Shown: positions 1 through 44,145 of the stretch, piece by piece
Layout: every line of letters starts with the position of its first letter
Numbering within the stretch: position 1 is the stretch's first letter
DNA from: a virus
Length of the DNA stretch: 44,145 bases
Direction: 5' to 3' (one strand)
Virus record (IMG/VR): IMGVR_UViG_3300048834_000255
Coordinates: 1 to 44,145 of that record
Translations under genes and position numbers: made by a program
Notes under the pieces: generated by a model
Databases searched by the model: none
The model's input: only the letters and a program-made list of their open reading frames with translations
What the model was told of the DNA's origin: nothing

Positions 1-137
1 TCTATTCTTCTCTAAGGGTTATCTCCCTTTCAACTTCTAACAACTCATGCAACTTTTCTATGTATTCTTCTCTCTTATCTTTCTCTAGGTAGTCGAGCAG
101 ATTTTCCCTCATTTTAATCAACTCATCATCGTCTTTA
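1..137. repeat. Terminal direct repeat, left copy
   Basis: These 137 bases recur at 44009-44145 with a single mismatch (t at position 11 here, a in the other copy). The simplest reading is a circular or terminally redundant genome whose assembly closes on itself. The repeat lies inside the coding sequence of a small minus-strand gene (2..166), where the mismatch changes codon 52 from AGA (Arg) to AGT (Ser), so both copies stay open. Confidence 0.93.
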
Positions 138-166
138 TTGGCAAAATCGCCATAGTGGATAGCCAT
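2..166 (-). CDS. Small charged helical protein, 54 aa
   Basis: I do not recognise a family. It runs ATG to TAG, is rich in Glu, Lys, Asp and Leu, and looks almost wholly helical (DYLEKDKREEYIEKLHELLE in the middle). It is the last gene of the minus-strand set led by the amidoligase gene and lies two bases after the stop of the gene at 168..293. The right-end repeat carries its 3' part again with one Arg/Ser change at residue 52. There is no Shine-Dalgarno sequence before the ATG. On the circle its 3' end faces the bidirectional hairpin at 43973-44002. Confidence 0.6.
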   Translation of the reverse strand: MAIHYGDFANKDDDELIKMRENLLDYLEKDKREEYIEKLHELLEVEREITLREE

Positions 167-167
167 A

Positions 168-293
168 TTATTTCATTAGCCTTAATAATAGTCCTTTAGC
201 TGTTCTAAAGATAACATTATCTCCCTTAGCTATTGGGCTATCAATTAAGAGCCTTAGAAGTTTTTTTAGGTCTAATAAGTTTTTATTGCTCAT
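168..293 (-). CDS. Small hypothetical protein, 41 aa
   Basis: It has no recognisable family. It is basic, leucine-rich and probably helical. Its ATG overlaps the last codons of the upstream glutamine amidotransferase gene (overlap 283-293, different frame), and the next gene starts two bases after its stop, which fits a translationally coupled operon. A role with its two enzyme neighbours is possible but nothing in the sequence shows it. Confidence 0.55.
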   Translation of the reverse strand: MSNKNLLDLKKLLRLLIDSPIAKGDNVIFRTAKGLLLRLMK

Positions 294-1434
294 GTTGGAA
301 GTCTAATTCTTCTTGATAATCAAGGCCATTGTATTGATCCGTAATCCTACTATCTATGGTATCGAGAAGACTATCTAGTGTCTTTCTCCTATTCTCAAGC
401 CTATTTATCATATTTTTATCGACTTGAAGCATTGTCTCCCATTCAAGAATCTCGTCAACTTGATTGAACTCTTCTAAGGCGAAGTCTTGTATATCTTCTA
501 GGGTCGCACCCTCACTAAGCCATGCTTGGATACTACAATCAGTCACTGAAGCCTGTTTGAAGTATTGCAAGGCCGAGACTTTAGGTGCGTGCTGGATAAG
601 GCTTTCTGTTGGCTCATCGTCATTATTAACAGTGCTAAAGCCAACAGGATACTTGCTGTTGTCATAAGCATAGTTATAACCAAAGTCGCATTTTTGCTCT
701 GTTATCTCGCTTGTTTCATAGTCAAAGCGGTATAACTTATGAGGCTCAACGCTATCCTTTGTATCTCCAACACTCTTAAGGCAGAAAGCCTCACCGTCTA
801 GCTCTAAAAAGAGCGGGTTAGCATAATTTCGACCATAGTATAGAGCCTTTGCTATACCATCTCTAGTTACTTGCAAGGCAATTAAGGCCATTGATCCCTT
901 AGCTTCTACAGAATCGGACTTGCCCTCGATCCTCCTTGCTAACTCGATAGCTACAGCCTCGCTATCATTAAACTTAACTTCTTTAGGGTAAACGTATTTT
1001 TGCCCATTAGAGCAAGTCCAGTTTTCCTTTAGGGTAATCTCTGTTGTGTACTTATAGCCCAGCTTTTCGTGGGCTACCTTGAGAGTGTCGTCATTGGAGA
1101 TAACGCCATTATGAGCCACATAATAGACATGCTCTAATTCTGGGTTATCTACAAGGATAGGGTGAGAACACTCTGGTATGTTTATCGTGCTGGTGGGGAA
1201 GCGATGATGGAACAAGATAGCATTTAGGGGTGATTTTCTTAACTCATGCAACTTCTTAATCATCTCCTTTTCACTTGCCTCCCTATGATAAAGAGCAATT
1301 TCTTTCGTGCCTAGATTGAAGGCTACAAGTCCAAAGCCTTCCGATCCTCTAGACTTTTGAGCCTCGTATCTCTTTAGAACTGATTTTGAGACACTGTACT
1401 GGTTTGTTTTATGGTAGTAAGTTAGTCCGCACAT
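283..1434 (-). CDS. Class II glutamine amidotransferase (Ntn hydrolase), 383 aa
   Basis: It begins MCG, placing Cys2 as the N-terminal nucleophile exposed after Met removal, as in GlmS and asparagine synthetase glutaminase domains; this fixes the start. Other family marks are HHRF at 76-79 (the Arg that binds the glutamine carboxylate), SHP at 90-92, HNG at 108-110 (oxyanion hole) and NDSEA at 156-160. The family releases ammonia from glutamine and normally passes it to a fused or partner synthase. No synthase domain is seen in the remaining 180 or so residues, which are acidic and helical. The upstream operon neighbour is an amidoligase-fold protein, so I infer that this enzyme feeds it ammonia. 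No Shine-Dalgarno sequence precedes the ATG. Confidence 0.85.
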   Translation of the reverse strand: MCGLTYYHKTNQYSVSKSVLKRYEAQKSRGSEGFGLVAFNLGTKEIALYHREASEKEMIKKLHELRKSPLNAILFHHRFPTSTINIPECSHPILVDNPELEHVYYVAHNGVISNDDTLKVAHEKLGYKYTTEITLKENWTCSNGQKYVYPKEVKFNDSEAVAIELARRIEGKSDSVEAKGSMALIALQVTRDGIAKALYYGRNYANPLFLELDGEAFCLKSVGDTKDSVEPHKLYRFDYETSEITEQKCDFGYNYAYDNSKYPVGFSTVNNDDEPTESLIQHAPKVSALQYFKQASVTDCSIQAWLSEGATLEDIQDFALEEFNQVDEILEWETMLQVDKNMINRLENRRKTLDSLLDTIDSRITDQYNGLDYQEELDFQHEQ

Positions 1435-1451
1435 TTTTTTAATTTGTTAGT

Positions 1452-3131
1452 TTATAGGGTTTCTTGTGTATCTACCTCATTTGAGCCATCAACAAAGTAA
1501 GCGTACACGCTGTTAAACGCATCGTCACTGCGTGCCGTTATATGCTCGCCTCTTGCTGGCGTATTTGGCTCTCTAGACATCATTGGAAAGCTAGATCTTT
1601 GAGCTGGTTGGCCTATTGGCGATGGGTCTATTTCTTCGTCTCTGGTGTCTGAATCATTTAGCTTATTGAACTTGTGAAGCCTCTCCACGATGTACTCTTG
1701 AGTTTCTTTCTTAATGCCGAACATTTTACACATTATTATGGCCTTTCTTATTAGGTGAGTTTCCGTTGATAGAATACGGTAAGCCATGGCCTCATCTAGT
1801 GGTGCTTGTGCGATACGGTCTAGGATAGTCTGGTGTATGTCTATCCATCGAATAATCTTCTCGCTGTTAAGTGTTGGAGAATGGTATCGGAACTCTATCG
1901 TAGATCCATTCATTCTCAAAAGAGGCTCTAAGTTAAAACCAGTATATCTAGAGCTATCTTTACCCATTTTCCTATTTTGAGCCTCTGCCAACTGCCGATC
2001 TTTTTTCTTTCTGCGGTCTATCTTGTACCACAAGACTTCTAATTCTTCCCAGTCTCTTAAGTCTCGCACCTCATCTAGTGAATAAATAGAGCTTGAGGCC
2101 TTGCAGAATGTGTTAGTACGTCTTCCGCTAGGTATCATTCCTCTAAACACATCATCGAAGATAAGATATGTGTACCAGAGATCCCTTAGCCTATTAAACT
2201 CAATGCCTTTTTGAGATGGTAAGGGCTGTTCCTCATCTTCTACAATTTCGCACCGCCACCCATCAGGGATAGGCCCGACTGCAGAACTTATCTCACGTTC
2301 TGTAAGCCCTACAGGAACATCGGATATCCTATTCATAATGTTCCCCACCGCATTTCTAATATACAACGTGCCTATTTTTGCCCTTTCTTTCTTGTCATCA
2401 TCTTTAGGCCTTTTAAACTCTGGGGCGTGAAGATGTAGGTGATAGCCACAACTATCATTAACAAATAGTCCTGCTTTATATGCCACGCTACCTAGTTTTT
2501 CAATCTCTTTTTCCCCTGCTATCCCTGCCATTCTAGGTGATATAAGCTCTAAATTGCCGATCGAGTTTTTACTAGATCTTATGGAACCATCATTAGAATA
2601 TCCCCAACTTTTACTTATAACCTCGGCAAGTTTTTTCTTAGAATCAGTCTTTGTATATAAGCACTCTAGCTCTATCCCAAACATTCTAGGAGAGGTTATA
2701 ACCTTTCCCTTTTTATTGCTTATAAGTGTTTCGTCTTTTAAGTTGGGAGAATAACTTAAACCGCTTCCCTCCTCGTCTTCGTCTTCGTCATCATCATCGC
2801 GACTACAATCTCGACAATACCCACTCTCGCCTGCTTCGTTATCGCGTGTGAATCCGCCTCCACAATCATTACAATGAAAACAGCCCAAATCGTCATAACA
2901 TGATTGACAATAGTTTCTAGCTCTAATACCGTCACTCACAGTATAAACGTCCTCACTATGAACCATCTCGTCACAATTCTGACAAATATAATAATGCTCT
3001 TCGACACAATCAGCACAAATAGTGCCATCTCTTGTCTCACTAACCTCATTAGAAGGAACATTTCCATGACAACACTGACATTCCACTCTCTCTATTTCCT
3101 CATTTTCCTCATTTGGTGTCACATTTGGCAT
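1452..3131 (-). CDS. Zinc-ribbon plus amidoligase (COOH-NH2 ligase) protein, 559 aa
   Basis: Residues 18-110 hold four or more CxxC pairs (CQCC, CADC, CQNC, CQSC, CNDC, CRDC), that is, tandem zinc ribbons, followed by an Asp/Glu tract. From about 148 the protein reads like the Amidoligase_2 family of the glutamine-synthetase-like fold: FGIELE (151-156), DGSI (181-184), ELISP (195-199), GYHLHLH (229-235) and a later IEFRYHSP. That family is predicted to form amide bonds between a carboxylate and an amine using ATP. The substrate is unknown. I prefer the internal Met (MPNVTPNEE) over an in-frame ATG 33 bases upstream at 3164, because the extra residues are hydrophobic and unlike the rest. The glutamine amidotransferase gene follows 17 bases downstream. 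Confidence 0.75.
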   Translation of the reverse strand: MPNVTPNEENEEIERVECQCCHGNVPSNEVSETRDGTICADCVEEHYYICQNCDEMVHSEDVYTVSDGIRARNYCQSCYDDLGCFHCNDCGGGFTRDNEAGESGYCRDCSRDDDDEDEDEEGSGLSYSPNLKDETLISNKKGKVITSPRMFGIELECLYTKTDSKKKLAEVISKSWGYSNDGSIRSSKNSIGNLELISPRMAGIAGEKEIEKLGSVAYKAGLFVNDSCGYHLHLHAPEFKRPKDDDKKERAKIGTLYIRNAVGNIMNRISDVPVGLTEREISSAVGPIPDGWRCEIVEDEEQPLPSQKGIEFNRLRDLWYTYLIFDDVFRGMIPSGRRTNTFCKASSSIYSLDEVRDLRDWEELEVLWYKIDRRKKKDRQLAEAQNRKMGKDSSRYTGFNLEPLLRMNGSTIEFRYHSPTLNSEKIIRWIDIHQTILDRIAQAPLDEAMAYRILSTETHLIRKAIIMCKMFGIKKETQEYIVERLHKFNKLNDSDTRDEEIDPSPIGQPAQRSSFPMMSREPNTPARGEHITARSDDAFNSVYAYFVDGSNEVDTQETL

Positions 3132-3164
3132 AAGTGATAATTGATAACTTATAATGTATAACAT

Positions 3165-3260
3165 TAACTAACATATCATATATAAAAATAACTACAATAT
3201 TTATTATCCCCATGTTATACACATTTATCTATTGTGGCTTTAAATAAAATAGTGTAGTCT
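3165..3260. promoter_or_regulatory. Divergent intergenic region with a DnaA box
   Basis: This AT-rich spacer separates the minus-strand amidoligase operon from the plus-strand early side. It contains TTATACACA at 3215-3223, a match to the DnaA box consensus TTATNCACA. A possible plus-strand promoter is TTGTGG with a 17-base spacer to TAGTCT, just before the structured RNA at 3261; the -10 is weak, so this is tentative. No Shine-Dalgarno sequence or clear TATAAT is seen for the minus gene. Confidence 0.4.
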
Positions 3261-3383
3261 CTTATCCAGAGCATGGTCGCTAGGGATACTGTCTTCAAGG
3301 GTATAATGGTGAAAACTGCGATATTCCTTGAGGGGCGACCACAAGCTTAAACGGTATTCCTATCGACTATGCTCTTTTATAAG
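3261..3383 (+). ncRNA. Candidate structured RNA or leader with a 22-bp rod stem
   Basis: Bases 3268-3289 pair with 3354-3375 over 22 positions, with two G-U wobbles and one C-U mismatch. An outer CTTAT (3261-3265) pairs with ATAAG (3379-3383). Inside, TCAAGG (3295-3300) pairs with CCTTGA (3326-3331), and a GAAA tetraloop can close within that arm. TGGTCGC (3274-3280), part of the long stem, is also perfectly complementary to GCGACCA (3335-3341), so two folds compete. The element ends 16 bases before the ATG at 3400. It has no U-run, so it is not a simple terminator. It could be a regulatory 5' leader or a free-standing RNA. Confidence 0.55.
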
Positions 3384-3399
3384 CTAATCATATAAAAAT

Positions 3400-3603
3400 A
3401 TGAGCAAGCTCAAGACATTAGCAAGAAAGCTGTTATCTTCCGACATTAGGACACTAGTCAAGGCTGGTTTCCTAAATGCCGACCTTACCACAGCAGAAAG
3501 AGGCCGAGCAGGTATAGACGCTCTCATTATTGAGAAGTATATGCCCGAATTGGTCGCTATGGCCGAGGAAAGAATTGAGGAAGACAAGTGCGAGTGTAAA
3601 TAG
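3400..3603 (+). CDS. Small hypothetical protein, 67 aa
   Basis: It runs ATG to TAG, is helical and charged, with a basic N-terminus (MSKLKTLARKLL) and an acidic end finishing in CECK. I do not recognise a family. It forms its own transcription unit: the structured RNA at 3261-3383 lies directly upstream and two look-alike terminators follow at 3642-3709. The region before the ATG is AT-rich without a Shine-Dalgarno sequence. An antisense reading frame covers the same stretch, but the plus-strand frame has the better context. Confidence 0.6.
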   Translation: MSKLKTLARKLLSSDIRTLVKAGFLNADLTTAERGRAGIDALIIEKYMPELVAMAEERIEEDKCECK

Positions 3604-3641
3604 CCCAACCTTACATCTCTAGCGAGAGCTAGACATCACAG

Positions 3642-3667
3642 AAAGACACGGCGGAAGTCGTGTCTTT
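3642..3667 (+). terminator. First of two twin terminators
   Basis: AAAGACACG (3642-3650) pairs with CGTGTCTTT (3659-3667) around an 8-base loop, with further T residues after the stem. It follows the stop of the 67-aa gene by 38 bases. The A-run on the left also lets it act on minus-strand transcription. Confidence 0.8.
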
Positions 3668-3683
3668 TTGTTTACCAAACATT

Positions 3684-3709
3684 AAAGACACGCCTAGCGT
3701 GTCTTTTTT
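3684..3709 (+). terminator. Second of two twin terminators
   Basis: AAAGACACGC (3684-3693) pairs with GCGTGTCTTT (3697-3706) around CTA, followed by T residues to 3709. The stem repeats that of the terminator just upstream, as if the hairpin had been duplicated. Confidence 0.85.
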
Positions 3710-3815
3710 GTTATACAACCCAACCTGAAAAACCCTGATAAGTTTGGGGTATTTGGGATCTTTTCACACCTAACAGAACCCGTAAATTATTAATTGAAAT
3801 AATCTAACTGCCTAA

Positions 3816-4130
3816 ATGAAACTTACTAACCAAAGAGAAATATTTAGAGCTATTCACACTCTACTTAAGAAATCTGACTTTGAAGCGACTGTGGCTAAGC
3901 TATTGGGATCTAGTGGCGAGGGTTTCGTAATCAACAAGGAATTTAACCTTATAAGTTTGGGCAATAATTTTAAGATCAGCTTAGTTAGCACACTAGAAAC
4001 CAGACTTCTAACAGCTTTGATTAGGCTTGAGAAACTTGCCAATCTTGGGGCAAGAAATCGTAGTGAGCAACTTGAGGTCAATAAAGATATAGAGTTTTTA
4101 AGGAAGTTTATTTCCAGAAACACAAAATAA
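3816..4130 (+). CDS. Hypothetical helical protein, 104 aa
   Basis: It runs ATG to TAA with no recognised family. The sequence is amphipathic and probably helical at both ends (REIFRAIHTLLKKSDFE; ETRLLTALIRLEKLANLG), with a short strand-like middle. It starts about 105 bases after the twin terminators, so it needs its own promoter. An ATTATT/AATAAT dyad lies shortly upstream and might be regulatory. It is convergent with the HTH gene at 4138..4494, with only seven bases between the stops and no terminator visible. Confidence 0.6.
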   Translation: MKLTNQREIFRAIHTLLKKSDFEATVAKLLGSSGEGFVINKEFNLISLGNNFKISLVSTLETRLLTALIRLEKLANLGARNRSEQLEVNKDIEFLRKFISRNTK

Positions 4131-4137
4131 AGCGACT

Positions 4138-4494
4138 CTACTTCAAGATAACAACGATCTTTTCTTGTTCTTGGGCTGGGGCATTGCCCGGCTCTAGTTT
4201 CTCTATAGCCAATTTAATAGCTGTATTCTTAGCCCCTAAGTCACCATCTTGGGTTAAAACTTTTACATGTTCTTGGGCTATCTGAGCCATTGTAATGTGC
4301 TTTAAGATTTCTTCCTTATATGAAGAACGCTCTAGAGCTTGGAAATTATCAGTCCTGATTAAGTTTGTAACGTTGGCAGGGCTAACGCCAGCTTCTTTGG
4401 CAGCGTCTTTTGGCCTCATACCCTTCTGAAGCCCTAACCACAACTTACCTGATTTTGTATTTAAATTTGGCTTCTTCCCTATCTTTTTTGGCAT
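4138..4494 (-). CDS. HTH protein; repressor-like or small terminase-like, 118 aa
   Basis: A basic N-terminus (MPKKIGKKP) precedes a helix-turn-helix at about 27-50 (MRPKDAAKEAGVSPANVTNL). The second half is helical and ends in an acidic, Pro-rich and then hydrophobic tail. The pattern of HTH plus a helical oligomerisation region fits either a phage regulator or a terminase small subunit; no other small terminase is evident beside the large one. Its position, divergent from the early operon with a dyad in between, favours regulation. Its promoter is an extended -10 (TGTTATAAT, 4501-4509 reversed) six bases before the ATG, so the mRNA is probably leaderless. Confidence 0.6.
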   Translation of the reverse strand: MPKKIGKKPNLNTKSGKLWLGLQKGMRPKDAAKEAGVSPANVTNLIRTDNFQALERSSYKEEILKHITMAQIAQEHVKVLTQDGDLGAKNTAIKLAIEKLEPGNAPAQEQEKIVVILK

Positions 4495-4618
4495 AAAAAT
4501 ATTATAACACGAACCCTATACACAACCTTATCCACAGTTATCGTTATAACTATATTGACAACAATTCTTATACAAGTAAGCTGGATAGTGTGCTTATTAA
4601 AAGTTAAGAATAATAATT
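4495..4618. promoter_or_regulatory. Divergent control region: leaderless promoter, dyad operator, DnaA box
   Basis: Four marks lie in 124 bases. TATAAT on the minus strand (4501-4506) is six bases from the HTH gene's ATG, with TG one base before it. A DnaA-type box TTATCCACA occupies 4528-4536. A perfect dyad AGTTAT-CGTT-ATAACT occupies 4536-4551. TTGACA (4555-4560) points toward the early genes on the plus strand, though its -10 (TAAGCT at 16 bp spacing) is weak. This arrangement looks like a regulatory switch controlled by the HTH protein; that link is inference. Confidence 0.5.
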
Positions 4619-4870
4619 ATGCCTAAGAATTTTAGTGGGAAAATTTTAGCGAGATTTATGAGTAAGTCAGAACTTGCAGACTTCACCAGTAAATATGATG
4701 CCAATAGGTTGTATGGTGGAAGAACTAAGGAAGCCACCCCTCAAGATTTTAAGATCCTTGAAGCATATAAGTCAGGTATTACAGACATGAAGGAGCTTAC
4801 AAAGAAGTTTAACACTACAAGAGGCCGCATCCAGTTCTCCCTATTAAGAGCATCCCTAGCTACTATCTAA
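4619..4870 (+). CDS. Small HTH-like protein, 83 aa (tandem paralogue 1)
   Basis: It shares a frame of conserved residues with the next gene: KI..RFM..S.L..F...Y..NR near the start, then AT..D..IL..YK.G and a C-terminal helix-turn-helix-like part (ELTKKFNTTRGRIQFSL). The pair clearly arose by duplication. The C-terminal half probably binds DNA. It is the first gene of the early operon, with one base between its stop and the next ATG. The upstream sequence is AT-rich without a Shine-Dalgarno site. Confidence 0.7.
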   Translation: MPKNFSGKILARFMSKSELADFTSKYDANRLYGGRTKEATPQDFKILEAYKSGITDMKELTKKFNTTRGRIQFSLLRASLATI

Positions 4871-4871
4871 C

Positions 4872-5120
4872 ATGATCGCTTACCAAAGAAAGATCATGGA
4901 GAGGTTTATGACTGAAAGTCAGCTCAAAAACTTCCAACAAGAATACAAAGATAATAGAAAGACTAGAGATAGAGATTCCATTCTTGCAACAGATAGAGAC
5001 CTACTTATTCTTATGGATTATAAGAAGGGTCTGACATATAGTGAGTTATGCCGTAAGTATAGGGTTGGCAGAACATCAATTCAAAGTTCAATTAGAATAG
5101 CAGCCTTAAGTAAAATCTAA
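4872..5120 (+). CDS. Small HTH-like protein, 82 aa (tandem paralogue 2)
   Basis: It is a paralogue of the preceding gene with the same order: KIMERFMTESQL, ATDRDLLILMDYKKGL and an HTH-like end (ELCRKYRVGRTSIQSSI). The paralogues align end to end without large gaps, and identity is low enough that the duplication is not recent. Its stop codon shares the A of the next gene's ATG (TAATG), suggesting translational coupling. A transcriptional or replication-control role is plausible but unproven. Confidence 0.7.
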   Translation: MIAYQRKIMERFMTESQLKNFQQEYKDNRKTRDRDSILATDRDLLILMDYKKGLTYSELCRKYRVGRTSIQSSIRIAALSKI

Positions 5121-5275
5121 TGATTTATAGAGCCACGATTAAGAACGAAGATTGGTACGAAGTAGTTTTGGTCGAGGCTGAAAACTTACAGGGAGTTGAG
5201 GCGAAGATTAACGCTGAGTACCCAGAACACAAAATAACTGCTATAACTGAAGACCTAGCCATAGCCATATTGTGA
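5120..5275 (+). CDS. Small hypothetical protein, 51 aa
   Basis: It begins MIYRATIKNEDWYEV and has alternating strand-helix-strand character, like a small alpha/beta fold (EAENLQGVEAKINAEYP reads as a helix). No family is recognised. It is coupled on both sides: its ATG overlaps the previous stop (TAATG), and its TGA overlaps the GTG start of the next gene (GTGA). Confidence 0.6.
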   Translation: MIYRATIKNEDWYEVVLVEAENLQGVEAKINAEYPEHKITAITEDLAIAIL

Positions 5276-5460
5276 AAAGAAAACTAACCATAGATAAAAT
5301 TAAACAGATTCCCGCTTGGCTTGAGGAAGGACTAACCCGTAAGCAGATAGCGGAGAAACTTGAAGTCCATCCACAGACGGTTAGCTTTTGGCTACGCCGT
5401 TTGAAGTGGGCAAATGTGAAGTTAAAAATTAAACCAGGGCCACGGCCATTAAAGTTATGA
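5272..5460 (+). CDS. Small HTH DNA-binding protein, 62 aa
   Basis: It has a homeodomain-like/resolvase-type helix-turn-helix (LTRKQIAEKLEVHPQTVSFW, about residues 21-40) followed by a basic tail (KLKIKPGPRP). It starts with GTG overlapping the previous stop, and its TGA overlaps the next ATG (ATGA). Such small HTH proteins commonly act as phage regulators; no catalytic domain is present. Confidence 0.7.
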   Translation: MKRKLTIDKIKQIPAWLEEGLTRKQIAEKLEVHPQTVSFWLRRLKWANVKLKIKPGPRPLKL

Positions 5461-5933
5461 TCTACAACATAGATAAAATAGAGCAAGTTACATCATCTAA
5501 AGGAACCCAGTATTGGCGTGCCGACTTATCTTCGGGGACTGAGCTTTGGGTTGGTGTAGCCATCTTCGGTGGCTTTGAAGATAAAGACTTGGTTGTTGGT
5601 GGAAAGATAGATGGTGAACTCAAGGAAAAGGAATACATGGGTAAGCCTTCCTACACTCTAGATGCCCCTATGAAGGCCAAAACGGCCTCAGGAGGAGCGT
5701 TTAAGCAGAAGATGATAGAAGAGACAATGGATAGAAAGGAAAAGTCTATTTCTAACTTCCAGGCCTCTAAGGAGGAGTCAATTAAATTGGCCGGAGCTCA
5801 AAGAGATGCTGTCCTTCTCGTTACCACCTTCTATAAGGATGTGGGTATGCACGACAAGGAGATCAAGGACAAGGTAATAGAGTTTAGGGATTGGCTTCTG
5901 TCTGATGATTTCACAGACAGAGTCCCCTTCTAA
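5457..5933 (+). CDS. Probable OB-fold, ssDNA-binding-like protein, 158 aa
   Basis: The first 75 residues alternate short strands in an OB-like pattern (IEQVTSSKGTQYWRADLSS, ELWVGVAIFG, VVGGKIDGEL, PSYTLDAP). The next part is a charged helical region, and the C-terminus (KEIKDKVIEFRDWLLSDDF) is acidic. An OB fold with an acidic C-terminus in a replication region suggests a single-strand DNA-binding role, but the family is not certain. It overlaps the HTH gene upstream by four bases. Confidence 0.5.
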   Translation: MIYNIDKIEQVTSSKGTQYWRADLSSGTELWVGVAIFGGFEDKDLVVGGKIDGELKEKEYMGKPSYTLDAPMKAKTASGGAFKQKMIEETMDRKEKSISNFQASKEESIKLAGAQRDAVLLVTTFYKDVGMHDKEIKDKVIEFRDWLLSDDFTDRVPF

Positions 5934-5938
5934 CCCAA

Positions 5939-6070
5939 ATGGACATACTCGAAAGATTAAGAGAGGTAGCTAAATGCTACGATGACTTTCAGCTACTTAA
6001 ATGGTTACAAGACAACGAGAAGGAACTAAAATCTTTAGGTCTTCTTAAACCTAAACCAGAAGATGATTAA
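5939..6070 (+). CDS. Small hypothetical protein, 43 aa
   Basis: The ATG lies five bases after the preceding stop, and the 3' end overlaps the next gene by eight bases. It is charged and helical (MDILERLREVAKCYDDFQLL), ending in PKPEDD. No family is recognised. The coupled position is the main reason to accept it. Confidence 0.5.
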   Translation: MDILERLREVAKCYDDFQLLKWLQDNEKELKSLGLLKPKPEDD

Positions 6071-6290
6071 TAAATTACCAACTAAGATGAAGAAAACTTG
6101 TGAGACCGAGAAAAGGTTTTTATTCTGGAAATATAAAAAAATATCACACGACTGGATCTATGATATTCCCACAATAAAACCAAAAGAAGAGCGTGAGTGT
6201 AGGAGGTGTGGTAAAAAACAAGCCTTATGGGCGACATATAAAGACTCCCACAGCGGTCATTATTTCGAGGACTGGAGAAACACTAACTAA
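6063..6290 (+). CDS. Small zinc-ribbon-like protein, 75 aa
   Basis: It contains CRRC (in ECRRCGKKQALW) and further upstream a Cys (KKTCETEK) and a His (SHDW), a possible one-zinc fold of the kind seen in small phage proteins. It is aromatic-rich and basic. The ATG overlaps the previous gene by eight bases. The role is unknown. Confidence 0.55.
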   Translation: MINKLPTKMKKTCETEKRFLFWKYKKISHDWIYDIPTIKPKEERECRRCGKKQALWATYKDSHSGHYFEDWRNTN

Positions 6291-6297
6291 AATTACA

Positions 6298-6633
6298 ATG
6301 TTCGTAACAAAAAAGAGATTTGAGGAATTGGAGGGGAGAATAGACAAGGCAGAGCAAGTAGTGCGTGAGTTATATGAGTTAGCAAACACGCTAGGCTATG
6401 TCAGAAAAAGCAGGGCGGTGAAAGTTGGGGGTTGGTTCGGCGACCCAGACACCGCGAAGCTAGAGTATTACTGGGAGAAGAAGGGGGACAAAGCTACTCA
6501 GGTTCAAAGATTAACCGAAGAACTGTTTAAGGGGCTTACAGGGGAAGAGCTCTCAGGGGTCTCCATTGTCAAACCAAAGCGTAAGTACCCCAAGAAAAAG
6601 AATAAGGCAGGTCGCCCAAGGAAGAGTAAGTAG
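6298..6633 (+). CDS. Basic protein with an AT-hook-like tail, 111 aa
   Basis: I use the ATG at 6298, seven bases after the previous stop, instead of an in-frame start more than 100 bases upstream that would overlap the previous gene heavily. The N-terminal half is a coiled-coil-like helix (FEELEGRIDKAEQVVRELYE). The last 20 or so residues are strongly basic and contain GRP flanked by basic residues (NKAGRPRKSK), the core of an AT-hook. DNA binding is likely. A long structured RNA follows its stop after 10 bases. Confidence 0.6.
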   Translation: MFVTKKRFEELEGRIDKAEQVVRELYELANTLGYVRKSRAVKVGGWFGDPDTAKLEYYWEKKGDKATQVQRLTEELFKGLTGEELSGVSIVKPKRKYPKKKNKAGRPRKSK

Positions 6634-6643
6634 TTCTTTAAAA

Positions 6644-6803
6644 TAGAGGTAGGTGGAGTGAGGGAGCCGACTCTTTGGGGCGGGCCTCGCAGGGCGTTAG
6701 ACACTCTAGGACATCATAACGGCATAACCACTGCCCTAGGAATGTCAAAGGGCTACGGCAAAAGTGTGGGGAAGTCTAACCTCCCTCACTCCGCCCATCT
6801 CTA
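6644..6803 (+). ncRNA. Candidate 160-nt structured RNA
   Basis: A 23-bp closing stem pairs 6644-6666 with 6781-6803, with two G-U wobbles and one A-C mismatch. GTTAG/CTAAC (inside 6696-6702 and 6774-6780) forms a second helix flush against the right side of the first. ACACT/AGTGT, GGCA/TGCC and GCCCT/AGGGC offer further arms, and the 29 bases at 6667-6695 can form a separate GC-rich hairpin. The stretch is GC-richer than its neighbours and contains no convincing gene. It fills the gap between 6633 and the ATG at 6827. The family is unknown. Confidence 0.6.
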
Positions 6804-6826
6804 ACTTAATAATAATTAAAACTAAA

Positions 6827-7219
6827 ATGAGTAAAGAAAACACGTTTGGTGTCATTGGGATAATGGTTCTGGTGCTGTTTTTTATAGGCATTGTTGTTGG
6901 CCTAAACTTTGGTTGGAAGCATTACAAGGTGTGGAGTGCTGGCCAGGACGGTAAGGCGGAACTGGCACAGGCCCAATATAACCGACAGATTGCCGTTGAA
7001 GAGGCTCAGGCTAACCTAGAATCAGAGAAGCTCAATGCTCTTGCGGAAGTAGAGAGAGCTAAGGGGGCAGCAGAAGCTATTAGCATCGAAGGTGGAAGTT
7101 TGACAGAGAAATACATTCAATATCTATGGGTAAGGTCTAATCAATTCAACCAAGCAACGACTATCTATGTGCCAACAGAGGCAAACTTACCAATCTTAGA
7201 AGCTGGTCGCCTCCGATAA
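6827..7219 (+). CDS. Membrane-anchored coiled-coil protein, stomatin/prohibitin-tail-like, 130 aa
   Basis: One transmembrane segment (about residues 8-28, VIGIMVLVLFFIGIVVGLNF) is followed by an Ala/Glu-rich helix (AQAQYNRQIAVEEAQANLES; AEVERAKGAAEAISIEG). The end (YIQYLWVRSNQF ... IYVPTEANLPIL) resembles the C-terminal part of band-7/prohibitin-like proteins, but the SPFH domain itself is missing. I take the ATG at 6827 because an upstream in-frame start lies within the structured RNA. It could organise membrane-associated phage functions. Three further small genes, two of them membrane proteins, follow. Confidence 0.6.
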   Translation: MSKENTFGVIGIMVLVLFFIGIVVGLNFGWKHYKVWSAGQDGKAELAQAQYNRQIAVEEAQANLESEKLNALAEVERAKGAAEAISIEGGSLTEKYIQYLWVRSNQFNQATTIYVPTEANLPILEAGRLR

Positions 7220-7233
7220 TAATTAAAAGGAAC

Positions 7234-7434
7234 ATGAAATATGAAATAACAATCCGAGAATTAACACCATTTTCCGAAGAAGAGATGAAGGAAATAGACA
7301 AGCGGAACTCTTTCGGTTCGTACGATAACCCTCGTTGTTCAGACCGACCATTCCACGAGACAAGGGTGATGTATTCACAGGTAACGCCCGAGGAGTTTAA
7401 GGCCATTAAAAAGGCGGTAATAGACATCTTTTAA
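7234..7434 (+). CDS. Small hypothetical protein, 66 aa
   Basis: It runs ATG to TAA and is acidic and charged, with a strand-helix opening (MKYEITIRELTPFSEEEMKE). No family is recognised. It lies 14 bases after the membrane protein gene and one base before the next ATG. An AAGGA lies only two bases from the ATG, too close to be a normal ribosome binding site. Confidence 0.55.
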   Translation: MKYEITIRELTPFSEEEMKEIDKRNSFGSYDNPRCSDRPFHETRVMYSQVTPEEFKAIKKAVIDIF

Positions 7435-7435
7435 C

Positions 7436-7624
7436 ATGACCTACACAGACAACAATCCACTAGAAGGAGAGAACTGCTACCAAGTCCAAGCATTTGACGA
7501 AGCAGGGAACCTCTCAGAGCTATCAGAGGAGGTGTGTGTGGATCAAAGTGTAGATGTGGTAGGAGTGATATTGCTCTCAGTAGTCTTATTGGCGGTTATC
7601 TTAATAGCTATTTGGAAGAAATAA
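7436..7624 (+). CDS. Short beta-fragment plus one transmembrane segment, 62 aa
   Basis: The N-terminal 36 residues look like the last strands of a fibronectin type III or similar beta-sandwich (CYQVQAFDEAGNLSELSEEV with a paired Cys). A transmembrane helix (about 38-59, VVGVILLSVVLLAVILIAIW) and KK follow. There is no signal peptide, and the domain is too short to fold as a complete FN3 module, so it may be a broken remnant or a small envelope protein. It starts one base after the previous stop. Confidence 0.5.
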   Translation: MTYTDNNPLEGENCYQVQAFDEAGNLSELSEEVCVDQSVDVVGVILLSVVLLAVILIAIWKK

Positions 7625-7625
7625 C

Positions 7626-7745
7626 ATGGACAAAATAACTCTAGCAATGATGACAGTAATTACGATTTCACTATCAATGATACTTATTTCACTGTCGTTT
7701 CAACTGGCTGTAGTGATTTGGAAAGCGTCACTTGCAATGCTATAA
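7626..7745 (+). CDS. Small single-span membrane protein, 39 aa
   Basis: It is almost entirely one hydrophobic helix (MTVITISLSMILISLSFQLA) with a short polar start. It begins one base after the previous stop and ends four bases before the next ATG. A small membrane effector or holin-like function is conceivable; the sequence does not settle it. Confidence 0.5.
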   Translation: MDKITLAMMTVITISLSMILISLSFQLAVVIWKASLAML

Positions 7746-7749
7746 AATT

Positions 7750-8043
7750 ATGACTAACTACAACAAAGAAAAAGAAATGTTCTTGGAGAGGTTTGCGGGA
7801 TTAGCGTGGAAAGAAAAAGAGCAACTCTCCCAAGATAACCAGAGTGGTAATTGGCGAAGCTCTGACCAAGAATACTCCGAGGATAAAAGCACCTCAAAGT
7901 TTCACCCTGATAACCAGAGTGGGTGCTGTGAGAAGTGTTATGGCGAGGTTTTTGCTAGAGATAATGATAAACAAGGTTATATGCTTCCTCAATGCACCAA
8001 AGAATATAACTGCCCCTGCCACTCTAAGGACACTAACCAATAA
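7750..8043 (+). CDS. Hydrophilic protein with Cys clusters, 97 aa
   Basis: I use the ATG at 7750 (MTNYNKEKEMFLERF), not the in-frame upstream one that overlaps the membrane gene. DNQSG occurs twice, encoded by a short direct DNA repeat (gataaccagagtgg). The C-terminal part contains CCEKC and CPCH, a probable metal site. No family is recognised. Confidence 0.5.
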   Translation: MTNYNKEKEMFLERFAGLAWKEKEQLSQDNQSGNWRSSDQEYSEDKSTSKFHPDNQSGCCEKCYGEVFARDNDKQGYMLPQCTKEYNCPCHSKDTNQ

Positions 8044-8048
8044 CTAAT

Positions 8049-8351
8049 ATGTCTACACTTAAAGAAAGATTTGAGTTCGCAAGTAGTCTGATGAGCTTCC
8101 CTCCTTTTGGCGAGGCTCAAAAGACTTTCATCCTCACCTTCATCTCCCAAGAAATAGAAAAGGCCAAGAAAGAAGATTTGGAAACCCTTATCAAGGAGTG
8201 TGGAGAATCATTTACTTGTCTAAAAAACAACTTAGACGAATGGCATGTGTGGGGTTCTATTAATGGCGAACCAGACAGACTTATCGTTAGAGAAAGCACC
8301 CCCAAGGAAGCAGTTCGCAAGTTCCTAGATTTACTTAATAAGGAGAAATAA
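8049..8351 (+). CDS. Hypothetical protein, 100 aa
   Basis: It is acidic and helical in the first two thirds, then has a compact strand-rich part (DEWHVWGSINGEPDRLIVRE) and a final helix (PKEAVRKFLDLLNKEK). No family is recognised. It starts five bases after the previous stop, in the middle of the early operon. Confidence 0.55.
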   Translation: MSTLKERFEFASSLMSFPPFGEAQKTFILTFISQEIEKAKKEDLETLIKECGESFTCLKNNLDEWHVWGSINGEPDRLIVRESTPKEAVRKFLDLLNKEK

Positions 8352-8354
8352 GAA

Positions 8355-8459
8355 ATGACCCACCCACTAGAGCTAGTTCTTATCAAGATGTTGGCTGAGG
8401 GCAAGATTGAGGATTACGATCTTAGTGATATTATAAATCCATGCCCATCAAAAAAATAA
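8355..8459 (+). CDS. Small hypothetical protein, 34 aa
   Basis: The ATG lies three bases after the previous stop, and the 3' end overlaps the next gene by 19 bases. It is helical and acidic (MTHPLELVLIKMLAEGKIED). Position and spacing support it; composition alone would not. Confidence 0.4.
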   Translation: MTHPLELVLIKMLAEGKIEDYDLSDIINPCPSKK

Positions 8460-8587
8460 AGAATGTTGTTAAGAAGATAGTTAAACCTTTTGTGGACGCC
8501 CACAACAGGCAGAAAACAGGCAAGAAAAAGAAAGACGATGCCTACAGTGCTTATGGTGAAAGTTTGAGAAGTGGAAGATATAAATAG
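8441..8587 (+). CDS. Small basic protein, 48 aa
   Basis: It is strongly basic (MPIKKIKNVVKKIVKP; RQKTGKKKKDD) and may bind nucleic acid or membrane. It overlaps the preceding gene by 19 bases. Its TAG stop is the first triplet of the long hairpin at 8585-8672. No family is recognised. Confidence 0.45.
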   Translation: MPIKKIKNVVKKIVKPFVDAHNRQKTGKKKKDDAYSAYGESLRSGRYK

Positions 8588-8672
8588 CCATTGAATGGGG
8601 TGATGTTTGTCTTAGCCTGCACTAGCTGACTACTTGTTAAGGTTGATACAAGTTCACCCCATTGAGTGGCTA
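8585..8672 (+). ncRNA. Candidate long-stem RNA hairpin
   Basis: Bases 8585-8603 pair with 8654-8672 over 19 positions with one wobble and one G-G mismatch. In the 50-base interior, ACTTGT (8632-8637) pairs with ACAAGT (8648-8653), directly abutting the outer stem. There is no U-tract afterwards. The element begins at the stop codon of the 48-aa gene and ends before a DnaA-type box and the replication initiator. Confidence 0.5.
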
Positions 8673-8706
8673 AAAATATTGTGTTCCAGTGGTGTATAAA
8701 GATGCA

Positions 8707-8715
8707 TGTGGATAA
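8707..8715 (-). promoter_or_regulatory. DnaA-type box upstream of the replication genes
   Basis: TGTGGATAA is the exact reverse complement of the DnaA box TTATCCACA. It lies in the non-coding stretch between the hairpin at 8585-8672 and the replication initiator leader. A single box is weak evidence for DnaA use, but other exact matches also lie in intergenic positions. Confidence 0.45.
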
Positions 8716-8739
8716 CTGGTTTCGTGCTACTCTCATATT

Positions 8740-8841
8740 ATGACTAAAGAGGCAACCATAATTATTATTCAAAGGGAGTTGGTCGGCTGGGTTGCCCTAC
8801 CTTGTCATACGGTCAACTCCCTTTGGGTTGTAAAACTATGA
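8740..8841 (+). CDS. Possible 33-aa leader peptide before the initiator
   Basis: It runs ATG to TGA and its stop overlaps the initiator's ATG as ATGA, the coupling pattern used throughout this operon. The sequence starts MTKEATIIIIQREL and is otherwise unremarkable. TACTCT lies six bases before the ATG (TAnnnT), the spacing seen at presumed leaderless genes here. Much of the frame lies inside the hairpin at 8770-8825, so it could be a regulatory leader or chance. Confidence 0.3.
   Translation: MTKEATIIIIQRELVGWVALPCHTVNSLWVVKL
8770..8825 (+). promoter_or_regulatory. Perfect 12-bp hairpin in the initiator leader
   Basis: CAAAGGGAGTTG (8770-8781) pairs perfectly with CAACTCCCTTTG (8814-8825), and the inner GGC/GCC can form a small arm. 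The hairpin ends 12 bases before the initiator's ATG, close enough to affect ribosome access. There is no U-run, so termination is unlikely. Confidence 0.55.
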
Positions 8842-9371
8842 AATGGTTTAAATTTTATGGGCAAGATTTCCTGACTGACCCGAAGATGAGGATACTTACT
8901 GTGGAGGAGAAAATGTGTTGGGTAGTTTTGATGTGCCTTGCTAATTCAGAAGATAAGGGAGGTTTGATTTCCTACATTAATGAGGGCGAGGTGATGCACC
9001 AAGCTGGTATTAAAGAAGGGACTCCTATGTGGGAAGAAACATCAGGTTTCCTTGAGAAATTCCAAGCAATGAAGATGATCAAAATCAACGTAACGAACGT
9101 AACGCAGGGTAGCGTTACTAACGTGCACAAGGCTGTGCAACATGAGGTGTTATTGATCAATTTTGACACAAGACAGGAGACAAACTTAACCTCAGCTGAA
9201 AGGCAACAAAGGTACAGAAACCGCTATAAACAAGGATTTAATGAGCGTAACGATAGTAACGCGGGGTCACGTAACGATAGTAACGCTAGAATAGATAAGA
9301 ATAGAATAGATAAGATAAATACTTCCCGCTCACTACGTTCGCAAGAATTATTAGTAAAAAAAAAGCCATGA
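8838..9371 (+). CDS. Replication initiator / replisome organiser-like protein, 177 aa
   Basis: The start MKWFKFYGQDFLTDPKMR and the following winged-helix-like segment (VEEKMCWVVLMCLANSEDKG, GEVMHQAGI) match the N-terminal type of phage replisome organisers. The C-terminal part is Asn/Arg-rich because it is encoded by DNA repeats: NERNDSNAGSRNDSNARIDK comes from two 17-bp iterons, and IDKNRIDKI from an AT-rich repeat. This arrangement is like lambda O, whose gene contains the origin. I use the ATG at 8838 because upstream in-frame codons lie in the hairpin. The replicative ATPase gene follows two genes later. The stop overlaps the next gene by four bases. Confidence 0.7.
   Translation: MKWFKFYGQDFLTDPKMRILTVEEKMCWVVLMCLANSEDKGGLISYINEGEVMHQAGIKEGTPMWEETSGFLEKFQAMKMIKINVTNVTQGSVTNVHKAVQHEVLLINFDTRQETNLTSAERQQRYRNRYKQGFNERNDSNAGSRNDSNARIDKNRIDKINTSRSLRSQELLVKKKP
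9087..9321 (+). other. Candidate replication origin: iterons plus AT-rich tract inside the initiator gene
   Basis: Cluster 1 has AACGTAACG twice in tandem (9087-9104) and an inverted GCGTTAC (9112-9118) that makes a 7-bp dyad with GTAACGC (9099-9105). Cluster 2 has cgtaacgatagtaacgc twice, perfectly, at 9246-9262 and 9270-9286, a 24-bp period. An AT-rich purine repeat (agaatagataag and variants) follows at 9287-9321. Iterons followed by an unwinding-type tract inside the initiator gene is the lambda ori plan. Confidence 0.6.
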
Positions 9372-9679
9372 AAACTTACGACGAGAATTCATCCTATGAG
9401 GAAAAAGCTATAGACCTTGAGACAGGTGAGGTTTTGACACCAGCTCCGAAGAAAACAACCAACTCCATGCGCACCCTTCTTAACTGGGGCATTGAAAGGA
9501 GAGGGAGTTTGTTCCCAACCCCAATGAAGCAGTTTGCCGCGTTTAAACGTGCCAAGACTGCCAAAATCACTCCAGACCGCCTAATGGCCAGATGGGAGGA
9601 AATGGAACGAGATAAGTTCTGGCGAGAAAAGGGTTTTGATTGGGCAGACGTAGTTAATAGTTTTAACAAGAGACCATGA
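9368..9679 (+). CDS. Hypothetical replication-module protein, 103 aa
   Basis: It runs ATG to TGA, overlapping the initiator by four bases and the ATPase gene by four bases. The first 35 residues are acidic and flexible. The remainder is basic and helical (TLLNWGIERRGSLF, FAAFKRAKTAKITPDRLMAR, DKFWREKGFDWADVV). By position between initiator and helicase it could be a helicase loader or primase-associated protein, but no ATPase motif is present, so this is only a positional guess. Confidence 0.6.
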   Translation: MKTYDENSSYEEKAIDLETGEVLTPAPKKTTNSMRTLLNWGIERRGSLFPTPMKQFAAFKRAKTAKITPDRLMARWEEMERDKFWREKGFDWADVVNSFNKRP

Positions 9680-10560
9680 CCATCCCAACCCCCTCTAATT
9701 CGCCCAAAATGGCACCAAGGAGAGACGTAAACCCAGAAGACGATACAACTACCGTCTCCCCCCTAAAAACGTATTCTGGTGACGATAAAATCGTTAGCTT
9801 TGCGGAGATAGCAGAGCGCATCAAAAACGGGCCCGATGAACTAAAAATTTATACAGGTTGGGAAGAATTCGATAAGCTTATAAAAGGATTCAGACCACAA
9901 CAATTAGTGGTGGTGTCTGCATTGACCAAATCCGGCAAAACCCAGTGGTGTATGGATCTAACATCTAAAGTTTCAGAGTTTAATCCCGTCTGGCTCCCTT
10001 TTGAGGAAAGTGCTGATGAGTTGGTTAGAAAATATTTAGAACGAGGAATGGAGCCACCACACGGTTATACTCCAAACATTATGAGGGGTGGTGAGTTAAA
10101 GTGGATTGAAGAAAGAATAACCGAGGCTACGATTAAATATGGAAGCAAGATGGTCTTCATCGACCAGTTAGACTTCATCGTTCCTTTAGGGGGCGACAAC
10201 CACGCCTTAAGGGTGGGTGAGGCAATGAGAACCTTGAAAGGGATAGCCAAGAAGTTAGATGTGGTGATTGTTTTAATTTGTCATTTGGTTAAAGCTAAGA
10301 TGGAAACAACGCCAACGTTGGAAGACTTAAAAGGCTCATCTTCTATCGGGCAAGAGGCCGACACAGTTATCCTCCTTTGGAGAGAGGCCAAAAGAGAAAA
10401 GGGCCAAATGGTTGTAACCAATAACACGATTGTGTCCGTTCAGGCCAACAGAAGGCACGGCACAACAGGCTATGTCACAATGGTTTTTGATGGTAATAGG
10501 TTTATCGAAAGGGAGTGGAGACAAGAAGAATTAGTAGAAGAACAATTCAATGATTGGTGA
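9676..10560 (+). CDS. DnaB-type replicative helicase ATPase domain, 294 aa
   Basis: The RecA-like core carries a variant Walker A (SALTKSGKTQ, 81-90, with Ala where the first Gly is usual), Walker B (MVFIDQLDF, 159-167), and a DnaB motif 4-like segment (LKGSSSIGQEADTVILLWRE, 218-237). A conserved Arg and a glycine near the end (NRRHGTTG) fit the arginine-finger region. The N-terminal domain of full-length DnaB is absent, replaced by about 35 Pro/Ser-rich residues. The enzyme probably unwinds DNA at the phage fork. It is coupled to genes on both sides. Confidence 0.8.
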   Translation: MTIPTPSNSPKMAPRRDVNPEDDTTTVSPLKTYSGDDKIVSFAEIAERIKNGPDELKIYTGWEEFDKLIKGFRPQQLVVVSALTKSGKTQWCMDLTSKVSEFNPVWLPFEESADELVRKYLERGMEPPHGYTPNIMRGGELKWIEERITEATIKYGSKMVFIDQLDFIVPLGGDNHALRVGEAMRTLKGIAKKLDVVIVLICHLVKAKMETTPTLEDLKGSSSIGQEADTVILLWREAKREKGQMVVTNNTIVSVQANRRHGTTGYVTMVFDGNRFIEREWRQEELVEEQFNDW

Positions 10561-10789
10561 GTTTAAACAACTGATGTGGTTCCTAGAAAGAATACAGCCA
10601 TTAATGGAGGAAAGGGCTGGGCTTGTGGCGTGGCTAGAAAGACACGAAAACATTTATAACAAATACATTGATAACTACGCTCCTTGGCCGGTATCTGCTA
10701 TAGAAAATCACTGGAAAAAAGAAGACGAATTAAGATCTGTAGAGTGGAAAATAGGTGAGGCTTGGAATAAGTTAAAGCAAAGAAAGTGA
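10550..10789 (+). CDS. Hypothetical helical protein, 79 aa
   Basis: It runs ATG to TGA, overlapping the helicase gene by 11 bases. It is Trp- and Glu-rich and entirely helical in appearance (FKQLMWFLERIQPLMEERAG; KKEDELRSVEWKIGEAWNKL). No family is recognised. Its TGA stop is part of the extended -10 element that serves the next gene. Confidence 0.55.
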   Translation: MIGEFKQLMWFLERIQPLMEERAGLVAWLERHENIYNKYIDNYAPWPVSAIENHWKKEDELRSVEWKIGEAWNKLKQRK

Positions 10790-10795
10790 TACTAT
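10787..10795 (+). promoter_or_regulatory. Extended -10 promoter, likely leaderless
   Basis: TGATACTAT reads as TGn followed by TACTAT, and six bases separate it from the ATG at 10802. With normal -10 geometry transcription would start at or next to the ATG. No convincing -35 is seen. Confidence 0.45.
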
Positions 10796-10801
10796 AAGTA
10801 A

Positions 10802-11071
10802 ATGGAAGAACTTCAAGCCTTATTTACTGAGACGATCTTTAATTATCGAATTACCTTAATTGAGGGGTACCACCAAGTTGGCCGGTTGGTCATAGATAAT
10901 AAACTAGATATTGAGACTGTGGCTCTAGCGTGCTCCCAAAGGCCTAAAACTGTCCACTATTGCGTTGAATTAGTTAAAGCCTACCCAAACCTCAACTCTC
11001 TACCAGACGGCAAGAATGTAAGTTGGCACAAGTTAATAAAAACCCTCCCTCCCTATGAGAAGAAAAAGTAA
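10802..11071 (+). CDS. Hypothetical protein, 89 aa
   Basis: It is helical with a probable HTH-like centre (IETVALACSQRPKTVHYCVE), then LVKAYPNLNSLPDGKNVSWH and a basic tail. The pattern recalls small phage proteins with a DNA-binding helix pair, but no family is certain. It overlaps the NinG-type gene by 17 bases. Confidence 0.55.
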   Translation: MEELQALFTETIFNYRITLIEGYHQVGRLVIDNKLDIETVALACSQRPKTVHYCVELVKAYPNLNSLPDGKNVSWHKLIKTLPPYEKKK

Positions 11072-11447
11072 AACTGATTTTAGAAAAAGGGCTGATAAAC
11101 TTTGGAATCTTTGTAAACTTCTAACTCGCCAAAACCACGGCCTAAAATGTTATACCTGTGGGTCTTATGTTCAACACCCACACACAGGTCATTTTATATC
11201 AAGTTCTATATGCTCAACAGAGCTTAGGTTTGATCTAAAAAATCTCAGACCCCAGTGCTATGCCTGTAATATTTTTAGATCTGGCAACTGGTTAGAGTTC
11301 GAGAGGAATTTAATAAGAGATCATGGGGAAGAGTATGTGGCAGAACTAAAGAGAAGGAACCAAGTTACTAAAGGTTTAAAATACGATTCAATCTGGTATG
11401 AAAATAAGATTGCTGAATATGAAAGTTTATTAAAGGGGAAGCCGTAG
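11055..11447 (+). CDS. ninG: NinG-like recombination protein (HNH/zinc fold), 130 aa
   Basis: It has the order expected for lambda NinG (Rap): a basic start, CYTCG (about 33-37), TGHF (about 46-49), LRFDLKNLRPQCYACN (about 58-73), and SGNW followed by a helical end. The paired CxxC motifs bind zinc and the central His lies in an HNH-like context. The lambda protein is a structure-specific endonuclease that acts on branched DNA. It is the last gene of the early operon, and a terminator hairpin overlaps its stop. Confidence 0.8.
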   Translation: MRRKSKTDFRKRADKLWNLCKLLTRQNHGLKCYTCGSYVQHPHTGHFISSSICSTELRFDLKNLRPQCYACNIFRSGNWLEFERNLIRDHGEEYVAELKRRNQVTKGLKYDSIWYENKIAEYESLLKGKP

Positions 11448-11456
11448 CCTCCCCTT
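11433..11456. terminator. Bidirectional terminator between early operon and GC-rich cassette
   Basis: AAGGGGA (11433-11439) pairs with TCCCCTT (11450-11456) around a 10-base loop in which GC/GC can add pairs, followed by CTTCTT. It covers the stop of the NinG-type gene and faces the 3' end of the minus-strand cassette. Confidence 0.7.
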
Positions 11457-11460
11457 CTTG

Positions 11461-11682
11461 CTACCTTCGCTTCATACGCTGCACCCTTTTCAGGAGAGCG
11501 ATGATTTCTGGCAAGGTCTTCTTGCCGAAGAGCATGTGGAACAGCTCGTGCTTGTCGTTCCACAGTGTCAGCAGGTTGCTGGCTTCGTTGCCTCCACCTC
11601 TACACTTCGGCGTGAGGTGGTGCTTGGTCTTGTACTTCCGTTCCCGAGGCTTGATTTCCCACGTGCCTCGGGACTTGGCCAT
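11461..11682 (-). CDS. HNH-endonuclease-like small protein, 73 aa (start uncertain)
   Basis: The core is KHHLTPKCRGGGNEASNLLT followed by WNDKHELFHMLFG. This is the HH...P...GG...NL...H..H signature of HNH nucleases, though only the second half of a full ββα-metal unit is clear. I start at the ATG giving MAKSRGTWEIK; an ATG nine bases upstream (11691) and a TTG at 11757 are alternatives. GGAGG lies 12 bases before the chosen ATG and three before the upstream one. The region is about 55-58% GC in the lines I counted, above most of the genome. Confidence 0.6.
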   Translation of the reverse strand: MAKSRGTWEIKPRERKYKTKHHLTPKCRGGGNEASNLLTLWNDKHELFHMLFGKKTLPEIIALLKRVQRMKRR

Positions 11683-11803
11683 GTAGTGCATAGACCTCCA
11701 TCGGGCGGACGAGAGGACTGAACCGTTGACTGCACGCCTTACAGCTATGCTGGCCAACGTAGAGTTGCAGTTCTCCGCAGTGGTTGCACTTGATGGACTT
11801 CAC
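11600..11803 (-). CDS. Small zinc-ribbon protein, 67 aa
   Basis: The start is a GTG with AAAGGAGG (11809-11816) five bases upstream, an ideal Shine-Dalgarno site and rare in this genome. CNHC and CKAC form a one-zinc ribbon in the first 35 residues. The 3' part overlaps the HNH-like gene in another frame by 83 bases, so the true end product may depend on which frame is under selection. The family is unknown. Confidence 0.5.
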   Translation of the reverse strand: MKSIKCNHCGELQLYVGQHSCKACSQRFSPLVRPMEVYALHGQVPRHVGNQASGTEVQDQAPPHAEV

Positions 11804-11945
11804 GGCTTCCTCCTTTCGCCATCTGCTCGACATAGCAGTGGGGGTGCATGGAGAGGTTGTCCCCGTTACCGTTGTCGATAGAGATGCGGATTTCTGAAAG
11901 GCCGAATCTCAGGTTGCATGAGACGCAATACTCTGCGTTCTTCAC
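11745..11945 (-). CDS. Small Cys/His protein, 66 aa
   Basis: It starts with GTG six bases after GAGG. CVSC and a later HPHC could bind one zinc. The second half overlaps the next gene in another frame. It belongs to the same SD-bearing cassette. No family is recognised. Confidence 0.45.
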   Translation of the reverse strand: MKNAEYCVSCNLRFGLSEIRISIDNGNGDNLSMHPHCYVEQMAKGGSREVHQVQPLRRTATLRWPA

Positions 11946-11948
11946 GGT

Positions 11949-12035
11949 TCACCTCATGAGGAGAGAGCCGAGGAACACCCAGGGCCCGAAGATGAGCAAG
12001 AACGAAAGAACTACCCACCAGTTGATACGCTTCAT
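11949..12035 (-). CDS. Single-span membrane peptide, 28 aa
   Basis: ATG is preceded by AAAGGAG with a five-base spacer, a canonical Shine-Dalgarno site. The product is one hydrophobic helix (WWVVLSFLLIFGPWVFLGSL) with basic ends. It is the first gene of the GC-rich cassette, and the next GTG follows its TGA by three bases. Very short membrane peptides of this kind can act as exclusion or toxin-like factors; this is speculation. Confidence 0.55.
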   Translation of the reverse strand: MKRINWWVVLSFLLIFGPWVFLGSLLMR

Positions 12036-12063
12036 GAAATCTCCTTTGAACGTTTCCTTTTAT

Positions 12064-12072
12064 ATCATAACA
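12064..12072 (-). promoter_or_regulatory. Extended -10 promoter of the GC-rich cassette
   Basis: On the minus strand this reads TGTTATGAT, a TGn-TATGAT extended -10, giving a short leader that includes the Shine-Dalgarno site of the 28-aa gene. It lies between the late-operon terminator and the cassette, so the cassette can be transcribed on its own. Confidence 0.45.
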
Positions 12073-12083
12073 CGACAACACAA

Positions 12084-12104
12084 AACCCCTTTACGAGAGG
12101 GGTT
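12084..12104 (-). terminator. Late operon terminator
   Basis: AACCCCT pairs with AGGGGTT around a 7-base loop. On the minus strand TTTTG follows the stem. It ends the long late transcript after the 46-aa gene. Confidence 0.75.
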
Positions 12105-12131
12105 AAGTGGGCTCGCAAGAACTCTTATATT

Positions 12132-12272
12132 TTACGCCTTTTGGTCTTCTTCTGCAATAAAGGTTGCAGGTGTAGCTTCGCCATTCACATTGAGAGTGAC
12201 TTCTACTTCTTCTGTATCTTCAGCGGTTACTTCTTCGTTTAATACTGTTGGTTCTAGTTCGTTTGGTTCCAT
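12132..12272 (-). CDS. Small acidic protein, 46 aa
   Basis: It is highly acidic (NELEPTVLNEEVTAEDTEEV) with a strand-like middle (VEVTLNVNGEATPATF). It starts one base after the stop of the holin-like gene. No family is recognised. It is the last gene of the late operon, before the terminator. Confidence 0.55.
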   Translation of the reverse strand: MEPNELEPTVLNEEVTAEDTEEVEVTLNVNGEATPATFIAEEDQKA

Positions 12273-12273
12273 G

Positions 12274-12471
12274 TTATTTAGTATCTACGCTACCGGCCTT
12301 TTCCCCAAAGCGATCAATGGTGCCAATGGCTGCGGCACCTCCCATTATTGATGCTATAAGGATCATTTCTGGTTGTCCAATAAATCCTATTGTTTCAAGA
12401 TAGACAGCGATCGCAGCAATGGTGATTTGCCAGAATCTTGCGCTAGTTAAAAACGATAATTTTTCTATCAT
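12274..12471 (-). CDS. Probable holin, 65 aa with two membrane spans
   Basis: Two hydrophobic helices (about 14-34, WQITIAAIAVYLETIGFIGQ; about 36-52, MILIASIMGGAAAIGTI) are joined by a short polar turn, and the C-terminal tail is charged. Size, topology and the position next to the M23 endolysin fit a phage holin, which would permeabilise the inner membrane at lysis. It has its own extended -10 promoter with a leader of about 30 bases. No specific holin family is claimed. Confidence 0.6.
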   Translation of the reverse strand: MIEKLSFLTSARFWQITIAAIAVYLETIGFIGQPEMILIASIMGGAAAIGTIDRFGEKAGSVDTK

Positions 12472-12498
12472 CTTGTAATTATTACTTATAAGAAACTT

Positions 12499-12507
12499 AT
12501 TATATCA
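12499..12507 (-). promoter_or_regulatory. Extended -10 promoter upstream of the holin-like gene
   Basis: The minus strand reads TGATATAAT (TGn-TATAAT), 27 bases before the holin-like gene's ATG. It abuts the end of the endolysin gene. Confidence 0.5.
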
Positions 12508-13164
12508 CTATCTCCTTAATAGGTCGGAAAAATAATCAGCCACCCTAGCTGTTAGTTCTGCAATCTGCCTAACAATTCCAGCTATTTGTAGTGCTGAGAC
12601 ATTCTCAAAATAAGGCAAAGGATTAACTGCACCCAACATTCCATTATTTTGGAGGGTATTGTTGTACACAGGAACACCTTCCTCATAGGAGATGATTGTT
12701 ACTGGTTTAAGTTCAAAGTGAAGGTGGTCACCAGTCGAGTAGCCAGTAGAGTCACACCAACCGATTAGGTCGCCAGTCTTTACCTTGTCACCCCTATGAA
12801 TGTTAAGAGCAATGAAGTGCCAGTAGCGAGTCTTGAAGTGTTCGTCCTTACCTGTCTCTTGGCAGAACCATTTTCTATCAGTGACAATGCCGATGCCCAA
12901 TCCCCTCGCTTCTTCGGTTTGTACCTCAGTCACGATACCTGAGTGGGTGGCGTAGCATGGTTGCCAACGATAAGCAAAGAGGTCGAGGCCATTATGACCA
13001 TTTGTTTGTGTATATAAAGAACGGAAGTTTGCTGGGCAAGAAGCATTGGTTTCTTTTCTAACTAATGTCTTATTGTCGATAGTCGAGATACAAACAGTGT
13101 CGGCACCAAAGCCTTGATTAATTTTAAAAGGAGAAACTGGATGGTACAAGAATTTTTTTAACAT
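12508..13164 (-). CDS. M23-family peptidase endolysin, 218 aa
   Basis: The LytM/M23 zinc peptidase signature is present: HNGLD (57-61, first His and Asp ligands), YWHF (114-117) and HLHFE (147-151, catalytic and ligand His). The family cuts peptidoglycan cross-bridges or stems. There is no signal peptide, so release would need a holin, and a two-span candidate follows. The last 35 residues form an amphipathic helix (IVRQIAELTARVADYF). Its ATG shares the A of the upstream gene's TAA, so the two are coupled. Confidence 0.85.
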   Translation of the reverse strand: MLKKFLYHPVSPFKINQGFGADTVCISTIDNKTLVRKETNASCPANFRSLYTQTNGHNGLDLFAYRWQPCYATHSGIVTEVQTEEARGLGIGIVTDRKWFCQETGKDEHFKTRYWHFIALNIHRGDKVKTGDLIGWCDSTGYSTGDHLHFELKPVTIISYEEGVPVYNNTLQNNGMLGAVNPLPYFENVSALQIAGIVRQIAELTARVADYFSDLLRR

Positions 13165-13379
13165 TATTTTAATGTGTTTTTTATAGACCCAATATCATTT
13201 TTAATAACAGCTATATCTATTCTTACTGACTCTAGACTTGAGGCCACACCCTCAAGGATAGTAACTCTTTTTTCTAGGTCATTAAGCCTTGTTGAAAACG
13301 TTGTCCAGGAGACAATTACCATTCCAATAAAAACCAATATGTGCCAGTAGTCTTTTAGTGTTCTGGGTAGTAAGTCCAT
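13164..13379 (-). CDS. Membrane-anchored coiled-coil lysis protein, XhlA-like, 71 aa
   Basis: An N-terminal transmembrane helix (about 12-30, HILVFIGMVIVSWTTF) precedes a heptad-patterned coiled coil (LNDLEKRVTILEGVASSLES, IAVIKNDIGSIKN). The topology resembles hemolysin XhlA-type or holin-associated proteins. It directly precedes, and is coupled to, the endolysin gene. An extended -10 promoter lies about 30 bases upstream of its ATG. Confidence 0.55.
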   Translation of the reverse strand: MDLLPRTLKDYWHILVFIGMVIVSWTTFSTRLNDLEKRVTILEGVASSLESVRIDIAVIKNDIGSIKNTLK

Positions 13380-13406
13380 TCTTTTTTACTTAACATTTAT
13401 TTCTTA

Positions 13407-13415
13407 ATTATAACA
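13407..13415 (-). promoter_or_regulatory. Extended -10 promoter of the lysis genes
   Basis: The minus strand reads TGTTATAAT (TGn-TATAAT) between the fibre gene stop and the lysis genes, leaving a leader of roughly 20 bases after transcription start. Confidence 0.55.
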
Positions 13416-13429
13416 TTAACTTTCAATAC

Positions 13430-16400
13430 CTAGAGTCCAGTTGTGTCAACAACTTCCCAGCTAACACCATCCCATATCTTTAGAGGCTTATTCCCAAATG
13501 CGGGCGCTGCGTTTTCTAGGGTCTCTTTAACCCAAGAAGTGCCGTTCCATCTTTTCAATATACCAGCATCAGCAACTTGAGATAGGGACAGCGAAGCTGA
13601 TGGGCTAGTGGATGCGGATGGAGAAACAGATGGAGAGGTACTTGATGATGGAGATGGTGAACGACTTATAGATGAGCTAGGAGATAGAGAGGCGGATGGT
13701 GACACGGATGAAGAGGTGGAACTTGATGGAGATACAGATGGGCTGACTGAAGGGCTGACAGATGAAGAGCCCAAAGATGGAGATGGTGAAACGCTAGATG
13801 ATGGGCTTACACTTGGAGATGTTGAAGACGAAGGTGAGACTGACGCGCTTGGTGACACGCTAGGGCTCGTTGAAGAAGAGGGAGATACTGATGAGCTGGG
13901 TGAAACCGAAGGAGATGTTGAGGAAGACGGACTTAATGATGCCGATGGTGAGACAGAAGGAGAAACTGAGGATGATGGGGAGACGCTGGCGCTTGGTGAT
14001 ACTGATGGGGAGGTTGATGATGAAGGCGAGACCGAGGCGCTTGGGCTTACAGAAGGTGATGTTGAAGAGCTTGGAGATGTTGAAGAAGATGGACTAACCG
14101 ATGGTGATACAGAGGATGAGGGTGAAACAGAGGCCGAAGGGCTAACTGAAGGAGAGACAGAGGAACTTGGAGATACAGATGCAGAGGGAGAAACTGATGC
14201 ACTGGCAGAGCTAGAAGGGCTTACTGACGCTGAAGGAGAGACAGAAGCCGAAGGGGAGACTGAAGGGGAAACAGATGAAGAGCCCACCTGCACAGGTCTC
14301 AACATTGCTGTTATCCAGCCCGTAGCACCAGAAGTCCATGTCCAGTTAAAGGTGTGGCCAACGCCATTAGCGACTGTGCCATTTGAGTCGTGAATACCTG
14401 TGCTGTTGTTTATCTCAACCCTTTCAGTGGTGTTTGTGCTTGGTGTTAGTCCTGCATTTGCAGAACCCGCCACGCCAACATGCCAAGAGCCGTCTCTGTC
14501 TGATGTATCAGCCTGACTTCCAGGAGTAGAACCGTCGACGGCGCTTGATGGAGTAGTTAGTGGTGATGTTTGGTCTACGCCTGAGTAGTAAACAGCACCA
14601 AGGTACATCACATCTGAGGAACTGATAGTCGCAAGGATTCTTGAGTTTGAGGTATTTGGTGCAACAAGTCTCCACATGGAGATCCTGTGGTTGCTTACTT
14701 CAACATCTAAATAACTTCCAACCTGTGTGAAGTTTTGACTACTACCACCAGAGCCATTGTCCCAGACCACGGAAGTTACTGTCCTGGAGGTATTTTCTGT
14801 ACGGACAAAAGCAATGATAGCTAGGTTCGCACCAGATATTGAAAGGCTAGTTAGTTGGCGCGTAGAGGCCGACCCCGATACTGAACCAAGAGAACCTTCA
14901 AAGACAATCCCTGGCGGTTCAGAAGGACTTATAGAGGAACTTGGCGAGATTGACGCGGATGGAGAGACTGATGGTGATACCGAAGAACTTGGGCTTACTG
15001 ATGCAGAGGGGCTGACGGAGGGCGAGACCGAAGATGAAGGAGAAACTGACGAGGATGGGGAAACGGATGGTGAGGTTGAAGAGGAAGGACTGACCGAAGC
15101 AGATGGGCTTACAGATGGGGAGACCGATGATGACGGCGAAACACTGGCAGAAGGAGACACCGATGGAGATGTACTTGATGAGGGCGATACAGATGCCGAA
15201 GGGCTGACCGAGGGTGAAGTCGAAGAAGATGGAGATATGGATGCGGAAGGTGAAACTGATGGAGATACAGAGCTAGAAGGAGAAATGCTCGCCGATGGGG
15301 AAACCGAGGGTGAGACGGAAGGAGACACAGAAGAACTTCCTGCTGATGTATAAAAGACAGTGATTCGCATGTGGTCTACAGCCGCGAAGTTTGATGCCGT
15401 GTCTGGTGGGGTAAGGTCAGCAGCAATAACCGCACCGAAATCTGAACTATTTACATCAGTATCAGTTAAGGTTAAGCCCCACAAATCTGTCGAACCTCCA
15501 TAGCTAATGTAAGTACCCAAACCAGCAGAAGGCCATGAAGCACCAGTAGATTTATTGTCTCCCGATATGGTTCCTCCTTTTACTAGGCGTATACTATTTT
15601 CAAGGACATCACCGTCTAAGTTTTTGTCTTGTTCTATTTCCACCAACACACCATCTATCGTTGCACCAGAAGGAATAGAAAAGCCGAAGTTCGTGCCTTT
15701 TAGATAGTTCGTTGTGACTGTTGAGCCTGTAGCGTTCGAGGCAGTGGCGTTGTTGTTATCACTTGAGGTTATGTTCCCTGGGCCAGACCACGCAACAGTT
15801 CCAACTGCTGTATCGTTTGCCCCTGTTCCTGGGCTTCTTGTTTGTTCTCCTGGCGGGTCACTCGGAGAGATAGAGGATGATGGTGAGACAGAGGGTGAGA
15901 CAGATGAGGATGGTGAGGCTGAGGCTGAGGGCGATAGAGATGGAGATACAGAAGGGGAAACCGATGAGGAGCCAGTGGCGGCGAGAGGAAAGGCGGCGAT
16001 GACCCCGATACCCTCACGATTAACGTTAGTTGTCCAAGGCCCTCTTTCATCTGTGACAGCAGAACCAGCTTCGAGATAGCCGATAGTAGAGCGGTCAGAA
16101 TTAACAAGTTCTGTAAACGTTCCGTCTATTGTGACCACACCAGCGGAGCCGTTGACCGAGCCGACCAAGATAATGACCGAAGCCCCAGAGGTATCAATGT
16201 TTCCTGATGTTGCTCCATAGTGCTGAGTGGTTCCAGTTGTGATACTGCTATCACTAATAGGCGTTCCTCCTTGGTCTAGTCCAGACCACTCCATTGCGAC
16301 AACAATGAAGTTATCGTTACCAGAGGCGGTTACGTTTATGGTGTGAGTACCTGCGCTCGGCGTTTGAAGGTGGTAGATATAAGAACCACGACCGCTAGAA

Positions 16401-16588
16401 GTTCTAGATTTAACCAAAGACAAAGCTCCGTCAATGCTACTGCTGACAGTATAGGTACGAGTGTTACCTCCCGTATCATTGATGGTTACTACGATGTAGT
16501 TACTGGAAGAGACACCAGTTAGGACTGGTGCTGTTGTTGGAGCTGTTCCTCCTGTAACTGAACCTGTGGAGCTTTGGATTAAAGCCAT
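13430..16588 (-). CDS. Ser/Pro-repeat fibre or surface protein, 1052 aa
   Basis: Three beta-rich domains alternate with three Ser/Pro linkers. Domain 1 is about 1-204; domain 2 about 245-413 (GTNFGFSIPSGATIDGVLVE); domain 3 about 552-766 is related to domain 1 (both carry a Gly-Val/Leu-Asp-Q motif such as YSGVDQTSP and WSGLDQGGT). Linkers at about 205-244, 414-551 and 767-1000 repeat SPSVSPSASVSPSSS-type units. The C-terminus has two WNGTSWV/WDGVSWE motifs typical of phage tail appendages. A host-contact or virion surface role is likely. Serine-rich linkers next to GalNAc-transferase-like enzymes suggest O-glycosylation (inference). There is no signal peptide. Confidence 0.75.
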   Translation of the reverse strand: MALIQSSTGSVTGGTAPTTAPVLTGVSSSNYIVVTINDTGGNTRTYTVSSSIDGALSLVKSRTSSGRGSYIYHLQTPSAGTHTINVTASGNDNFIVVAMEWSGLDQGGTPISDSSITTGTTQHYGATSGNIDTSGASVIILVGSVNGSAGVVTIDGTFTELVNSDRSTIGYLEAGSAVTDERGPWTTNVNREGIGVIAAFPLAATGSSSVSPSVSPSLSPSASASPSSSVSPSVSPSSSISPSDPPGEQTRSPGTGANDTAVGTVAWSGPGNITSSDNNNATASNATGSTVTTNYLKGTNFGFSIPSGATIDGVLVEIEQDKNLDGDVLENSIRLVKGGTISGDNKSTGASWPSAGLGTYISYGGSTDLWGLTLTDTDVNSSDFGAVIAADLTPPDTASNFAAVDHMRITVFYTSAGSSSVSPSVSPSVSPSASISPSSSVSPSVSPSASISPSSSTSPSVSPSASVSPSSSTSPSVSPSASVSPSSSVSPSVSPSASVSPSSSTSPSVSPSSSVSPSSSVSPSVSPSASVSPSSSVSPSVSPSASISPSSSISPSEPPGIVFEGSLGSVSGSASTRQLTSLSISGANLAIIAFVRTENTSRTVTSVVWDNGSGGSSQNFTQVGSYLDVEVSNHRISMWRLVAPNTSNSRILATISSSDVMYLGAVYYSGVDQTSPLTTPSSAVDGSTPGSQADTSDRDGSWHVGVAGSANAGLTPSTNTTERVEINNSTGIHDSNGTVANGVGHTFNWTWTSGATGWITAMLRPVQVGSSSVSPSVSPSASVSPSASVSPSSSASASVSPSASVSPSSSVSPSVSPSASVSPSSSVSPSVSPSSSTSPSSSTSPSVSPSASVSPSSSTSPSVSPSASVSPSSSVSPSVSPSASLSPSSSTSPSVSPSSSVSPSSSTSPSVSPSASVSPSSSTSPSVSPSSSVSPSPSLGSSSVSPSVSPSVSPSSSTSSSVSPSASLSPSSSISRSPSPSSSTSPSVSPSASTSPSASLSLSQVADAGILKRWNGTSWVKETLENAAPAFGNKPLKIWDGVSWEVVDTTGL
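13590..14285 (-). repeat. Ser/Pro coding repeat tract, C-terminal linker
   Basis: Degenerate 12-to-48-base units encode SPSxSVSPS-type peptides over about 230 residues. Synonymous changes between units show that the peptide pattern is selected while the DNA drifts. On the opposite strand the tract reads as Asp/Glu/Gly-rich open frames, which are shadows. Confidence 0.9.
14935..15345 (-). repeat. Ser/Pro coding repeat tract, middle linker
   Basis: The same SPS-type repeat occurs over about 137 residues between the second and third globular domains of the fibre protein. It ends in SEPPG, as the first linker ends in SDPPG. Confidence 0.9.
15855..15975 (-). repeat. Ser/Pro coding repeat tract, N-terminal linker
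   Basis: The shortest of the three SPS-type tracts, about 40 residues, separates fibre domains 1 and 2. Confidence 0.85.
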
Positions 16589-16597
16589 TCGTTTCGA

Positions 16598-16975
16598 TTA
16601 TTTACCCTCGGAAAACTCAGTCTTTAGATTAGTTACGATTGTGTTGTACTCCTCCTTAGTGATGAGTTCCTTTTCATATTTCCAGTACGCCTCAGCTACC
16701 TTATCGTTAAACTCCTGCTCTTTTCTCTTAGCTGTTTCTTCTGGTGTCTCTTCTTTAATCTCTAGTGGTACTGGAGCACCAATCTCAATCTGAGAATAAA
16801 TCTCATCTGCCTTATTGAGTCTGTCTAAGATGACTCTTACTGTGTGGCTTATAGAGTCCATGCTCGTGTGAGTACCTATGTTCTCTTGGAAAGAATCCTT
16901 GCCGTTGCTTATAGTGATAACGATTTGAGTTTTACCATTTACTTTTTCTTTACTGTGAAATATTGCTGTATACAT
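16598..16975 (-). CDS. Hypothetical virion-associated or chaperone-like protein, 125 aa
   Basis: A strand-rich N-terminal part (YTAIFHSKEKVNGKTQIVI) is followed by a long helical C-terminal part (KRKEQEFNDKVAEAYWKYEK) with charged heptads. No family is recognised. It lies immediately upstream of the fibre gene in the late operon, where fibre-assembly chaperones are often found, and has its own extended -10 promoter about 30 bases upstream. Confidence 0.55.
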   Translation of the reverse strand: MYTAIFHSKEKVNGKTQIVITISNGKDSFQENIGTHTSMDSISHTVRVILDRLNKADEIYSQIEIGAPVPLEIKEETPEETAKRKEQEFNDKVAEAYWKYEKELITKEEYNTIVTNLKTEFSEGK

Positions 16976-17005
16976 TTTATTTAAGGTTAAACTTGAATAT
17001 TGCTA

Positions 17006-17014
17006 ATTATAACA
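17006..17014 (-). promoter_or_regulatory. Extended -10 promoter at the end of the glycosyltransferase gene
   Basis: The minus strand reads TGTTATAAT (TGn-TATAAT), overlapping the stop of the 521-aa glycosyltransferase gene and 30 bases before the ATG at 16975. It matches the elements at 13407 and 4501 letter for letter. Confidence 0.5.
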
Positions 17015-18572
17015 TTTCTACCCCACACTCCCTGAAGAGACCTTCGGCCTCTCGCTCTGTCCAGCCCCTCGTGTATCGCTGGTCTCTGAACTCATCAGGA
17101 CTCCAGCGAGTATTGGTGAGGTTGTTGTCGTGTCGGATGTCTATGATTGGTAATTCTGAATGGAAGGTCTCGGACTTGAAGTCATCAATCCTCTCTTCCC
17201 TGTTATGAGTGCCTGGCTCGAAGCCCATGTTTCTGGTGAATCCTTCCTCCTCGACCCTTCTAACCCTCTCCCGATAGTGCTTAACTAACAAATCTCTATA
17301 GGCCACAAGACCTGAGACCTGCCTGCAATCATCGACCTTGACGGCCTTTTTACCATCGGTCTTCCACATATTGACGTTGTAGTAGTAAACATCCTTCTTT
17401 GGAGGGGTGAAGGCAAAGTGAGAGGGGTGGTAGATCACGTCATGCTCACACAAGAAGACAACCTCAGCATCAGACGCTTCTAAGGCGGCGAGAATCTGTT
17501 TGAACATGGTGAGATAGCCACGAGGTTCTTTAATGTGAATGTTCTTACCGAAGTCCATGGGTTTCAATGAAGCAGAGACTATTGGAAGATTGGTTTTCTT
17601 GAGTTGCTCCCTGACCTTCTTGGCTAGTTTGATGTTGAGTCTGTTGTCGGTGTAGTAGATGATTCCCTTCGTTGGGGTGTCGTGGAAGCCTGGTAATGGG
17701 GCGAACTTATCTAGTAGCCACTGGAAGTCATGCTTGGCGAGTTTCCAGTTATTCTTTTGGAACAAGTCCTTGGAATACTGGCGTGCCTCTCTAATCTTTG
17801 TTTCTGATTGCGGATATGGGAACCCGAAATCTCCACCCTGAGTCCTGAATAGGTGAGCGTACCAAGTTTTCTTGTTTATAATTACCCTTCCACCAGAAAG
17901 CCAAGTCTTGCACGCAACCTCAACCCCCTGCTGACCCCAACTACCAAACTTTTCTTCACAAATATCCAACTCCCAATACTTCTCACGAGTTAGCATGAAG
18001 CACGAACCTTGAATGGACATGCTCTCTACTAAGTCACCCACTTGCTTAGCCTTCCATTCCTGGTGGTACTGGAAATGTAAATCAGTATCAAACCTGTAGG
18101 CAGTAGACTGGGGTGACTTCTTGGCGATCCACACTACGTCTTTCTCAGTAGGCTTACCGCACTCCTTACATGGCCCAGATGGGCCTTGGTAGCGTCTGTG
18201 GCCCTCCTCACACACCCAATCGAACGCATGGAGGTTCCTCATAATAGGCACAACAGTCCAGTCATCTTGCATATCGGCCATGAGCTTCACATCGAAGCCT
18301 TTGTCGAAGGCACAATGCGCATCCACCTTCATAACGTACTTGGCCTTAGAGAGACGGCAAGCAAGGTTGGTGGCGGCTCTTTGACCGATGGCTTCTGGCA
18401 GATAGACCACTGTCACGTCTGGATGCTGGACTAGAGGGGGGTTAGCCCATTGGCCATCTAAGACAACAATGACCTCGGTCTTGCCTTCCTTATTAGCGCA
18501 AATATCCTCTACGGTTCTTGAGAGGAATTCTTCGTTGCGGGCGGGTATTAAAATTGAGAGGTCGTATTTCAT
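17007..18572 (-). CDS. Two-domain GT2/GT27-like glycosyltransferase, 521 aa
   Basis: The N-terminal GT-A domain carries LSILIPARNEE at the start, DAHC (a DxH metal site as in polypeptide GalNAc transferases), QGSCFML and VEVACKTWLSGGRV, in GT27-like order. A CEEGH...CKEC stretch inserted in it may bind zinc. The C-terminal half (about 285-521) has a second nucleotide-sugar-enzyme look (VVFLCEHDVIYHPSHF, a DxD-like site). I start at the ATG that overlaps the preceding TGA (ATGA). It is likely to add sugars to a phage or host surface molecule. The gene is about 52-53% GC in lines I counted. Confidence 0.75.
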   Translation of the reverse strand: MKYDLSILIPARNEEFLSRTVEDICANKEGKTEVIVVLDGQWANPPLVQHPDVTVVYLPEAIGQRAATNLACRLSKAKYVMKVDAHCAFDKGFDVKLMADMQDDWTVVPIMRNLHAFDWVCEEGHRRYQGPSGPCKECGKPTEKDVVWIAKKSPQSTAYRFDTDLHFQYHQEWKAKQVGDLVESMSIQGSCFMLTREKYWELDICEEKFGSWGQQGVEVACKTWLSGGRVIINKKTWYAHLFRTQGGDFGFPYPQSETKIREARQYSKDLFQKNNWKLAKHDFQWLLDKFAPLPGFHDTPTKGIIYYTDNRLNIKLAKKVREQLKKTNLPIVSASLKPMDFGKNIHIKEPRGYLTMFKQILAALEASDAEVVFLCEHDVIYHPSHFAFTPPKKDVYYYNVNMWKTDGKKAVKVDDCRQVSGLVAYRDLLVKHYRERVRRVEEEGFTRNMGFEPGTHNREERIDDFKSETFHSELPIIDIRHDNNLTNTRWSPDEFRDQRYTRGWTEREAEGLFRECGVEML

Positions 18573-19081
18573 TTTATTGTCATCCAACTTGGACTCTTAT
18601 CCCCCTTATAAAGAGTTATCTCTGAGAACTTCTCATTGACTGCCTCAATCACGCCGAAGTTCATGTTGCCTCTTCGACAGTAGTCATGGCCCGAGATAAT
18701 GCCCCCTTTCTTTACCTTGGGAAGCCATGCCTCAATGTCTGCCTTCACGCTCTCATAATCATGGTTCGCGTCGATATAGACGAAGTCTAGGGATTCATCT
18801 TCAAAGTCTTTGGCCGCGTCCACACTAAACTTCCTGATAAACTCAAAGTTATAGGTCTCCATTCTCTGCATAACCTTCTCATAGAAGCCATCGAGCTTGC
18901 TTTGTGTGACGTGTTCTCTGTAGCCCTTATAAGCCTTAAGTGGGTCTACGCCGTAGAGCTTATCGGCGGTTAGGCAAATAACCCTTGAGAACATGGCTTG
19001 CTCAACTCCAACCTCAACCCCAACCCCCTTAAAGAGTTTGGACAGGTCTTCTCTATTTTGCTGTATTTCGTTTAATTTCAT
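18569..19081 (-). CDS. Class I SAM-dependent methyltransferase (Methyltransf_24-like), 170 aa
   Basis: The order VEVGVEQAMFS (motif I region, reduced glycine loop), LYGVDPLKAY, DFVYIDANHDYESVKADI and KKGGIISGHDYC fits the Methyltransf_24 family of sugar or small-molecule methyltransferases. It lies between two glycosyltransferase genes and is coupled to the one downstream, so sugar O-methylation is the likely role. The first glycine-rich motif is shorter than usual. Confidence 0.75.
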   Translation of the reverse strand: MKLNEIQQNREDLSKLFKGVGVEVGVEQAMFSRVICLTADKLYGVDPLKAYKGYREHVTQSKLDGFYEKVMQRMETYNFEFIRKFSVDAAKDFEDESLDFVYIDANHDYESVKADIEAWLPKVKKGGIISGHDYCRRGNMNFGVIEAVNEKFSEITLYKGDKSPSWMTIK

Positions 19082-19940
19082 TTAGTTTTTCTTTCCAATT
19101 AGCTGGCCAAGTTGGCATTGGCATGAACCTCTCTATCAGCCACGATAGGGGATAGATTTGTTTGTGCCACATCTTATCGTTATAGAGCCACTCGTTGGCG
19201 TAGCTTGCCCCTTGAACCGCCCAGTGCTTAGGCATCTGGTAGCCTCGGCCCTCCTTCTTTCCTTTATGTAAATGTGCGTACCAAGTTTTCTTATTTCTCA
19301 TCACCTTGCCCCCAGAGAGCCAAGTCTTGAAGCCAATTTCTTGCGCCTCATTCCAAAATGGCCCCCAGTTCTCGTCGTCCATCAGCTCCATGTCATAGAA
19401 GTGATCTCTGTGCATAAACCAGCAAGAGCCTTGGAAGGAAAGCTCCTCGTCGATGTCATACTTGGGGTCTCTTCTGTCGATTATCTTCTGAGTCCAAATT
19501 CTTCCATTAAGCCCAGGCCCACCGAAGTCAGCAGGGTTGTCTGGGAATGAGAGGTAGTTGTAATCAACGTCTGGCTTACCAACATCTTGTATACACCAAT
19601 TCTCTGCATCCAACCTCTTTCTCCTAGGAATCACAACCCAGTTAGGTTCGCAGTCTGCCGCGAGCTTCACGTCAAAGCCCTCATCAACCATGCAATGTCC
19701 ATCAATCTTCATGATGTACTCGCCCTTGGCGATGGCCACAGCAGAGTTAATACCAGCCCGCATACCCTGTGCCTGACCTTTGTGGATGTATCTTACCCTC
19801 TTGTCTTCGACTATCTTCTCAGGCCAGTAACCGTCTAGATTAACAATGATCTCAATCTCACCTCTGGCGTTCTTTAATAGCTCCTCAATAGTTGGGTTTA
19901 GGTATTTCTCGTTTCTAACTGGTAGTACGATGGAGACCAT
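19053..19940 (-). CDS. GT2/GT27-like glycosyltransferase, 295 aa
   Basis: It is a paralogue of the N-terminal half of the 521-aa enzyme: VSIVLPVRNEKYLNP, MKIDGHCMVDEGFDVKL (DGHC), QGSCWFMH, EIGFKTWLSGGKVMRNKKTW. It lacks the zinc-like insertion and the second domain. The start at 19940 shares the A of the preceding TAA (TAATG), preferred over an in-frame ATG 18 bases upstream. The 3' end overlaps the methyltransferase gene by 29 bases. It probably acts on the same glycan as its neighbours. Confidence 0.8.
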   Translation of the reverse strand: MVSIVLPVRNEKYLNPTIEELLKNARGEIEIIVNLDGYWPEKIVEDKRVRYIHKGQAQGMRAGINSAVAIAKGEYIMKIDGHCMVDEGFDVKLAADCEPNWVVIPRRKRLDAENWCIQDVGKPDVDYNYLSFPDNPADFGGPGLNGRIWTQKIIDRRDPKYDIDEELSFQGSCWFMHRDHFYDMELMDDENWGPFWNEAQEIGFKTWLSGGKVMRNKKTWYAHLHKGKKEGRGYQMPKHWAVQGASYANEWLYNDKMWHKQIYPLSWLIERFMPMPTWPANWKEKLNEIKRNTAK

Positions 19941-20749
19941 TATGCCGTATCGACCCAAAGGTCATTTAATGTTGGATTAGTTGGCTCGGTACTTGAAACT
20001 GTTAGGGTATTTTTAGCCCCTGGGGTTCCATTCAACCAGAATGTCCCCCCTGATGATAATTCATCTAGTTGAGCCTGAAGACCCATAGCCAATTTCCTAA
20101 AATCAGGCATCCCCATAATGTCTATATTCTTCTTAAAACTTTGAGCAATATAATCCTCAAACTCTTTTTTCAAAGCCTCAGTCCTTTCGGATAACTTTTC
20201 CTCCACGTTTTCCAATACATCATCTTTGTGGGAATCTAGAGTTTTTTCTACATAACCCCTAAGTTCTGATTTACTACCTTCAAGCTCTTCTTTAAGGATA
20301 GAGTCGTCGTATTCTTCTCTGTTTATGACAGTCTCTTTAATAGGTTGGACTATCTTCTCCACAACTCTTTCAACCACCTGTGGCGGTGTGCTCTCAAAGA
20401 CATCACGGGCTATATACTCAACATCTTCTCTTGTTACTATGGCTGATAGGGTTTTATCCTGCTTGTCCAATCTCTCACCAACCTTTTTCATGATCCTACC
20501 CTCAACTGTTTCAACAAAAGAAACTAGGTTTCCAGGATCTTTCTTGACCTTTAAGTAGGTCTCTTTGGCCTGGATATAATCTTCCACCGTGAAACCTGCC
20601 CTTGTTACAACTTCTTCCCTAACCTTAGACAAAAGTTCTGAATACTTATCACCAGCAGGGGTTATTCCCGCTGAGAGAGTTTCTTTCTGAACTTCCTCAT
20701 AAGCCTCTTTTAAAACCCTAGCTATCCTTTTAAAATCAGTTAATTTCAT
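19940..20749 (-). CDS. Coiled-coil tail protein with a fibre-type C-terminus, 269 aa
   Basis: Residues 1-235 are mostly charged helix with heptad spacing (EKLSERTEALKKEFEDYIAQ). The last 35 residues (FWLNGTPGAKNTLTVSSTEP, PTLNDLWVD) match short motifs that end many phage tail fibres. This suggests a trimeric stalk attached to the tail. TATAAT lies six bases before the ATG, directly after the stop of the upstream gene. Confidence 0.6.
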   Translation of the reverse strand: MKLTDFKRIARVLKEAYEEVQKETLSAGITPAGDKYSELLSKVREEVVTRAGFTVEDYIQAKETYLKVKKDPGNLVSFVETVEGRIMKKVGERLDKQDKTLSAIVTREDVEYIARDVFESTPPQVVERVVEKIVQPIKETVINREEYDDSILKEELEGSKSELRGYVEKTLDSHKDDVLENVEEKLSERTEALKKEFEDYIAQSFKKNIDIMGMPDFRKLAMGLQAQLDELSSGGTFWLNGTPGAKNTLTVSSTEPTNPTLNDLWVDTA

Positions 20750-20755
20750 ACTTTA

Positions 20756-20761
20756 ATTATA
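20756..20761 (-). promoter_or_regulatory. TATAAT six bases before ATG (leaderless-type)
   Basis: The minus strand reads TATAAT, then TAAAGT, then the ATG at 20749. The box immediately follows the TAG of the 652-aa gene. A -10 at this spacing would place the transcript start at the ATG. Confidence 0.45.
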
Positions 20762-22720
20762 CTATTTATTGAATGGATTACCTGTCGAACCGGTATTTGG
20801 AGTATATGTTTGAGTTCCTATACCAAAGAATCCTGGTACTCCCACAGTAAAGATGGCGTCTGGGCCAAACTCATCTATAGCGGCTTTCATATCTTGAAGA
20901 TAAAGCGGGATGGTACTTTCAGCTATTTCTCCAGTTAGAGTTAATTCTTCACCAAATAACTTCTGACCATCGAGCAATTCAGCTATAAGGCTTGGTATTG
21001 GAGCGAGCTTGCCTCTAAAGAATTGCAAAGCCACATCACCTCTTGATGTGAATGGGTATTCCTTCTTGCTTAGATTTACAATTTCTCCCTTGGTATTTTT
21101 TCTTTGGCCAGAGGCAACTTGGCTAAACACTCTAACCCACTGTTGGAAACCTCCCCATATGTCCCATCTGGTGTTTCCAACTTTTATCTTTCCAAAGTCT
21201 GTGCTTCTTGGATCTAGGCCCACTTCTGCACCATTAGCGGCGGCTATAGCCAAAACTGTGCTGCCCGCCCCTACAAATTGGGCAAAAGACTTCATCATCT
21301 CTTTTCTAACTGGTGCCGGCTGTTTGAAGTAGTAAACTGGGTTTAATAGTTGGAATCTAGATGCAACCAATCTAGGTGAGAAAAAGACAGTGTTCATTTC
21401 AGCAGCAACACGATTAAAGGAGCCGAGATCTCCTCTGCCTGTGCCATTATTTACGAACTTGGCTAATGATCTTAAATTCTCTGGAGTTGCCACACCTTCT
21501 GCCTCAAACTTTGTGGCTAGATCAGTAAAGACATCTACTCTAAGTTTATTTAGATAACCCACATAAGAACGGGAACTGGCTTTTATGAGACTGCCCCAAA
21601 TTGGAATCTTTTCAGCTAAGTTACTCATAAACGCCTCCTCCCTACCAGCTAAACCATCGACAGCTTTATTTGGGTTGGCAATATAGAGACCAGAATCTTT
21701 CATCATCTGATACTTTGGATTGTTGGGAATATCTAGCAACCATTGATTGAAATTTTTCTCACTAAAGAAGTCTTTAAACATCTCGCCCATAGCTGGAAGA
21801 GATTTACTTGGCTTAGTTACAGTAAACAAGACCCCCTGCCTTAATGGGGCACTCATGTCTATAGAGGTCATCATGGAGCGAGGGACATTTAAAACATCGG
21901 TTATGCCTTGGCGAACCTTTTCCCAGTTGGATTTTTGAGAGTCTATAGCATCAACAAGCTCTCTTCCAAATACATCTTCTAGTAATGAAAGCTGGCTTCT
22001 TGGTGGAACCTTACCTTCCATGAGAGACCACAAGCCGTCGTGGGCTGATATTTTTTCATAGAAGTTTAAGTTCTTATTGTTTGTGATCCCATTAAATAAA
22101 TCATCAACGTCCTTCTGTTCAAACTGACCTCTTAACGGATTAAATGTTGGTTTTTCTGCTAGTTCTCCAACTAAAGAGCCCCTTGCCGCTTTTGCCCCTT
22201 CTTCTCCACCCCGAGCTAGAGCCTCTGTTCCTTTTATTGCTCTAGATGCCCTGGCCGCTGTATACGCTGACTCAAGACCTTCTCTCATGGATTTCACACC
22301 CCTAATCCCAGCGACACCTTTAGCGCTAGGTGAACCTTTTATTGCTTGAACAAGCTTTTGAGCGGCCGTTAGACCTTCTGTTGCTACAGTTCTGCCTGCT
22401 CTGCCTCCTGGTATTGCATCTGCTAAACCAGCAAAAAGACCGAGGGCTGGGTCTATCCTTCTTGGTTTATCTCCCCCTATGCCACCTCTAAATTCTTGGC
22501 CAACAGATGTTGGGGTAATTGCTTTGCTTGTCCCAAACAACTCCTGCTGAAATTGCCCTGTTGGTGTAAAAGAACCAGGGGTCAAAGCTGACGCAACACC
22601 AGCAAAAGCTCTTAATGCTGGTTGTCCTACTACTTTAGAGAAAGCCGCAGGCAGGCCTTTAATGGTCTCCTTTAAGAGATTGGGCTTTTTATATTCATCT
22701 CGATCAAAGGGGTTAGCCAT
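20762..22720 (-). CDS. Large internal virion-type protein, 652 aa
   Basis: The N-terminal third is Gly/Ala-rich with short hydrophobic helices. The middle is helical. The C-terminal part (FVNNGTGRGDLGSFNRVAAE, VFFSPRLVASRFQLLNPVYY, FFRGKLAPIPSL) resembles the 'large polyvalent protein' type regions of podovirus ejection proteins, possibly LPD38, though I could not confirm this. The amphipathic character and position after the adaptor and tail genes fit a protein ejected with the DNA. There is no lytic domain. Confidence 0.55.
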   Translation of the reverse strand: MANPFDRDEYKKPNLLKETIKGLPAAFSKVVGQPALRAFAGVASALTPGSFTPTGQFQQELFGTSKAITPTSVGQEFRGGIGGDKPRRIDPALGLFAGLADAIPGGRAGRTVATEGLTAAQKLVQAIKGSPSAKGVAGIRGVKSMREGLESAYTAARASRAIKGTEALARGGEEGAKAARGSLVGELAEKPTFNPLRGQFEQKDVDDLFNGITNNKNLNFYEKISAHDGLWSLMEGKVPPRSQLSLLEDVFGRELVDAIDSQKSNWEKVRQGITDVLNVPRSMMTSIDMSAPLRQGVLFTVTKPSKSLPAMGEMFKDFFSEKNFNQWLLDIPNNPKYQMMKDSGLYIANPNKAVDGLAGREEAFMSNLAEKIPIWGSLIKASSRSYVGYLNKLRVDVFTDLATKFEAEGVATPENLRSLAKFVNNGTGRGDLGSFNRVAAEMNTVFFSPRLVASRFQLLNPVYYFKQPAPVRKEMMKSFAQFVGAGSTVLAIAAANGAEVGLDPRSTDFGKIKVGNTRWDIWGGFQQWVRVFSQVASGQRKNTKGEIVNLSKKEYPFTSRGDVALQFFRGKLAPIPSLIAELLDGQKLFGEELTLTGEIAESTIPLYLQDMKAAIDEFGPDAIFTVGVPGFFGIGTQTYTPNTGSTGNPFNK

Positions 22721-22721
22721 T

Positions 22722-23966
22722 TCATCTGTTGAAATAATCAGGGTTAGAGTCGTATATCCTACCTCCTAACCAATTAGTGACACCCTTCCAGGCATTTTGT
22801 ATAAAACTTTTCTGTTCTGTTTTTTGGTTAGCTGGTATACGACTGATTAGGTAAGCCTTAACAACGTCAGGAAGATTGCTGTCTTGTATTTTTTGTTCGG
22901 CATCTTCCAATAACATAGCTTCTTGTATAGACTTGAGATACGCCGCAGAAGAACTTATGTAGAAGTTTTGTACTTCTGGATCTAGAGAAGTAAATTGATC
23001 TAATTCAAGACCCGCATTCACCGCTCCCTTGTTTAGTTGAGTTGTAGTAAATCTATTAGAATCCTCGGTTACACCCATTCTAACCAACTTACTTGCAGCG
23101 CTTTCTAAGGTGCTATTCATATCTAGATCAACACCATACTTAAGACTCCACTCTGCTAGGGTTTCTGCTCTTCTAACATCTGCCTCATGTTGTTCTCTGG
23201 TTAAAGTAAAGGCTTTATCCATAGCATCTTGATACTGACTATCAAGACGAGAGATGGTGTCTTGGTTCATGTCATAGAACATTGAGAAGGTGTCTAATTT
23301 AAACTTAGTATCATAAGTAGCATCTTGAATGGCCTGGTCTATGTAGTTCTGTGCCTTATCGAAATTACCCTGTCTAGCTTCCAGATTCGCAGTTTTAGAG
23401 TTAATATTTGCAGACATCTGATTAAGGCGAATGGCGTAACGCCTTTCCACAGCAATAGAGCCCACACGAACTCCCTCCGTGGTCATCTGCCCGTTTTCCT
23501 GTAGACCAGCTAATTCCGTGTCTCTAGCAGCGACAATCTTATTGTACTCTTCTTCAAGTTTACCAATTTCAGCAATCCTAGAATTTTGTTCAGCGTAAAA
23601 TTTAGCTGTATCTAAACCAGCTTCATCTTGGAGCTCTTTTCTTTGTTCTGATATGGAGGGTGTTGAAGATAGGAATTTCGATACAGCGCTTTGGCCTTCT
23701 TTCTGCACCTTCACAGCCTGCTCCCTTTCTTTGTCTAGATTTTTTGCCTCTTCTTCATACAAAGTTTTGAGGCCAGTGATTCCCGCTGAGGCGTTAGATA
23801 TATTACCCGTTGTTGGCGTTAATTGAGGTAGTTGGAGTGGGGCTACCGAGGTGCCCTGACCCGCTGTGGTAGGGACTTTGAATCTGTCTAGATTCATGCC
23901 TAAATTGCTACCTTGCTGGACAAGATAGTTGGTATACTCTGGAGTTCCTATTGCTGGTGGTTGCAT
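22722..23966 (-). CDS. Internal virion or tail-needle-type helical protein, 414 aa
   Basis: It is almost wholly helical and Gln/Glu/Lys-rich (LKTLYEEEAKNLDKEREQAV; KAQNYIDQAIQDATYD), with a Pro/Gly-rich start. It ends in GGRIYDSNPDYF. No family is recognised. Its neighbours are the 652-aa protein (one base apart) and the beta-rich 586-aa protein (sharing one base), so it is likely a virion component, perhaps part of an ejected complex. Confidence 0.55.
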   Translation of the reverse strand: MQPPAIGTPEYTNYLVQQGSNLGMNLDRFKVPTTAGQGTSVAPLQLPQLTPTTGNISNASAGITGLKTLYEEEAKNLDKEREQAVKVQKEGQSAVSKFLSSTPSISEQRKELQDEAGLDTAKFYAEQNSRIAEIGKLEEEYNKIVAARDTELAGLQENGQMTTEGVRVGSIAVERRYAIRLNQMSANINSKTANLEARQGNFDKAQNYIDQAIQDATYDTKFKLDTFSMFYDMNQDTISRLDSQYQDAMDKAFTLTREQHEADVRRAETLAEWSLKYGVDLDMNSTLESAASKLVRMGVTEDSNRFTTTQLNKGAVNAGLELDQFTSLDPEVQNFYISSSAAYLKSIQEAMLLEDAEQKIQDSNLPDVVKAYLISRIPANQKTEQKSFIQNAWKGVTNWLGGRIYDSNPDYFNR

Positions 23967-25726
23967 TATCTTATTCTATCTATACTCTCTACACTATCTA
24001 TAATAATATCATGCAACTCGTCTCTACCTTTAAATTGCATACAAATCTTGAACTGTATCCATGGGTTAGTAACTTTTAGGCCTGTTAAGGAATACTGGGG
24101 ACCTCTTGAAGAAACCGTATCTACTTTTTGCCAGTTTTGTAACCTGGCAATGGCTGTTCCTGTAGTTACACCTGTGAAGGTATCGTCTAGGGTGACAGTT
24201 CTGGTACCCGCATTGTTTACAATGGAAGTAATGTGGGCGCACTTACCAGCCCCAGTTCCTCTGATTATTTCAACCTCATAACCAGTTTTAGTATCAATAT
24301 CGGAGGTGGTTGTGAATGTGTTGGTAGAAGTCCAGGTAATAGTAATCCTTTCTGGCTCAGGATTATCAGTCCTGTACTTTATGTCTATCCTATCTCCAGA
24401 ATCTAAGAACCTTTTAAATCTAGTGATAATCCTAGAGAATGTTCCGACAATATCAGAAAAGATTTGCGGGGTCACAATGTACCCATACTTCTGGACAGTA
24501 TCTAGTGAGTTGTCATAAAAGATTGATGAGGCTGTCGCTGTGGCGCTTGTATAGTAGGATGCCCCAACAAGTAATGTGCCGTCCTTGGATGTGCTGGTTG
24601 AATTAAAGTCTGCGTAAAACAATGCACCAGCATTGATGATTTCACTCTGACCATAGTCTGTTATGGCACTGGAGACTGGGTCATAACTAATAGAATATTT
24701 ATGCACCAGACTTCCATCCCTACTTAACTCCCAAACTCCAGAAGGTAAATTTTCTTCCTGAGTAGCGTTACTGTCTTCATTTTGCCCATTAATTAACATT
24801 AGAAGAGTACCATTCTTTGTAAAAAGGACTCCGTTTGGGTGGATGAATGGGCTAGGGTCGGAACCGTAGGCCGAAGAACCTATATAGGGCAACCTATTTT
24901 TAAAAGGAAATCTACCTGCCTCTGTGAACCCAGAACCAGTAAATTCATAAATAACACCATCGTTTCCGATTGCTATGGGAACATCCCTCGCCTCATCTAT
25001 TGCGATTGCTAAAACTGCGGTACAAGGTAATTTATATTCCCTAGAAACTTGGTTAGATATACCATCCCATTGCAATACAGAGCCTCTAAAGTTGGAGGCT
25101 TGTTTAGTTTTAGTAGCAATCCAAACAGAATTAGAGGTCGCTTTTATGTCGGAAAAATTGCGGTAAGAATCTGCGGGTAGGGTATAGTCACCATCTGTTA
25201 GGTGTGTATAAGAAGAATTTATGGACTCTATTCCCACATCTGTCACATATACTCGATCATATTTCTTAAAGTAACACATTTTATGAAGAGAGGAACTGGT
25301 CATACCAGTAATCCTATCTGTCCAAGTACCCCCGTTGGCGGCAGACAATGAGCGCATTTCTTGATCTGATGTTGCCAATAAAACACCCCAAACACTTAGA
25401 AGGTCAGATTGGGCAGTATAGTCCGTGGCTGCGCTTGTTGAGGTATCAGCAGCAAAGGCGTCGCTTGGTAAGGCTGAATCATTGGTATTTCGGTAGATTG
25501 TAGTTCCTACAATAGAATAGAGCCTAGTGCCGAATCTCTCGAAAGCTACTGGGTATCTAGATGAAAAAGAAGTAAATTGGGTTGAGTTGAGTTTTAATCT
25601 AGGTGAAACCCTAACCTTGCTTAAATTAGACTGAAGATCAATGTTAAATGTAGACCAAAGGCTACCCACAGCCTCGCCTCGGTTTATCTGTTTCCACCCA
25701 ACTTGTCCTGGGATTTTTATCGTCAT
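23966..25726 (-). CDS. Beta-propeller-like tail protein, 586 aa
   Basis: It is strand-rich with repeated short blocks such as FAADTSTSAATDYT, SVWIATKTKQASN, VIYEFTGSGFTEAGRFPFKN and GVWELSRDGSLVHKYSI, like successive propeller blades. The C-terminal 120 residues look like a separate beta domain (RIDIKYRTDNPEPERITITW). Podovirus tubular or hub proteins often look like this. It precedes the large helical proteins and follows the adaptor genes. Confidence 0.55.
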   Translation of the reverse strand: MTIKIPGQVGWKQINRGEAVGSLWSTFNIDLQSNLSKVRVSPRLKLNSTQFTSFSSRYPVAFERFGTRLYSIVGTTIYRNTNDSALPSDAFAADTSTSAATDYTAQSDLLSVWGVLLATSDQEMRSLSAANGGTWTDRITGMTSSSLHKMCYFKKYDRVYVTDVGIESINSSYTHLTDGDYTLPADSYRNFSDIKATSNSVWIATKTKQASNFRGSVLQWDGISNQVSREYKLPCTAVLAIAIDEARDVPIAIGNDGVIYEFTGSGFTEAGRFPFKNRLPYIGSSAYGSDPSPFIHPNGVLFTKNGTLLMLINGQNEDSNATQEENLPSGVWELSRDGSLVHKYSISYDPVSSAITDYGQSEIINAGALFYADFNSTSTSKDGTLLVGASYYTSATATASSIFYDNSLDTVQKYGYIVTPQIFSDIVGTFSRIITRFKRFLDSGDRIDIKYRTDNPEPERITITWTSTNTFTTTSDIDTKTGYEVEIIRGTGAGKCAHITSIVNNAGTRTVTLDDTFTGVTTGTAIARLQNWQKVDTVSSRGPQYSLTGLKVTNPWIQFKICMQFKGRDELHDIIIDSVESIDRIR

Positions 25727-26226
25727 ATCTTTGTAATGAACTGCTTACCTGTTCCAGCATCGGTTATGTTCACAGCAGAACCGTCTTGGGAGGTTGATAT
25801 TTTAAAGGTATAACCGTCAGAAGATTCGTCTATTACATAGTAAGTGGTATTGGTTGTAATGCCAGCTGGGGCAGCATCACCCGTTAGAAAGTCCACATAG
25901 AATATAACCTGCTCGTCATTCGCAAACTTATTGCTAATGGTTCTGTCTGTGATGGTGATCTCATTGGTGGCTGGGTTGGCCGAATACCTAATATACTGGT
26001 TTGTTACACTGAAATTCTTGTCCCCTTGTTTGCCAAGCAGTATTGGTAGGTAGTGCGAGGAGGCTCCTGAAAAAGTTAAAACAACCTCTTCTGTTATTCG
26101 AGGGAAATATTCAGCTAAAACATCTAGACTTACTGGGTCTAGTGGAAGGGAGATTTGTTGCTGCTCTTTTTGTCTTTTCCACTCCTCAAGAGCTTCTATT
26201 CTTCTTAATAGTTCTTCATTATCCAT
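25723..26226 (-). CDS. Tail or adaptor accessory protein, 167 aa
   Basis: A short coiled-coil start (EELLRRIEALEEWKRQKEQQ) is followed by a beta-rich domain (TTYYVIDESSDGYTFKIS). I start at the ATG that shares an A with the preceding TAA, six codons inside the longest frame. Upstream GGAGGAG lies within the previous coding sequence, 11 bases from this ATG. A trimeric structural role is likely; no family is recognised. Confidence 0.55.
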   Translation of the reverse strand: MDNEELLRRIEALEEWKRQKEQQQISLPLDPVSLDVLAEYFPRITEEVVLTFSGASSHYLPILLGKQGDKNFSVTNQYIRYSANPATNEITITDRTISNKFANDEQVIFYVDFLTGDAAPAGITTNTTYYVIDESSDGYTFKISTSQDGSAVNITDAGTGKQFITKI

Positions 26227-26921
26227 TATGTATATCTCCTCCAAGTCCTACGAGAATGAGGTTTAATAGTTGTTTTATATTGAGGTGCCCAATTAGAGTA
26301 GAACTTAGACATGCCTCGCTCTAGACGTATTTTCTGGCCTAGCAAGAAATCTCTATGACTTTTATCTTGGACGAAATCTATGGATGCTGCATAAGAGAGT
26401 ATCCTATGATAAGGAGCTGCAAAACCTGGTGATGTTGAGGTGGCTGTTGGTGAGACGGCCGACACGTCTCTAGATAAAATAACAGCCATACCAGATGCCA
26501 TTGTGGTGAAACCCGTTCCCGGGGCTGGTAATAGTCTTATTTCAGCACCTTCAAGCATATACTTGATAGGTAGGCCTGTACCTCTTAAATATTCCTCAGG
26601 AGATAGAACCATATCCTCATAGGTAATTGGGGACAACTTAGACCAGTTTCCTTGGCTATCCTTAATTTCCACACCTCTTACTCTAAGAGCTGTGGTTGGT
26701 ATTAAATAGCTCGCAGAGGCATTAGCTATGGTTCTATAAGCCTTTGATGAGCCAGTATTATTTCTGTCATCGAAGGAATAGGTGGGGTCTGATTCCCAAA
26801 TAAGCGTAGCTACACCTTGGTATGCTACCTGCATATTTCTCATCTTATCTGCATCAGAATACGACCCTGAGGTCGAGCCACAGTGGAAGTCTACATCAGC
26901 TCTTAATTCACTCCAATTCAT
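26226..26921 (-). CDS. Head-tail adaptor / tail tubular-like protein, 231 aa
   Basis: It opens with the short helical NWSELRADVDFHCGS and NMQVAYQGVATLIWESDPTY. The middle is strand-rich and the end helical and basic (YAASIDFVQDKSHRDFLLGQ, SRRTWRR). The pattern fits the gp4/tail-tubular-A-like adaptors of short-tailed phages, which bind below the portal. Assignment is by order and shape, not by a signature. An extended -10 (TGGTATAAT) lies six bases before the ATG. Confidence 0.55.
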   Translation of the reverse strand: MNWSELRADVDFHCGSTSGSYSDADKMRNMQVAYQGVATLIWESDPTYSFDDRNNTGSSKAYRTIANASASYLIPTTALRVRGVEIKDSQGNWSKLSPITYEDMVLSPEEYLRGTGLPIKYMLEGAEIRLLPAPGTGFTTMASGMAVILSRDVSAVSPTATSTSPGFAAPYHRILSYAASIDFVQDKSHRDFLLGQKIRLERGMSKFYSNWAPQYKTTIKPHSRRTWRRYT

Positions 26922-26927
26922 ACTGGT

Positions 26928-26936
26928 ATTATACCA
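26928..26936 (-). promoter_or_regulatory. Extended -10 promoter six bases before the adaptor ATG
   Basis: The minus strand reads TGGTATAAT, then ACCAGT, then ATG. It follows the TAA of the nucleotidyltransferase gene and separates the structural tail genes from the upstream glycan module. Confidence 0.5.
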
Positions 26937-27614
26937 TTATGAATTGTCAATCAGCTTTTTTATGTGATTAGCTGAACGAAGCAGTGAGTCAAATGTACCT
27001 GCATCAGACCAGAATCCGTCATAGTTATATACGGCATATCCCCCTTGCTTCAAACACCAGTTATTAAGATCCGTTACCTCTAACTCGCCACGAGCTGAAG
27101 GCTTTAAGAGCTTAATGTAATCAAAAATCTCCTTACCGTAATGGTAGATCCCTGTTACGGCAAGATTTGATTTAGGGTCTTTTGGTTTTTCAACAATAGT
27201 ACCCTCATAATAAACCCCGAACCTTTCAGGGTCAGAAACCTCCTTTAATACAAAGCCCTTGGTGTCTAGTCTTGGTGCGGGTGAAAAGATGTTATCCCCC
27301 AAAATAACAACGAACGTTTCGCCCACAAAATCTTCAGCCAAAGCTAAGGCTTGCGCGATACCCCCAGCCTCTTTTTGGACTCTATAAGTTAAATTTACAC
27401 CGTAATCTGAGCCGTCACCAAGAAAGTCGGCGAAATGACCTATATTCTCCCCTCCAGATATAAGCAGGATATCTTTAATTCCCATCTGTTTTAATGTCTC
27501 TACTGGATAGAGAACCATCGGTTTATTATAGATGGGTAAAAGATGTTTATTTGTCAGCAGGGTCAAAGGCCTAAGCCTTGTTCCATTACCACCAGCTAGA
27601 ATTACTCCGCGCAT
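26937..27614 (-). CDS. RfbA-like sugar-nucleotide pyrophosphorylase, 225 aa
   Basis: The signature VILAGGNGTRLRPLT (4-18) and NKHLLPIYNKPMV are those of glucose-1-phosphate thymidylyltransferase-type enzymes. ILGDNIF holds the metal-binding Asp, and ITxIVEKP-like and FWSDAGT motifs follow. It joins a sugar 1-phosphate and an NTP to give an NDP-sugar. At 225 residues it is slightly shorter than RfbA (about 290). No RmlB, C or D is present, so the NDP-sugar would be used directly or completed by host enzymes. It overlaps the cytidylyltransferase gene by 13 bases. Confidence 0.85.
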   Translation of the reverse strand: MRGVILAGGNGTRLRPLTLLTNKHLLPIYNKPMVLYPVETLKQMGIKDILLISGGENIGHFADFLGDGSDYGVNLTYRVQKEAGGIAQALALAEDFVGETFVVILGDNIFSPAPRLDTKGFVLKEVSDPERFGVYYEGTIVEKPKDPKSNLAVTGIYHYGKEIFDYIKLLKPSARGELEVTDLNNWCLKQGGYAVYNYDGFWSDAGTFDSLLRSANHIKKLIDNS

Positions 27615-28003
27615 TTTAATATTTTACTAGATGAATAACGTTTAGTTTTCTCCCCAGGTATTTTAACATCTATCTTGGTAAGCTTAAATTTCTTAGCAGC
27701 CTTTTCCTCCACTGGCTCAAACCCATCCCCAGAAGCTATGGCGTCATACTTAAACTTCTTAAGATTATCTGATGGATCTAGAGAGTCTTGAGCTATGACC
27801 TCTACATTACCAATGGCTATCCCCACTGTTTCTAGGATGTATTTCCTGTCTTTAAATGGGACTATCTCGTCCTTATACCCCTCAAGCGCGTTGGCGGTAA
27901 GAAGACCAACCGTTACAAAACCCTCCTTAATAAGCTCTTCAAGAACCTTTATATGACCTACAGTGAGCACTCTACAGCTCATTGGGAAATATATCTCTTT
28001 CAT
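27602..28003 (-). CDS. Small cytidylyltransferase, probably phosphonate-activating, 133 aa
   Basis: It is a nucleotidyltransferase of the (H/T)xGH superfamily: TVGH at 14-17 and RYSSSKI at 122-128 (the ISSTxI-like site). It resembles TagD/GCT-type enzymes in size. Cytidylyltransferase domains of this type occur beside PEP mutase in hydroxyethylphosphonate pathways, for example fused to it in Fom1. With the genes upstream, I infer CMP-hydroxyethylphosphonate formation from CTP. Choline- or glycerol-phosphate substrates cannot be excluded. It overlaps the dehydrogenase gene by four bases. Confidence 0.7.
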   Translation of the reverse strand: MKEIYFPMSCRVLTVGHIKVLEELIKEGFVTVGLLTANALEGYKDEIVPFKDRKYILETVGIAIGNVEVIAQDSLDPSDNLKKFKYDAIASGDGFEPVEEKAAKKFKLTKIDVKIPGEKTKRYSSSKILKCAE

Positions 28004-28779
28004 GTTAATGCTCTCATTATATCCATTTCCGTGACCTCATATGGATAGTCTAATAACTTTGGATTGTTGATAGCTTCCTTGGCTATCTTTTTACGACTGA
28101 ATTTATATTGTGGAAGTAGTGGTTTAACAAAGGATTTAATCTCAAAGCCAGCCTTCTCAGCAAAATAACTAAGAGACATACCACAGGCTATGCCATGAGG
28201 TATGCCATAAATGTCTGTTAGAGGATAAGACACAGCATGGCAGACGTTGGTGGGGGTTATGTTTATGGCTCTACCAGAGAGGTTGGCGGCTATCAGCATA
28301 TCCATTCTAGCCTTTGTGTCTTCTGGATCTTTAACGCATTTATAGAGGCTTTTAATAACCAACTCCATGGCCGCTGTGGCATAAGAAATACTTTCTAAGT
28401 TAGCCTTGGTAGACCATATAACTTCTAGTGACTGGGATAAGGCATCTAGGCCAGAACCTATGGTGTGCTCTCTTGGTAGTGTTACGAGTAGATTTGGATC
28501 TAGGATAGAACTATCTGGGATATACCTTTCATCTATAAACGTTTTCTTTTTTCCATCTACAGTTAAGACAACATACTTTGTGGCCTCGCTGCCAGTACCT
28601 CCAGTTGTTGGAATAGCTGTGTGCTTAAGATCATATCGTTTGGCTACCCACTTACCTACATCTATAGTCGAGCCACCGCCTCTTGAGATTATTTCAGTTG
28701 TGCCGACGGGGACAACAACACTATTAGCGTACTCAATCGTTGGGTTGGCAGGAACATGTTCAATTATGAAACGTGACAT
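28000..28779 (-). CDS. Iron-type alcohol dehydrogenase, phosphonoacetaldehyde reductase candidate, 259 aa
   Basis: GGGSTIDVGK (34-43) is the nucleotide-binding motif, and PTTGGTGSEATKY (57-69) is a group III ADH hallmark. Metal ligand positions read Asp112 (GLDALSQ), Gln116 in place of the usual His, His181 (CHAVSYPL) and His195 (IPHG). The protein is about 120 residues shorter than normal. The first strands of the Rossmann domain are missing (it begins near ANPT), as is part of the helical C-terminus. By context it would reduce phosphonoacetaldehyde to 2-hydroxyethylphosphonate. Whether the shortened form is active is open. Confidence 0.75.
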   Translation of the reverse strand: MSRFIIEHVPANPTIEYANSVVVPVGTTEIISRGGGSTIDVGKWVAKRYDLKHTAIPTTGGTGSEATKYVVLTVDGKKKTFIDERYIPDSSILDPNLLVTLPREHTIGSGLDALSQSLEVIWSTKANLESISYATAAMELVIKSLYKCVKDPEDTKARMDMLIAANLSGRAINITPTNVCHAVSYPLTDIYGIPHGIACGMSLSYFAEKAGFEIKSFVKPLLPQYKFSRKKIAKEAINNPKLLDYPYEVTEMDIMRALT

Positions 28780-29258
28780 TTCTTCATAAAATTAACTGTT
28801 ATTTCCTCTGGGCTAATTTTAGGCCTACCCAAATCAGGTCTTGACCCTAGCTCTACATCAATAACTCTGAAGTTATATGTCTTCGGAAGATACCTTCTTA
28901 TGTCATCAAACGATGTTGGTTGGCCACCAGTTGAGTCGTGGGCGCTATTATTTAAGATGTAGACATAAAGATTCCTAGGGAACAACTTCATGTATGTCGC
29001 CAAGCTACCCATACCCATCAAGAAGTTGCCGTCCCCAAGTAGGCAGATAACCTTCCTGTTGGTGTTTTTGGCAACTCCTATAGCTACCCCCAAGGCTCTT
29101 CCCATTGCCCCAATAAGGATAAAGTCATCGGCAGGTTCACCTCTTTTTTCACGCAACTCATACAATTCTCTACCAATCTTGCCGTTGCAAGCTATAACCA
29201 AGTCTTCCTTCCTTAAGGTATCTAAGATTAGATTTATTGTTGATTCTCTACTAGCCAT
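28764..29258 (-). CDS. Phosphonopyruvate decarboxylase, TPP-binding (beta) subunit, 164 aa
   Basis: The TPP motif GDG (75-77) to NN (103-104) is intact. GAMGRALGVAIG and HDSTGGQPT are typical of phosphonopyruvate and sulfopyruvate decarboxylases. It carries only the C-terminal half of the usual 380-residue enzyme; the N-terminal half is the next gene upstream. I start at MASRES, which overlaps the alpha gene's stop; an ATG 12 bases upstream is an alternative. The reaction is phosphonopyruvate to phosphonoacetaldehyde and CO2, which pulls the unfavourable PEP mutase step forward. Confidence 0.85.
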   Translation of the reverse strand: MASRESTINLILDTLRKEDLVIACNGKIGRELYELREKRGEPADDFILIGAMGRALGVAIGVAKNTNRKVICLLGDGNFLMGMGSLATYMKLFPRNLYVYILNNSAHDSTGGQPTSFDDIRRYLPKTYNFRVIDVELGSRPDLGRPKISPEEITVNFMKKCHVS

Positions 29259-29571
29259 GTATTTCTGCATTTATCTGGTAAAGTTCCAATAATTGCTTGA
29301 GGAAGTCTGTTACCATCTTGTGCTGTGGCTCATCCTCTCTTACAAACAAATGTAATTCTATTGGGATTCCTTGTAGTTGGGATAGAGTTATGATCGTATC
29401 AAGGGCATTCAATAAGCCATTTTCTCCCATTGCAACCTTGCAAGTTCTGCCTGTAACTAAGTATTCACCACAAGCCAAGGCTACGGCTTCAGCTTCATCA
29501 GTAGCCACAAAATAGTCCTCGTGGTTTAGCCAGTCCTTCATCTTGCTAGTTGGTACTATGTAAGTGCTCAT
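29251..29571 (-). CDS. Phosphonopyruvate decarboxylase, PYR-domain (alpha) subunit, 106 aa
   Basis: DEAEAVALACGEYLVTG (the catalytic Glu of the PYR domain), MGENGLLNALDTI and REDEPQHKM correspond to the N-terminal half of phosphonopyruvate/sulfopyruvate decarboxylases. It is short compared with other alpha subunits (about 160-170). It overlaps PEP mutase by four bases and the beta gene by eight. The two halves must assemble to place TPP between them. Confidence 0.8.
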   Translation of the reverse strand: MSTYIVPTSKMKDWLNHEDYFVATDEAEAVALACGEYLVTGRTCKVAMGENGLLNALDTIITLSQLQGIPIELHLFVREDEPQHKMVTDFLKQLLELYQINAEIHG

Positions 29572-30314
29572 TTCCCTACAATGTTAAATATCTCTTCTAC
29601 AGAACTTAATTCTACTTCTTCACCATTTAAGAATTTCTCCATAGCTCTAAGAGATGCTCTTAAGAGGTGGTTGGCATCAATGACTATGTCGAATGGATGG
29701 ACGTCTGGTAGTCTGTAAGTGGTTGGTACCGCTATTAAGGTTATGCTTGGGTGATTTTTCATAAGCTCCTCACCAACTTCCATAACCTCTTTGGCATCTA
29801 CCTTTTCCTTAGAGTGAACCATTATCCCATCAGCCCCAGCATCTATATAGGCCTCCGCGCGAGCGATGGCCTCAAACTTTGACCTCTTGGCAATCAATGA
29901 CTCAAGTCGGGCGAATATCTTCATGCCCTTACAATTCTGCTTAGCCACCCTAATCTTATCTCTGAACACATCCACATCTTCTAGTGGTTGAACATTCTCT
30001 TCCAACAATGAGTTCTTCTTAGCCCCCTTCTTATCTTCCATGATTATGGCTGTGGCTCCAGCTTTTTCAAACCACCTAATAATGAAGGGAAGGTGTTCTA
30101 TCTGGCCTCCATTATCTACATCCACGATTATAGGCTTGTCGGTGATTCTTGAGATTTCCTCCACCAAATCCACCCTCTCCTTGAGAGGTACCAATTCATT
30201 GTCTGGTAGCCCCTTTATAGCGGCGTGAGTAAGGGATGAAACCCAGACAGCGTCATAGTTTGATTTGTCTGCCAAAAGAGCTGAAAGGCCTGAATGTACT
30301 TCGATTACTCTCAT
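29568..30314 (-). CDS. pepM: Phosphoenolpyruvate mutase, 248 aa
   Basis: EDKKGAKKNS at 93-102 matches the PEP mutase signature EDK(X)5NS exactly, which separates it from isocitrate-lyase-family hydrolases. VDVDNGG (64-70) is the Mg-binding Asp region of the family, and the TIM-barrel order (WVSSLTHAA, IIVDVDNG, ARLESLIA, GADGIMVHSK, IVIDANHLLRA) is complete. It rearranges PEP to phosphonopyruvate, the C-P bond-forming entry step for nearly all natural phosphonates. It is about 45 residues shorter than typical, mainly at the ends. It lies between LicD-like and decarboxylase genes, all overlapping by four bases. Confidence 0.9.
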   Translation of the reverse strand: MRVIEVHSGLSALLADKSNYDAVWVSSLTHAAIKGLPDNELVPLKERVDLVEEISRITDKPIIVDVDNGGQIEHLPFIIRWFEKAGATAIIMEDKKGAKKNSLLEENVQPLEDVDVFRDKIRVAKQNCKGMKIFARLESLIAKRSKFEAIARAEAYIDAGADGIMVHSKEKVDAKEVMEVGEELMKNHPSITLIAVPTTYRLPDVHPFDIVIDANHLLRASLRAMEKFLNGEEVELSSVEEIFNIVGK

Positions 30315-30937
30315 TTTATTGATACGTTATTAACCTCATCTCTAGTAATAGATCCCTTAGCGTGCATCTCTGGATAAGTGTCCCCGTGCCTTCTATCTGT
30401 CTTATCTTTCCAGTTGTCGAAATAGGTAAAGGCTAAGTAATCTTCGATTGGGCCTGGAACAAGGTACTTCTTTTTGTTTAATTTGATTGTGTCTAGCTTC
30501 TCGTAGAACCTCGTAGGAGAGGCTATAAGCTTCATAGCGCCGAGTTTGGGTGTGCAGACGTACTCTGGGCCATGTTGCGGACAATCCTCAGCCTTAAAGA
30601 AGAAGATGGTGAATTTGAAGTTACGCTCACAAACTATAATACCTGTCTCAGAATCTCCGTTGTAACCTATCTCAGCTGGCTCCATACGGCCAAAGACATT
30701 GAAAGCTATTTGCTGAGGTTCAAAACCCAAGTCGTACAAACTCCAACCAATCGCCTTGCGCGTCTTGAGGTCGATAGGATCAATGACAGCGAGATCAATG
30801 TCATTGTCATCTGGAAGAAAGTCACCGTCCCTGTGGAAGCCAAGAGCGACGCCGTAAACAACCAAAAACCTAACGCCATACCTCTCAAAAACCTGTCCAA
30901 TATCCTCAAGGTCTTTAATTCTTTTGTCATTTGTCAT
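30311..30937 (-). CDS. LicD-family phosphotransferase, 208 aa
   Basis: YGVALGFHRDGDFLPDDNDI and DLAV show the LicD/fukutin nucleotidyltransferase fold with its metal-binding Asp cluster (DDNDID, 43-48). The later KKYLVPGPIEDYLAFTYF fits the family's C-terminal part. LicD enzymes move phosphocholine from CDP-choline to sugars. Here the neighbours make a phosphonate and a cytidylyltransferase, so I infer transfer of hydroxyethylphosphonate from its CMP form to a glycan. It overlaps PEP mutase and NeuB genes by four bases each. Confidence 0.8.
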   Translation of the reverse strand: MTNDKRIKDLEDIGQVFERYGVRFLVVYGVALGFHRDGDFLPDDNDIDLAVIDPIDLKTRKAIGWSLYDLGFEPQQIAFNVFGRMEPAEIGYNGDSETGIIVCERNFKFTIFFFKAEDCPQHGPEYVCTPKLGAMKLIASPTRFYEKLDTIKLNKKKYLVPGPIEDYLAFTYFDNWKDKTDRRHGDTYPEMHAKGSITRDEVNNVSIK

Positions 30938-32037
30938 ATCATTCCAAATTTTATTGGAACATCGGCAGGTATATTTTTAACGGCTATACTTCCTACAACC
31001 ATATCCTTATGGCTAGGCCAAAGCCCAGTTCCAGGTCTTTTAAACGTTATCATTTCTTCTGTAATAACGGTGTCCTTTGGTATTGGCACCTTAGACACAA
31101 TGCTTCTTTTATCGAACTCTCTTGTGTGTTTTTCACAATCAAACACTACCCTAGTACCAGAGCCAAGCATGTTCTGGGCAGCCCTTACCCCTTGAACCAA
31201 GGCTTTTAATTCTGGTGGATCTACTGATAGCCAATGGTCAGCAGTAGTTTTCATGGTCTTATCAAGAGTGAAGTGTTTTTCTATTACAATAGCTCCAAGA
31301 GCTGAGGCTATAAATGGAGCAGCTAACCCTAATGTATGGTCTGAGAAACCAACCTGGCATTCTGGAAATGTATTTCTGAGGGATTTTATAACATTTAGAT
31401 TGGCATCATCGTTATCTGTAGGGTAATTCAATATACAGTGCAAAATAACAATTTTATCGTTACCTTCATCTAAGATGGCCTCTACTGACTCTATGATCTC
31501 TTTCATTGTAGAAGCCCCTGTAGAAAGGAAGATAGGCTTGCCGAATCTAGCCACATGGCGAAGGAATGGAATATAAGACATGTCAGATGAAGCTATCTTA
31601 AAAGCCTTCATACCCATCTCATTGAGCTTATCTGCTGCTTCAATAGAGAATGGAGTAGATAAAAACTCAATACCAACTGACTCACAATGCTTTATTAGTT
31701 CTGGGTACTTCTCATAAGGAAACCCCCCCAAGACTTCATAGGCCTGATGTTGGTTCATGCCATCAGCACTTTCATGTTCCCAAAATTTTGGAGTACCCTT
31801 ACACACAAGCTCGTCAGCTGTGTAGGTCTGGAACTTAATAGCATCTGCGCCTGCTTCAGCCGCAGCCTCTATGGCTTTCTTAGCTAATTCAATATCGTTA
31901 CCGTGATTAACACCAAACTCTGCGATGACGTAAGGTTTGTCTAGGGTTTTATTCCCAATCTTTATGTGGCGGTGTTTTTGAAATGATAAATCCTTCCCAT
32001 CTTTTTCTTTCCTCTTCATTCTTTGTGATATTTCCAT
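30934..32037 (-). CDS. neuB: NeuB-family nonulosonic acid synthase, 367 aa
   Basis: The TIM barrel reads IAEFGVNHGNDIELAKKAIE, AGADAIKFQTYTADELV, GIEFLSTPF, KIASSDMSYIPFL, TGASTMKEI, ILHCILNYPT, VGFSDHTLG and IEKHFTLDKTMKTTADHWLS, followed by an SAF/antifreeze-like domain (RSIVSKVPIPKDTVITEEMI). The family condenses PEP with a 6-carbon sugar to give sialic, legionaminic or pseudaminic acid; I cannot tell which. The longest frame overlaps the GT2 gene by 89 bases. A second Met seven residues in is also possible. It shares PEP as substrate with PEP mutase. Confidence 0.85.
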   Translation of the reverse strand: MEISQRMKRKEKDGKDLSFQKHRHIKIGNKTLDKPYVIAEFGVNHGNDIELAKKAIEAAAEAGADAIKFQTYTADELVCKGTPKFWEHESADGMNQHQAYEVLGGFPYEKYPELIKHCESVGIEFLSTPFSIEAADKLNEMGMKAFKIASSDMSYIPFLRHVARFGKPIFLSTGASTMKEIIESVEAILDEGNDKIVILHCILNYPTDNDDANLNVIKSLRNTFPECQVGFSDHTLGLAAPFIASALGAIVIEKHFTLDKTMKTTADHWLSVDPPELKALVQGVRAAQNMLGSGTRVVFDCEKHTREFDKRSIVSKVPIPKDTVITEEMITFKRPGTGLWPSHKDMVVGSIAVKNIPADVPIKFGMI

Positions 32038-32620
32038 TATGTTGTCTATAGTTATAAAGTGGCAAAGGAATACGGAAACTATCGAAATTTCTTATATATC
32101 TTCTTAAAAGATCGAAGTCCTCAGCATTTCTAAGCTTCGGATCATACAAGCCTAAAGATTCCATGTATGACTTCCTAAACATTATTCCTGCTCCATGTCT
32201 GAATAGCAAGTCTAAGGTGTTGATAACTACCCTCTCCATTGGGTTTTCCTCAGCATCAACTCTTATATGGTCACTATAAGTGAAGCCAATTCCCTGGTTG
32301 GCCAACAATATCTCTGAATGAAACAGGAGACAGTTTTCTTTTATATAGTCATCTGAGTCAACTCTTATAATAAAGGAGCCTCTAGCGGCCTTTATGCCGA
32401 TATTAGAAGCCTCTGCAACGCCTACATTGTTTTCTAGAAATATAGGGACTACTGGATAAGATTTAATTACTTCTTTAGAGTTATCTGTAGAGGCATCATC
32501 AACAACAATAATTTCATATCTATCCTTTGGTAGAGACTGTTTTAGGCAACTTCTTATGGCCCGGCCAACAAACTTCTCTCTATTATAATTCGTTATGATA
32601 ACACTTACGTCTATTGCCAT
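31949..32620 (-). CDS. GT2 glycosyltransferase, 223 aa
   Basis: The GT-A fold reads DVSVIITNYNREKFVGRAIR, IIVVDDASTDNS, FIIRVDSDDYIKE (DSDD metal site) and NAEDFDLLRRY (catalytic ED). It is short, ending soon after the core, and soluble. It overlaps NeuA-like and NeuB genes. It probably transfers one sugar of the glycan built by this module. Confidence 0.8.
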   Translation of the reverse strand: MAIDVSVIITNYNREKFVGRAIRSCLKQSLPKDRYEIIVVDDASTDNSKEVIKSYPVVPIFLENNVGVAEASNIGIKAARGSFIIRVDSDDYIKENCLLFHSEILLANQGIGFTYSDHIRVDAEENPMERVVINTLDLLFRHGAGIMFRKSYMESLGLYDPKLRNAEDFDLLRRYIRNFDSFRIPLPLYNYRQHNGNITKNEEERKRWEGFIISKTPPHKDWE

Positions 32621-33186
32621 TGTTTTAAAGCTTTTATGTAATCTTGGTAATTGTGGATATCCACACTTGGGTCAACAATTAAAGCCTCTGGGTGAGGATC
32701 AAATGGGTCTTGATAATGTTCAAGCAACCACTTGCTAATCCCCCAGACAGAACCATATAAAGGATATTTCCTGTCGTGGTAGGTGAGGCCCTTATCCACT
32801 GGATGGCACGTCATCACCTCACTAAATCCTTGAGCCATTAAAGTCTTAACCTTATTTATTATGTCAGAAGAGACTGTTGGACTACAAGCCTGGACAGCTA
32901 CGATTGAATCTATATCGCCCATTTCTTTTAGGGCGTGTTGATAGACAGGTATGTTTGGTGTATCTCCACACAAGTCTTCATCTCTCCAGATCGGTTCTGC
33001 TCCAGCCATGCGGGCTATGTTCAATATTTCTTGGTCATTTGAACTAACAAAAGTCTTATCGAATATCTTTATACATTTTTCGACATTCCACATGAACATA
33101 GGTTTCCCATGAAACTCCTTTAGATTCTTACCCTCAAGCCTTCGGCTGTCTGATTTAGCCAATATCAATCCTACTGATTTGTTCAT
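32611..33186 (-). CDS. NeuA-like CMP-nonulosonate synthetase, 191 aa
   Basis: The N-terminal LILAKSDSRRLEGKNLKEFH is the CTP-binding region of the cytidylyltransferase 3 (NeuA) family. TFVSSNDQEI, PIWRDEDLCGDT and VAVQACSPTVSSDIINK follow in the expected order. The usual LxAxxxSxRLxxKN motif is slightly altered (AKSDSRRLEGKN). It activates the NeuB product with CMP. It overlaps the aminopeptidase-like gene by 32 bases. Confidence 0.8.
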   Translation of the reverse strand: MNKSVGLILAKSDSRRLEGKNLKEFHGKPMFMWNVEKCIKIFDKTFVSSNDQEILNIARMAGAEPIWRDEDLCGDTPNIPVYQHALKEMGDIDSIVAVQACSPTVSSDIINKVKTLMAQGFSEVMTCHPVDKGLTYHDRKYPLYGSVWGISKWLLEHYQDPFDPHPEALIVDPSVDIHNYQDYIKALKQWQ

Positions 33187-34363
33187 CTTTAATTATTTTG
33201 TCGAATATCTCGTAAAGTGGCTCAAATGGCATCTCGAAGTGACATGCCAACTCGGCCAAACTTTTCTTACCATCCACGGTGTAGAACAAATAATCAAAGT
33301 TAAGGTTCACAACCTTAGCTGGTGACTGGATGTTATACCTAGATCTCATTAACGGGCCAAAGAAATTCCTTTTTGGAATATAATCTCTTTCGTAGATATC
33401 TATAATGCTTCTAATCAAATCACCAGTTTCTTCTATCTTCTGGTAGTCGATCCTATCTGGGGTGTCTTTATCGGTATGATATTCAGGGTAAGGCCACCTA
33501 GTAAGTAGGATTCCTGGAATGCGGAGTTGTGGGTCATTGAATGCCGTCTCATCTGAGCCTATAGATGTGCGGAACTTACCCTTACGATACTGTTTACCTG
33601 CCATCTGAAGGGCGCAATGAGCAACCGCATTTATCCTGTGGCTTTCGTCAAAAGACTTTTGCATCATGATAGAGTTGTCGTTCCCACAAATATCTACAGC
33701 TATTACAAATTCTACATTGCTTAAGTCTTCATTGTAGATATAGGCCTGAGAACCTATAGTCTCTGGGCAAAAGACAATCTTAACAGTGTGCTTACACTTA
33801 AGTTTATTAACTAGATCCATTAAACAAACTACCCCAGATAAATTATCATTAGCCTGATGTGGGTGATCTAGATGAGCGAATAGAAGAATCTCCCTATCAC
33901 TTTCTCCCTTAATTGTGTGAACCCCATACTTCAATATCCCATCCTTAAACTCAGTGTCTATAAAGACCTCATAATCACCCTTAGCCAACTTCTTCTTAGG
34001 AGCAGAAAAACCCCATTCTCTATCGTAGAATTTGAATGTATAAGGTGTTGCATCTCCTTCTTCTGGAGTAAATATATGCTTACTTAACTCTTCTTCAGAT
34101 ACAACCCCCTTAAATGGAGCTGAATAAACCACCAATGATAGAGGGTTCTTGGAGTAATCATAGATTTTCTTTCCTTTATATTTTACCCAGGCTTCTCTAA
34201 CTATCCATTCATCTGGTATAGCCCAAGTTCCGAGATCGGCTCCTTTAGGTATTTCTTTGATTTCTAACCCAATAAGAGTATTGATATACGCCAGAGCGTT
34301 ATCGTAACCAGGCCCGACCAGTTGCCGATCAAACTTAAACAGAGTCTCTAGGGTTTCTTTCAT
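33155..34363 (-). CDS. DUF4910-type zinc aminopeptidase-like protein, 402 aa
   Basis: It has an M28-like metal site: LFAHLDHPHQANDNLSGVVC (His and bridging Asp), CPETIGSQAY (Glu), VDICGND (Asp) and PEYHTDKDTP (His). The N-terminal part includes an inserted beta domain, and the end looks like a winged helix (LAELACHFEMPFEPLYEIFD). DUF4910 proteins are often found in surface polysaccharide loci next to nonulosonic acid genes; their substrate is not established. A deacylase or amidase acting on a sugar-amino-acid intermediate is possible. Confidence 0.75.
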   Translation of the reverse strand: MKETLETLFKFDRQLVGPGYDNALAYINTLIGLEIKEIPKGADLGTWAIPDEWIVREAWVKYKGKKIYDYSKNPLSLVVYSAPFKGVVSEEELSKHIFTPEEGDATPYTFKFYDREWGFSAPKKKLAKGDYEVFIDTEFKDGILKYGVHTIKGESDREILLFAHLDHPHQANDNLSGVVCLMDLVNKLKCKHTVKIVFCPETIGSQAYIYNEDLSNVEFVIAVDICGNDNSIMMQKSFDESHRINAVAHCALQMAGKQYRKGKFRTSIGSDETAFNDPQLRIPGILLTRWPYPEYHTDKDTPDRIDYQKIEETGDLIRSIIDIYERDYIPKRNFFGPLMRSRYNIQSPAKVVNLNFDYLFYTVDGKKSLAELACHFEMPFEPLYEIFDKIIKDEQISRIDIG

Positions 34364-34779
34364 AGTGTAGTTATGTAGACTTTAAAATCTGGTATTTCTC
34401 TTATCTCAGCTCCTAGAGACTCTAGAAATGCTTTAGTAGATGGTCTCACAGAATGGCCGAAAATGAAAGTCCCCTTTGTGCCCTCATGTTTAGCCTTAAG
34501 ATAAATGCCCATTGAATCCTTAGACCAGGAATAATAGACATCTGCTTGGGGTAATGGGTAAAAGTAACTATTGTTGCAGCATATTTCGTAGCCTCGGCTG
34601 GCGGCAAAATTAGCCCACTCAAGTTCTTCTTCAATGCCTATAACTCTTTTGGCGTATTTAGACATAGCCTCCATAAAGCTCCCGCCACCACAGCCAATAT
34701 CACAAACTACTTTGTCTTTAATAACATCCTTGATTAACTCAGCCACCTCTGGAGGTGTCTGGCCTTCTGGTATTCTCAT
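34360..34779 (-). CDS. Small SAM-dependent methyltransferase, 139 aa
   Basis: VVCDIGCGGGSFMEAMSKYA is motif I of class I methyltransferases, and RVIGIEEELEWANFA gives the acidic residue that binds SAM ribose. The rest is minimal: no clear substrate domain follows, and the protein is only two thirds of usual size. It may modify a sugar. It overlaps both neighbours by four bases. Confidence 0.75.
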   Translation of the reverse strand: MRIPEGQTPPEVAELIKDVIKDKVVCDIGCGGGSFMEAMSKYAKRVIGIEEELEWANFAASRGYEICCNNSYFYPLPQADVYYSWSKDSMGIYLKAKHEGTKGTFIFGHSVRPSTKAFLESLGAEIREIPDFKVYITTL

Positions 34780-35654
34780 AAAGCTTTTTTAATTAAGTTA
34801 ATTGTATCTAACCCTAGCCCGCCCTCACCAATGACAACTTCACGTCTTTCATCTTGAAGATCATCTGGGTTTTCCAGATGAAAGATAATATCTTTCTCAA
34901 GGTCTTTAAGGTTACTTTTACAAGAACCCTTAGAGACTACTCTCCTATAGGTCTTGTAACGTTCGTCCCCATTGCATGGTTTTGGCTTCCACTCAGACAT
35001 GATGACAACAGGGATATCCATGGCTTGTGCGATAAGTTCAAACGTAGACTCAGAAATACCCACGACCAAGTCTGTTTTTGAGAGCAACTCCTTACAAGTT
35101 CTTAGGTGTTCACTATCATTACGATTGGTTTGAATTGGGTTGTCATAGTCTTTTGGGTCATGACTTTCTATTATCTTTGTTATGACATTTACCCCATGGT
35201 TACTTTGAAGGTCTCTGAGGGCGTCTCTTGTTTTGAAGTTTTCTTCGACTTCTTTGTCCCAGTGTTCTGGGCAGAAAACGATATTGATACCTTCGTGCCC
35301 CTCTCGTTTGGGTAGATCTTGAAGAATACTTGTTCCGATGACCCGTATCTTTTGTGCATCTTGGTTAGCATCCACAAGAGACCTTTTATCGAACTCTCCC
35401 CAGACCAGGAGCGCATCGCTTTGGATTTTTTCATTGAAGGGTGGGTAGTATTTAGATGTTCCTCTTCTCCCATGTTGTAAGGTTACCACCTTCTTACCTA
35501 ACGAGCGAGATAGGTCTATAACACTTCTCTCAAAGGAGTTTACATCGTTCCACAACAAAACAGCCTCAGAATCGTCTATTTTGTCCACAATCTCGAAATA
35601 CTCCTCAAATCCTTCAAAGATACTATTGTGTCTTGAGGGAATATAGATTTTCAT
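34776..35654 (-). CDS. GT-B-like transferase (QHG motif), 292 aa
   Basis: It has a GT-B pattern: KIYIPSRHNSIFEGFEEYFE and KKVVTLQHGRRGTSKYYPPF in the first half, then VFCPEHW and DLVVGISESTFELIAQAMDI (an acceptor/nucleotide site like that of GT-B and 2-epimerases) in the second. The QHG motif is common in capsule and CDP-glycerol-type transferases. The substrate is unknown. It overlaps both neighbours by four bases. Confidence 0.65.
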   Translation of the reverse strand: MKIYIPSRHNSIFEGFEEYFEIVDKIDDSEAVLLWNDVNSFERSVIDLSRSLGKKVVTLQHGRRGTSKYYPPFNEKIQSDALLVWGEFDKRSLVDANQDAQKIRVIGTSILQDLPKREGHEGINIVFCPEHWDKEVEENFKTRDALRDLQSNHGVNVITKIIESHDPKDYDNPIQTNRNDSEHLRTCKELLSKTDLVVGISESTFELIAQAMDIPVVIMSEWKPKPCNGDERYKTYRRVVSKGSCKSNLKDLEKDIIFHLENPDDLQDERREVVIGEGGLGLDTINLIKKAL

Positions 35655-36763
35655 CTCTCTTGATTAAGAACCTTGAGACCTCCTGGTCTCTGTAGAGCCA
35701 GTTCCCAGTCTATGCCGATAGCATCTATGGAACGATTTTTTAAGACCCATTCATGCTGCTCTTTAGCCAATTTATGTCTGAACTGTGAATCTACAATAAG
35801 CTTCTCCAACTTGTTATACCAATCCTTGTGAGTGTTCTTTGCTCTATAAGTTACTTCATCTGAGTAAGGAAGAACATCAGAGGCGATAGTTGGTGTGCCA
35901 ACAGCTGCATATTCGTAGAACTTAACACAAGACTTCCCCTGGTTAAAGGTATTGTCTTCTAGAGGAGCGATGCCTATGTCGAAATTAACCTTAGAGAGTA
36001 TGGTCGGATGAAGTTCAGGTGGCATAAACGGTATATGAACTCCCTTTACTGCCTTAATTTGATCGTAGAAATCTAGGGCGGACTTGTAATAAGGATTCTT
36101 CTCAGGCATCAAGTTCGCGTGCATGTATCTGTTGTACATGTACATTGCTGACTCAAGAGGCTCTCCAACTAGACCGTAGATAGCGAATGTGAAGTCGTGC
36201 TTCTGATGTAGATCAGCGATGACGCCTCCAATTAACTGGAGGTCTTTCCAGTGTGAAGCAGCACCCATATAACCAATAATAAGGTCTTGGTTACCTTCTG
36301 CTCTTGGTCGGTAAACCTCTGGATCTACTCCATTAGGACAGAGGTGAATATCTTTCTTGAAATGTTTCTTGAACTTCTTAGCCAAAACCTTTGATGGCGT
36401 GATAACTACATCAGCCTCTCTAATTTGGCCTTCGTATTGGTCTTTTAGAGCGTTTGAGACCAGGGCAGATGGATTATCCTTAGCTACCTGCCAAAAATCA
36501 TCATCCATGTCGTAGACGATTCTTTTACCAAGCTTTTTAAATTCCCTCATCCACTTAATTGGGTCATAGGCATTTGGGTAGGTACGACCAAAGACAACGA
36601 CATCTGGCCATTCCAAAAGTGATTGTGGAAACTCTGAACCTATAGAAACCTGCTTTACAGCATGTCCACGTTTCATTAAGGCCTCAGCTGGAGTTTGGAT
36701 ACGGTGCCACCATATGCCGTGGATAAAGGCATCTGGTCTATCCGTTATGAACATTACTTTCAT
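35651..36763 (-). CDS. GT4-family glycosyltransferase, 370 aa
   Basis: The GT-B fold reads KVMFITDRPDAFIHGIWWHR at the start, YDMDDDFWQVA, EADVVITPSKVLAKKFKK, CPNGVDPEVYRP, LIIGYMGAASHWKD and VKFYEYAAVGTPTIASDVLP, with the Glu-x7-Glu-like region near the end (KSCVKFYEYAAVG). The order is that of GT4 retaining transferases. It probably starts or extends the glycan made by the module. Confidence 0.8.
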   Translation of the reverse strand: MKVMFITDRPDAFIHGIWWHRIQTPAEALMKRGHAVKQVSIGSEFPQSLLEWPDVVVFGRTYPNAYDPIKWMREFKKLGKRIVYDMDDDFWQVAKDNPSALVSNALKDQYEGQIREADVVITPSKVLAKKFKKHFKKDIHLCPNGVDPEVYRPRAEGNQDLIIGYMGAASHWKDLQLIGGVIADLHQKHDFTFAIYGLVGEPLESAMYMYNRYMHANLMPEKNPYYKSALDFYDQIKAVKGVHIPFMPPELHPTILSKVNFDIGIAPLEDNTFNQGKSCVKFYEYAAVGTPTIASDVLPYSDEVTYRAKNTHKDWYNKLEKLIVDSQFRHKLAKEQHEWVLKNRSIDAIGIDWELALQRPGGLKVLNQER

Positions 36764-36981
36764 TTTAGTTTTGTTAGAAAGTCTACTAATTTCTCCTTAG
36801 AAGCTATTTCACCCTGAAGGGCTACTAGCTGTTTTCTTGAAGCGCCAATAAACTCTGGGGAACCACCACTTAGAATACTGTGGGTTACGAACTGCTCCAT
36901 GACACGATCGACTTCAATGAGATACTTATATCTCCTCTTTAGTCGCCATACCGCGAGCCATCTATTGAATTTTTGTTTCAT
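36760..36981 (-). CDS. Hypothetical helical protein, 73 aa
   Basis: The N-terminus is basic and aromatic (KQKFNRWLAVWRLKRRYKYL), then a helical segment and an acidic end. No family is recognised. It heads the glycan module: its ATG follows the kissing-hairpin region by 18 bases, and its stop overlaps the GT4 gene. It could be a membrane-proximal or enzyme-recruiting factor; this is not shown. Confidence 0.55.
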   Translation of the reverse strand: MKQKFNRWLAVWRLKRRYKYLIEVDRVMEQFVTHSILSGGSPEFIGASRKQLVALQGEIASKEKLVDFLTKLK

Positions 36982-36999
36982 TTTATTAGTTTTGCCTAT

Positions 37000-37072
37000 C
37001 TTAGCCCAACAATCTGCCTAACGACGAGATATATTGGGCTAAGACAAGCCGTTAGGCTTATATAGCTTGTCT
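37000..37072 (-). ncRNA. Two adjacent hairpins with complementary loops (kissing structure)
   Basis: On the minus strand, GACAAGC...GCTTGTC closes a hairpin with a 15-base loop. It is followed at once by CTTAGCCCAA...TTGGGCTAAG (37000-37009 with 37034-37043), a perfect 10-bp hairpin with a 24-base loop. The first loop holds GCCTAACG and the second holds CGTTAGGC (37016-37023 and 37050-37057), so the loops can pair over 8 bp. The two stems abut and can stack. The element lies between the capsid stop and the 73-aa gene, in the 3' UTR of the capsid gene. There is no U-run. Confidence 0.7.
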
Positions 37073-37077
37073 GTCAA

Positions 37078-38046
37078 CTAGCCTGTGAAGGCAGTTGGCA
37101 TAGAGAGGTTCATACCTCTCTGTCTGTTCTTGGTTGTTACGGTAGAACCGAATACAGTCCAAGTGATGAAGTTTGCACCAAGCATGTCATCTTTCATGCG
37201 GATTTCGAGCGCAGGTGCGCGCTGGAGAACTACGTCAATAGTGTTCTTCCTACCAATGTAATTGGCACGTCCTGGGGTTGTACCAGAAGCGTTTGCTCCT
37301 GAAAGACCACCAATTATTCCGTTACCTGCTGCTGGAGCGATAGCGGACAAGTTGCCTGAAGGCAAGTTGTTGGAGATGTAGATCTGGAAGCCCATGAAGT
37401 CACCAGCGTAACCGTTTCTCAAGGTTGCATCTGCAACATTGAAACCGACGTTAGCAGCCTTTACTTCAATGTAAGATGCTACCTTTGGGGTAACAACAGC
37501 ACACCAGTCACCCATTTCCTCAACGTTATTCTCTCTGAGGAACTTTCTAGCTCCTGCAAAAATGTTAATAACGTTTCCTGAACCTGCTGATACAGGCTTA
37601 CCGTTGGTAGTTGAAATACCAAGGTCTCTTTCGTCTACTGGCATGAAACCGTCAGTACCAGTGATATTGGCCAAAACGTGTTGGTCAATAGCATCCTTTA
37701 GTCTGAAAGCGGCTTCTGTTGCCAATTCTCTAGCTTGTTCAACGTTGGTCTGGAGTCTCTGAACATCGTCAACGTAGAAGGTGACGTGCTTGTATGTAGA
37801 GACGACCAAGTTGTCAAACTGCCAATCCTGCGCTGTCGCAGAAATGGTTGTGCCAGGTGTGTAGTTCTGTGCAACTAAGTCACCGAAGCGAGGGATGTGG
37901 ACAGTGTCCGCATTCTTCACTGTGTCAGAGAGACGCATGTTTGCAATCTCAAGAGCTACAAGTGACTTGTACAAAGGAACCTGCACCATGGTTGACCATA
38001 ACTCTGGTGTTATAGCCGAAACATCGTTTGTGATTACTTGTGTCAT
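37078..38046 (-). CDS. Major capsid protein, 322 aa
   Basis: Position (after the scaffold, with portal and terminase upstream) and sequence support the call. The N-terminal arm and helix read PELWSTMVQVPLYKSLVALE, the core holds YKHVTFYVDDVQRLQTNVEQ and AAFRLKDAIDQHVLANITGT, and the end ITWTVFGSTVTTKNRQRGMN reads like the end of HK97-fold capsid proteins. It has no long delta domain; the scaffold is a separate gene. Local GC is above average (31 of 60 in one line counted), possibly reflecting codon bias of an abundant protein. It starts eight bases after the scaffold stop. Confidence 0.85.
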   Translation of the reverse strand: MTQVITNDVSAITPELWSTMVQVPLYKSLVALEIANMRLSDTVKNADTVHIPRFGDLVAQNYTPGTTISATAQDWQFDNLVVSTYKHVTFYVDDVQRLQTNVEQARELATEAAFRLKDAIDQHVLANITGTDGFMPVDERDLGISTTNGKPVSAGSGNVINIFAGARKFLRENNVEEMGDWCAVVTPKVASYIEVKAANVGFNVADATLRNGYAGDFMGFQIYISNNLPSGNLSAIAPAAGNGIIGGLSGANASGTTPGRANYIGRKNTIDVVLQRAPALEIRMKDDMLGANFITWTVFGSTVTTKNRQRGMNLSMPTAFTG

Positions 38047-38054
38047 TTTATAAT

Positions 38055-38654
38055 TTACGCGATGTCAGTCCTGTCGGATCTTCTCTTGGGATTTTTCCAA
38101 AGTCCAGCTTGTTCCAAGAGCTTTTCTTGCTCAACCAAATTTGCTCTGTAATTAGGGACTCCCTGGTTGAGCTCCTTTATCTTACTGGTTATAGTGGTTG
38201 GTCTTTCACCATCAGGCTGAGTACCGCTTGGTTTTAGTGCTCGTTCCTTTTCGGCCTTGGCTCTATATGCTTCTTGCCATAAAAGGAAGTTTTCGTCTGT
38301 TCTAATCTCTGTTAGAGGGCGACCACTGAGCTTGTGTTGTTCAGCAAGATATTCTTTCTCTCGCTTATCAAGACCCTCTAATGAGGCGCTTATGTTAATG
38401 AAATCATCAACTTCTAGCGACTTTGTTGAATCTCCACCTTTCCTCAACCTCTCTGCTTCGAGCTTTGCAGCCTTGGCATCAGCCTCAGCTTTCTTTGCTC
38501 TTTCGTAAAGTTGTCGATTCTTGGCTTCTAGTTCAGCAGTAGCATTTGGTTCTACTTCCTCAGTGGTAGTAGGTTCTTCTACTGGGACGTTTTGAGAGGG
38601 CGTCTCCTCGACTGCTGCTTCCTGGTCTTCAGGAGCTTTTTCGTCTTTTTCCAT
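38055..38654 (-). CDS. Capsid scaffolding protein, 199 aa
   Basis: The first 45 residues are acidic and Pro/Thr-rich and disordered. The middle is a strong coiled coil (AELEAKNRQLYERAKKAEAD, AKAAKLEAERLRK), and the C-terminus is basic (KNPKRRSDRTDIA). This is the classic scaffold plan, with a basic tail that contacts the coat. It lies directly before the major capsid gene. There is no protease motif. Confidence 0.8.
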   Translation of the reverse strand: MEKDEKAPEDQEAAVEETPSQNVPVEEPTTTEEVEPNATAELEAKNRQLYERAKKAEADAKAAKLEAERLRKGGDSTKSLEVDDFINISASLEGLDKREKEYLAEQHKLSGRPLTEIRTDENFLLWQEAYRAKAEKERALKPSGTQPDGERPTTITSKIKELNQGVPNYRANLVEQEKLLEQAGLWKNPKRRSDRTDIA

Positions 38655-38725
38655 TGTTTAAAGGTTTATGGATAAAACCAGATTTGCCATCTAAGGAATG
38701 GCGAGCCTGGAATAGATAAAGTATA

Positions 38726-38965
38726 TCATGAGTAATTTATCTTCTTTCTGTCAACTGGGTTTGAGGCCGACCTCATAAAAGAAAAGAGTTTTTCTACCAA
38801 CTCCAAAGCGATCTCTCTTCCAATCATTTCCTCTCTAGATGTTGTCCTAGCACCAACAACAGTATCTATCTTAGATGTTTCGTCATCTAAGAAAGCCTTT
38901 ATAGCCTTTCCATAAGGAGTGGAATTTAGATCTTCAAGTAGTTTCTTCTGTTCTGGTGAAATCAT
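38726..38965 (-). CDS. Small virion-associated protein, 79 aa
   Basis: It runs ATG to TAA and overlaps the portal gene by four bases. It is helical and charged (MISPEQKKLLEDLNSTPYGK; EMIGREIALELVEKLFSFMR). No family is recognised. Its place between portal and scaffold suggests a head-completion or regulatory role. A 71-base spacer follows, with only a weak GCCAT/ATGGC hairpin and a TATACT box. Confidence 0.55.
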   Translation of the reverse strand: MISPEQKKLLEDLNSTPYGKAIKAFLDDETSKIDTVVGARTTSREEMIGREIALELVEKLFSFMRSASNPVDRKKINYS

Positions 38966-40776
38966 ATTTGCTGGCTATTCATTCCAGGGATAGCTGAACC
39001 GAGTGCTGGGGCGCTGACCCCTCCACCGGCTCTACCTTCCTGTGGAACTAAATTTTGTGGCTGCTTTGATTCTACACCAAAAAGATCGTTAGGGTTAATA
39101 CCGCCATTCTCTGCCATCCAGAAGAGCATCTTCTTCTTAAGAGGATCTTGAGTCATTGTTGGGTCTGATGTTATGGCCTGCAACATAGCGAAGATTGTCG
39201 CCTGTCTGACTCTGGTGTCCATGCTTTCACCAGTTATATCAATATCAACGTCATACTTTATGCCCTTGTAAAAGTCTTTTGGAATATCTAGGAGCTTTTC
39301 CCCACCTTGCTTTATAGACTCAGATATAGCCATTTCTATAGCATCTCTATCTTGAGAAGTTGGGAATGGTTTGTTCCCAGAAACACTTTGGATAGCTAGT
39401 CGAACAACCTCCTTATTTACAAGGTCATTCTTGATCATTTGAACGTATTCATCTAGATCTTGTCCCACAAGACGTAAAGTGTGTTCATCAGACCTATCTT
39501 CTGCAAACTTAGGGATAATGTCGGTGAAAAGCATTTCCTTAATCTGTAAGGCGACCTCTTCTTGAATCTGGTCAAAGTAAGACATGGTCTGGTTTTGAGC
39601 GATCTGAGCAGAGCCTAATGGTGTACCAGCTGGCAGTCTCTCACCTCTGACAACATCGAAGGAGAAGGTCATCTCATCTCTGTTGGTCATCCACTTGTTG
39701 AACTCGTCATTGAAATGAGCCAAGTTCCTGTCATTTATTACAATTTCGCTAACCTCACTTTCTGAGTTTAAGACCTCACCATTTCTGGTGTCGGTTGAAA
39801 TATTTCTTGCAAATGCCGGGTCTCTGGTTTGGAATACATGGAGAGCCATCCAGAAGGAAGCCTTTGATTGAAGATTAGCAATCTGGTTATGACGGATCTG
39901 TGGTTCAAACAATGTTTCAACAACACCAACACCCAACCATCTGCCAGAAAGCTTTTCGGCATGGAATTCCCAATAAGGATGACCTTCAAAGTCCATTGAG
40001 CTAAGTTCAATCCCGGTATGTTCAGCCTTTAGATCGCCACGCTGGTCGAATTCATCTACACCAACATCAGCTAAGAATGTTCTCCTGTATGGATAAGTCT
40101 TGTTACCTTTGCTATCAGTAATGGTTACAGTGCCGTATCTTTCGTAAAGTCTAATATGAGACACTCCGCGCATCTGTCTAAACTGACTAACTGTCTCATC
40201 AATAAGAGCTTGTTCCCACTTCATCTGTTTACCTATCTTCCTGAACTGAGATTCAGTTAGATTATGAATCTCTGTTATGTAATTCATTGAGTCCAAATCA
40301 TCCGCAGATTGCTCCACGATGAAGTTTCTTAGGTCTACAAAGTATGGATAACCATCAACAATCTTTAGAACGACAGAACCGTATATTGGAAGTTCTCTAA
40401 ATAGACGATTGAGAACCTTGCCGAACTGCTTATCTCGCATCCAAAACTTAAGGTCTCTTTCCATGAACCATGTCTTAAGACTATCTCCGCCACCAGTAGT
40501 TAGAAGTCTTATGTTCTTCGTATCAAAATCAATGGCCTTGGTGAAGACCTTACATGGGTTCCTATTAATATTATAAAAATACATTCTATCCCCCTCATCA
40601 TCGGTAGGATCTAACTGGCTACCGCCAGACTGTGAGAACCTGGAGTTATAGTAATGAAAAATCCTCTGGAGGGTATCCCATTGGTTGTGAGTGAGGCCTG
40701 GGACTATTGTTATCTGCTTGTTGCGATAGTCCTCAATCTCCTGATTTATTTGTCTTAATAGAGGAAGATTATCCAT
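38962..40776 (-). CDS. Portal protein, 604 aa
   Basis: Length, position between terminase and scaffold, and sequence fit the dodecameric portal of short-tailed phages. The body is helix-rich (NQWDTLQRIFHYYNSRFSQS; QIAQNQTMSYFDQIQEEVAL), with a beta-rich wing in the middle, and the C-terminus is Gly/Pro-rich and flexible. It acts as the DNA channel at one capsid vertex. The ATG shares an A with the preceding small gene's TAA. Confidence 0.8.
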   Translation of the reverse strand: MDNLPLLRQINQEIEDYRNKQITIVPGLTHNQWDTLQRIFHYYNSRFSQSGGSQLDPTDDEGDRMYFYNINRNPCKVFTKAIDFDTKNIRLLTTGGGDSLKTWFMERDLKFWMRDKQFGKVLNRLFRELPIYGSVVLKIVDGYPYFVDLRNFIVEQSADDLDSMNYITEIHNLTESQFRKIGKQMKWEQALIDETVSQFRQMRGVSHIRLYERYGTVTITDSKGNKTYPYRRTFLADVGVDEFDQRGDLKAEHTGIELSSMDFEGHPYWEFHAEKLSGRWLGVGVVETLFEPQIRHNQIANLQSKASFWMALHVFQTRDPAFARNISTDTRNGEVLNSESEVSEIVINDRNLAHFNDEFNKWMTNRDEMTFSFDVVRGERLPAGTPLGSAQIAQNQTMSYFDQIQEEVALQIKEMLFTDIIPKFAEDRSDEHTLRLVGQDLDEYVQMIKNDLVNKEVVRLAIQSVSGNKPFPTSQDRDAIEMAISESIKQGGEKLLDIPKDFYKGIKYDVDIDITGESMDTRVRQATIFAMLQAITSDPTMTQDPLKKKMLFWMAENGGINPNDLFGVESKQPQNLVPQEGRAGGGVSAPALGSAIPGMNSQQI

Positions 40777-40883
40777 TAAATAAATTCTCGTTGCTTTTTA
40801 ATTGGTAAATCTGGATCGAAGCCGTTTTTTGGCTTAACCTCAACCTCAACCTCTTTATCTAGTTTTTCTTCTTTCTTTTTCAT
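40776..40883 (-). CDS. Small charged protein, 35 aa
   Basis: It starts MKKKEEKLDKEVEVEVKPKN and ends REFI, with a TAATG overlap into the portal gene. The start lies six bases after a TATAAT box. The product is too short for a family call, but its coupling and its own promoter-like box make it credible. Confidence 0.5.
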   Translation of the reverse strand: MKKKEEKLDKEVEVEVKPKNGFDPDLPIKKQREFI

Positions 40884-40889
40884 ACGTAT

Positions 40890-40895
40890 ATTATA
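40890..40895 (-). promoter_or_regulatory. TATAAT six bases before ATG (leaderless-type)
   Basis: The minus strand reads GTGTATAAT, ATACGT, then ATG. It lies in the 27-base gap after the terminase stop. A TTGACA overlaps the terminase stop, but only 13 bases separate it from TATAAT, too few for a standard -35. Confidence 0.45.
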
Positions 40896-40910
40896 CACTG
40901 TGAATTAGTG

Positions 40911-42458
40911 TCAAGCCCATTGAAACCGTTTCTTCCTTTGGGGTTGGGTTTTAGCTGCTCGTATCTCAGCAACTTTCTTGGGTGACATATCCCAGAATGC
41001 CAAAAGAGTGGACATGATATCGTCATCGTGGAATCCCTTAGAGGCAGAAGCTCCCTGCATTGTGGCTTCATTAGTCCAAACAAAAGACTTCATTTCTTCA
41101 ATGGTTCCTCTATCATATATCTTTGGAATGCCTTGTCTTAGAAGAGACTGGAAATGGGTAATAAGAGCCTCTTTGGTTGACCATGAGGTAACAAAGCCTA
41201 ATTTTTCAGTCTCCACCTTTTCCTTGTAATCCATCTGTCGTCTACGGTATATTCTTAAATCCTTAATGTGTTCAAGGAGGGAAGATTTATTCACCTCAGG
41301 GATAACTAATGGTTTGTTGTAAGTGTAGTAAAGAAATTTAACTTTGTCGGCCAACTCTGGGACGGTGACATAACCATTGAATCTAGCAACTTTTTTACCA
41401 GAACCAGATACCACAGATATGGAAGAAGGGTCAGTAACACCCTCTGATGGGTCAACACCCATTTGGTAGGTTTCTGTTGGGCTTGGTCGTTCATATATCT
41501 CACAACCTTCCTTTTTCTCAATAGGAGGTTTTGATAAAGATTCCATGTGTCTGATGTGCTCCTGGGCAAACACTGTACCCTTTAGGAGAATATCAGTAGT
41601 CCACTCCCCCCGTACAAATCTTCTAACATAAGATTCATCCATGCCCAACTGTTTCCTAATATAATCCCAAGGAAGGTTGGGGTTGTGCATCATTGAAGAT
41701 TCATAAAGGGCTGAATTGTTATCTTCGTCAGGAATCCATTGGTTATCATCAAGCTTCTTTTTCAATTTAAATTGATGGTAAGCCCAGAAGTTAGCGGGAT
41801 TGCAGTCTGAATTACCTTGTCTGAAAGGCACCTCTTTTCTTCTGAGACGCGAGTTCAGAACCTCAATAACAGATAACTCCACTTCCTCTAACTGGTCGAT
41901 GAAATAAGCACCAAGATTCAAAGACTTGAGCTTCTGTTGGGCCTTCTTAATATCCACCACGGTGCCCGATTGCATGGCATCAAGACCGAATAAAACAATT
42001 TGTGAACCATTATCAATATTTATAAGACCATCCTTAACGCGGTGTTCAAACCAGGAAGACGGCATGAGGGCAAATAATTCTGGGAGAACGGCACGGTCGA
42101 TGTCGGAGAGGGTCTTGCGTCCCATCAACACCCTATTCCCAGGGAAACATTTACAAAGAAGGATCAGTTTAATGTAGAGGGCTGTGGATTTACCAGAACC
42201 GTAACCACCAGAGTTCAGACAATAATCGGATGTAAAGTCGGATATGAAACGGGATTGGACAGAGAAGCCATCGACTTTGGCGGATTCATATTCCTCGGCG
42301 CATTTGAGGGCGAATTCTTCTGGCCAGCCGGATTTTAGGGCTTCCTTAATAAAGTCTTCCTTAGAGTAATTAAAACGATAATCCTTACCGTTGAGGGTGA
42401 TTTGTTCAATCTTTCTACCATCTAAGATGGCACGGCCTATTTGTTCAAAATCATCCAT
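40911..42458 (-). CDS. terL: Terminase large subunit, 515 aa
   Basis: Walker A GGYGSGKST (84-92), Walker B AYFIDQLEE (184-192), and a RNase H-like nuclease with GVDPSEG and GFHDDDIMSTLLAFWDM carrying the acidic residues. It powers DNA packaging and cuts concatemers. The protein is of ordinary length. It overlaps the small basic gene upstream by 22 bases. The packaging mode (cos or headful) cannot be read from it. Confidence 0.9.
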   Translation of the reverse strand: MDDFEQIGRAILDGRKIEQITLNGKDYRFNYSKEDFIKEALKSGWPEEFALKCAEEYESAKVDGFSVQSRFISDFTSDYCLNSGGYGSGKSTALYIKLILLCKCFPGNRVLMGRKTLSDIDRAVLPELFALMPSSWFEHRVKDGLINIDNGSQIVLFGLDAMQSGTVVDIKKAQQKLKSLNLGAYFIDQLEEVELSVIEVLNSRLRRKEVPFRQGNSDCNPANFWAYHQFKLKKKLDDNQWIPDEDNNSALYESSMMHNPNLPWDYIRKQLGMDESYVRRFVRGEWTTDILLKGTVFAQEHIRHMESLSKPPIEKKEGCEIYERPSPTETYQMGVDPSEGVTDPSSISVVSGSGKKVARFNGYVTVPELADKVKFLYYTYNKPLVIPEVNKSSLLEHIKDLRIYRRRQMDYKEKVETEKLGFVTSWSTKEALITHFQSLLRQGIPKIYDRGTIEEMKSFVWTNEATMQGASASKGFHDDDIMSTLLAFWDMSPKKVAEIRAAKTQPQRKKRFQWA

Positions 42459-42625
42459 GTTTCTTCTTCTAGGGCTTTAATAAGCATATCTTCCTTTTTC
42501 TTTTTATACATAGGGGCCATTCTTTCCTTGAACCGTCTGTTGCGTTTGGAGCGGTGTTCTCGGTGCCAGACGACAGTTTTATTCTTAGCGCTGCCGTGAA
42601 GCAATGATTTCATTCTACGAGCCAT
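42437..42625 (-). CDS. Small basic protein upstream of terminase, 62 aa
   Basis: It is very basic (MARRMKSLLHGSAKNKTVVW; EHRSKRNRRFKERMAPMYKK), then acidic (EEETW), and probably binds nucleic acid. It lies where a terminase small subunit is often found, but has no HTH and is too short for one. TATAAT is five bases before the ATG, overlapping the stop of the zinc-finger gene upstream. Confidence 0.55.
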   Translation of the reverse strand: MARRMKSLLHGSAKNKTVVWHREHRSKRNRRFKERMAPMYKKKKEDMLIKALEEETWMILNK

Positions 42626-42630
42626 AACCC

Positions 42631-42636
42631 ATTATA
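42631..42636 (-). promoter_or_regulatory. TATAAT five bases before ATG
   Basis: The minus strand reads TAGGTATAATGGGTTATG: the upstream stop, the box, five bases, then the ATG. This is one base tighter than the six-base spacing seen at the other four perfect boxes. Confidence 0.4.
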
Positions 42637-42637
42637 C

Positions 42638-42787
42638 CTAATCCTTAGACCTAAAGAATTTCAATCGACAATAATGAGAGCAGTATTTGGCGGATATTCG
42701 GTGGCAAGAATACCTTTTACCGCAGGTTACACAGTCTTTCCAATGGCCTATTTTTTGCTTGGTGCGCGGGCGGGGTTTTCTTGGCAT
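42638..42787 (-). CDS. Small zinc-finger protein, 49 aa
   Basis: CVTC, CH and CSHYC (in KDCVTCGKRYSCHRISAKYC) form a treble-clef or FCS-like single-zinc unit. The N-terminus is basic and Pro-rich (MPRKPRPRTK). It is the first gene of the late strand. No family is certain. The two 17-bp direct repeats lie just upstream of its ATG and could regulate it. Confidence 0.6.
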   Translation of the reverse strand: MPRKPRPRTKQKIGHWKDCVTCGKRYSCHRISAKYCSHYCRLKFFRSKD

Positions 42788-42794
42788 GGGTTAG

Positions 42795-42832
42795 TGGTAG
42801 CAGTTAGCGTTTAAATGGTAGCAGATAGCGTT
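42795..42832. repeat. Two 17-bp direct repeats, 21 bp apart
   Basis: tggtagcagttagcgtt at 42795-42811 recurs at 42816-42832 with one change (t to a at the tenth base). A 21-base period is two turns of B-DNA, so both copies face the same side. They lie eight bases before the first late gene's ATG on the minus strand, a likely operator position. Confidence 0.7.
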
Positions 42833-43083
42833 ATCATGTCAAAAATATGGAATGTGGGGGAAGTCCAAATCATAATAAATTAAGCTATTTCAAACTTGGG
42901 CACCTCCCCCCCGTATGGGCAAAATGTATATTGTGCGACATAAATATATGGCTTAATAGAGCCATATAATACATATATAACACACTAGGTACGCTCTATA
43001 TGAGTGTATTCATGGCATACAAGGCCCTATAAGGGCCATATAGTGGCGTTGTGGGGTGGTGTGTACGCGGATAAGTTTAATAT

Positions 43084-43163
43084 CCACCTATATCCACCCT
43101 TATTCCACCCATATTCACCCACATTACACCCTTATTTAACCCACATTCTACCTCTATTCCACC
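43084..43163. repeat. Eight-unit helically phased array
   Basis: Degenerate ATTCCACC-like units recur eight times. Their ACC triplets begin at 43086, 43096, 43107, 43117, 43128, 43139, 43150 and 43161, giving spacings of 10, 11, 10, 11, 11, 11 and 11 bases. The mean is close to the helical repeat, so every unit faces the same side of the DNA. The strand is C/T/A-rich with almost no G. Confidence 0.75.
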
Positions 43164-43393
43164 TTTATCTGTATCTCTATGCAATCATTATTGGCCTCGC
43201 TTTTACTCATTACCTATATGATAAGGGTTATTTAATACACTATTAGGGATATGTATTGGTCTGGCCTTACACACACCATATAAGCTCTTATGTCCTTCTA
43301 TTGGGGTCTAGTGTTGGTCTAGCTTATTGATTCTTAATCATCATTGTGTTGTTATGTTTTATTTAAGCCTTATTTATAGCCATTCTGCCTTGT

Positions 43394-43402
43394 TGTGGAT
43401 AA
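43394..43402 (-). promoter_or_regulatory. DnaA-type box in the large intergenic region
   Basis: TGTGGATAA is the exact reverse complement of TTATCCACA. It lies between the phased array and the AT-rich stretch before the plus-strand genes, as DnaA boxes and unwinding regions often do in origins. Confidence 0.45.
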
Positions 43403-43476
43403 CTTGCTTGTATCTATCACATTATATATAATAATTATAAGTAGATAGTACATTATTAAAAGATAATTATTTACTT

Positions 43477-43623
43477 ATGGTTACATTCTTTAGTAAGTTT
43501 CATGGAATGTATGTAGCACAATACACCGATGAGGGAACGCTATATACTGGTCGGGCTGATACATTCATCGGGGCTATTAGTGCTTGTCTAAGATCATTGT
43601 ATGAGTACAAGGGCATTAAATAG
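43477..43623 (+). CDS. Small hypothetical protein, 48 aa
   Basis: It runs ATG to TAG and reads as a small alpha/beta unit (FFSKFHGMYVAQYTDEGTLY, then FIGAISACLRSLYEY). No family is recognised. It is the first of three coupled plus-strand genes; the next ATG lies 23 bases inside its 3' end. The upstream sequence is AT-rich with no Shine-Dalgarno site. Confidence 0.55.
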   Translation: MVTFFSKFHGMYVAQYTDEGTLYTGRADTFIGAISACLRSLYEYKGIK

Positions 43624-43789
43624 AGAGTTAAGGGCAATAAGAGGCCGAAAGTTAGCAATAATGAGACATTTAAGGCATACAAACCTTGAGGCTCACCGCA
43701 TAGAGCTTTATAAGCTCGAAGAATACGAGGACAAGCTAACAGGCCGAGTATTCCCAGCTAAATTACCAACACAATTAACATTGATATGA
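43601..43789 (+). CDS. Small basic protein, 62 aa
   Basis: It is Arg-rich and helical (STRALNRELRAIRGRKLAIM; LEAHRIELYKLEEYEDKL) and could bind nucleic acid. It overlaps the first gene by 23 bases and the third by four (ATGA). No family is recognised. Confidence 0.5.
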   Translation: MSTRALNRELRAIRGRKLAIMRHLRHTNLEAHRIELYKLEEYEDKLTGRVFPAKLPTQLTLI

Positions 43790-43956
43790 AAGAACACAAT
43801 TACATTCCTAGCCGTTGGGCTAGTGAGAGACTAGAAGCCGAGGAGAATAACAAAGCTGAAGCCTTGATGTTTATGGCTGTATCTATAGGCCTGTTACTAT
43901 CCATAGGCTACTATGGGGCAAAGCTACTAGGAGATATATTGGCTTATATAGGTTAA
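43786..43956 (+). CDS. Small single-span membrane protein, 56 aa
   Basis: A charged N-terminal half (RWASERLEAEENNKAE) is followed by a hydrophobic helix (ALMFMAVSIGLLLSIGYYGA) and a short tail. It is coupled to the previous gene by ATGA. A terminator hairpin follows its stop after 16 bases. Confidence 0.6.
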   Translation: MKEHNYIPSRWASERLEAEENNKAEALMFMAVSIGLLLSIGYYGAKLLGDILAYIG

Positions 43957-43972
43957 TTGTCTCTCTTAGATA

Positions 43973-44002
43973 ACAAATAACCGCCTTATGGCGGTTATTT
44001 GT
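43973..44002. terminator. Bidirectional terminator with a perfect 13-bp stem
   Basis: ACAAATAACCGCC pairs with GGCGGTTATTTGT around TTAT. On the circle it separates the last plus-strand gene from the last gene of the minus-strand amidoligase operon, both of which point at it. The U-run is short on both sides. Confidence 0.8.
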
Positions 44003-44008
44003 TTGGTG

Positions 44009-44145
44009 TCTATTCTTCACTAAGGGTTATCTCCCTTTCAACTTCTAACAACTCATGCAACTTTTCTATGTATTCTTCTCTCTTATCTTTCTCTAGGTAG
44101 TCGAGCAGATTTTCCCTCATTTTAATCAACTCATCATCGTCTTTA
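44009..44145. repeat. Terminal direct repeat, right copy
   Basis: This copy matches 1-137 except at its eleventh base (a here, t at the left). It holds the 3' part of the 54-aa gene, with Ser in place of Arg at residue 52. It marks the point where the assembly re-enters its own start. Confidence 0.93.

Follow-up and report, generated by a model that had tools for sequence, protein, structure and literature searches.

A predicted phosphonate-tailoring module within the late-operon glycan cassette of a phage

Introduction

The closest described counterparts of the locus analysed here are the bacterial Pnt pathways of phosphonyl tailoring, which combine a phosphoenolpyruvate (PEP) mutase (PepM), a phosphonopyruvate decarboxylase (PPD), a cytidylyltransferase and a LicD-like transferase, and for which the gating-loop motif EDKX5NS has been described as a Ppm-specific signature (PMC6697681). 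The phage set follows the same logic with the same enzyme families, sharing the PepM signature, the nucleotidyl activation and a LicD-like gene nearby, but it is located inside a late operon, its enzymes are separate and shortened whereas cellular PepM is mostly fused to a nucleotidyltransferase, and it uses a dehydrogenase in place of the transaminase (PMC6697681). A further comparison is offered by the fosfomycin route to CMP-HEP (Fom1, Fom2, FomC), which the phage set resembles in its predicted intermediates, 2-hydroxyethylphosphonate (HEP) and CMP-HEP, and in having a PF01467 enzyme that matches PDB entry 5x3d. In contrast to that route, no Fom3 or Fom4 step is recognised in the phage, and where fosfomycin synthesis leads to an antibiotic, the phage pathway is predicted to end in a LicD transfer.

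A non-exhaustive search of the open-licence literature yielded no report of phosphonate biosynthesis in phages. A partial set is present in another phage, Vibrio phage Va2 (MW073017), which encodes PepM-like (QPB08588) and PPD-like (QPB08585) proteins; these genes, however, lie amid nucleotide metabolism and not in a structural operon, the PepM loop is one residue longer (EDKX6NS), and no LicD/cytidylyltransferase module was recognised in the stretch viewed.

Results and Discussion

Locus and gene order

The viral DNA analysed is IMG/VR record IMGVR_UViG_3300048834_000255, positions 1-44,145, and this whole stretch of 44,145 nucleotides is referred to as the window. A prediction made from sequence alone (the original prediction) had placed six overlapping phosphonate genes at 27602-30937, and this held when ORF coordinates were checked: the block runs from 30937 to 27602 on the - strand, all six ORFs start with ATG and neighbouring ORFs overlap by 4-20 nt. 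In the order of that strand, the genes encode a LicD-like phosphotransferase (208 aa; 30311..30937), PepM (248 aa; 29568..30314), a PPD split into a PYR (alpha) subunit (106 aa; 29251..29571) and a TPP-binding (beta) subunit (168 aa; 28764..29270), a compact metal-dependent alcohol dehydrogenase of the Fe type, predicted to be a phosphonoacetaldehyde reductase (259 aa; 28000..28779), and a PF01467 cytidylyltransferase, predicted to act as CTP:HEP cytidylyltransferase (133 aa; 27602..28003). The PepM, nucleotidyltransferase and transferase genes are therefore clustered, as in the Pnt-type pathway.

The block sits in the phage late operon, between capsid and tail genes, and makes up the 3' portion of a larger glycan cassette (approximately 26937-36981), the remaining genes of which are also on the - strand. 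An RmlA-like sugar-1-phosphate nucleotidylyltransferase (225 aa; 26937..27614; TIGR01207, 1.5e-61; phrog_3980) follows the block, which is preceded by a NeuB-type nonulosonate synthase with a SAF domain (367 aa; 30934..32037; PF03102, 1e-82; TIGR03569, 5e-100), a family 2 glycosyltransferase (GT2; 223 aa; 31949..32620; PF00535, 1e-28), a NeuA/PseF-like CMP-sugar synthetase (191 aa; 32611..33186; PF02348, 9e-16; TIGR03584, 1e-17), a DUF4910/M28 aminopeptidase-like protein of glycan loci (402 aa; 33155..34363; PF16254, 3e-50), a small SAM methyltransferase-like protein with only weak methyltransferase matches (139 aa; 34360..34779; best NCBIfam 5e-5), a 292-aa protein without a family match that is kept in sister phages (34776..35654), and a GT-B glycosyltransferase (370 aa; 35651..36763; PF13439, 1e-6). 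The GT2 gene also has GtrB-like PHROG matches. The cassette is bordered upstream by the major capsid protein gene (37078..38046; phrog_267, 8e-35) and downstream by a conserved late gene (231 aa; 26226..26921), both on the - strand; this downstream border is the same in every relative whose interval is complete. No transmembrane helix was found in the cassette, in which family searches detected no membrane protein, flippase, polymerase or ligase and recognised no export or base-modification gene. The precursor pathway of the NeuB sugar is incomplete within the window.

Mutase and decarboxylase

In profile searches, PepM (PF13714, 1.9e-40) scored better with TIGR02320 (7e-70) than with the PalA or PrpB models, and it carries the gating-loop signature as EDKKGAKKNS, the same signature being present in the relatives (L007-L023). 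Its score lies below the TIGR02320 equivalog cut-off (235 versus 319.55 bits), the profile being longer, yet this is still the best model. In the tree, PepM joins the EDKX5NS bacterial mutases and not the PrpB-type lyases or phosphonopyruvate hydrolase, a 100/99 branch parting the group formed by PepM and 37 other signature-bearing rows from PrpB, MICL and PalA. Across this branch, and with long branches of their own, are the solved mutases of mussel and Streptomyces, which leaves the deep order unresolved. By family, signature and tree the protein is assigned as a PEP mutase, its activity on PEP being inferred.

The two PPD halves align with full-length PPD, the alpha subunit (TIGR03297, 2e-13) with the catalytic Glu region and EPQH, and the beta subunit (TIGR03297, 5e-38) with GDG...NN and DLGRP; the latter also matches a solved PPD beta chain (9iz3, 7.5e-13). 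The linker and C-terminal parts of the full-length enzyme are missing, and the halves score 49.8 and 131 bits versus the 312.5 of the TIGR03297 equivalog cut-off for the whole. No protein of the phosphonate block reaches its NCBIfam equivalog cut-off, the set being divergent and shortened.

Dehydrogenase, cytidylyltransferase and LicD-like protein

The best NCBIfam model of the dehydrogenase is TIGR03405 (phosphonate Fe-ADH PsrA; 1e-43), while its best match, by sequence and by fold, is the sulfoacetaldehyde reductase BkTauF (6jko). The protein is unusually short, yet its predicted fold is confident and complete (AF2 pLDDT 95.4), with the GGGS and GTGSE motifs of Fe/Zn ADHs and a metal site consisting of D112, Q116, H181 and H195. 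At the second ligand position Gln replaces the customary His, an atypical Asp/Gln/His/His arrangement shared with 6jko. BkTauF Thr257 and Phe265 correspond in position to phage T177 and Y185, and the substrates are analogous; in contrast, BkTauF is about 120 residues longer and serves sulfonate catabolism, whereas the phage enzyme belongs to a predicted phosphonate biosynthesis (PMC6616044). Phosphonoacetaldehyde reductase is accordingly a predicted function whose substrate is inferred.

The cytidylyltransferase has the PF01467 fold (6e-6) with the (H/T)xGH motif, here TVGH, and its family is that of the HEP-type Fom1 and not PF12804, to which the AEP-type (aminoethylphosphonate) PntC belongs. 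Its sole PDB match is 5x3d (4e-8), a PepM-linked domain which we take to be Fom1 with CMP-HEP, the entry itself being labelled phosphoenolpyruvate phosphomutase. The enzyme is predicted to activate HEP with CTP, with HEP as substrate being inferred.

The transferase found no Pfam family at 0.001 and is for this reason called LicD-like; NF045866 matches (3e-8), but covers only the N-terminal motif. The AF2 model (pLDDT 86.7) shows a LicD/FKRP fold, the 13 top PDB fold matches all being FKRP (best E 4.5e-6), and the LGxxR...DxDIDxx motif is present. The protein is similar to LicD/FKRP phosphotransferases in its fold, in its DxD motif and, by prediction, in taking a CDP-type donor and a sugar as acceptor, and differs from them in lacking a Pfam LicD match and in its donor, which is predicted to be a phosphonate. 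Transfer of the phosphonate from the CMP ester to a sugar is a prediction, the substrates being inferred. Every enzyme assignment of the original prediction, along with its motifs EDK(X)5NS, GDG...NN and (H/T)xGH, thus held in profile, structure or comparative tests: the PepM, PPD, Fe-ADH and cytidylyltransferase families were matched in profile searches, and the LicD assignment rests on the FKRP fold together with the N-terminal NF045866 match.

Recurrence and selection

An alignment query of IMG/VR located the phosphonate module in a further ten phage contigs, related and distant, two being nearly the same phage; a single-protein scan of IMG/VR returned nothing. A phage-borne pathway is therefore unusual, as had been supposed, but not unique, considering these contigs and the partial set of Va2. 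In independent contigs the module lies between the same structural or border genes. The cassette is placed late, within the structural operon, in every relative whose interval is complete, and the relatives examined also carry glycosyltransferase and sugar-nucleotide genes. The dehydrogenase gene is present in nine of the ten other contigs and missing from L011 within the stretch available, and in one relative (L013) cytidylyltransferase and LicD are fused. Codon-position comparison with relatives revealed saturated four-fold sites and conserved second codon positions in every module gene, and protein lengths and catalytic residues are kept across independent contigs. Computationally, the module is under purifying selection, and its recurrence with saturated synonymous and conserved amino-acid divergence is explained neither by misassembly nor by decay. 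Both outcomes that would have refuted the original prediction, a PepM outside the true mutases and a block misassembled from host DNA, were therefore not borne out.

In sister phages the glycan operon and LicD are kept, the phosphonate genes are absent and a methyltransferase occupies their slot. Since LicD occurs in these phages in the absence of PepM, it is not necessarily a phosphonate-specific enzyme, and its presence was rejected as proof of phosphonate; the same arrangement makes phosphonate supply look like a swappable module feeding the LicD step.

Proposed route and rival explanations

It is likely that the phage encodes a compact, complete phosphonyl-tailoring route, though substrates, product, acceptor and benefit are inferred and no biochemistry is available. 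PepM would convert PEP to phosphonopyruvate, the two-subunit PPD would yield phosphonoacetaldehyde, the dehydrogenase would reduce this to HEP, the cytidylyltransferase would form CMP-HEP, and the LicD-like protein would transfer the phosphonate to a sugar. For the acceptor chain, the adjoining phage genes would supply NeuB, NeuA, RmlA, two glycosyltransferases and others. Within a glycan operon that the phage group has conserved, the phosphonate genes putatively form an exchangeable donor module placed behind LicD. As the products of the operon are all soluble and its neighbours are head and tail genes, a virion-protein glycan is considered the most likely acceptor, with a host surface glycan modified in the course of infection as the second candidate; this ranking is unproven and rests on position only.

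The strongest rival retains the chemistry and takes as acceptor a host surface glycan (O-antigen, capsule or lipid-linked intermediate), blocking superinfection or protecting the infected cell. In bacteria, phosphonate and LicD pathways modify the cell surface (PMC6697681, PMC8931226), the GT2 gene has GtrB-like matches, and lipid-linked units at the cytoplasmic face can serve as LicD substrates; however, the cassette is without membrane protein, flippase, polymerase or ligase, and the late position in every full-interval relative implies expression when a surface change comes late, so that we lean slightly against it. An AEP product made via a host transaminase, or another C2 phosphonate, with a different role for the dehydrogenase, is unlikely. 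Among bacterial surface phosphonates AEP is the most frequent (PMC6697681), and the host genome is unknown, but searches of the whole record returned no aminotransferase of class I/II, III or V, as originally noted, and the dehydrogenase is near-universal among the module contigs. HEP is further favoured over AEP because the dehydrogenase has a TauF-like active site and the cytidylyltransferase is of the Fom1 type; HEP nevertheless remains an inferred product.

Very little supports a free, antibiotic-like small molecule or a DNA modification with the glycan genes as bystanders. PF01467 cytidylyltransferases with PepM also make phosphonate antibiotics (Fom1, PhpF), and phages are known to hypermodify DNA, but LicD adjoins PepM, the two final enzymes are fused in L013, relatives carry glycan genes, and the cassette has no recognised export or base-modification gene. 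Similarly improbable is the view that the genes derive from host DNA and are decaying or have lost activity: the PPD halves and dehydrogenase are indeed shorter than cellular homologues, and the dehydrogenases of L007 and L009 are even shorter (161-168 aa), but this reading is opposed by the codon-position pattern, by the conserved lengths and catalytic residues and by the complete dehydrogenase fold.

The preferred reading, glycan transfer, had been part of the original prediction and is supported by the LicD-like fold and the neighbouring glycan genes, the acceptor being inferred. A bolder version, which we hold tentatively and do not expect on balance, is that structural proteins of this phage group bear a nonulosonic-acid-type glycan capped with a C-P headgroup by all-phage enzymes, the headgroup being exchanged by donor-module swap behind LicD, whose active site would change to match. 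LicD variants of different phages carry either D/G/E/T or W/Y/H ahead of the DxD motif, and a phosphonate module is predicted to follow immediately on the Gly-type LicD of contig L109. If the route is true, C-P bond formation joins the functions encoded by viruses themselves, phages may count among the natural sources of high-molecular-weight phosphonate, and a chemically distinctive way of coating virions or altering host surfaces is implied. The unusually small enzymes would be useful as minimal PPD and metal-dependent alcohol dehydrogenases, and, as the module comprises five or six genes in approximately 3.3 kb, the question is directly testable.

Rejected candidates

A B12 radical SAM protein (L009/L014) was considered as a Fom3-like mark of HEP and rejected, as it occurs without PepM in full intervals (L116, L119) and its best models are HpnJ/ApyD and not P- or HEP-methyltransferases. 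Viral homologues without EDKX5NS (L024-L033) were excluded from the mutases. Two faecal 'Bacteriophage sp.' records (MT837901, MT836947) were rejected as phage precedents, their neighbouring genes looking bacterial (YidC-like, transaminase), and the match in Acinetobacter phage MD-2021a corresponds to PrpB in a bacterial-type lld/prp region.

Architecture of the locus

On the minus strand of this single IMG/VR virus record of 44145 bases, the late operon runs from TerL (40911-42458) through a portal-like protein to the major capsid protein (MCP; 37078-38046, phrog_267), and then into a glycan cassette that extends from 36981 to 26937; late genes follow from 26921 downward. The phosphonate block (30937 to 27602) constitutes the 3' half of this cassette, with overlaps of 4-20 nt between neighbouring genes and a GC content equal to that of the phage; the original prediction of a phage phosphonate gene block at 27602-30937 is confirmed. 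NeuB- and NeuA-type genes are present at 30934-33186 without the upstream sugar-epimerase steps, and in many sister phages the NeuB-like protein is shorter (~230 aa) and lacks the SAF domain.

Enzymes of the predicted pathway

The PEP mutase (PepM) carries EDKX5NS, a Ppm-specific signature (PMC6697681), and, by alignment, the residues known to form the active-site lining in the mussel mutase. In a phylogenetic tree, PepM clusters with bacterial enzymes that carry EDKX5NS, from Pelagibacteraceae and other groups, and a 100/99 branch sets this group apart from PrpB, MICL and PalA. The solved mussel and Streptomyces mutases fall, on long branches, on the opposite side of that branch, and the deep order of the tree therefore remains unresolved.

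In the split phosphonopyruvate decarboxylase (PPD; PpdA and PpdB), the TPP motif, EPQH and the region around the catalytic Glu are retained, as is DLGRP in the window, while linker and C-terminal segments are missing from the halves; 9iz3 is a solved beta chain from a PPD with two subunits. At 259 aa, the dehydrogenase is shorter than the usual 355-380 or so. Its AF2 model has very high confidence (95.4), and its closest solved relative, both by sequence and by fold, is the sulfoacetaldehyde reductase BkTauF. In BkTauF, Zn is bound by Asp192, Gln196 (atypical for the family), His261 and His275, and the substrate site includes Thr257 and Phe265 (PMC6616044); the phage enzyme has D112, Q116, H181, H195, T177 and Y185 at these positions, of which only Q116 is not invariant across 14 phage homologues. 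Phosphonoacetaldehyde is inferred to be a close analogue of sulfoacetaldehyde.

The only PDB sequence matched by the cytidylyltransferase is 5x3d, an entry that bears the label phosphoenolpyruvate phosphomutase and that we take to be the Fom1 domain with bound CMP-2-hydroxyethylphosphonate (CMP-HEP). CMP-HEP is made by the PF01467 domain of Fom1; the PntC enzymes specific for 2-aminoethylphosphonate are PF12804 (PMC6697681). The LicD-like protein has no match in Pfam, and its model (pLDDT 86.7) retrieves FKRP chains as the top 13 fold matches. The proposed phosphonate route ending in glycan transfer is supported and extended, its product and acceptor being inferred.

Probable acceptor of the phosphonate

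A hydropathy scan of the window cassette revealed no clear transmembrane helix, the two top windows being located in NeuB and PpdB, which are soluble folds. This absence and the structural-gene neighbourhood favour, by inference, an acceptor in the cytoplasm, for instance a virion protein. A lipid-linked host intermediate would be the alternative acceptor, and is not excluded.

Recurrence in other phages

An alignment query of viral contigs yielded 27 contigs. PepM with its signature, both PPD halves and the cytidylyltransferase occur in all ten contigs with the module (L007-L016), and the dehydrogenase in nine, the exception, within the stretch examined, being L011; L007 and L008, being almost identical, count as a single phage. 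The window's own group (L009, L010, L012, L014, L015) has the order MCP - g73 - GT4 - g292 - DUF4910 - NeuA - (GT2) - NeuB - LicD - PepM - PpdA - PpdB - (ADH) - CyTase - late gene, apart from small insertions. L007, L008 and L011 are distant (portal identity 29-30%), and their module, neighboured by glycosyltransferases, a GDP-mannose dehydratase and a DegT aminotransferase, lies upstream of the same late gene. In L013, a single ORF (12351-13439) represents a cytidylyltransferase fused to a LicD domain (LicD HMM 1.8e-25). Between the window and L007, L009, L010, L012 and L015, four-fold sites are saturated (~53-78% differences) and second codon positions differ by 14-45%, and purifying selection is therefore deduced for every gene, shortened ones included.

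In the records of L007, L008, L011 and L016, terminase matches run through in-frame stops, possibly reflecting a frameshift, an intron-like insertion or joined pieces. Viral PEP-mutase-family proteins with EDNPSPKRCS or EDNxxPKxNS instead of EDKX5NS were also encountered (L024-L033), several encoded next to PPD-like genes; these may catalyse some other reaction of C-P or lyase type.

When mislabelled or bacterial-looking matches are set aside, Vibrio phage Va2 is the sole carrier of a PepM-like gene in a set of 50,697 phage records, and also encodes a PPD-like gene. In this cultured phage (MW073017) the PPD-like and PEP-mutase-like genes are located at 3098-4198 and 7899-9203, the mutase-like protein differing by an odd loop, EDKX6NS, and an additional C-terminal domain. 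The faecal 'Bacteriophage sp.' records MT837901 and MT836947 resemble bacterial phosphonate loci (YidC-like, transaminase). No paper describing phage phosphonate biosynthesis was found in the open-access literature searched; phosphonoglycoprotein display has been proposed for marine bacteria (PMC8931226).

Apparent modularity of phosphonate supply

A search with the MCP retrieved 75 loci. Where the MCP-to-late-gene interval is complete (18 loci, near-duplicate contigs included), LicD is present in 15 and PepM in only two, and in PepM-less loci LicD is usually followed by a SAM-methyltransferase-like protein of 170-200 aa; phosphonate supply therefore seems to be exchangeable as a module. The residue directly preceding the LicD DxD is D, G, E or T in phages with the phosphonate module in this slot, and W, Y or H in those with the methyltransferase module. 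In the LicD tree, L067 and L063 (both His) are nested within the phosphonate group (97/93), which implies at least two independent changes of this residue. A simple rule is broken by L119, which has Gly, no PepM and its own TagD-like cytidylyltransferase, and the L109 contig ends right after LicD; the pattern is a lead, and is no proof.

A B12-binding radical SAM enzyme is encoded in glycan cassettes both with and without PepM (L009, 4052-5557; L014, 3878-5383; also L108, L109, L116, L117 and L119). In L106, g73, GT4, g292, DUF4910 and NeuA each occur twice within one 8.3 kb contig, perhaps through assembly of two strains.
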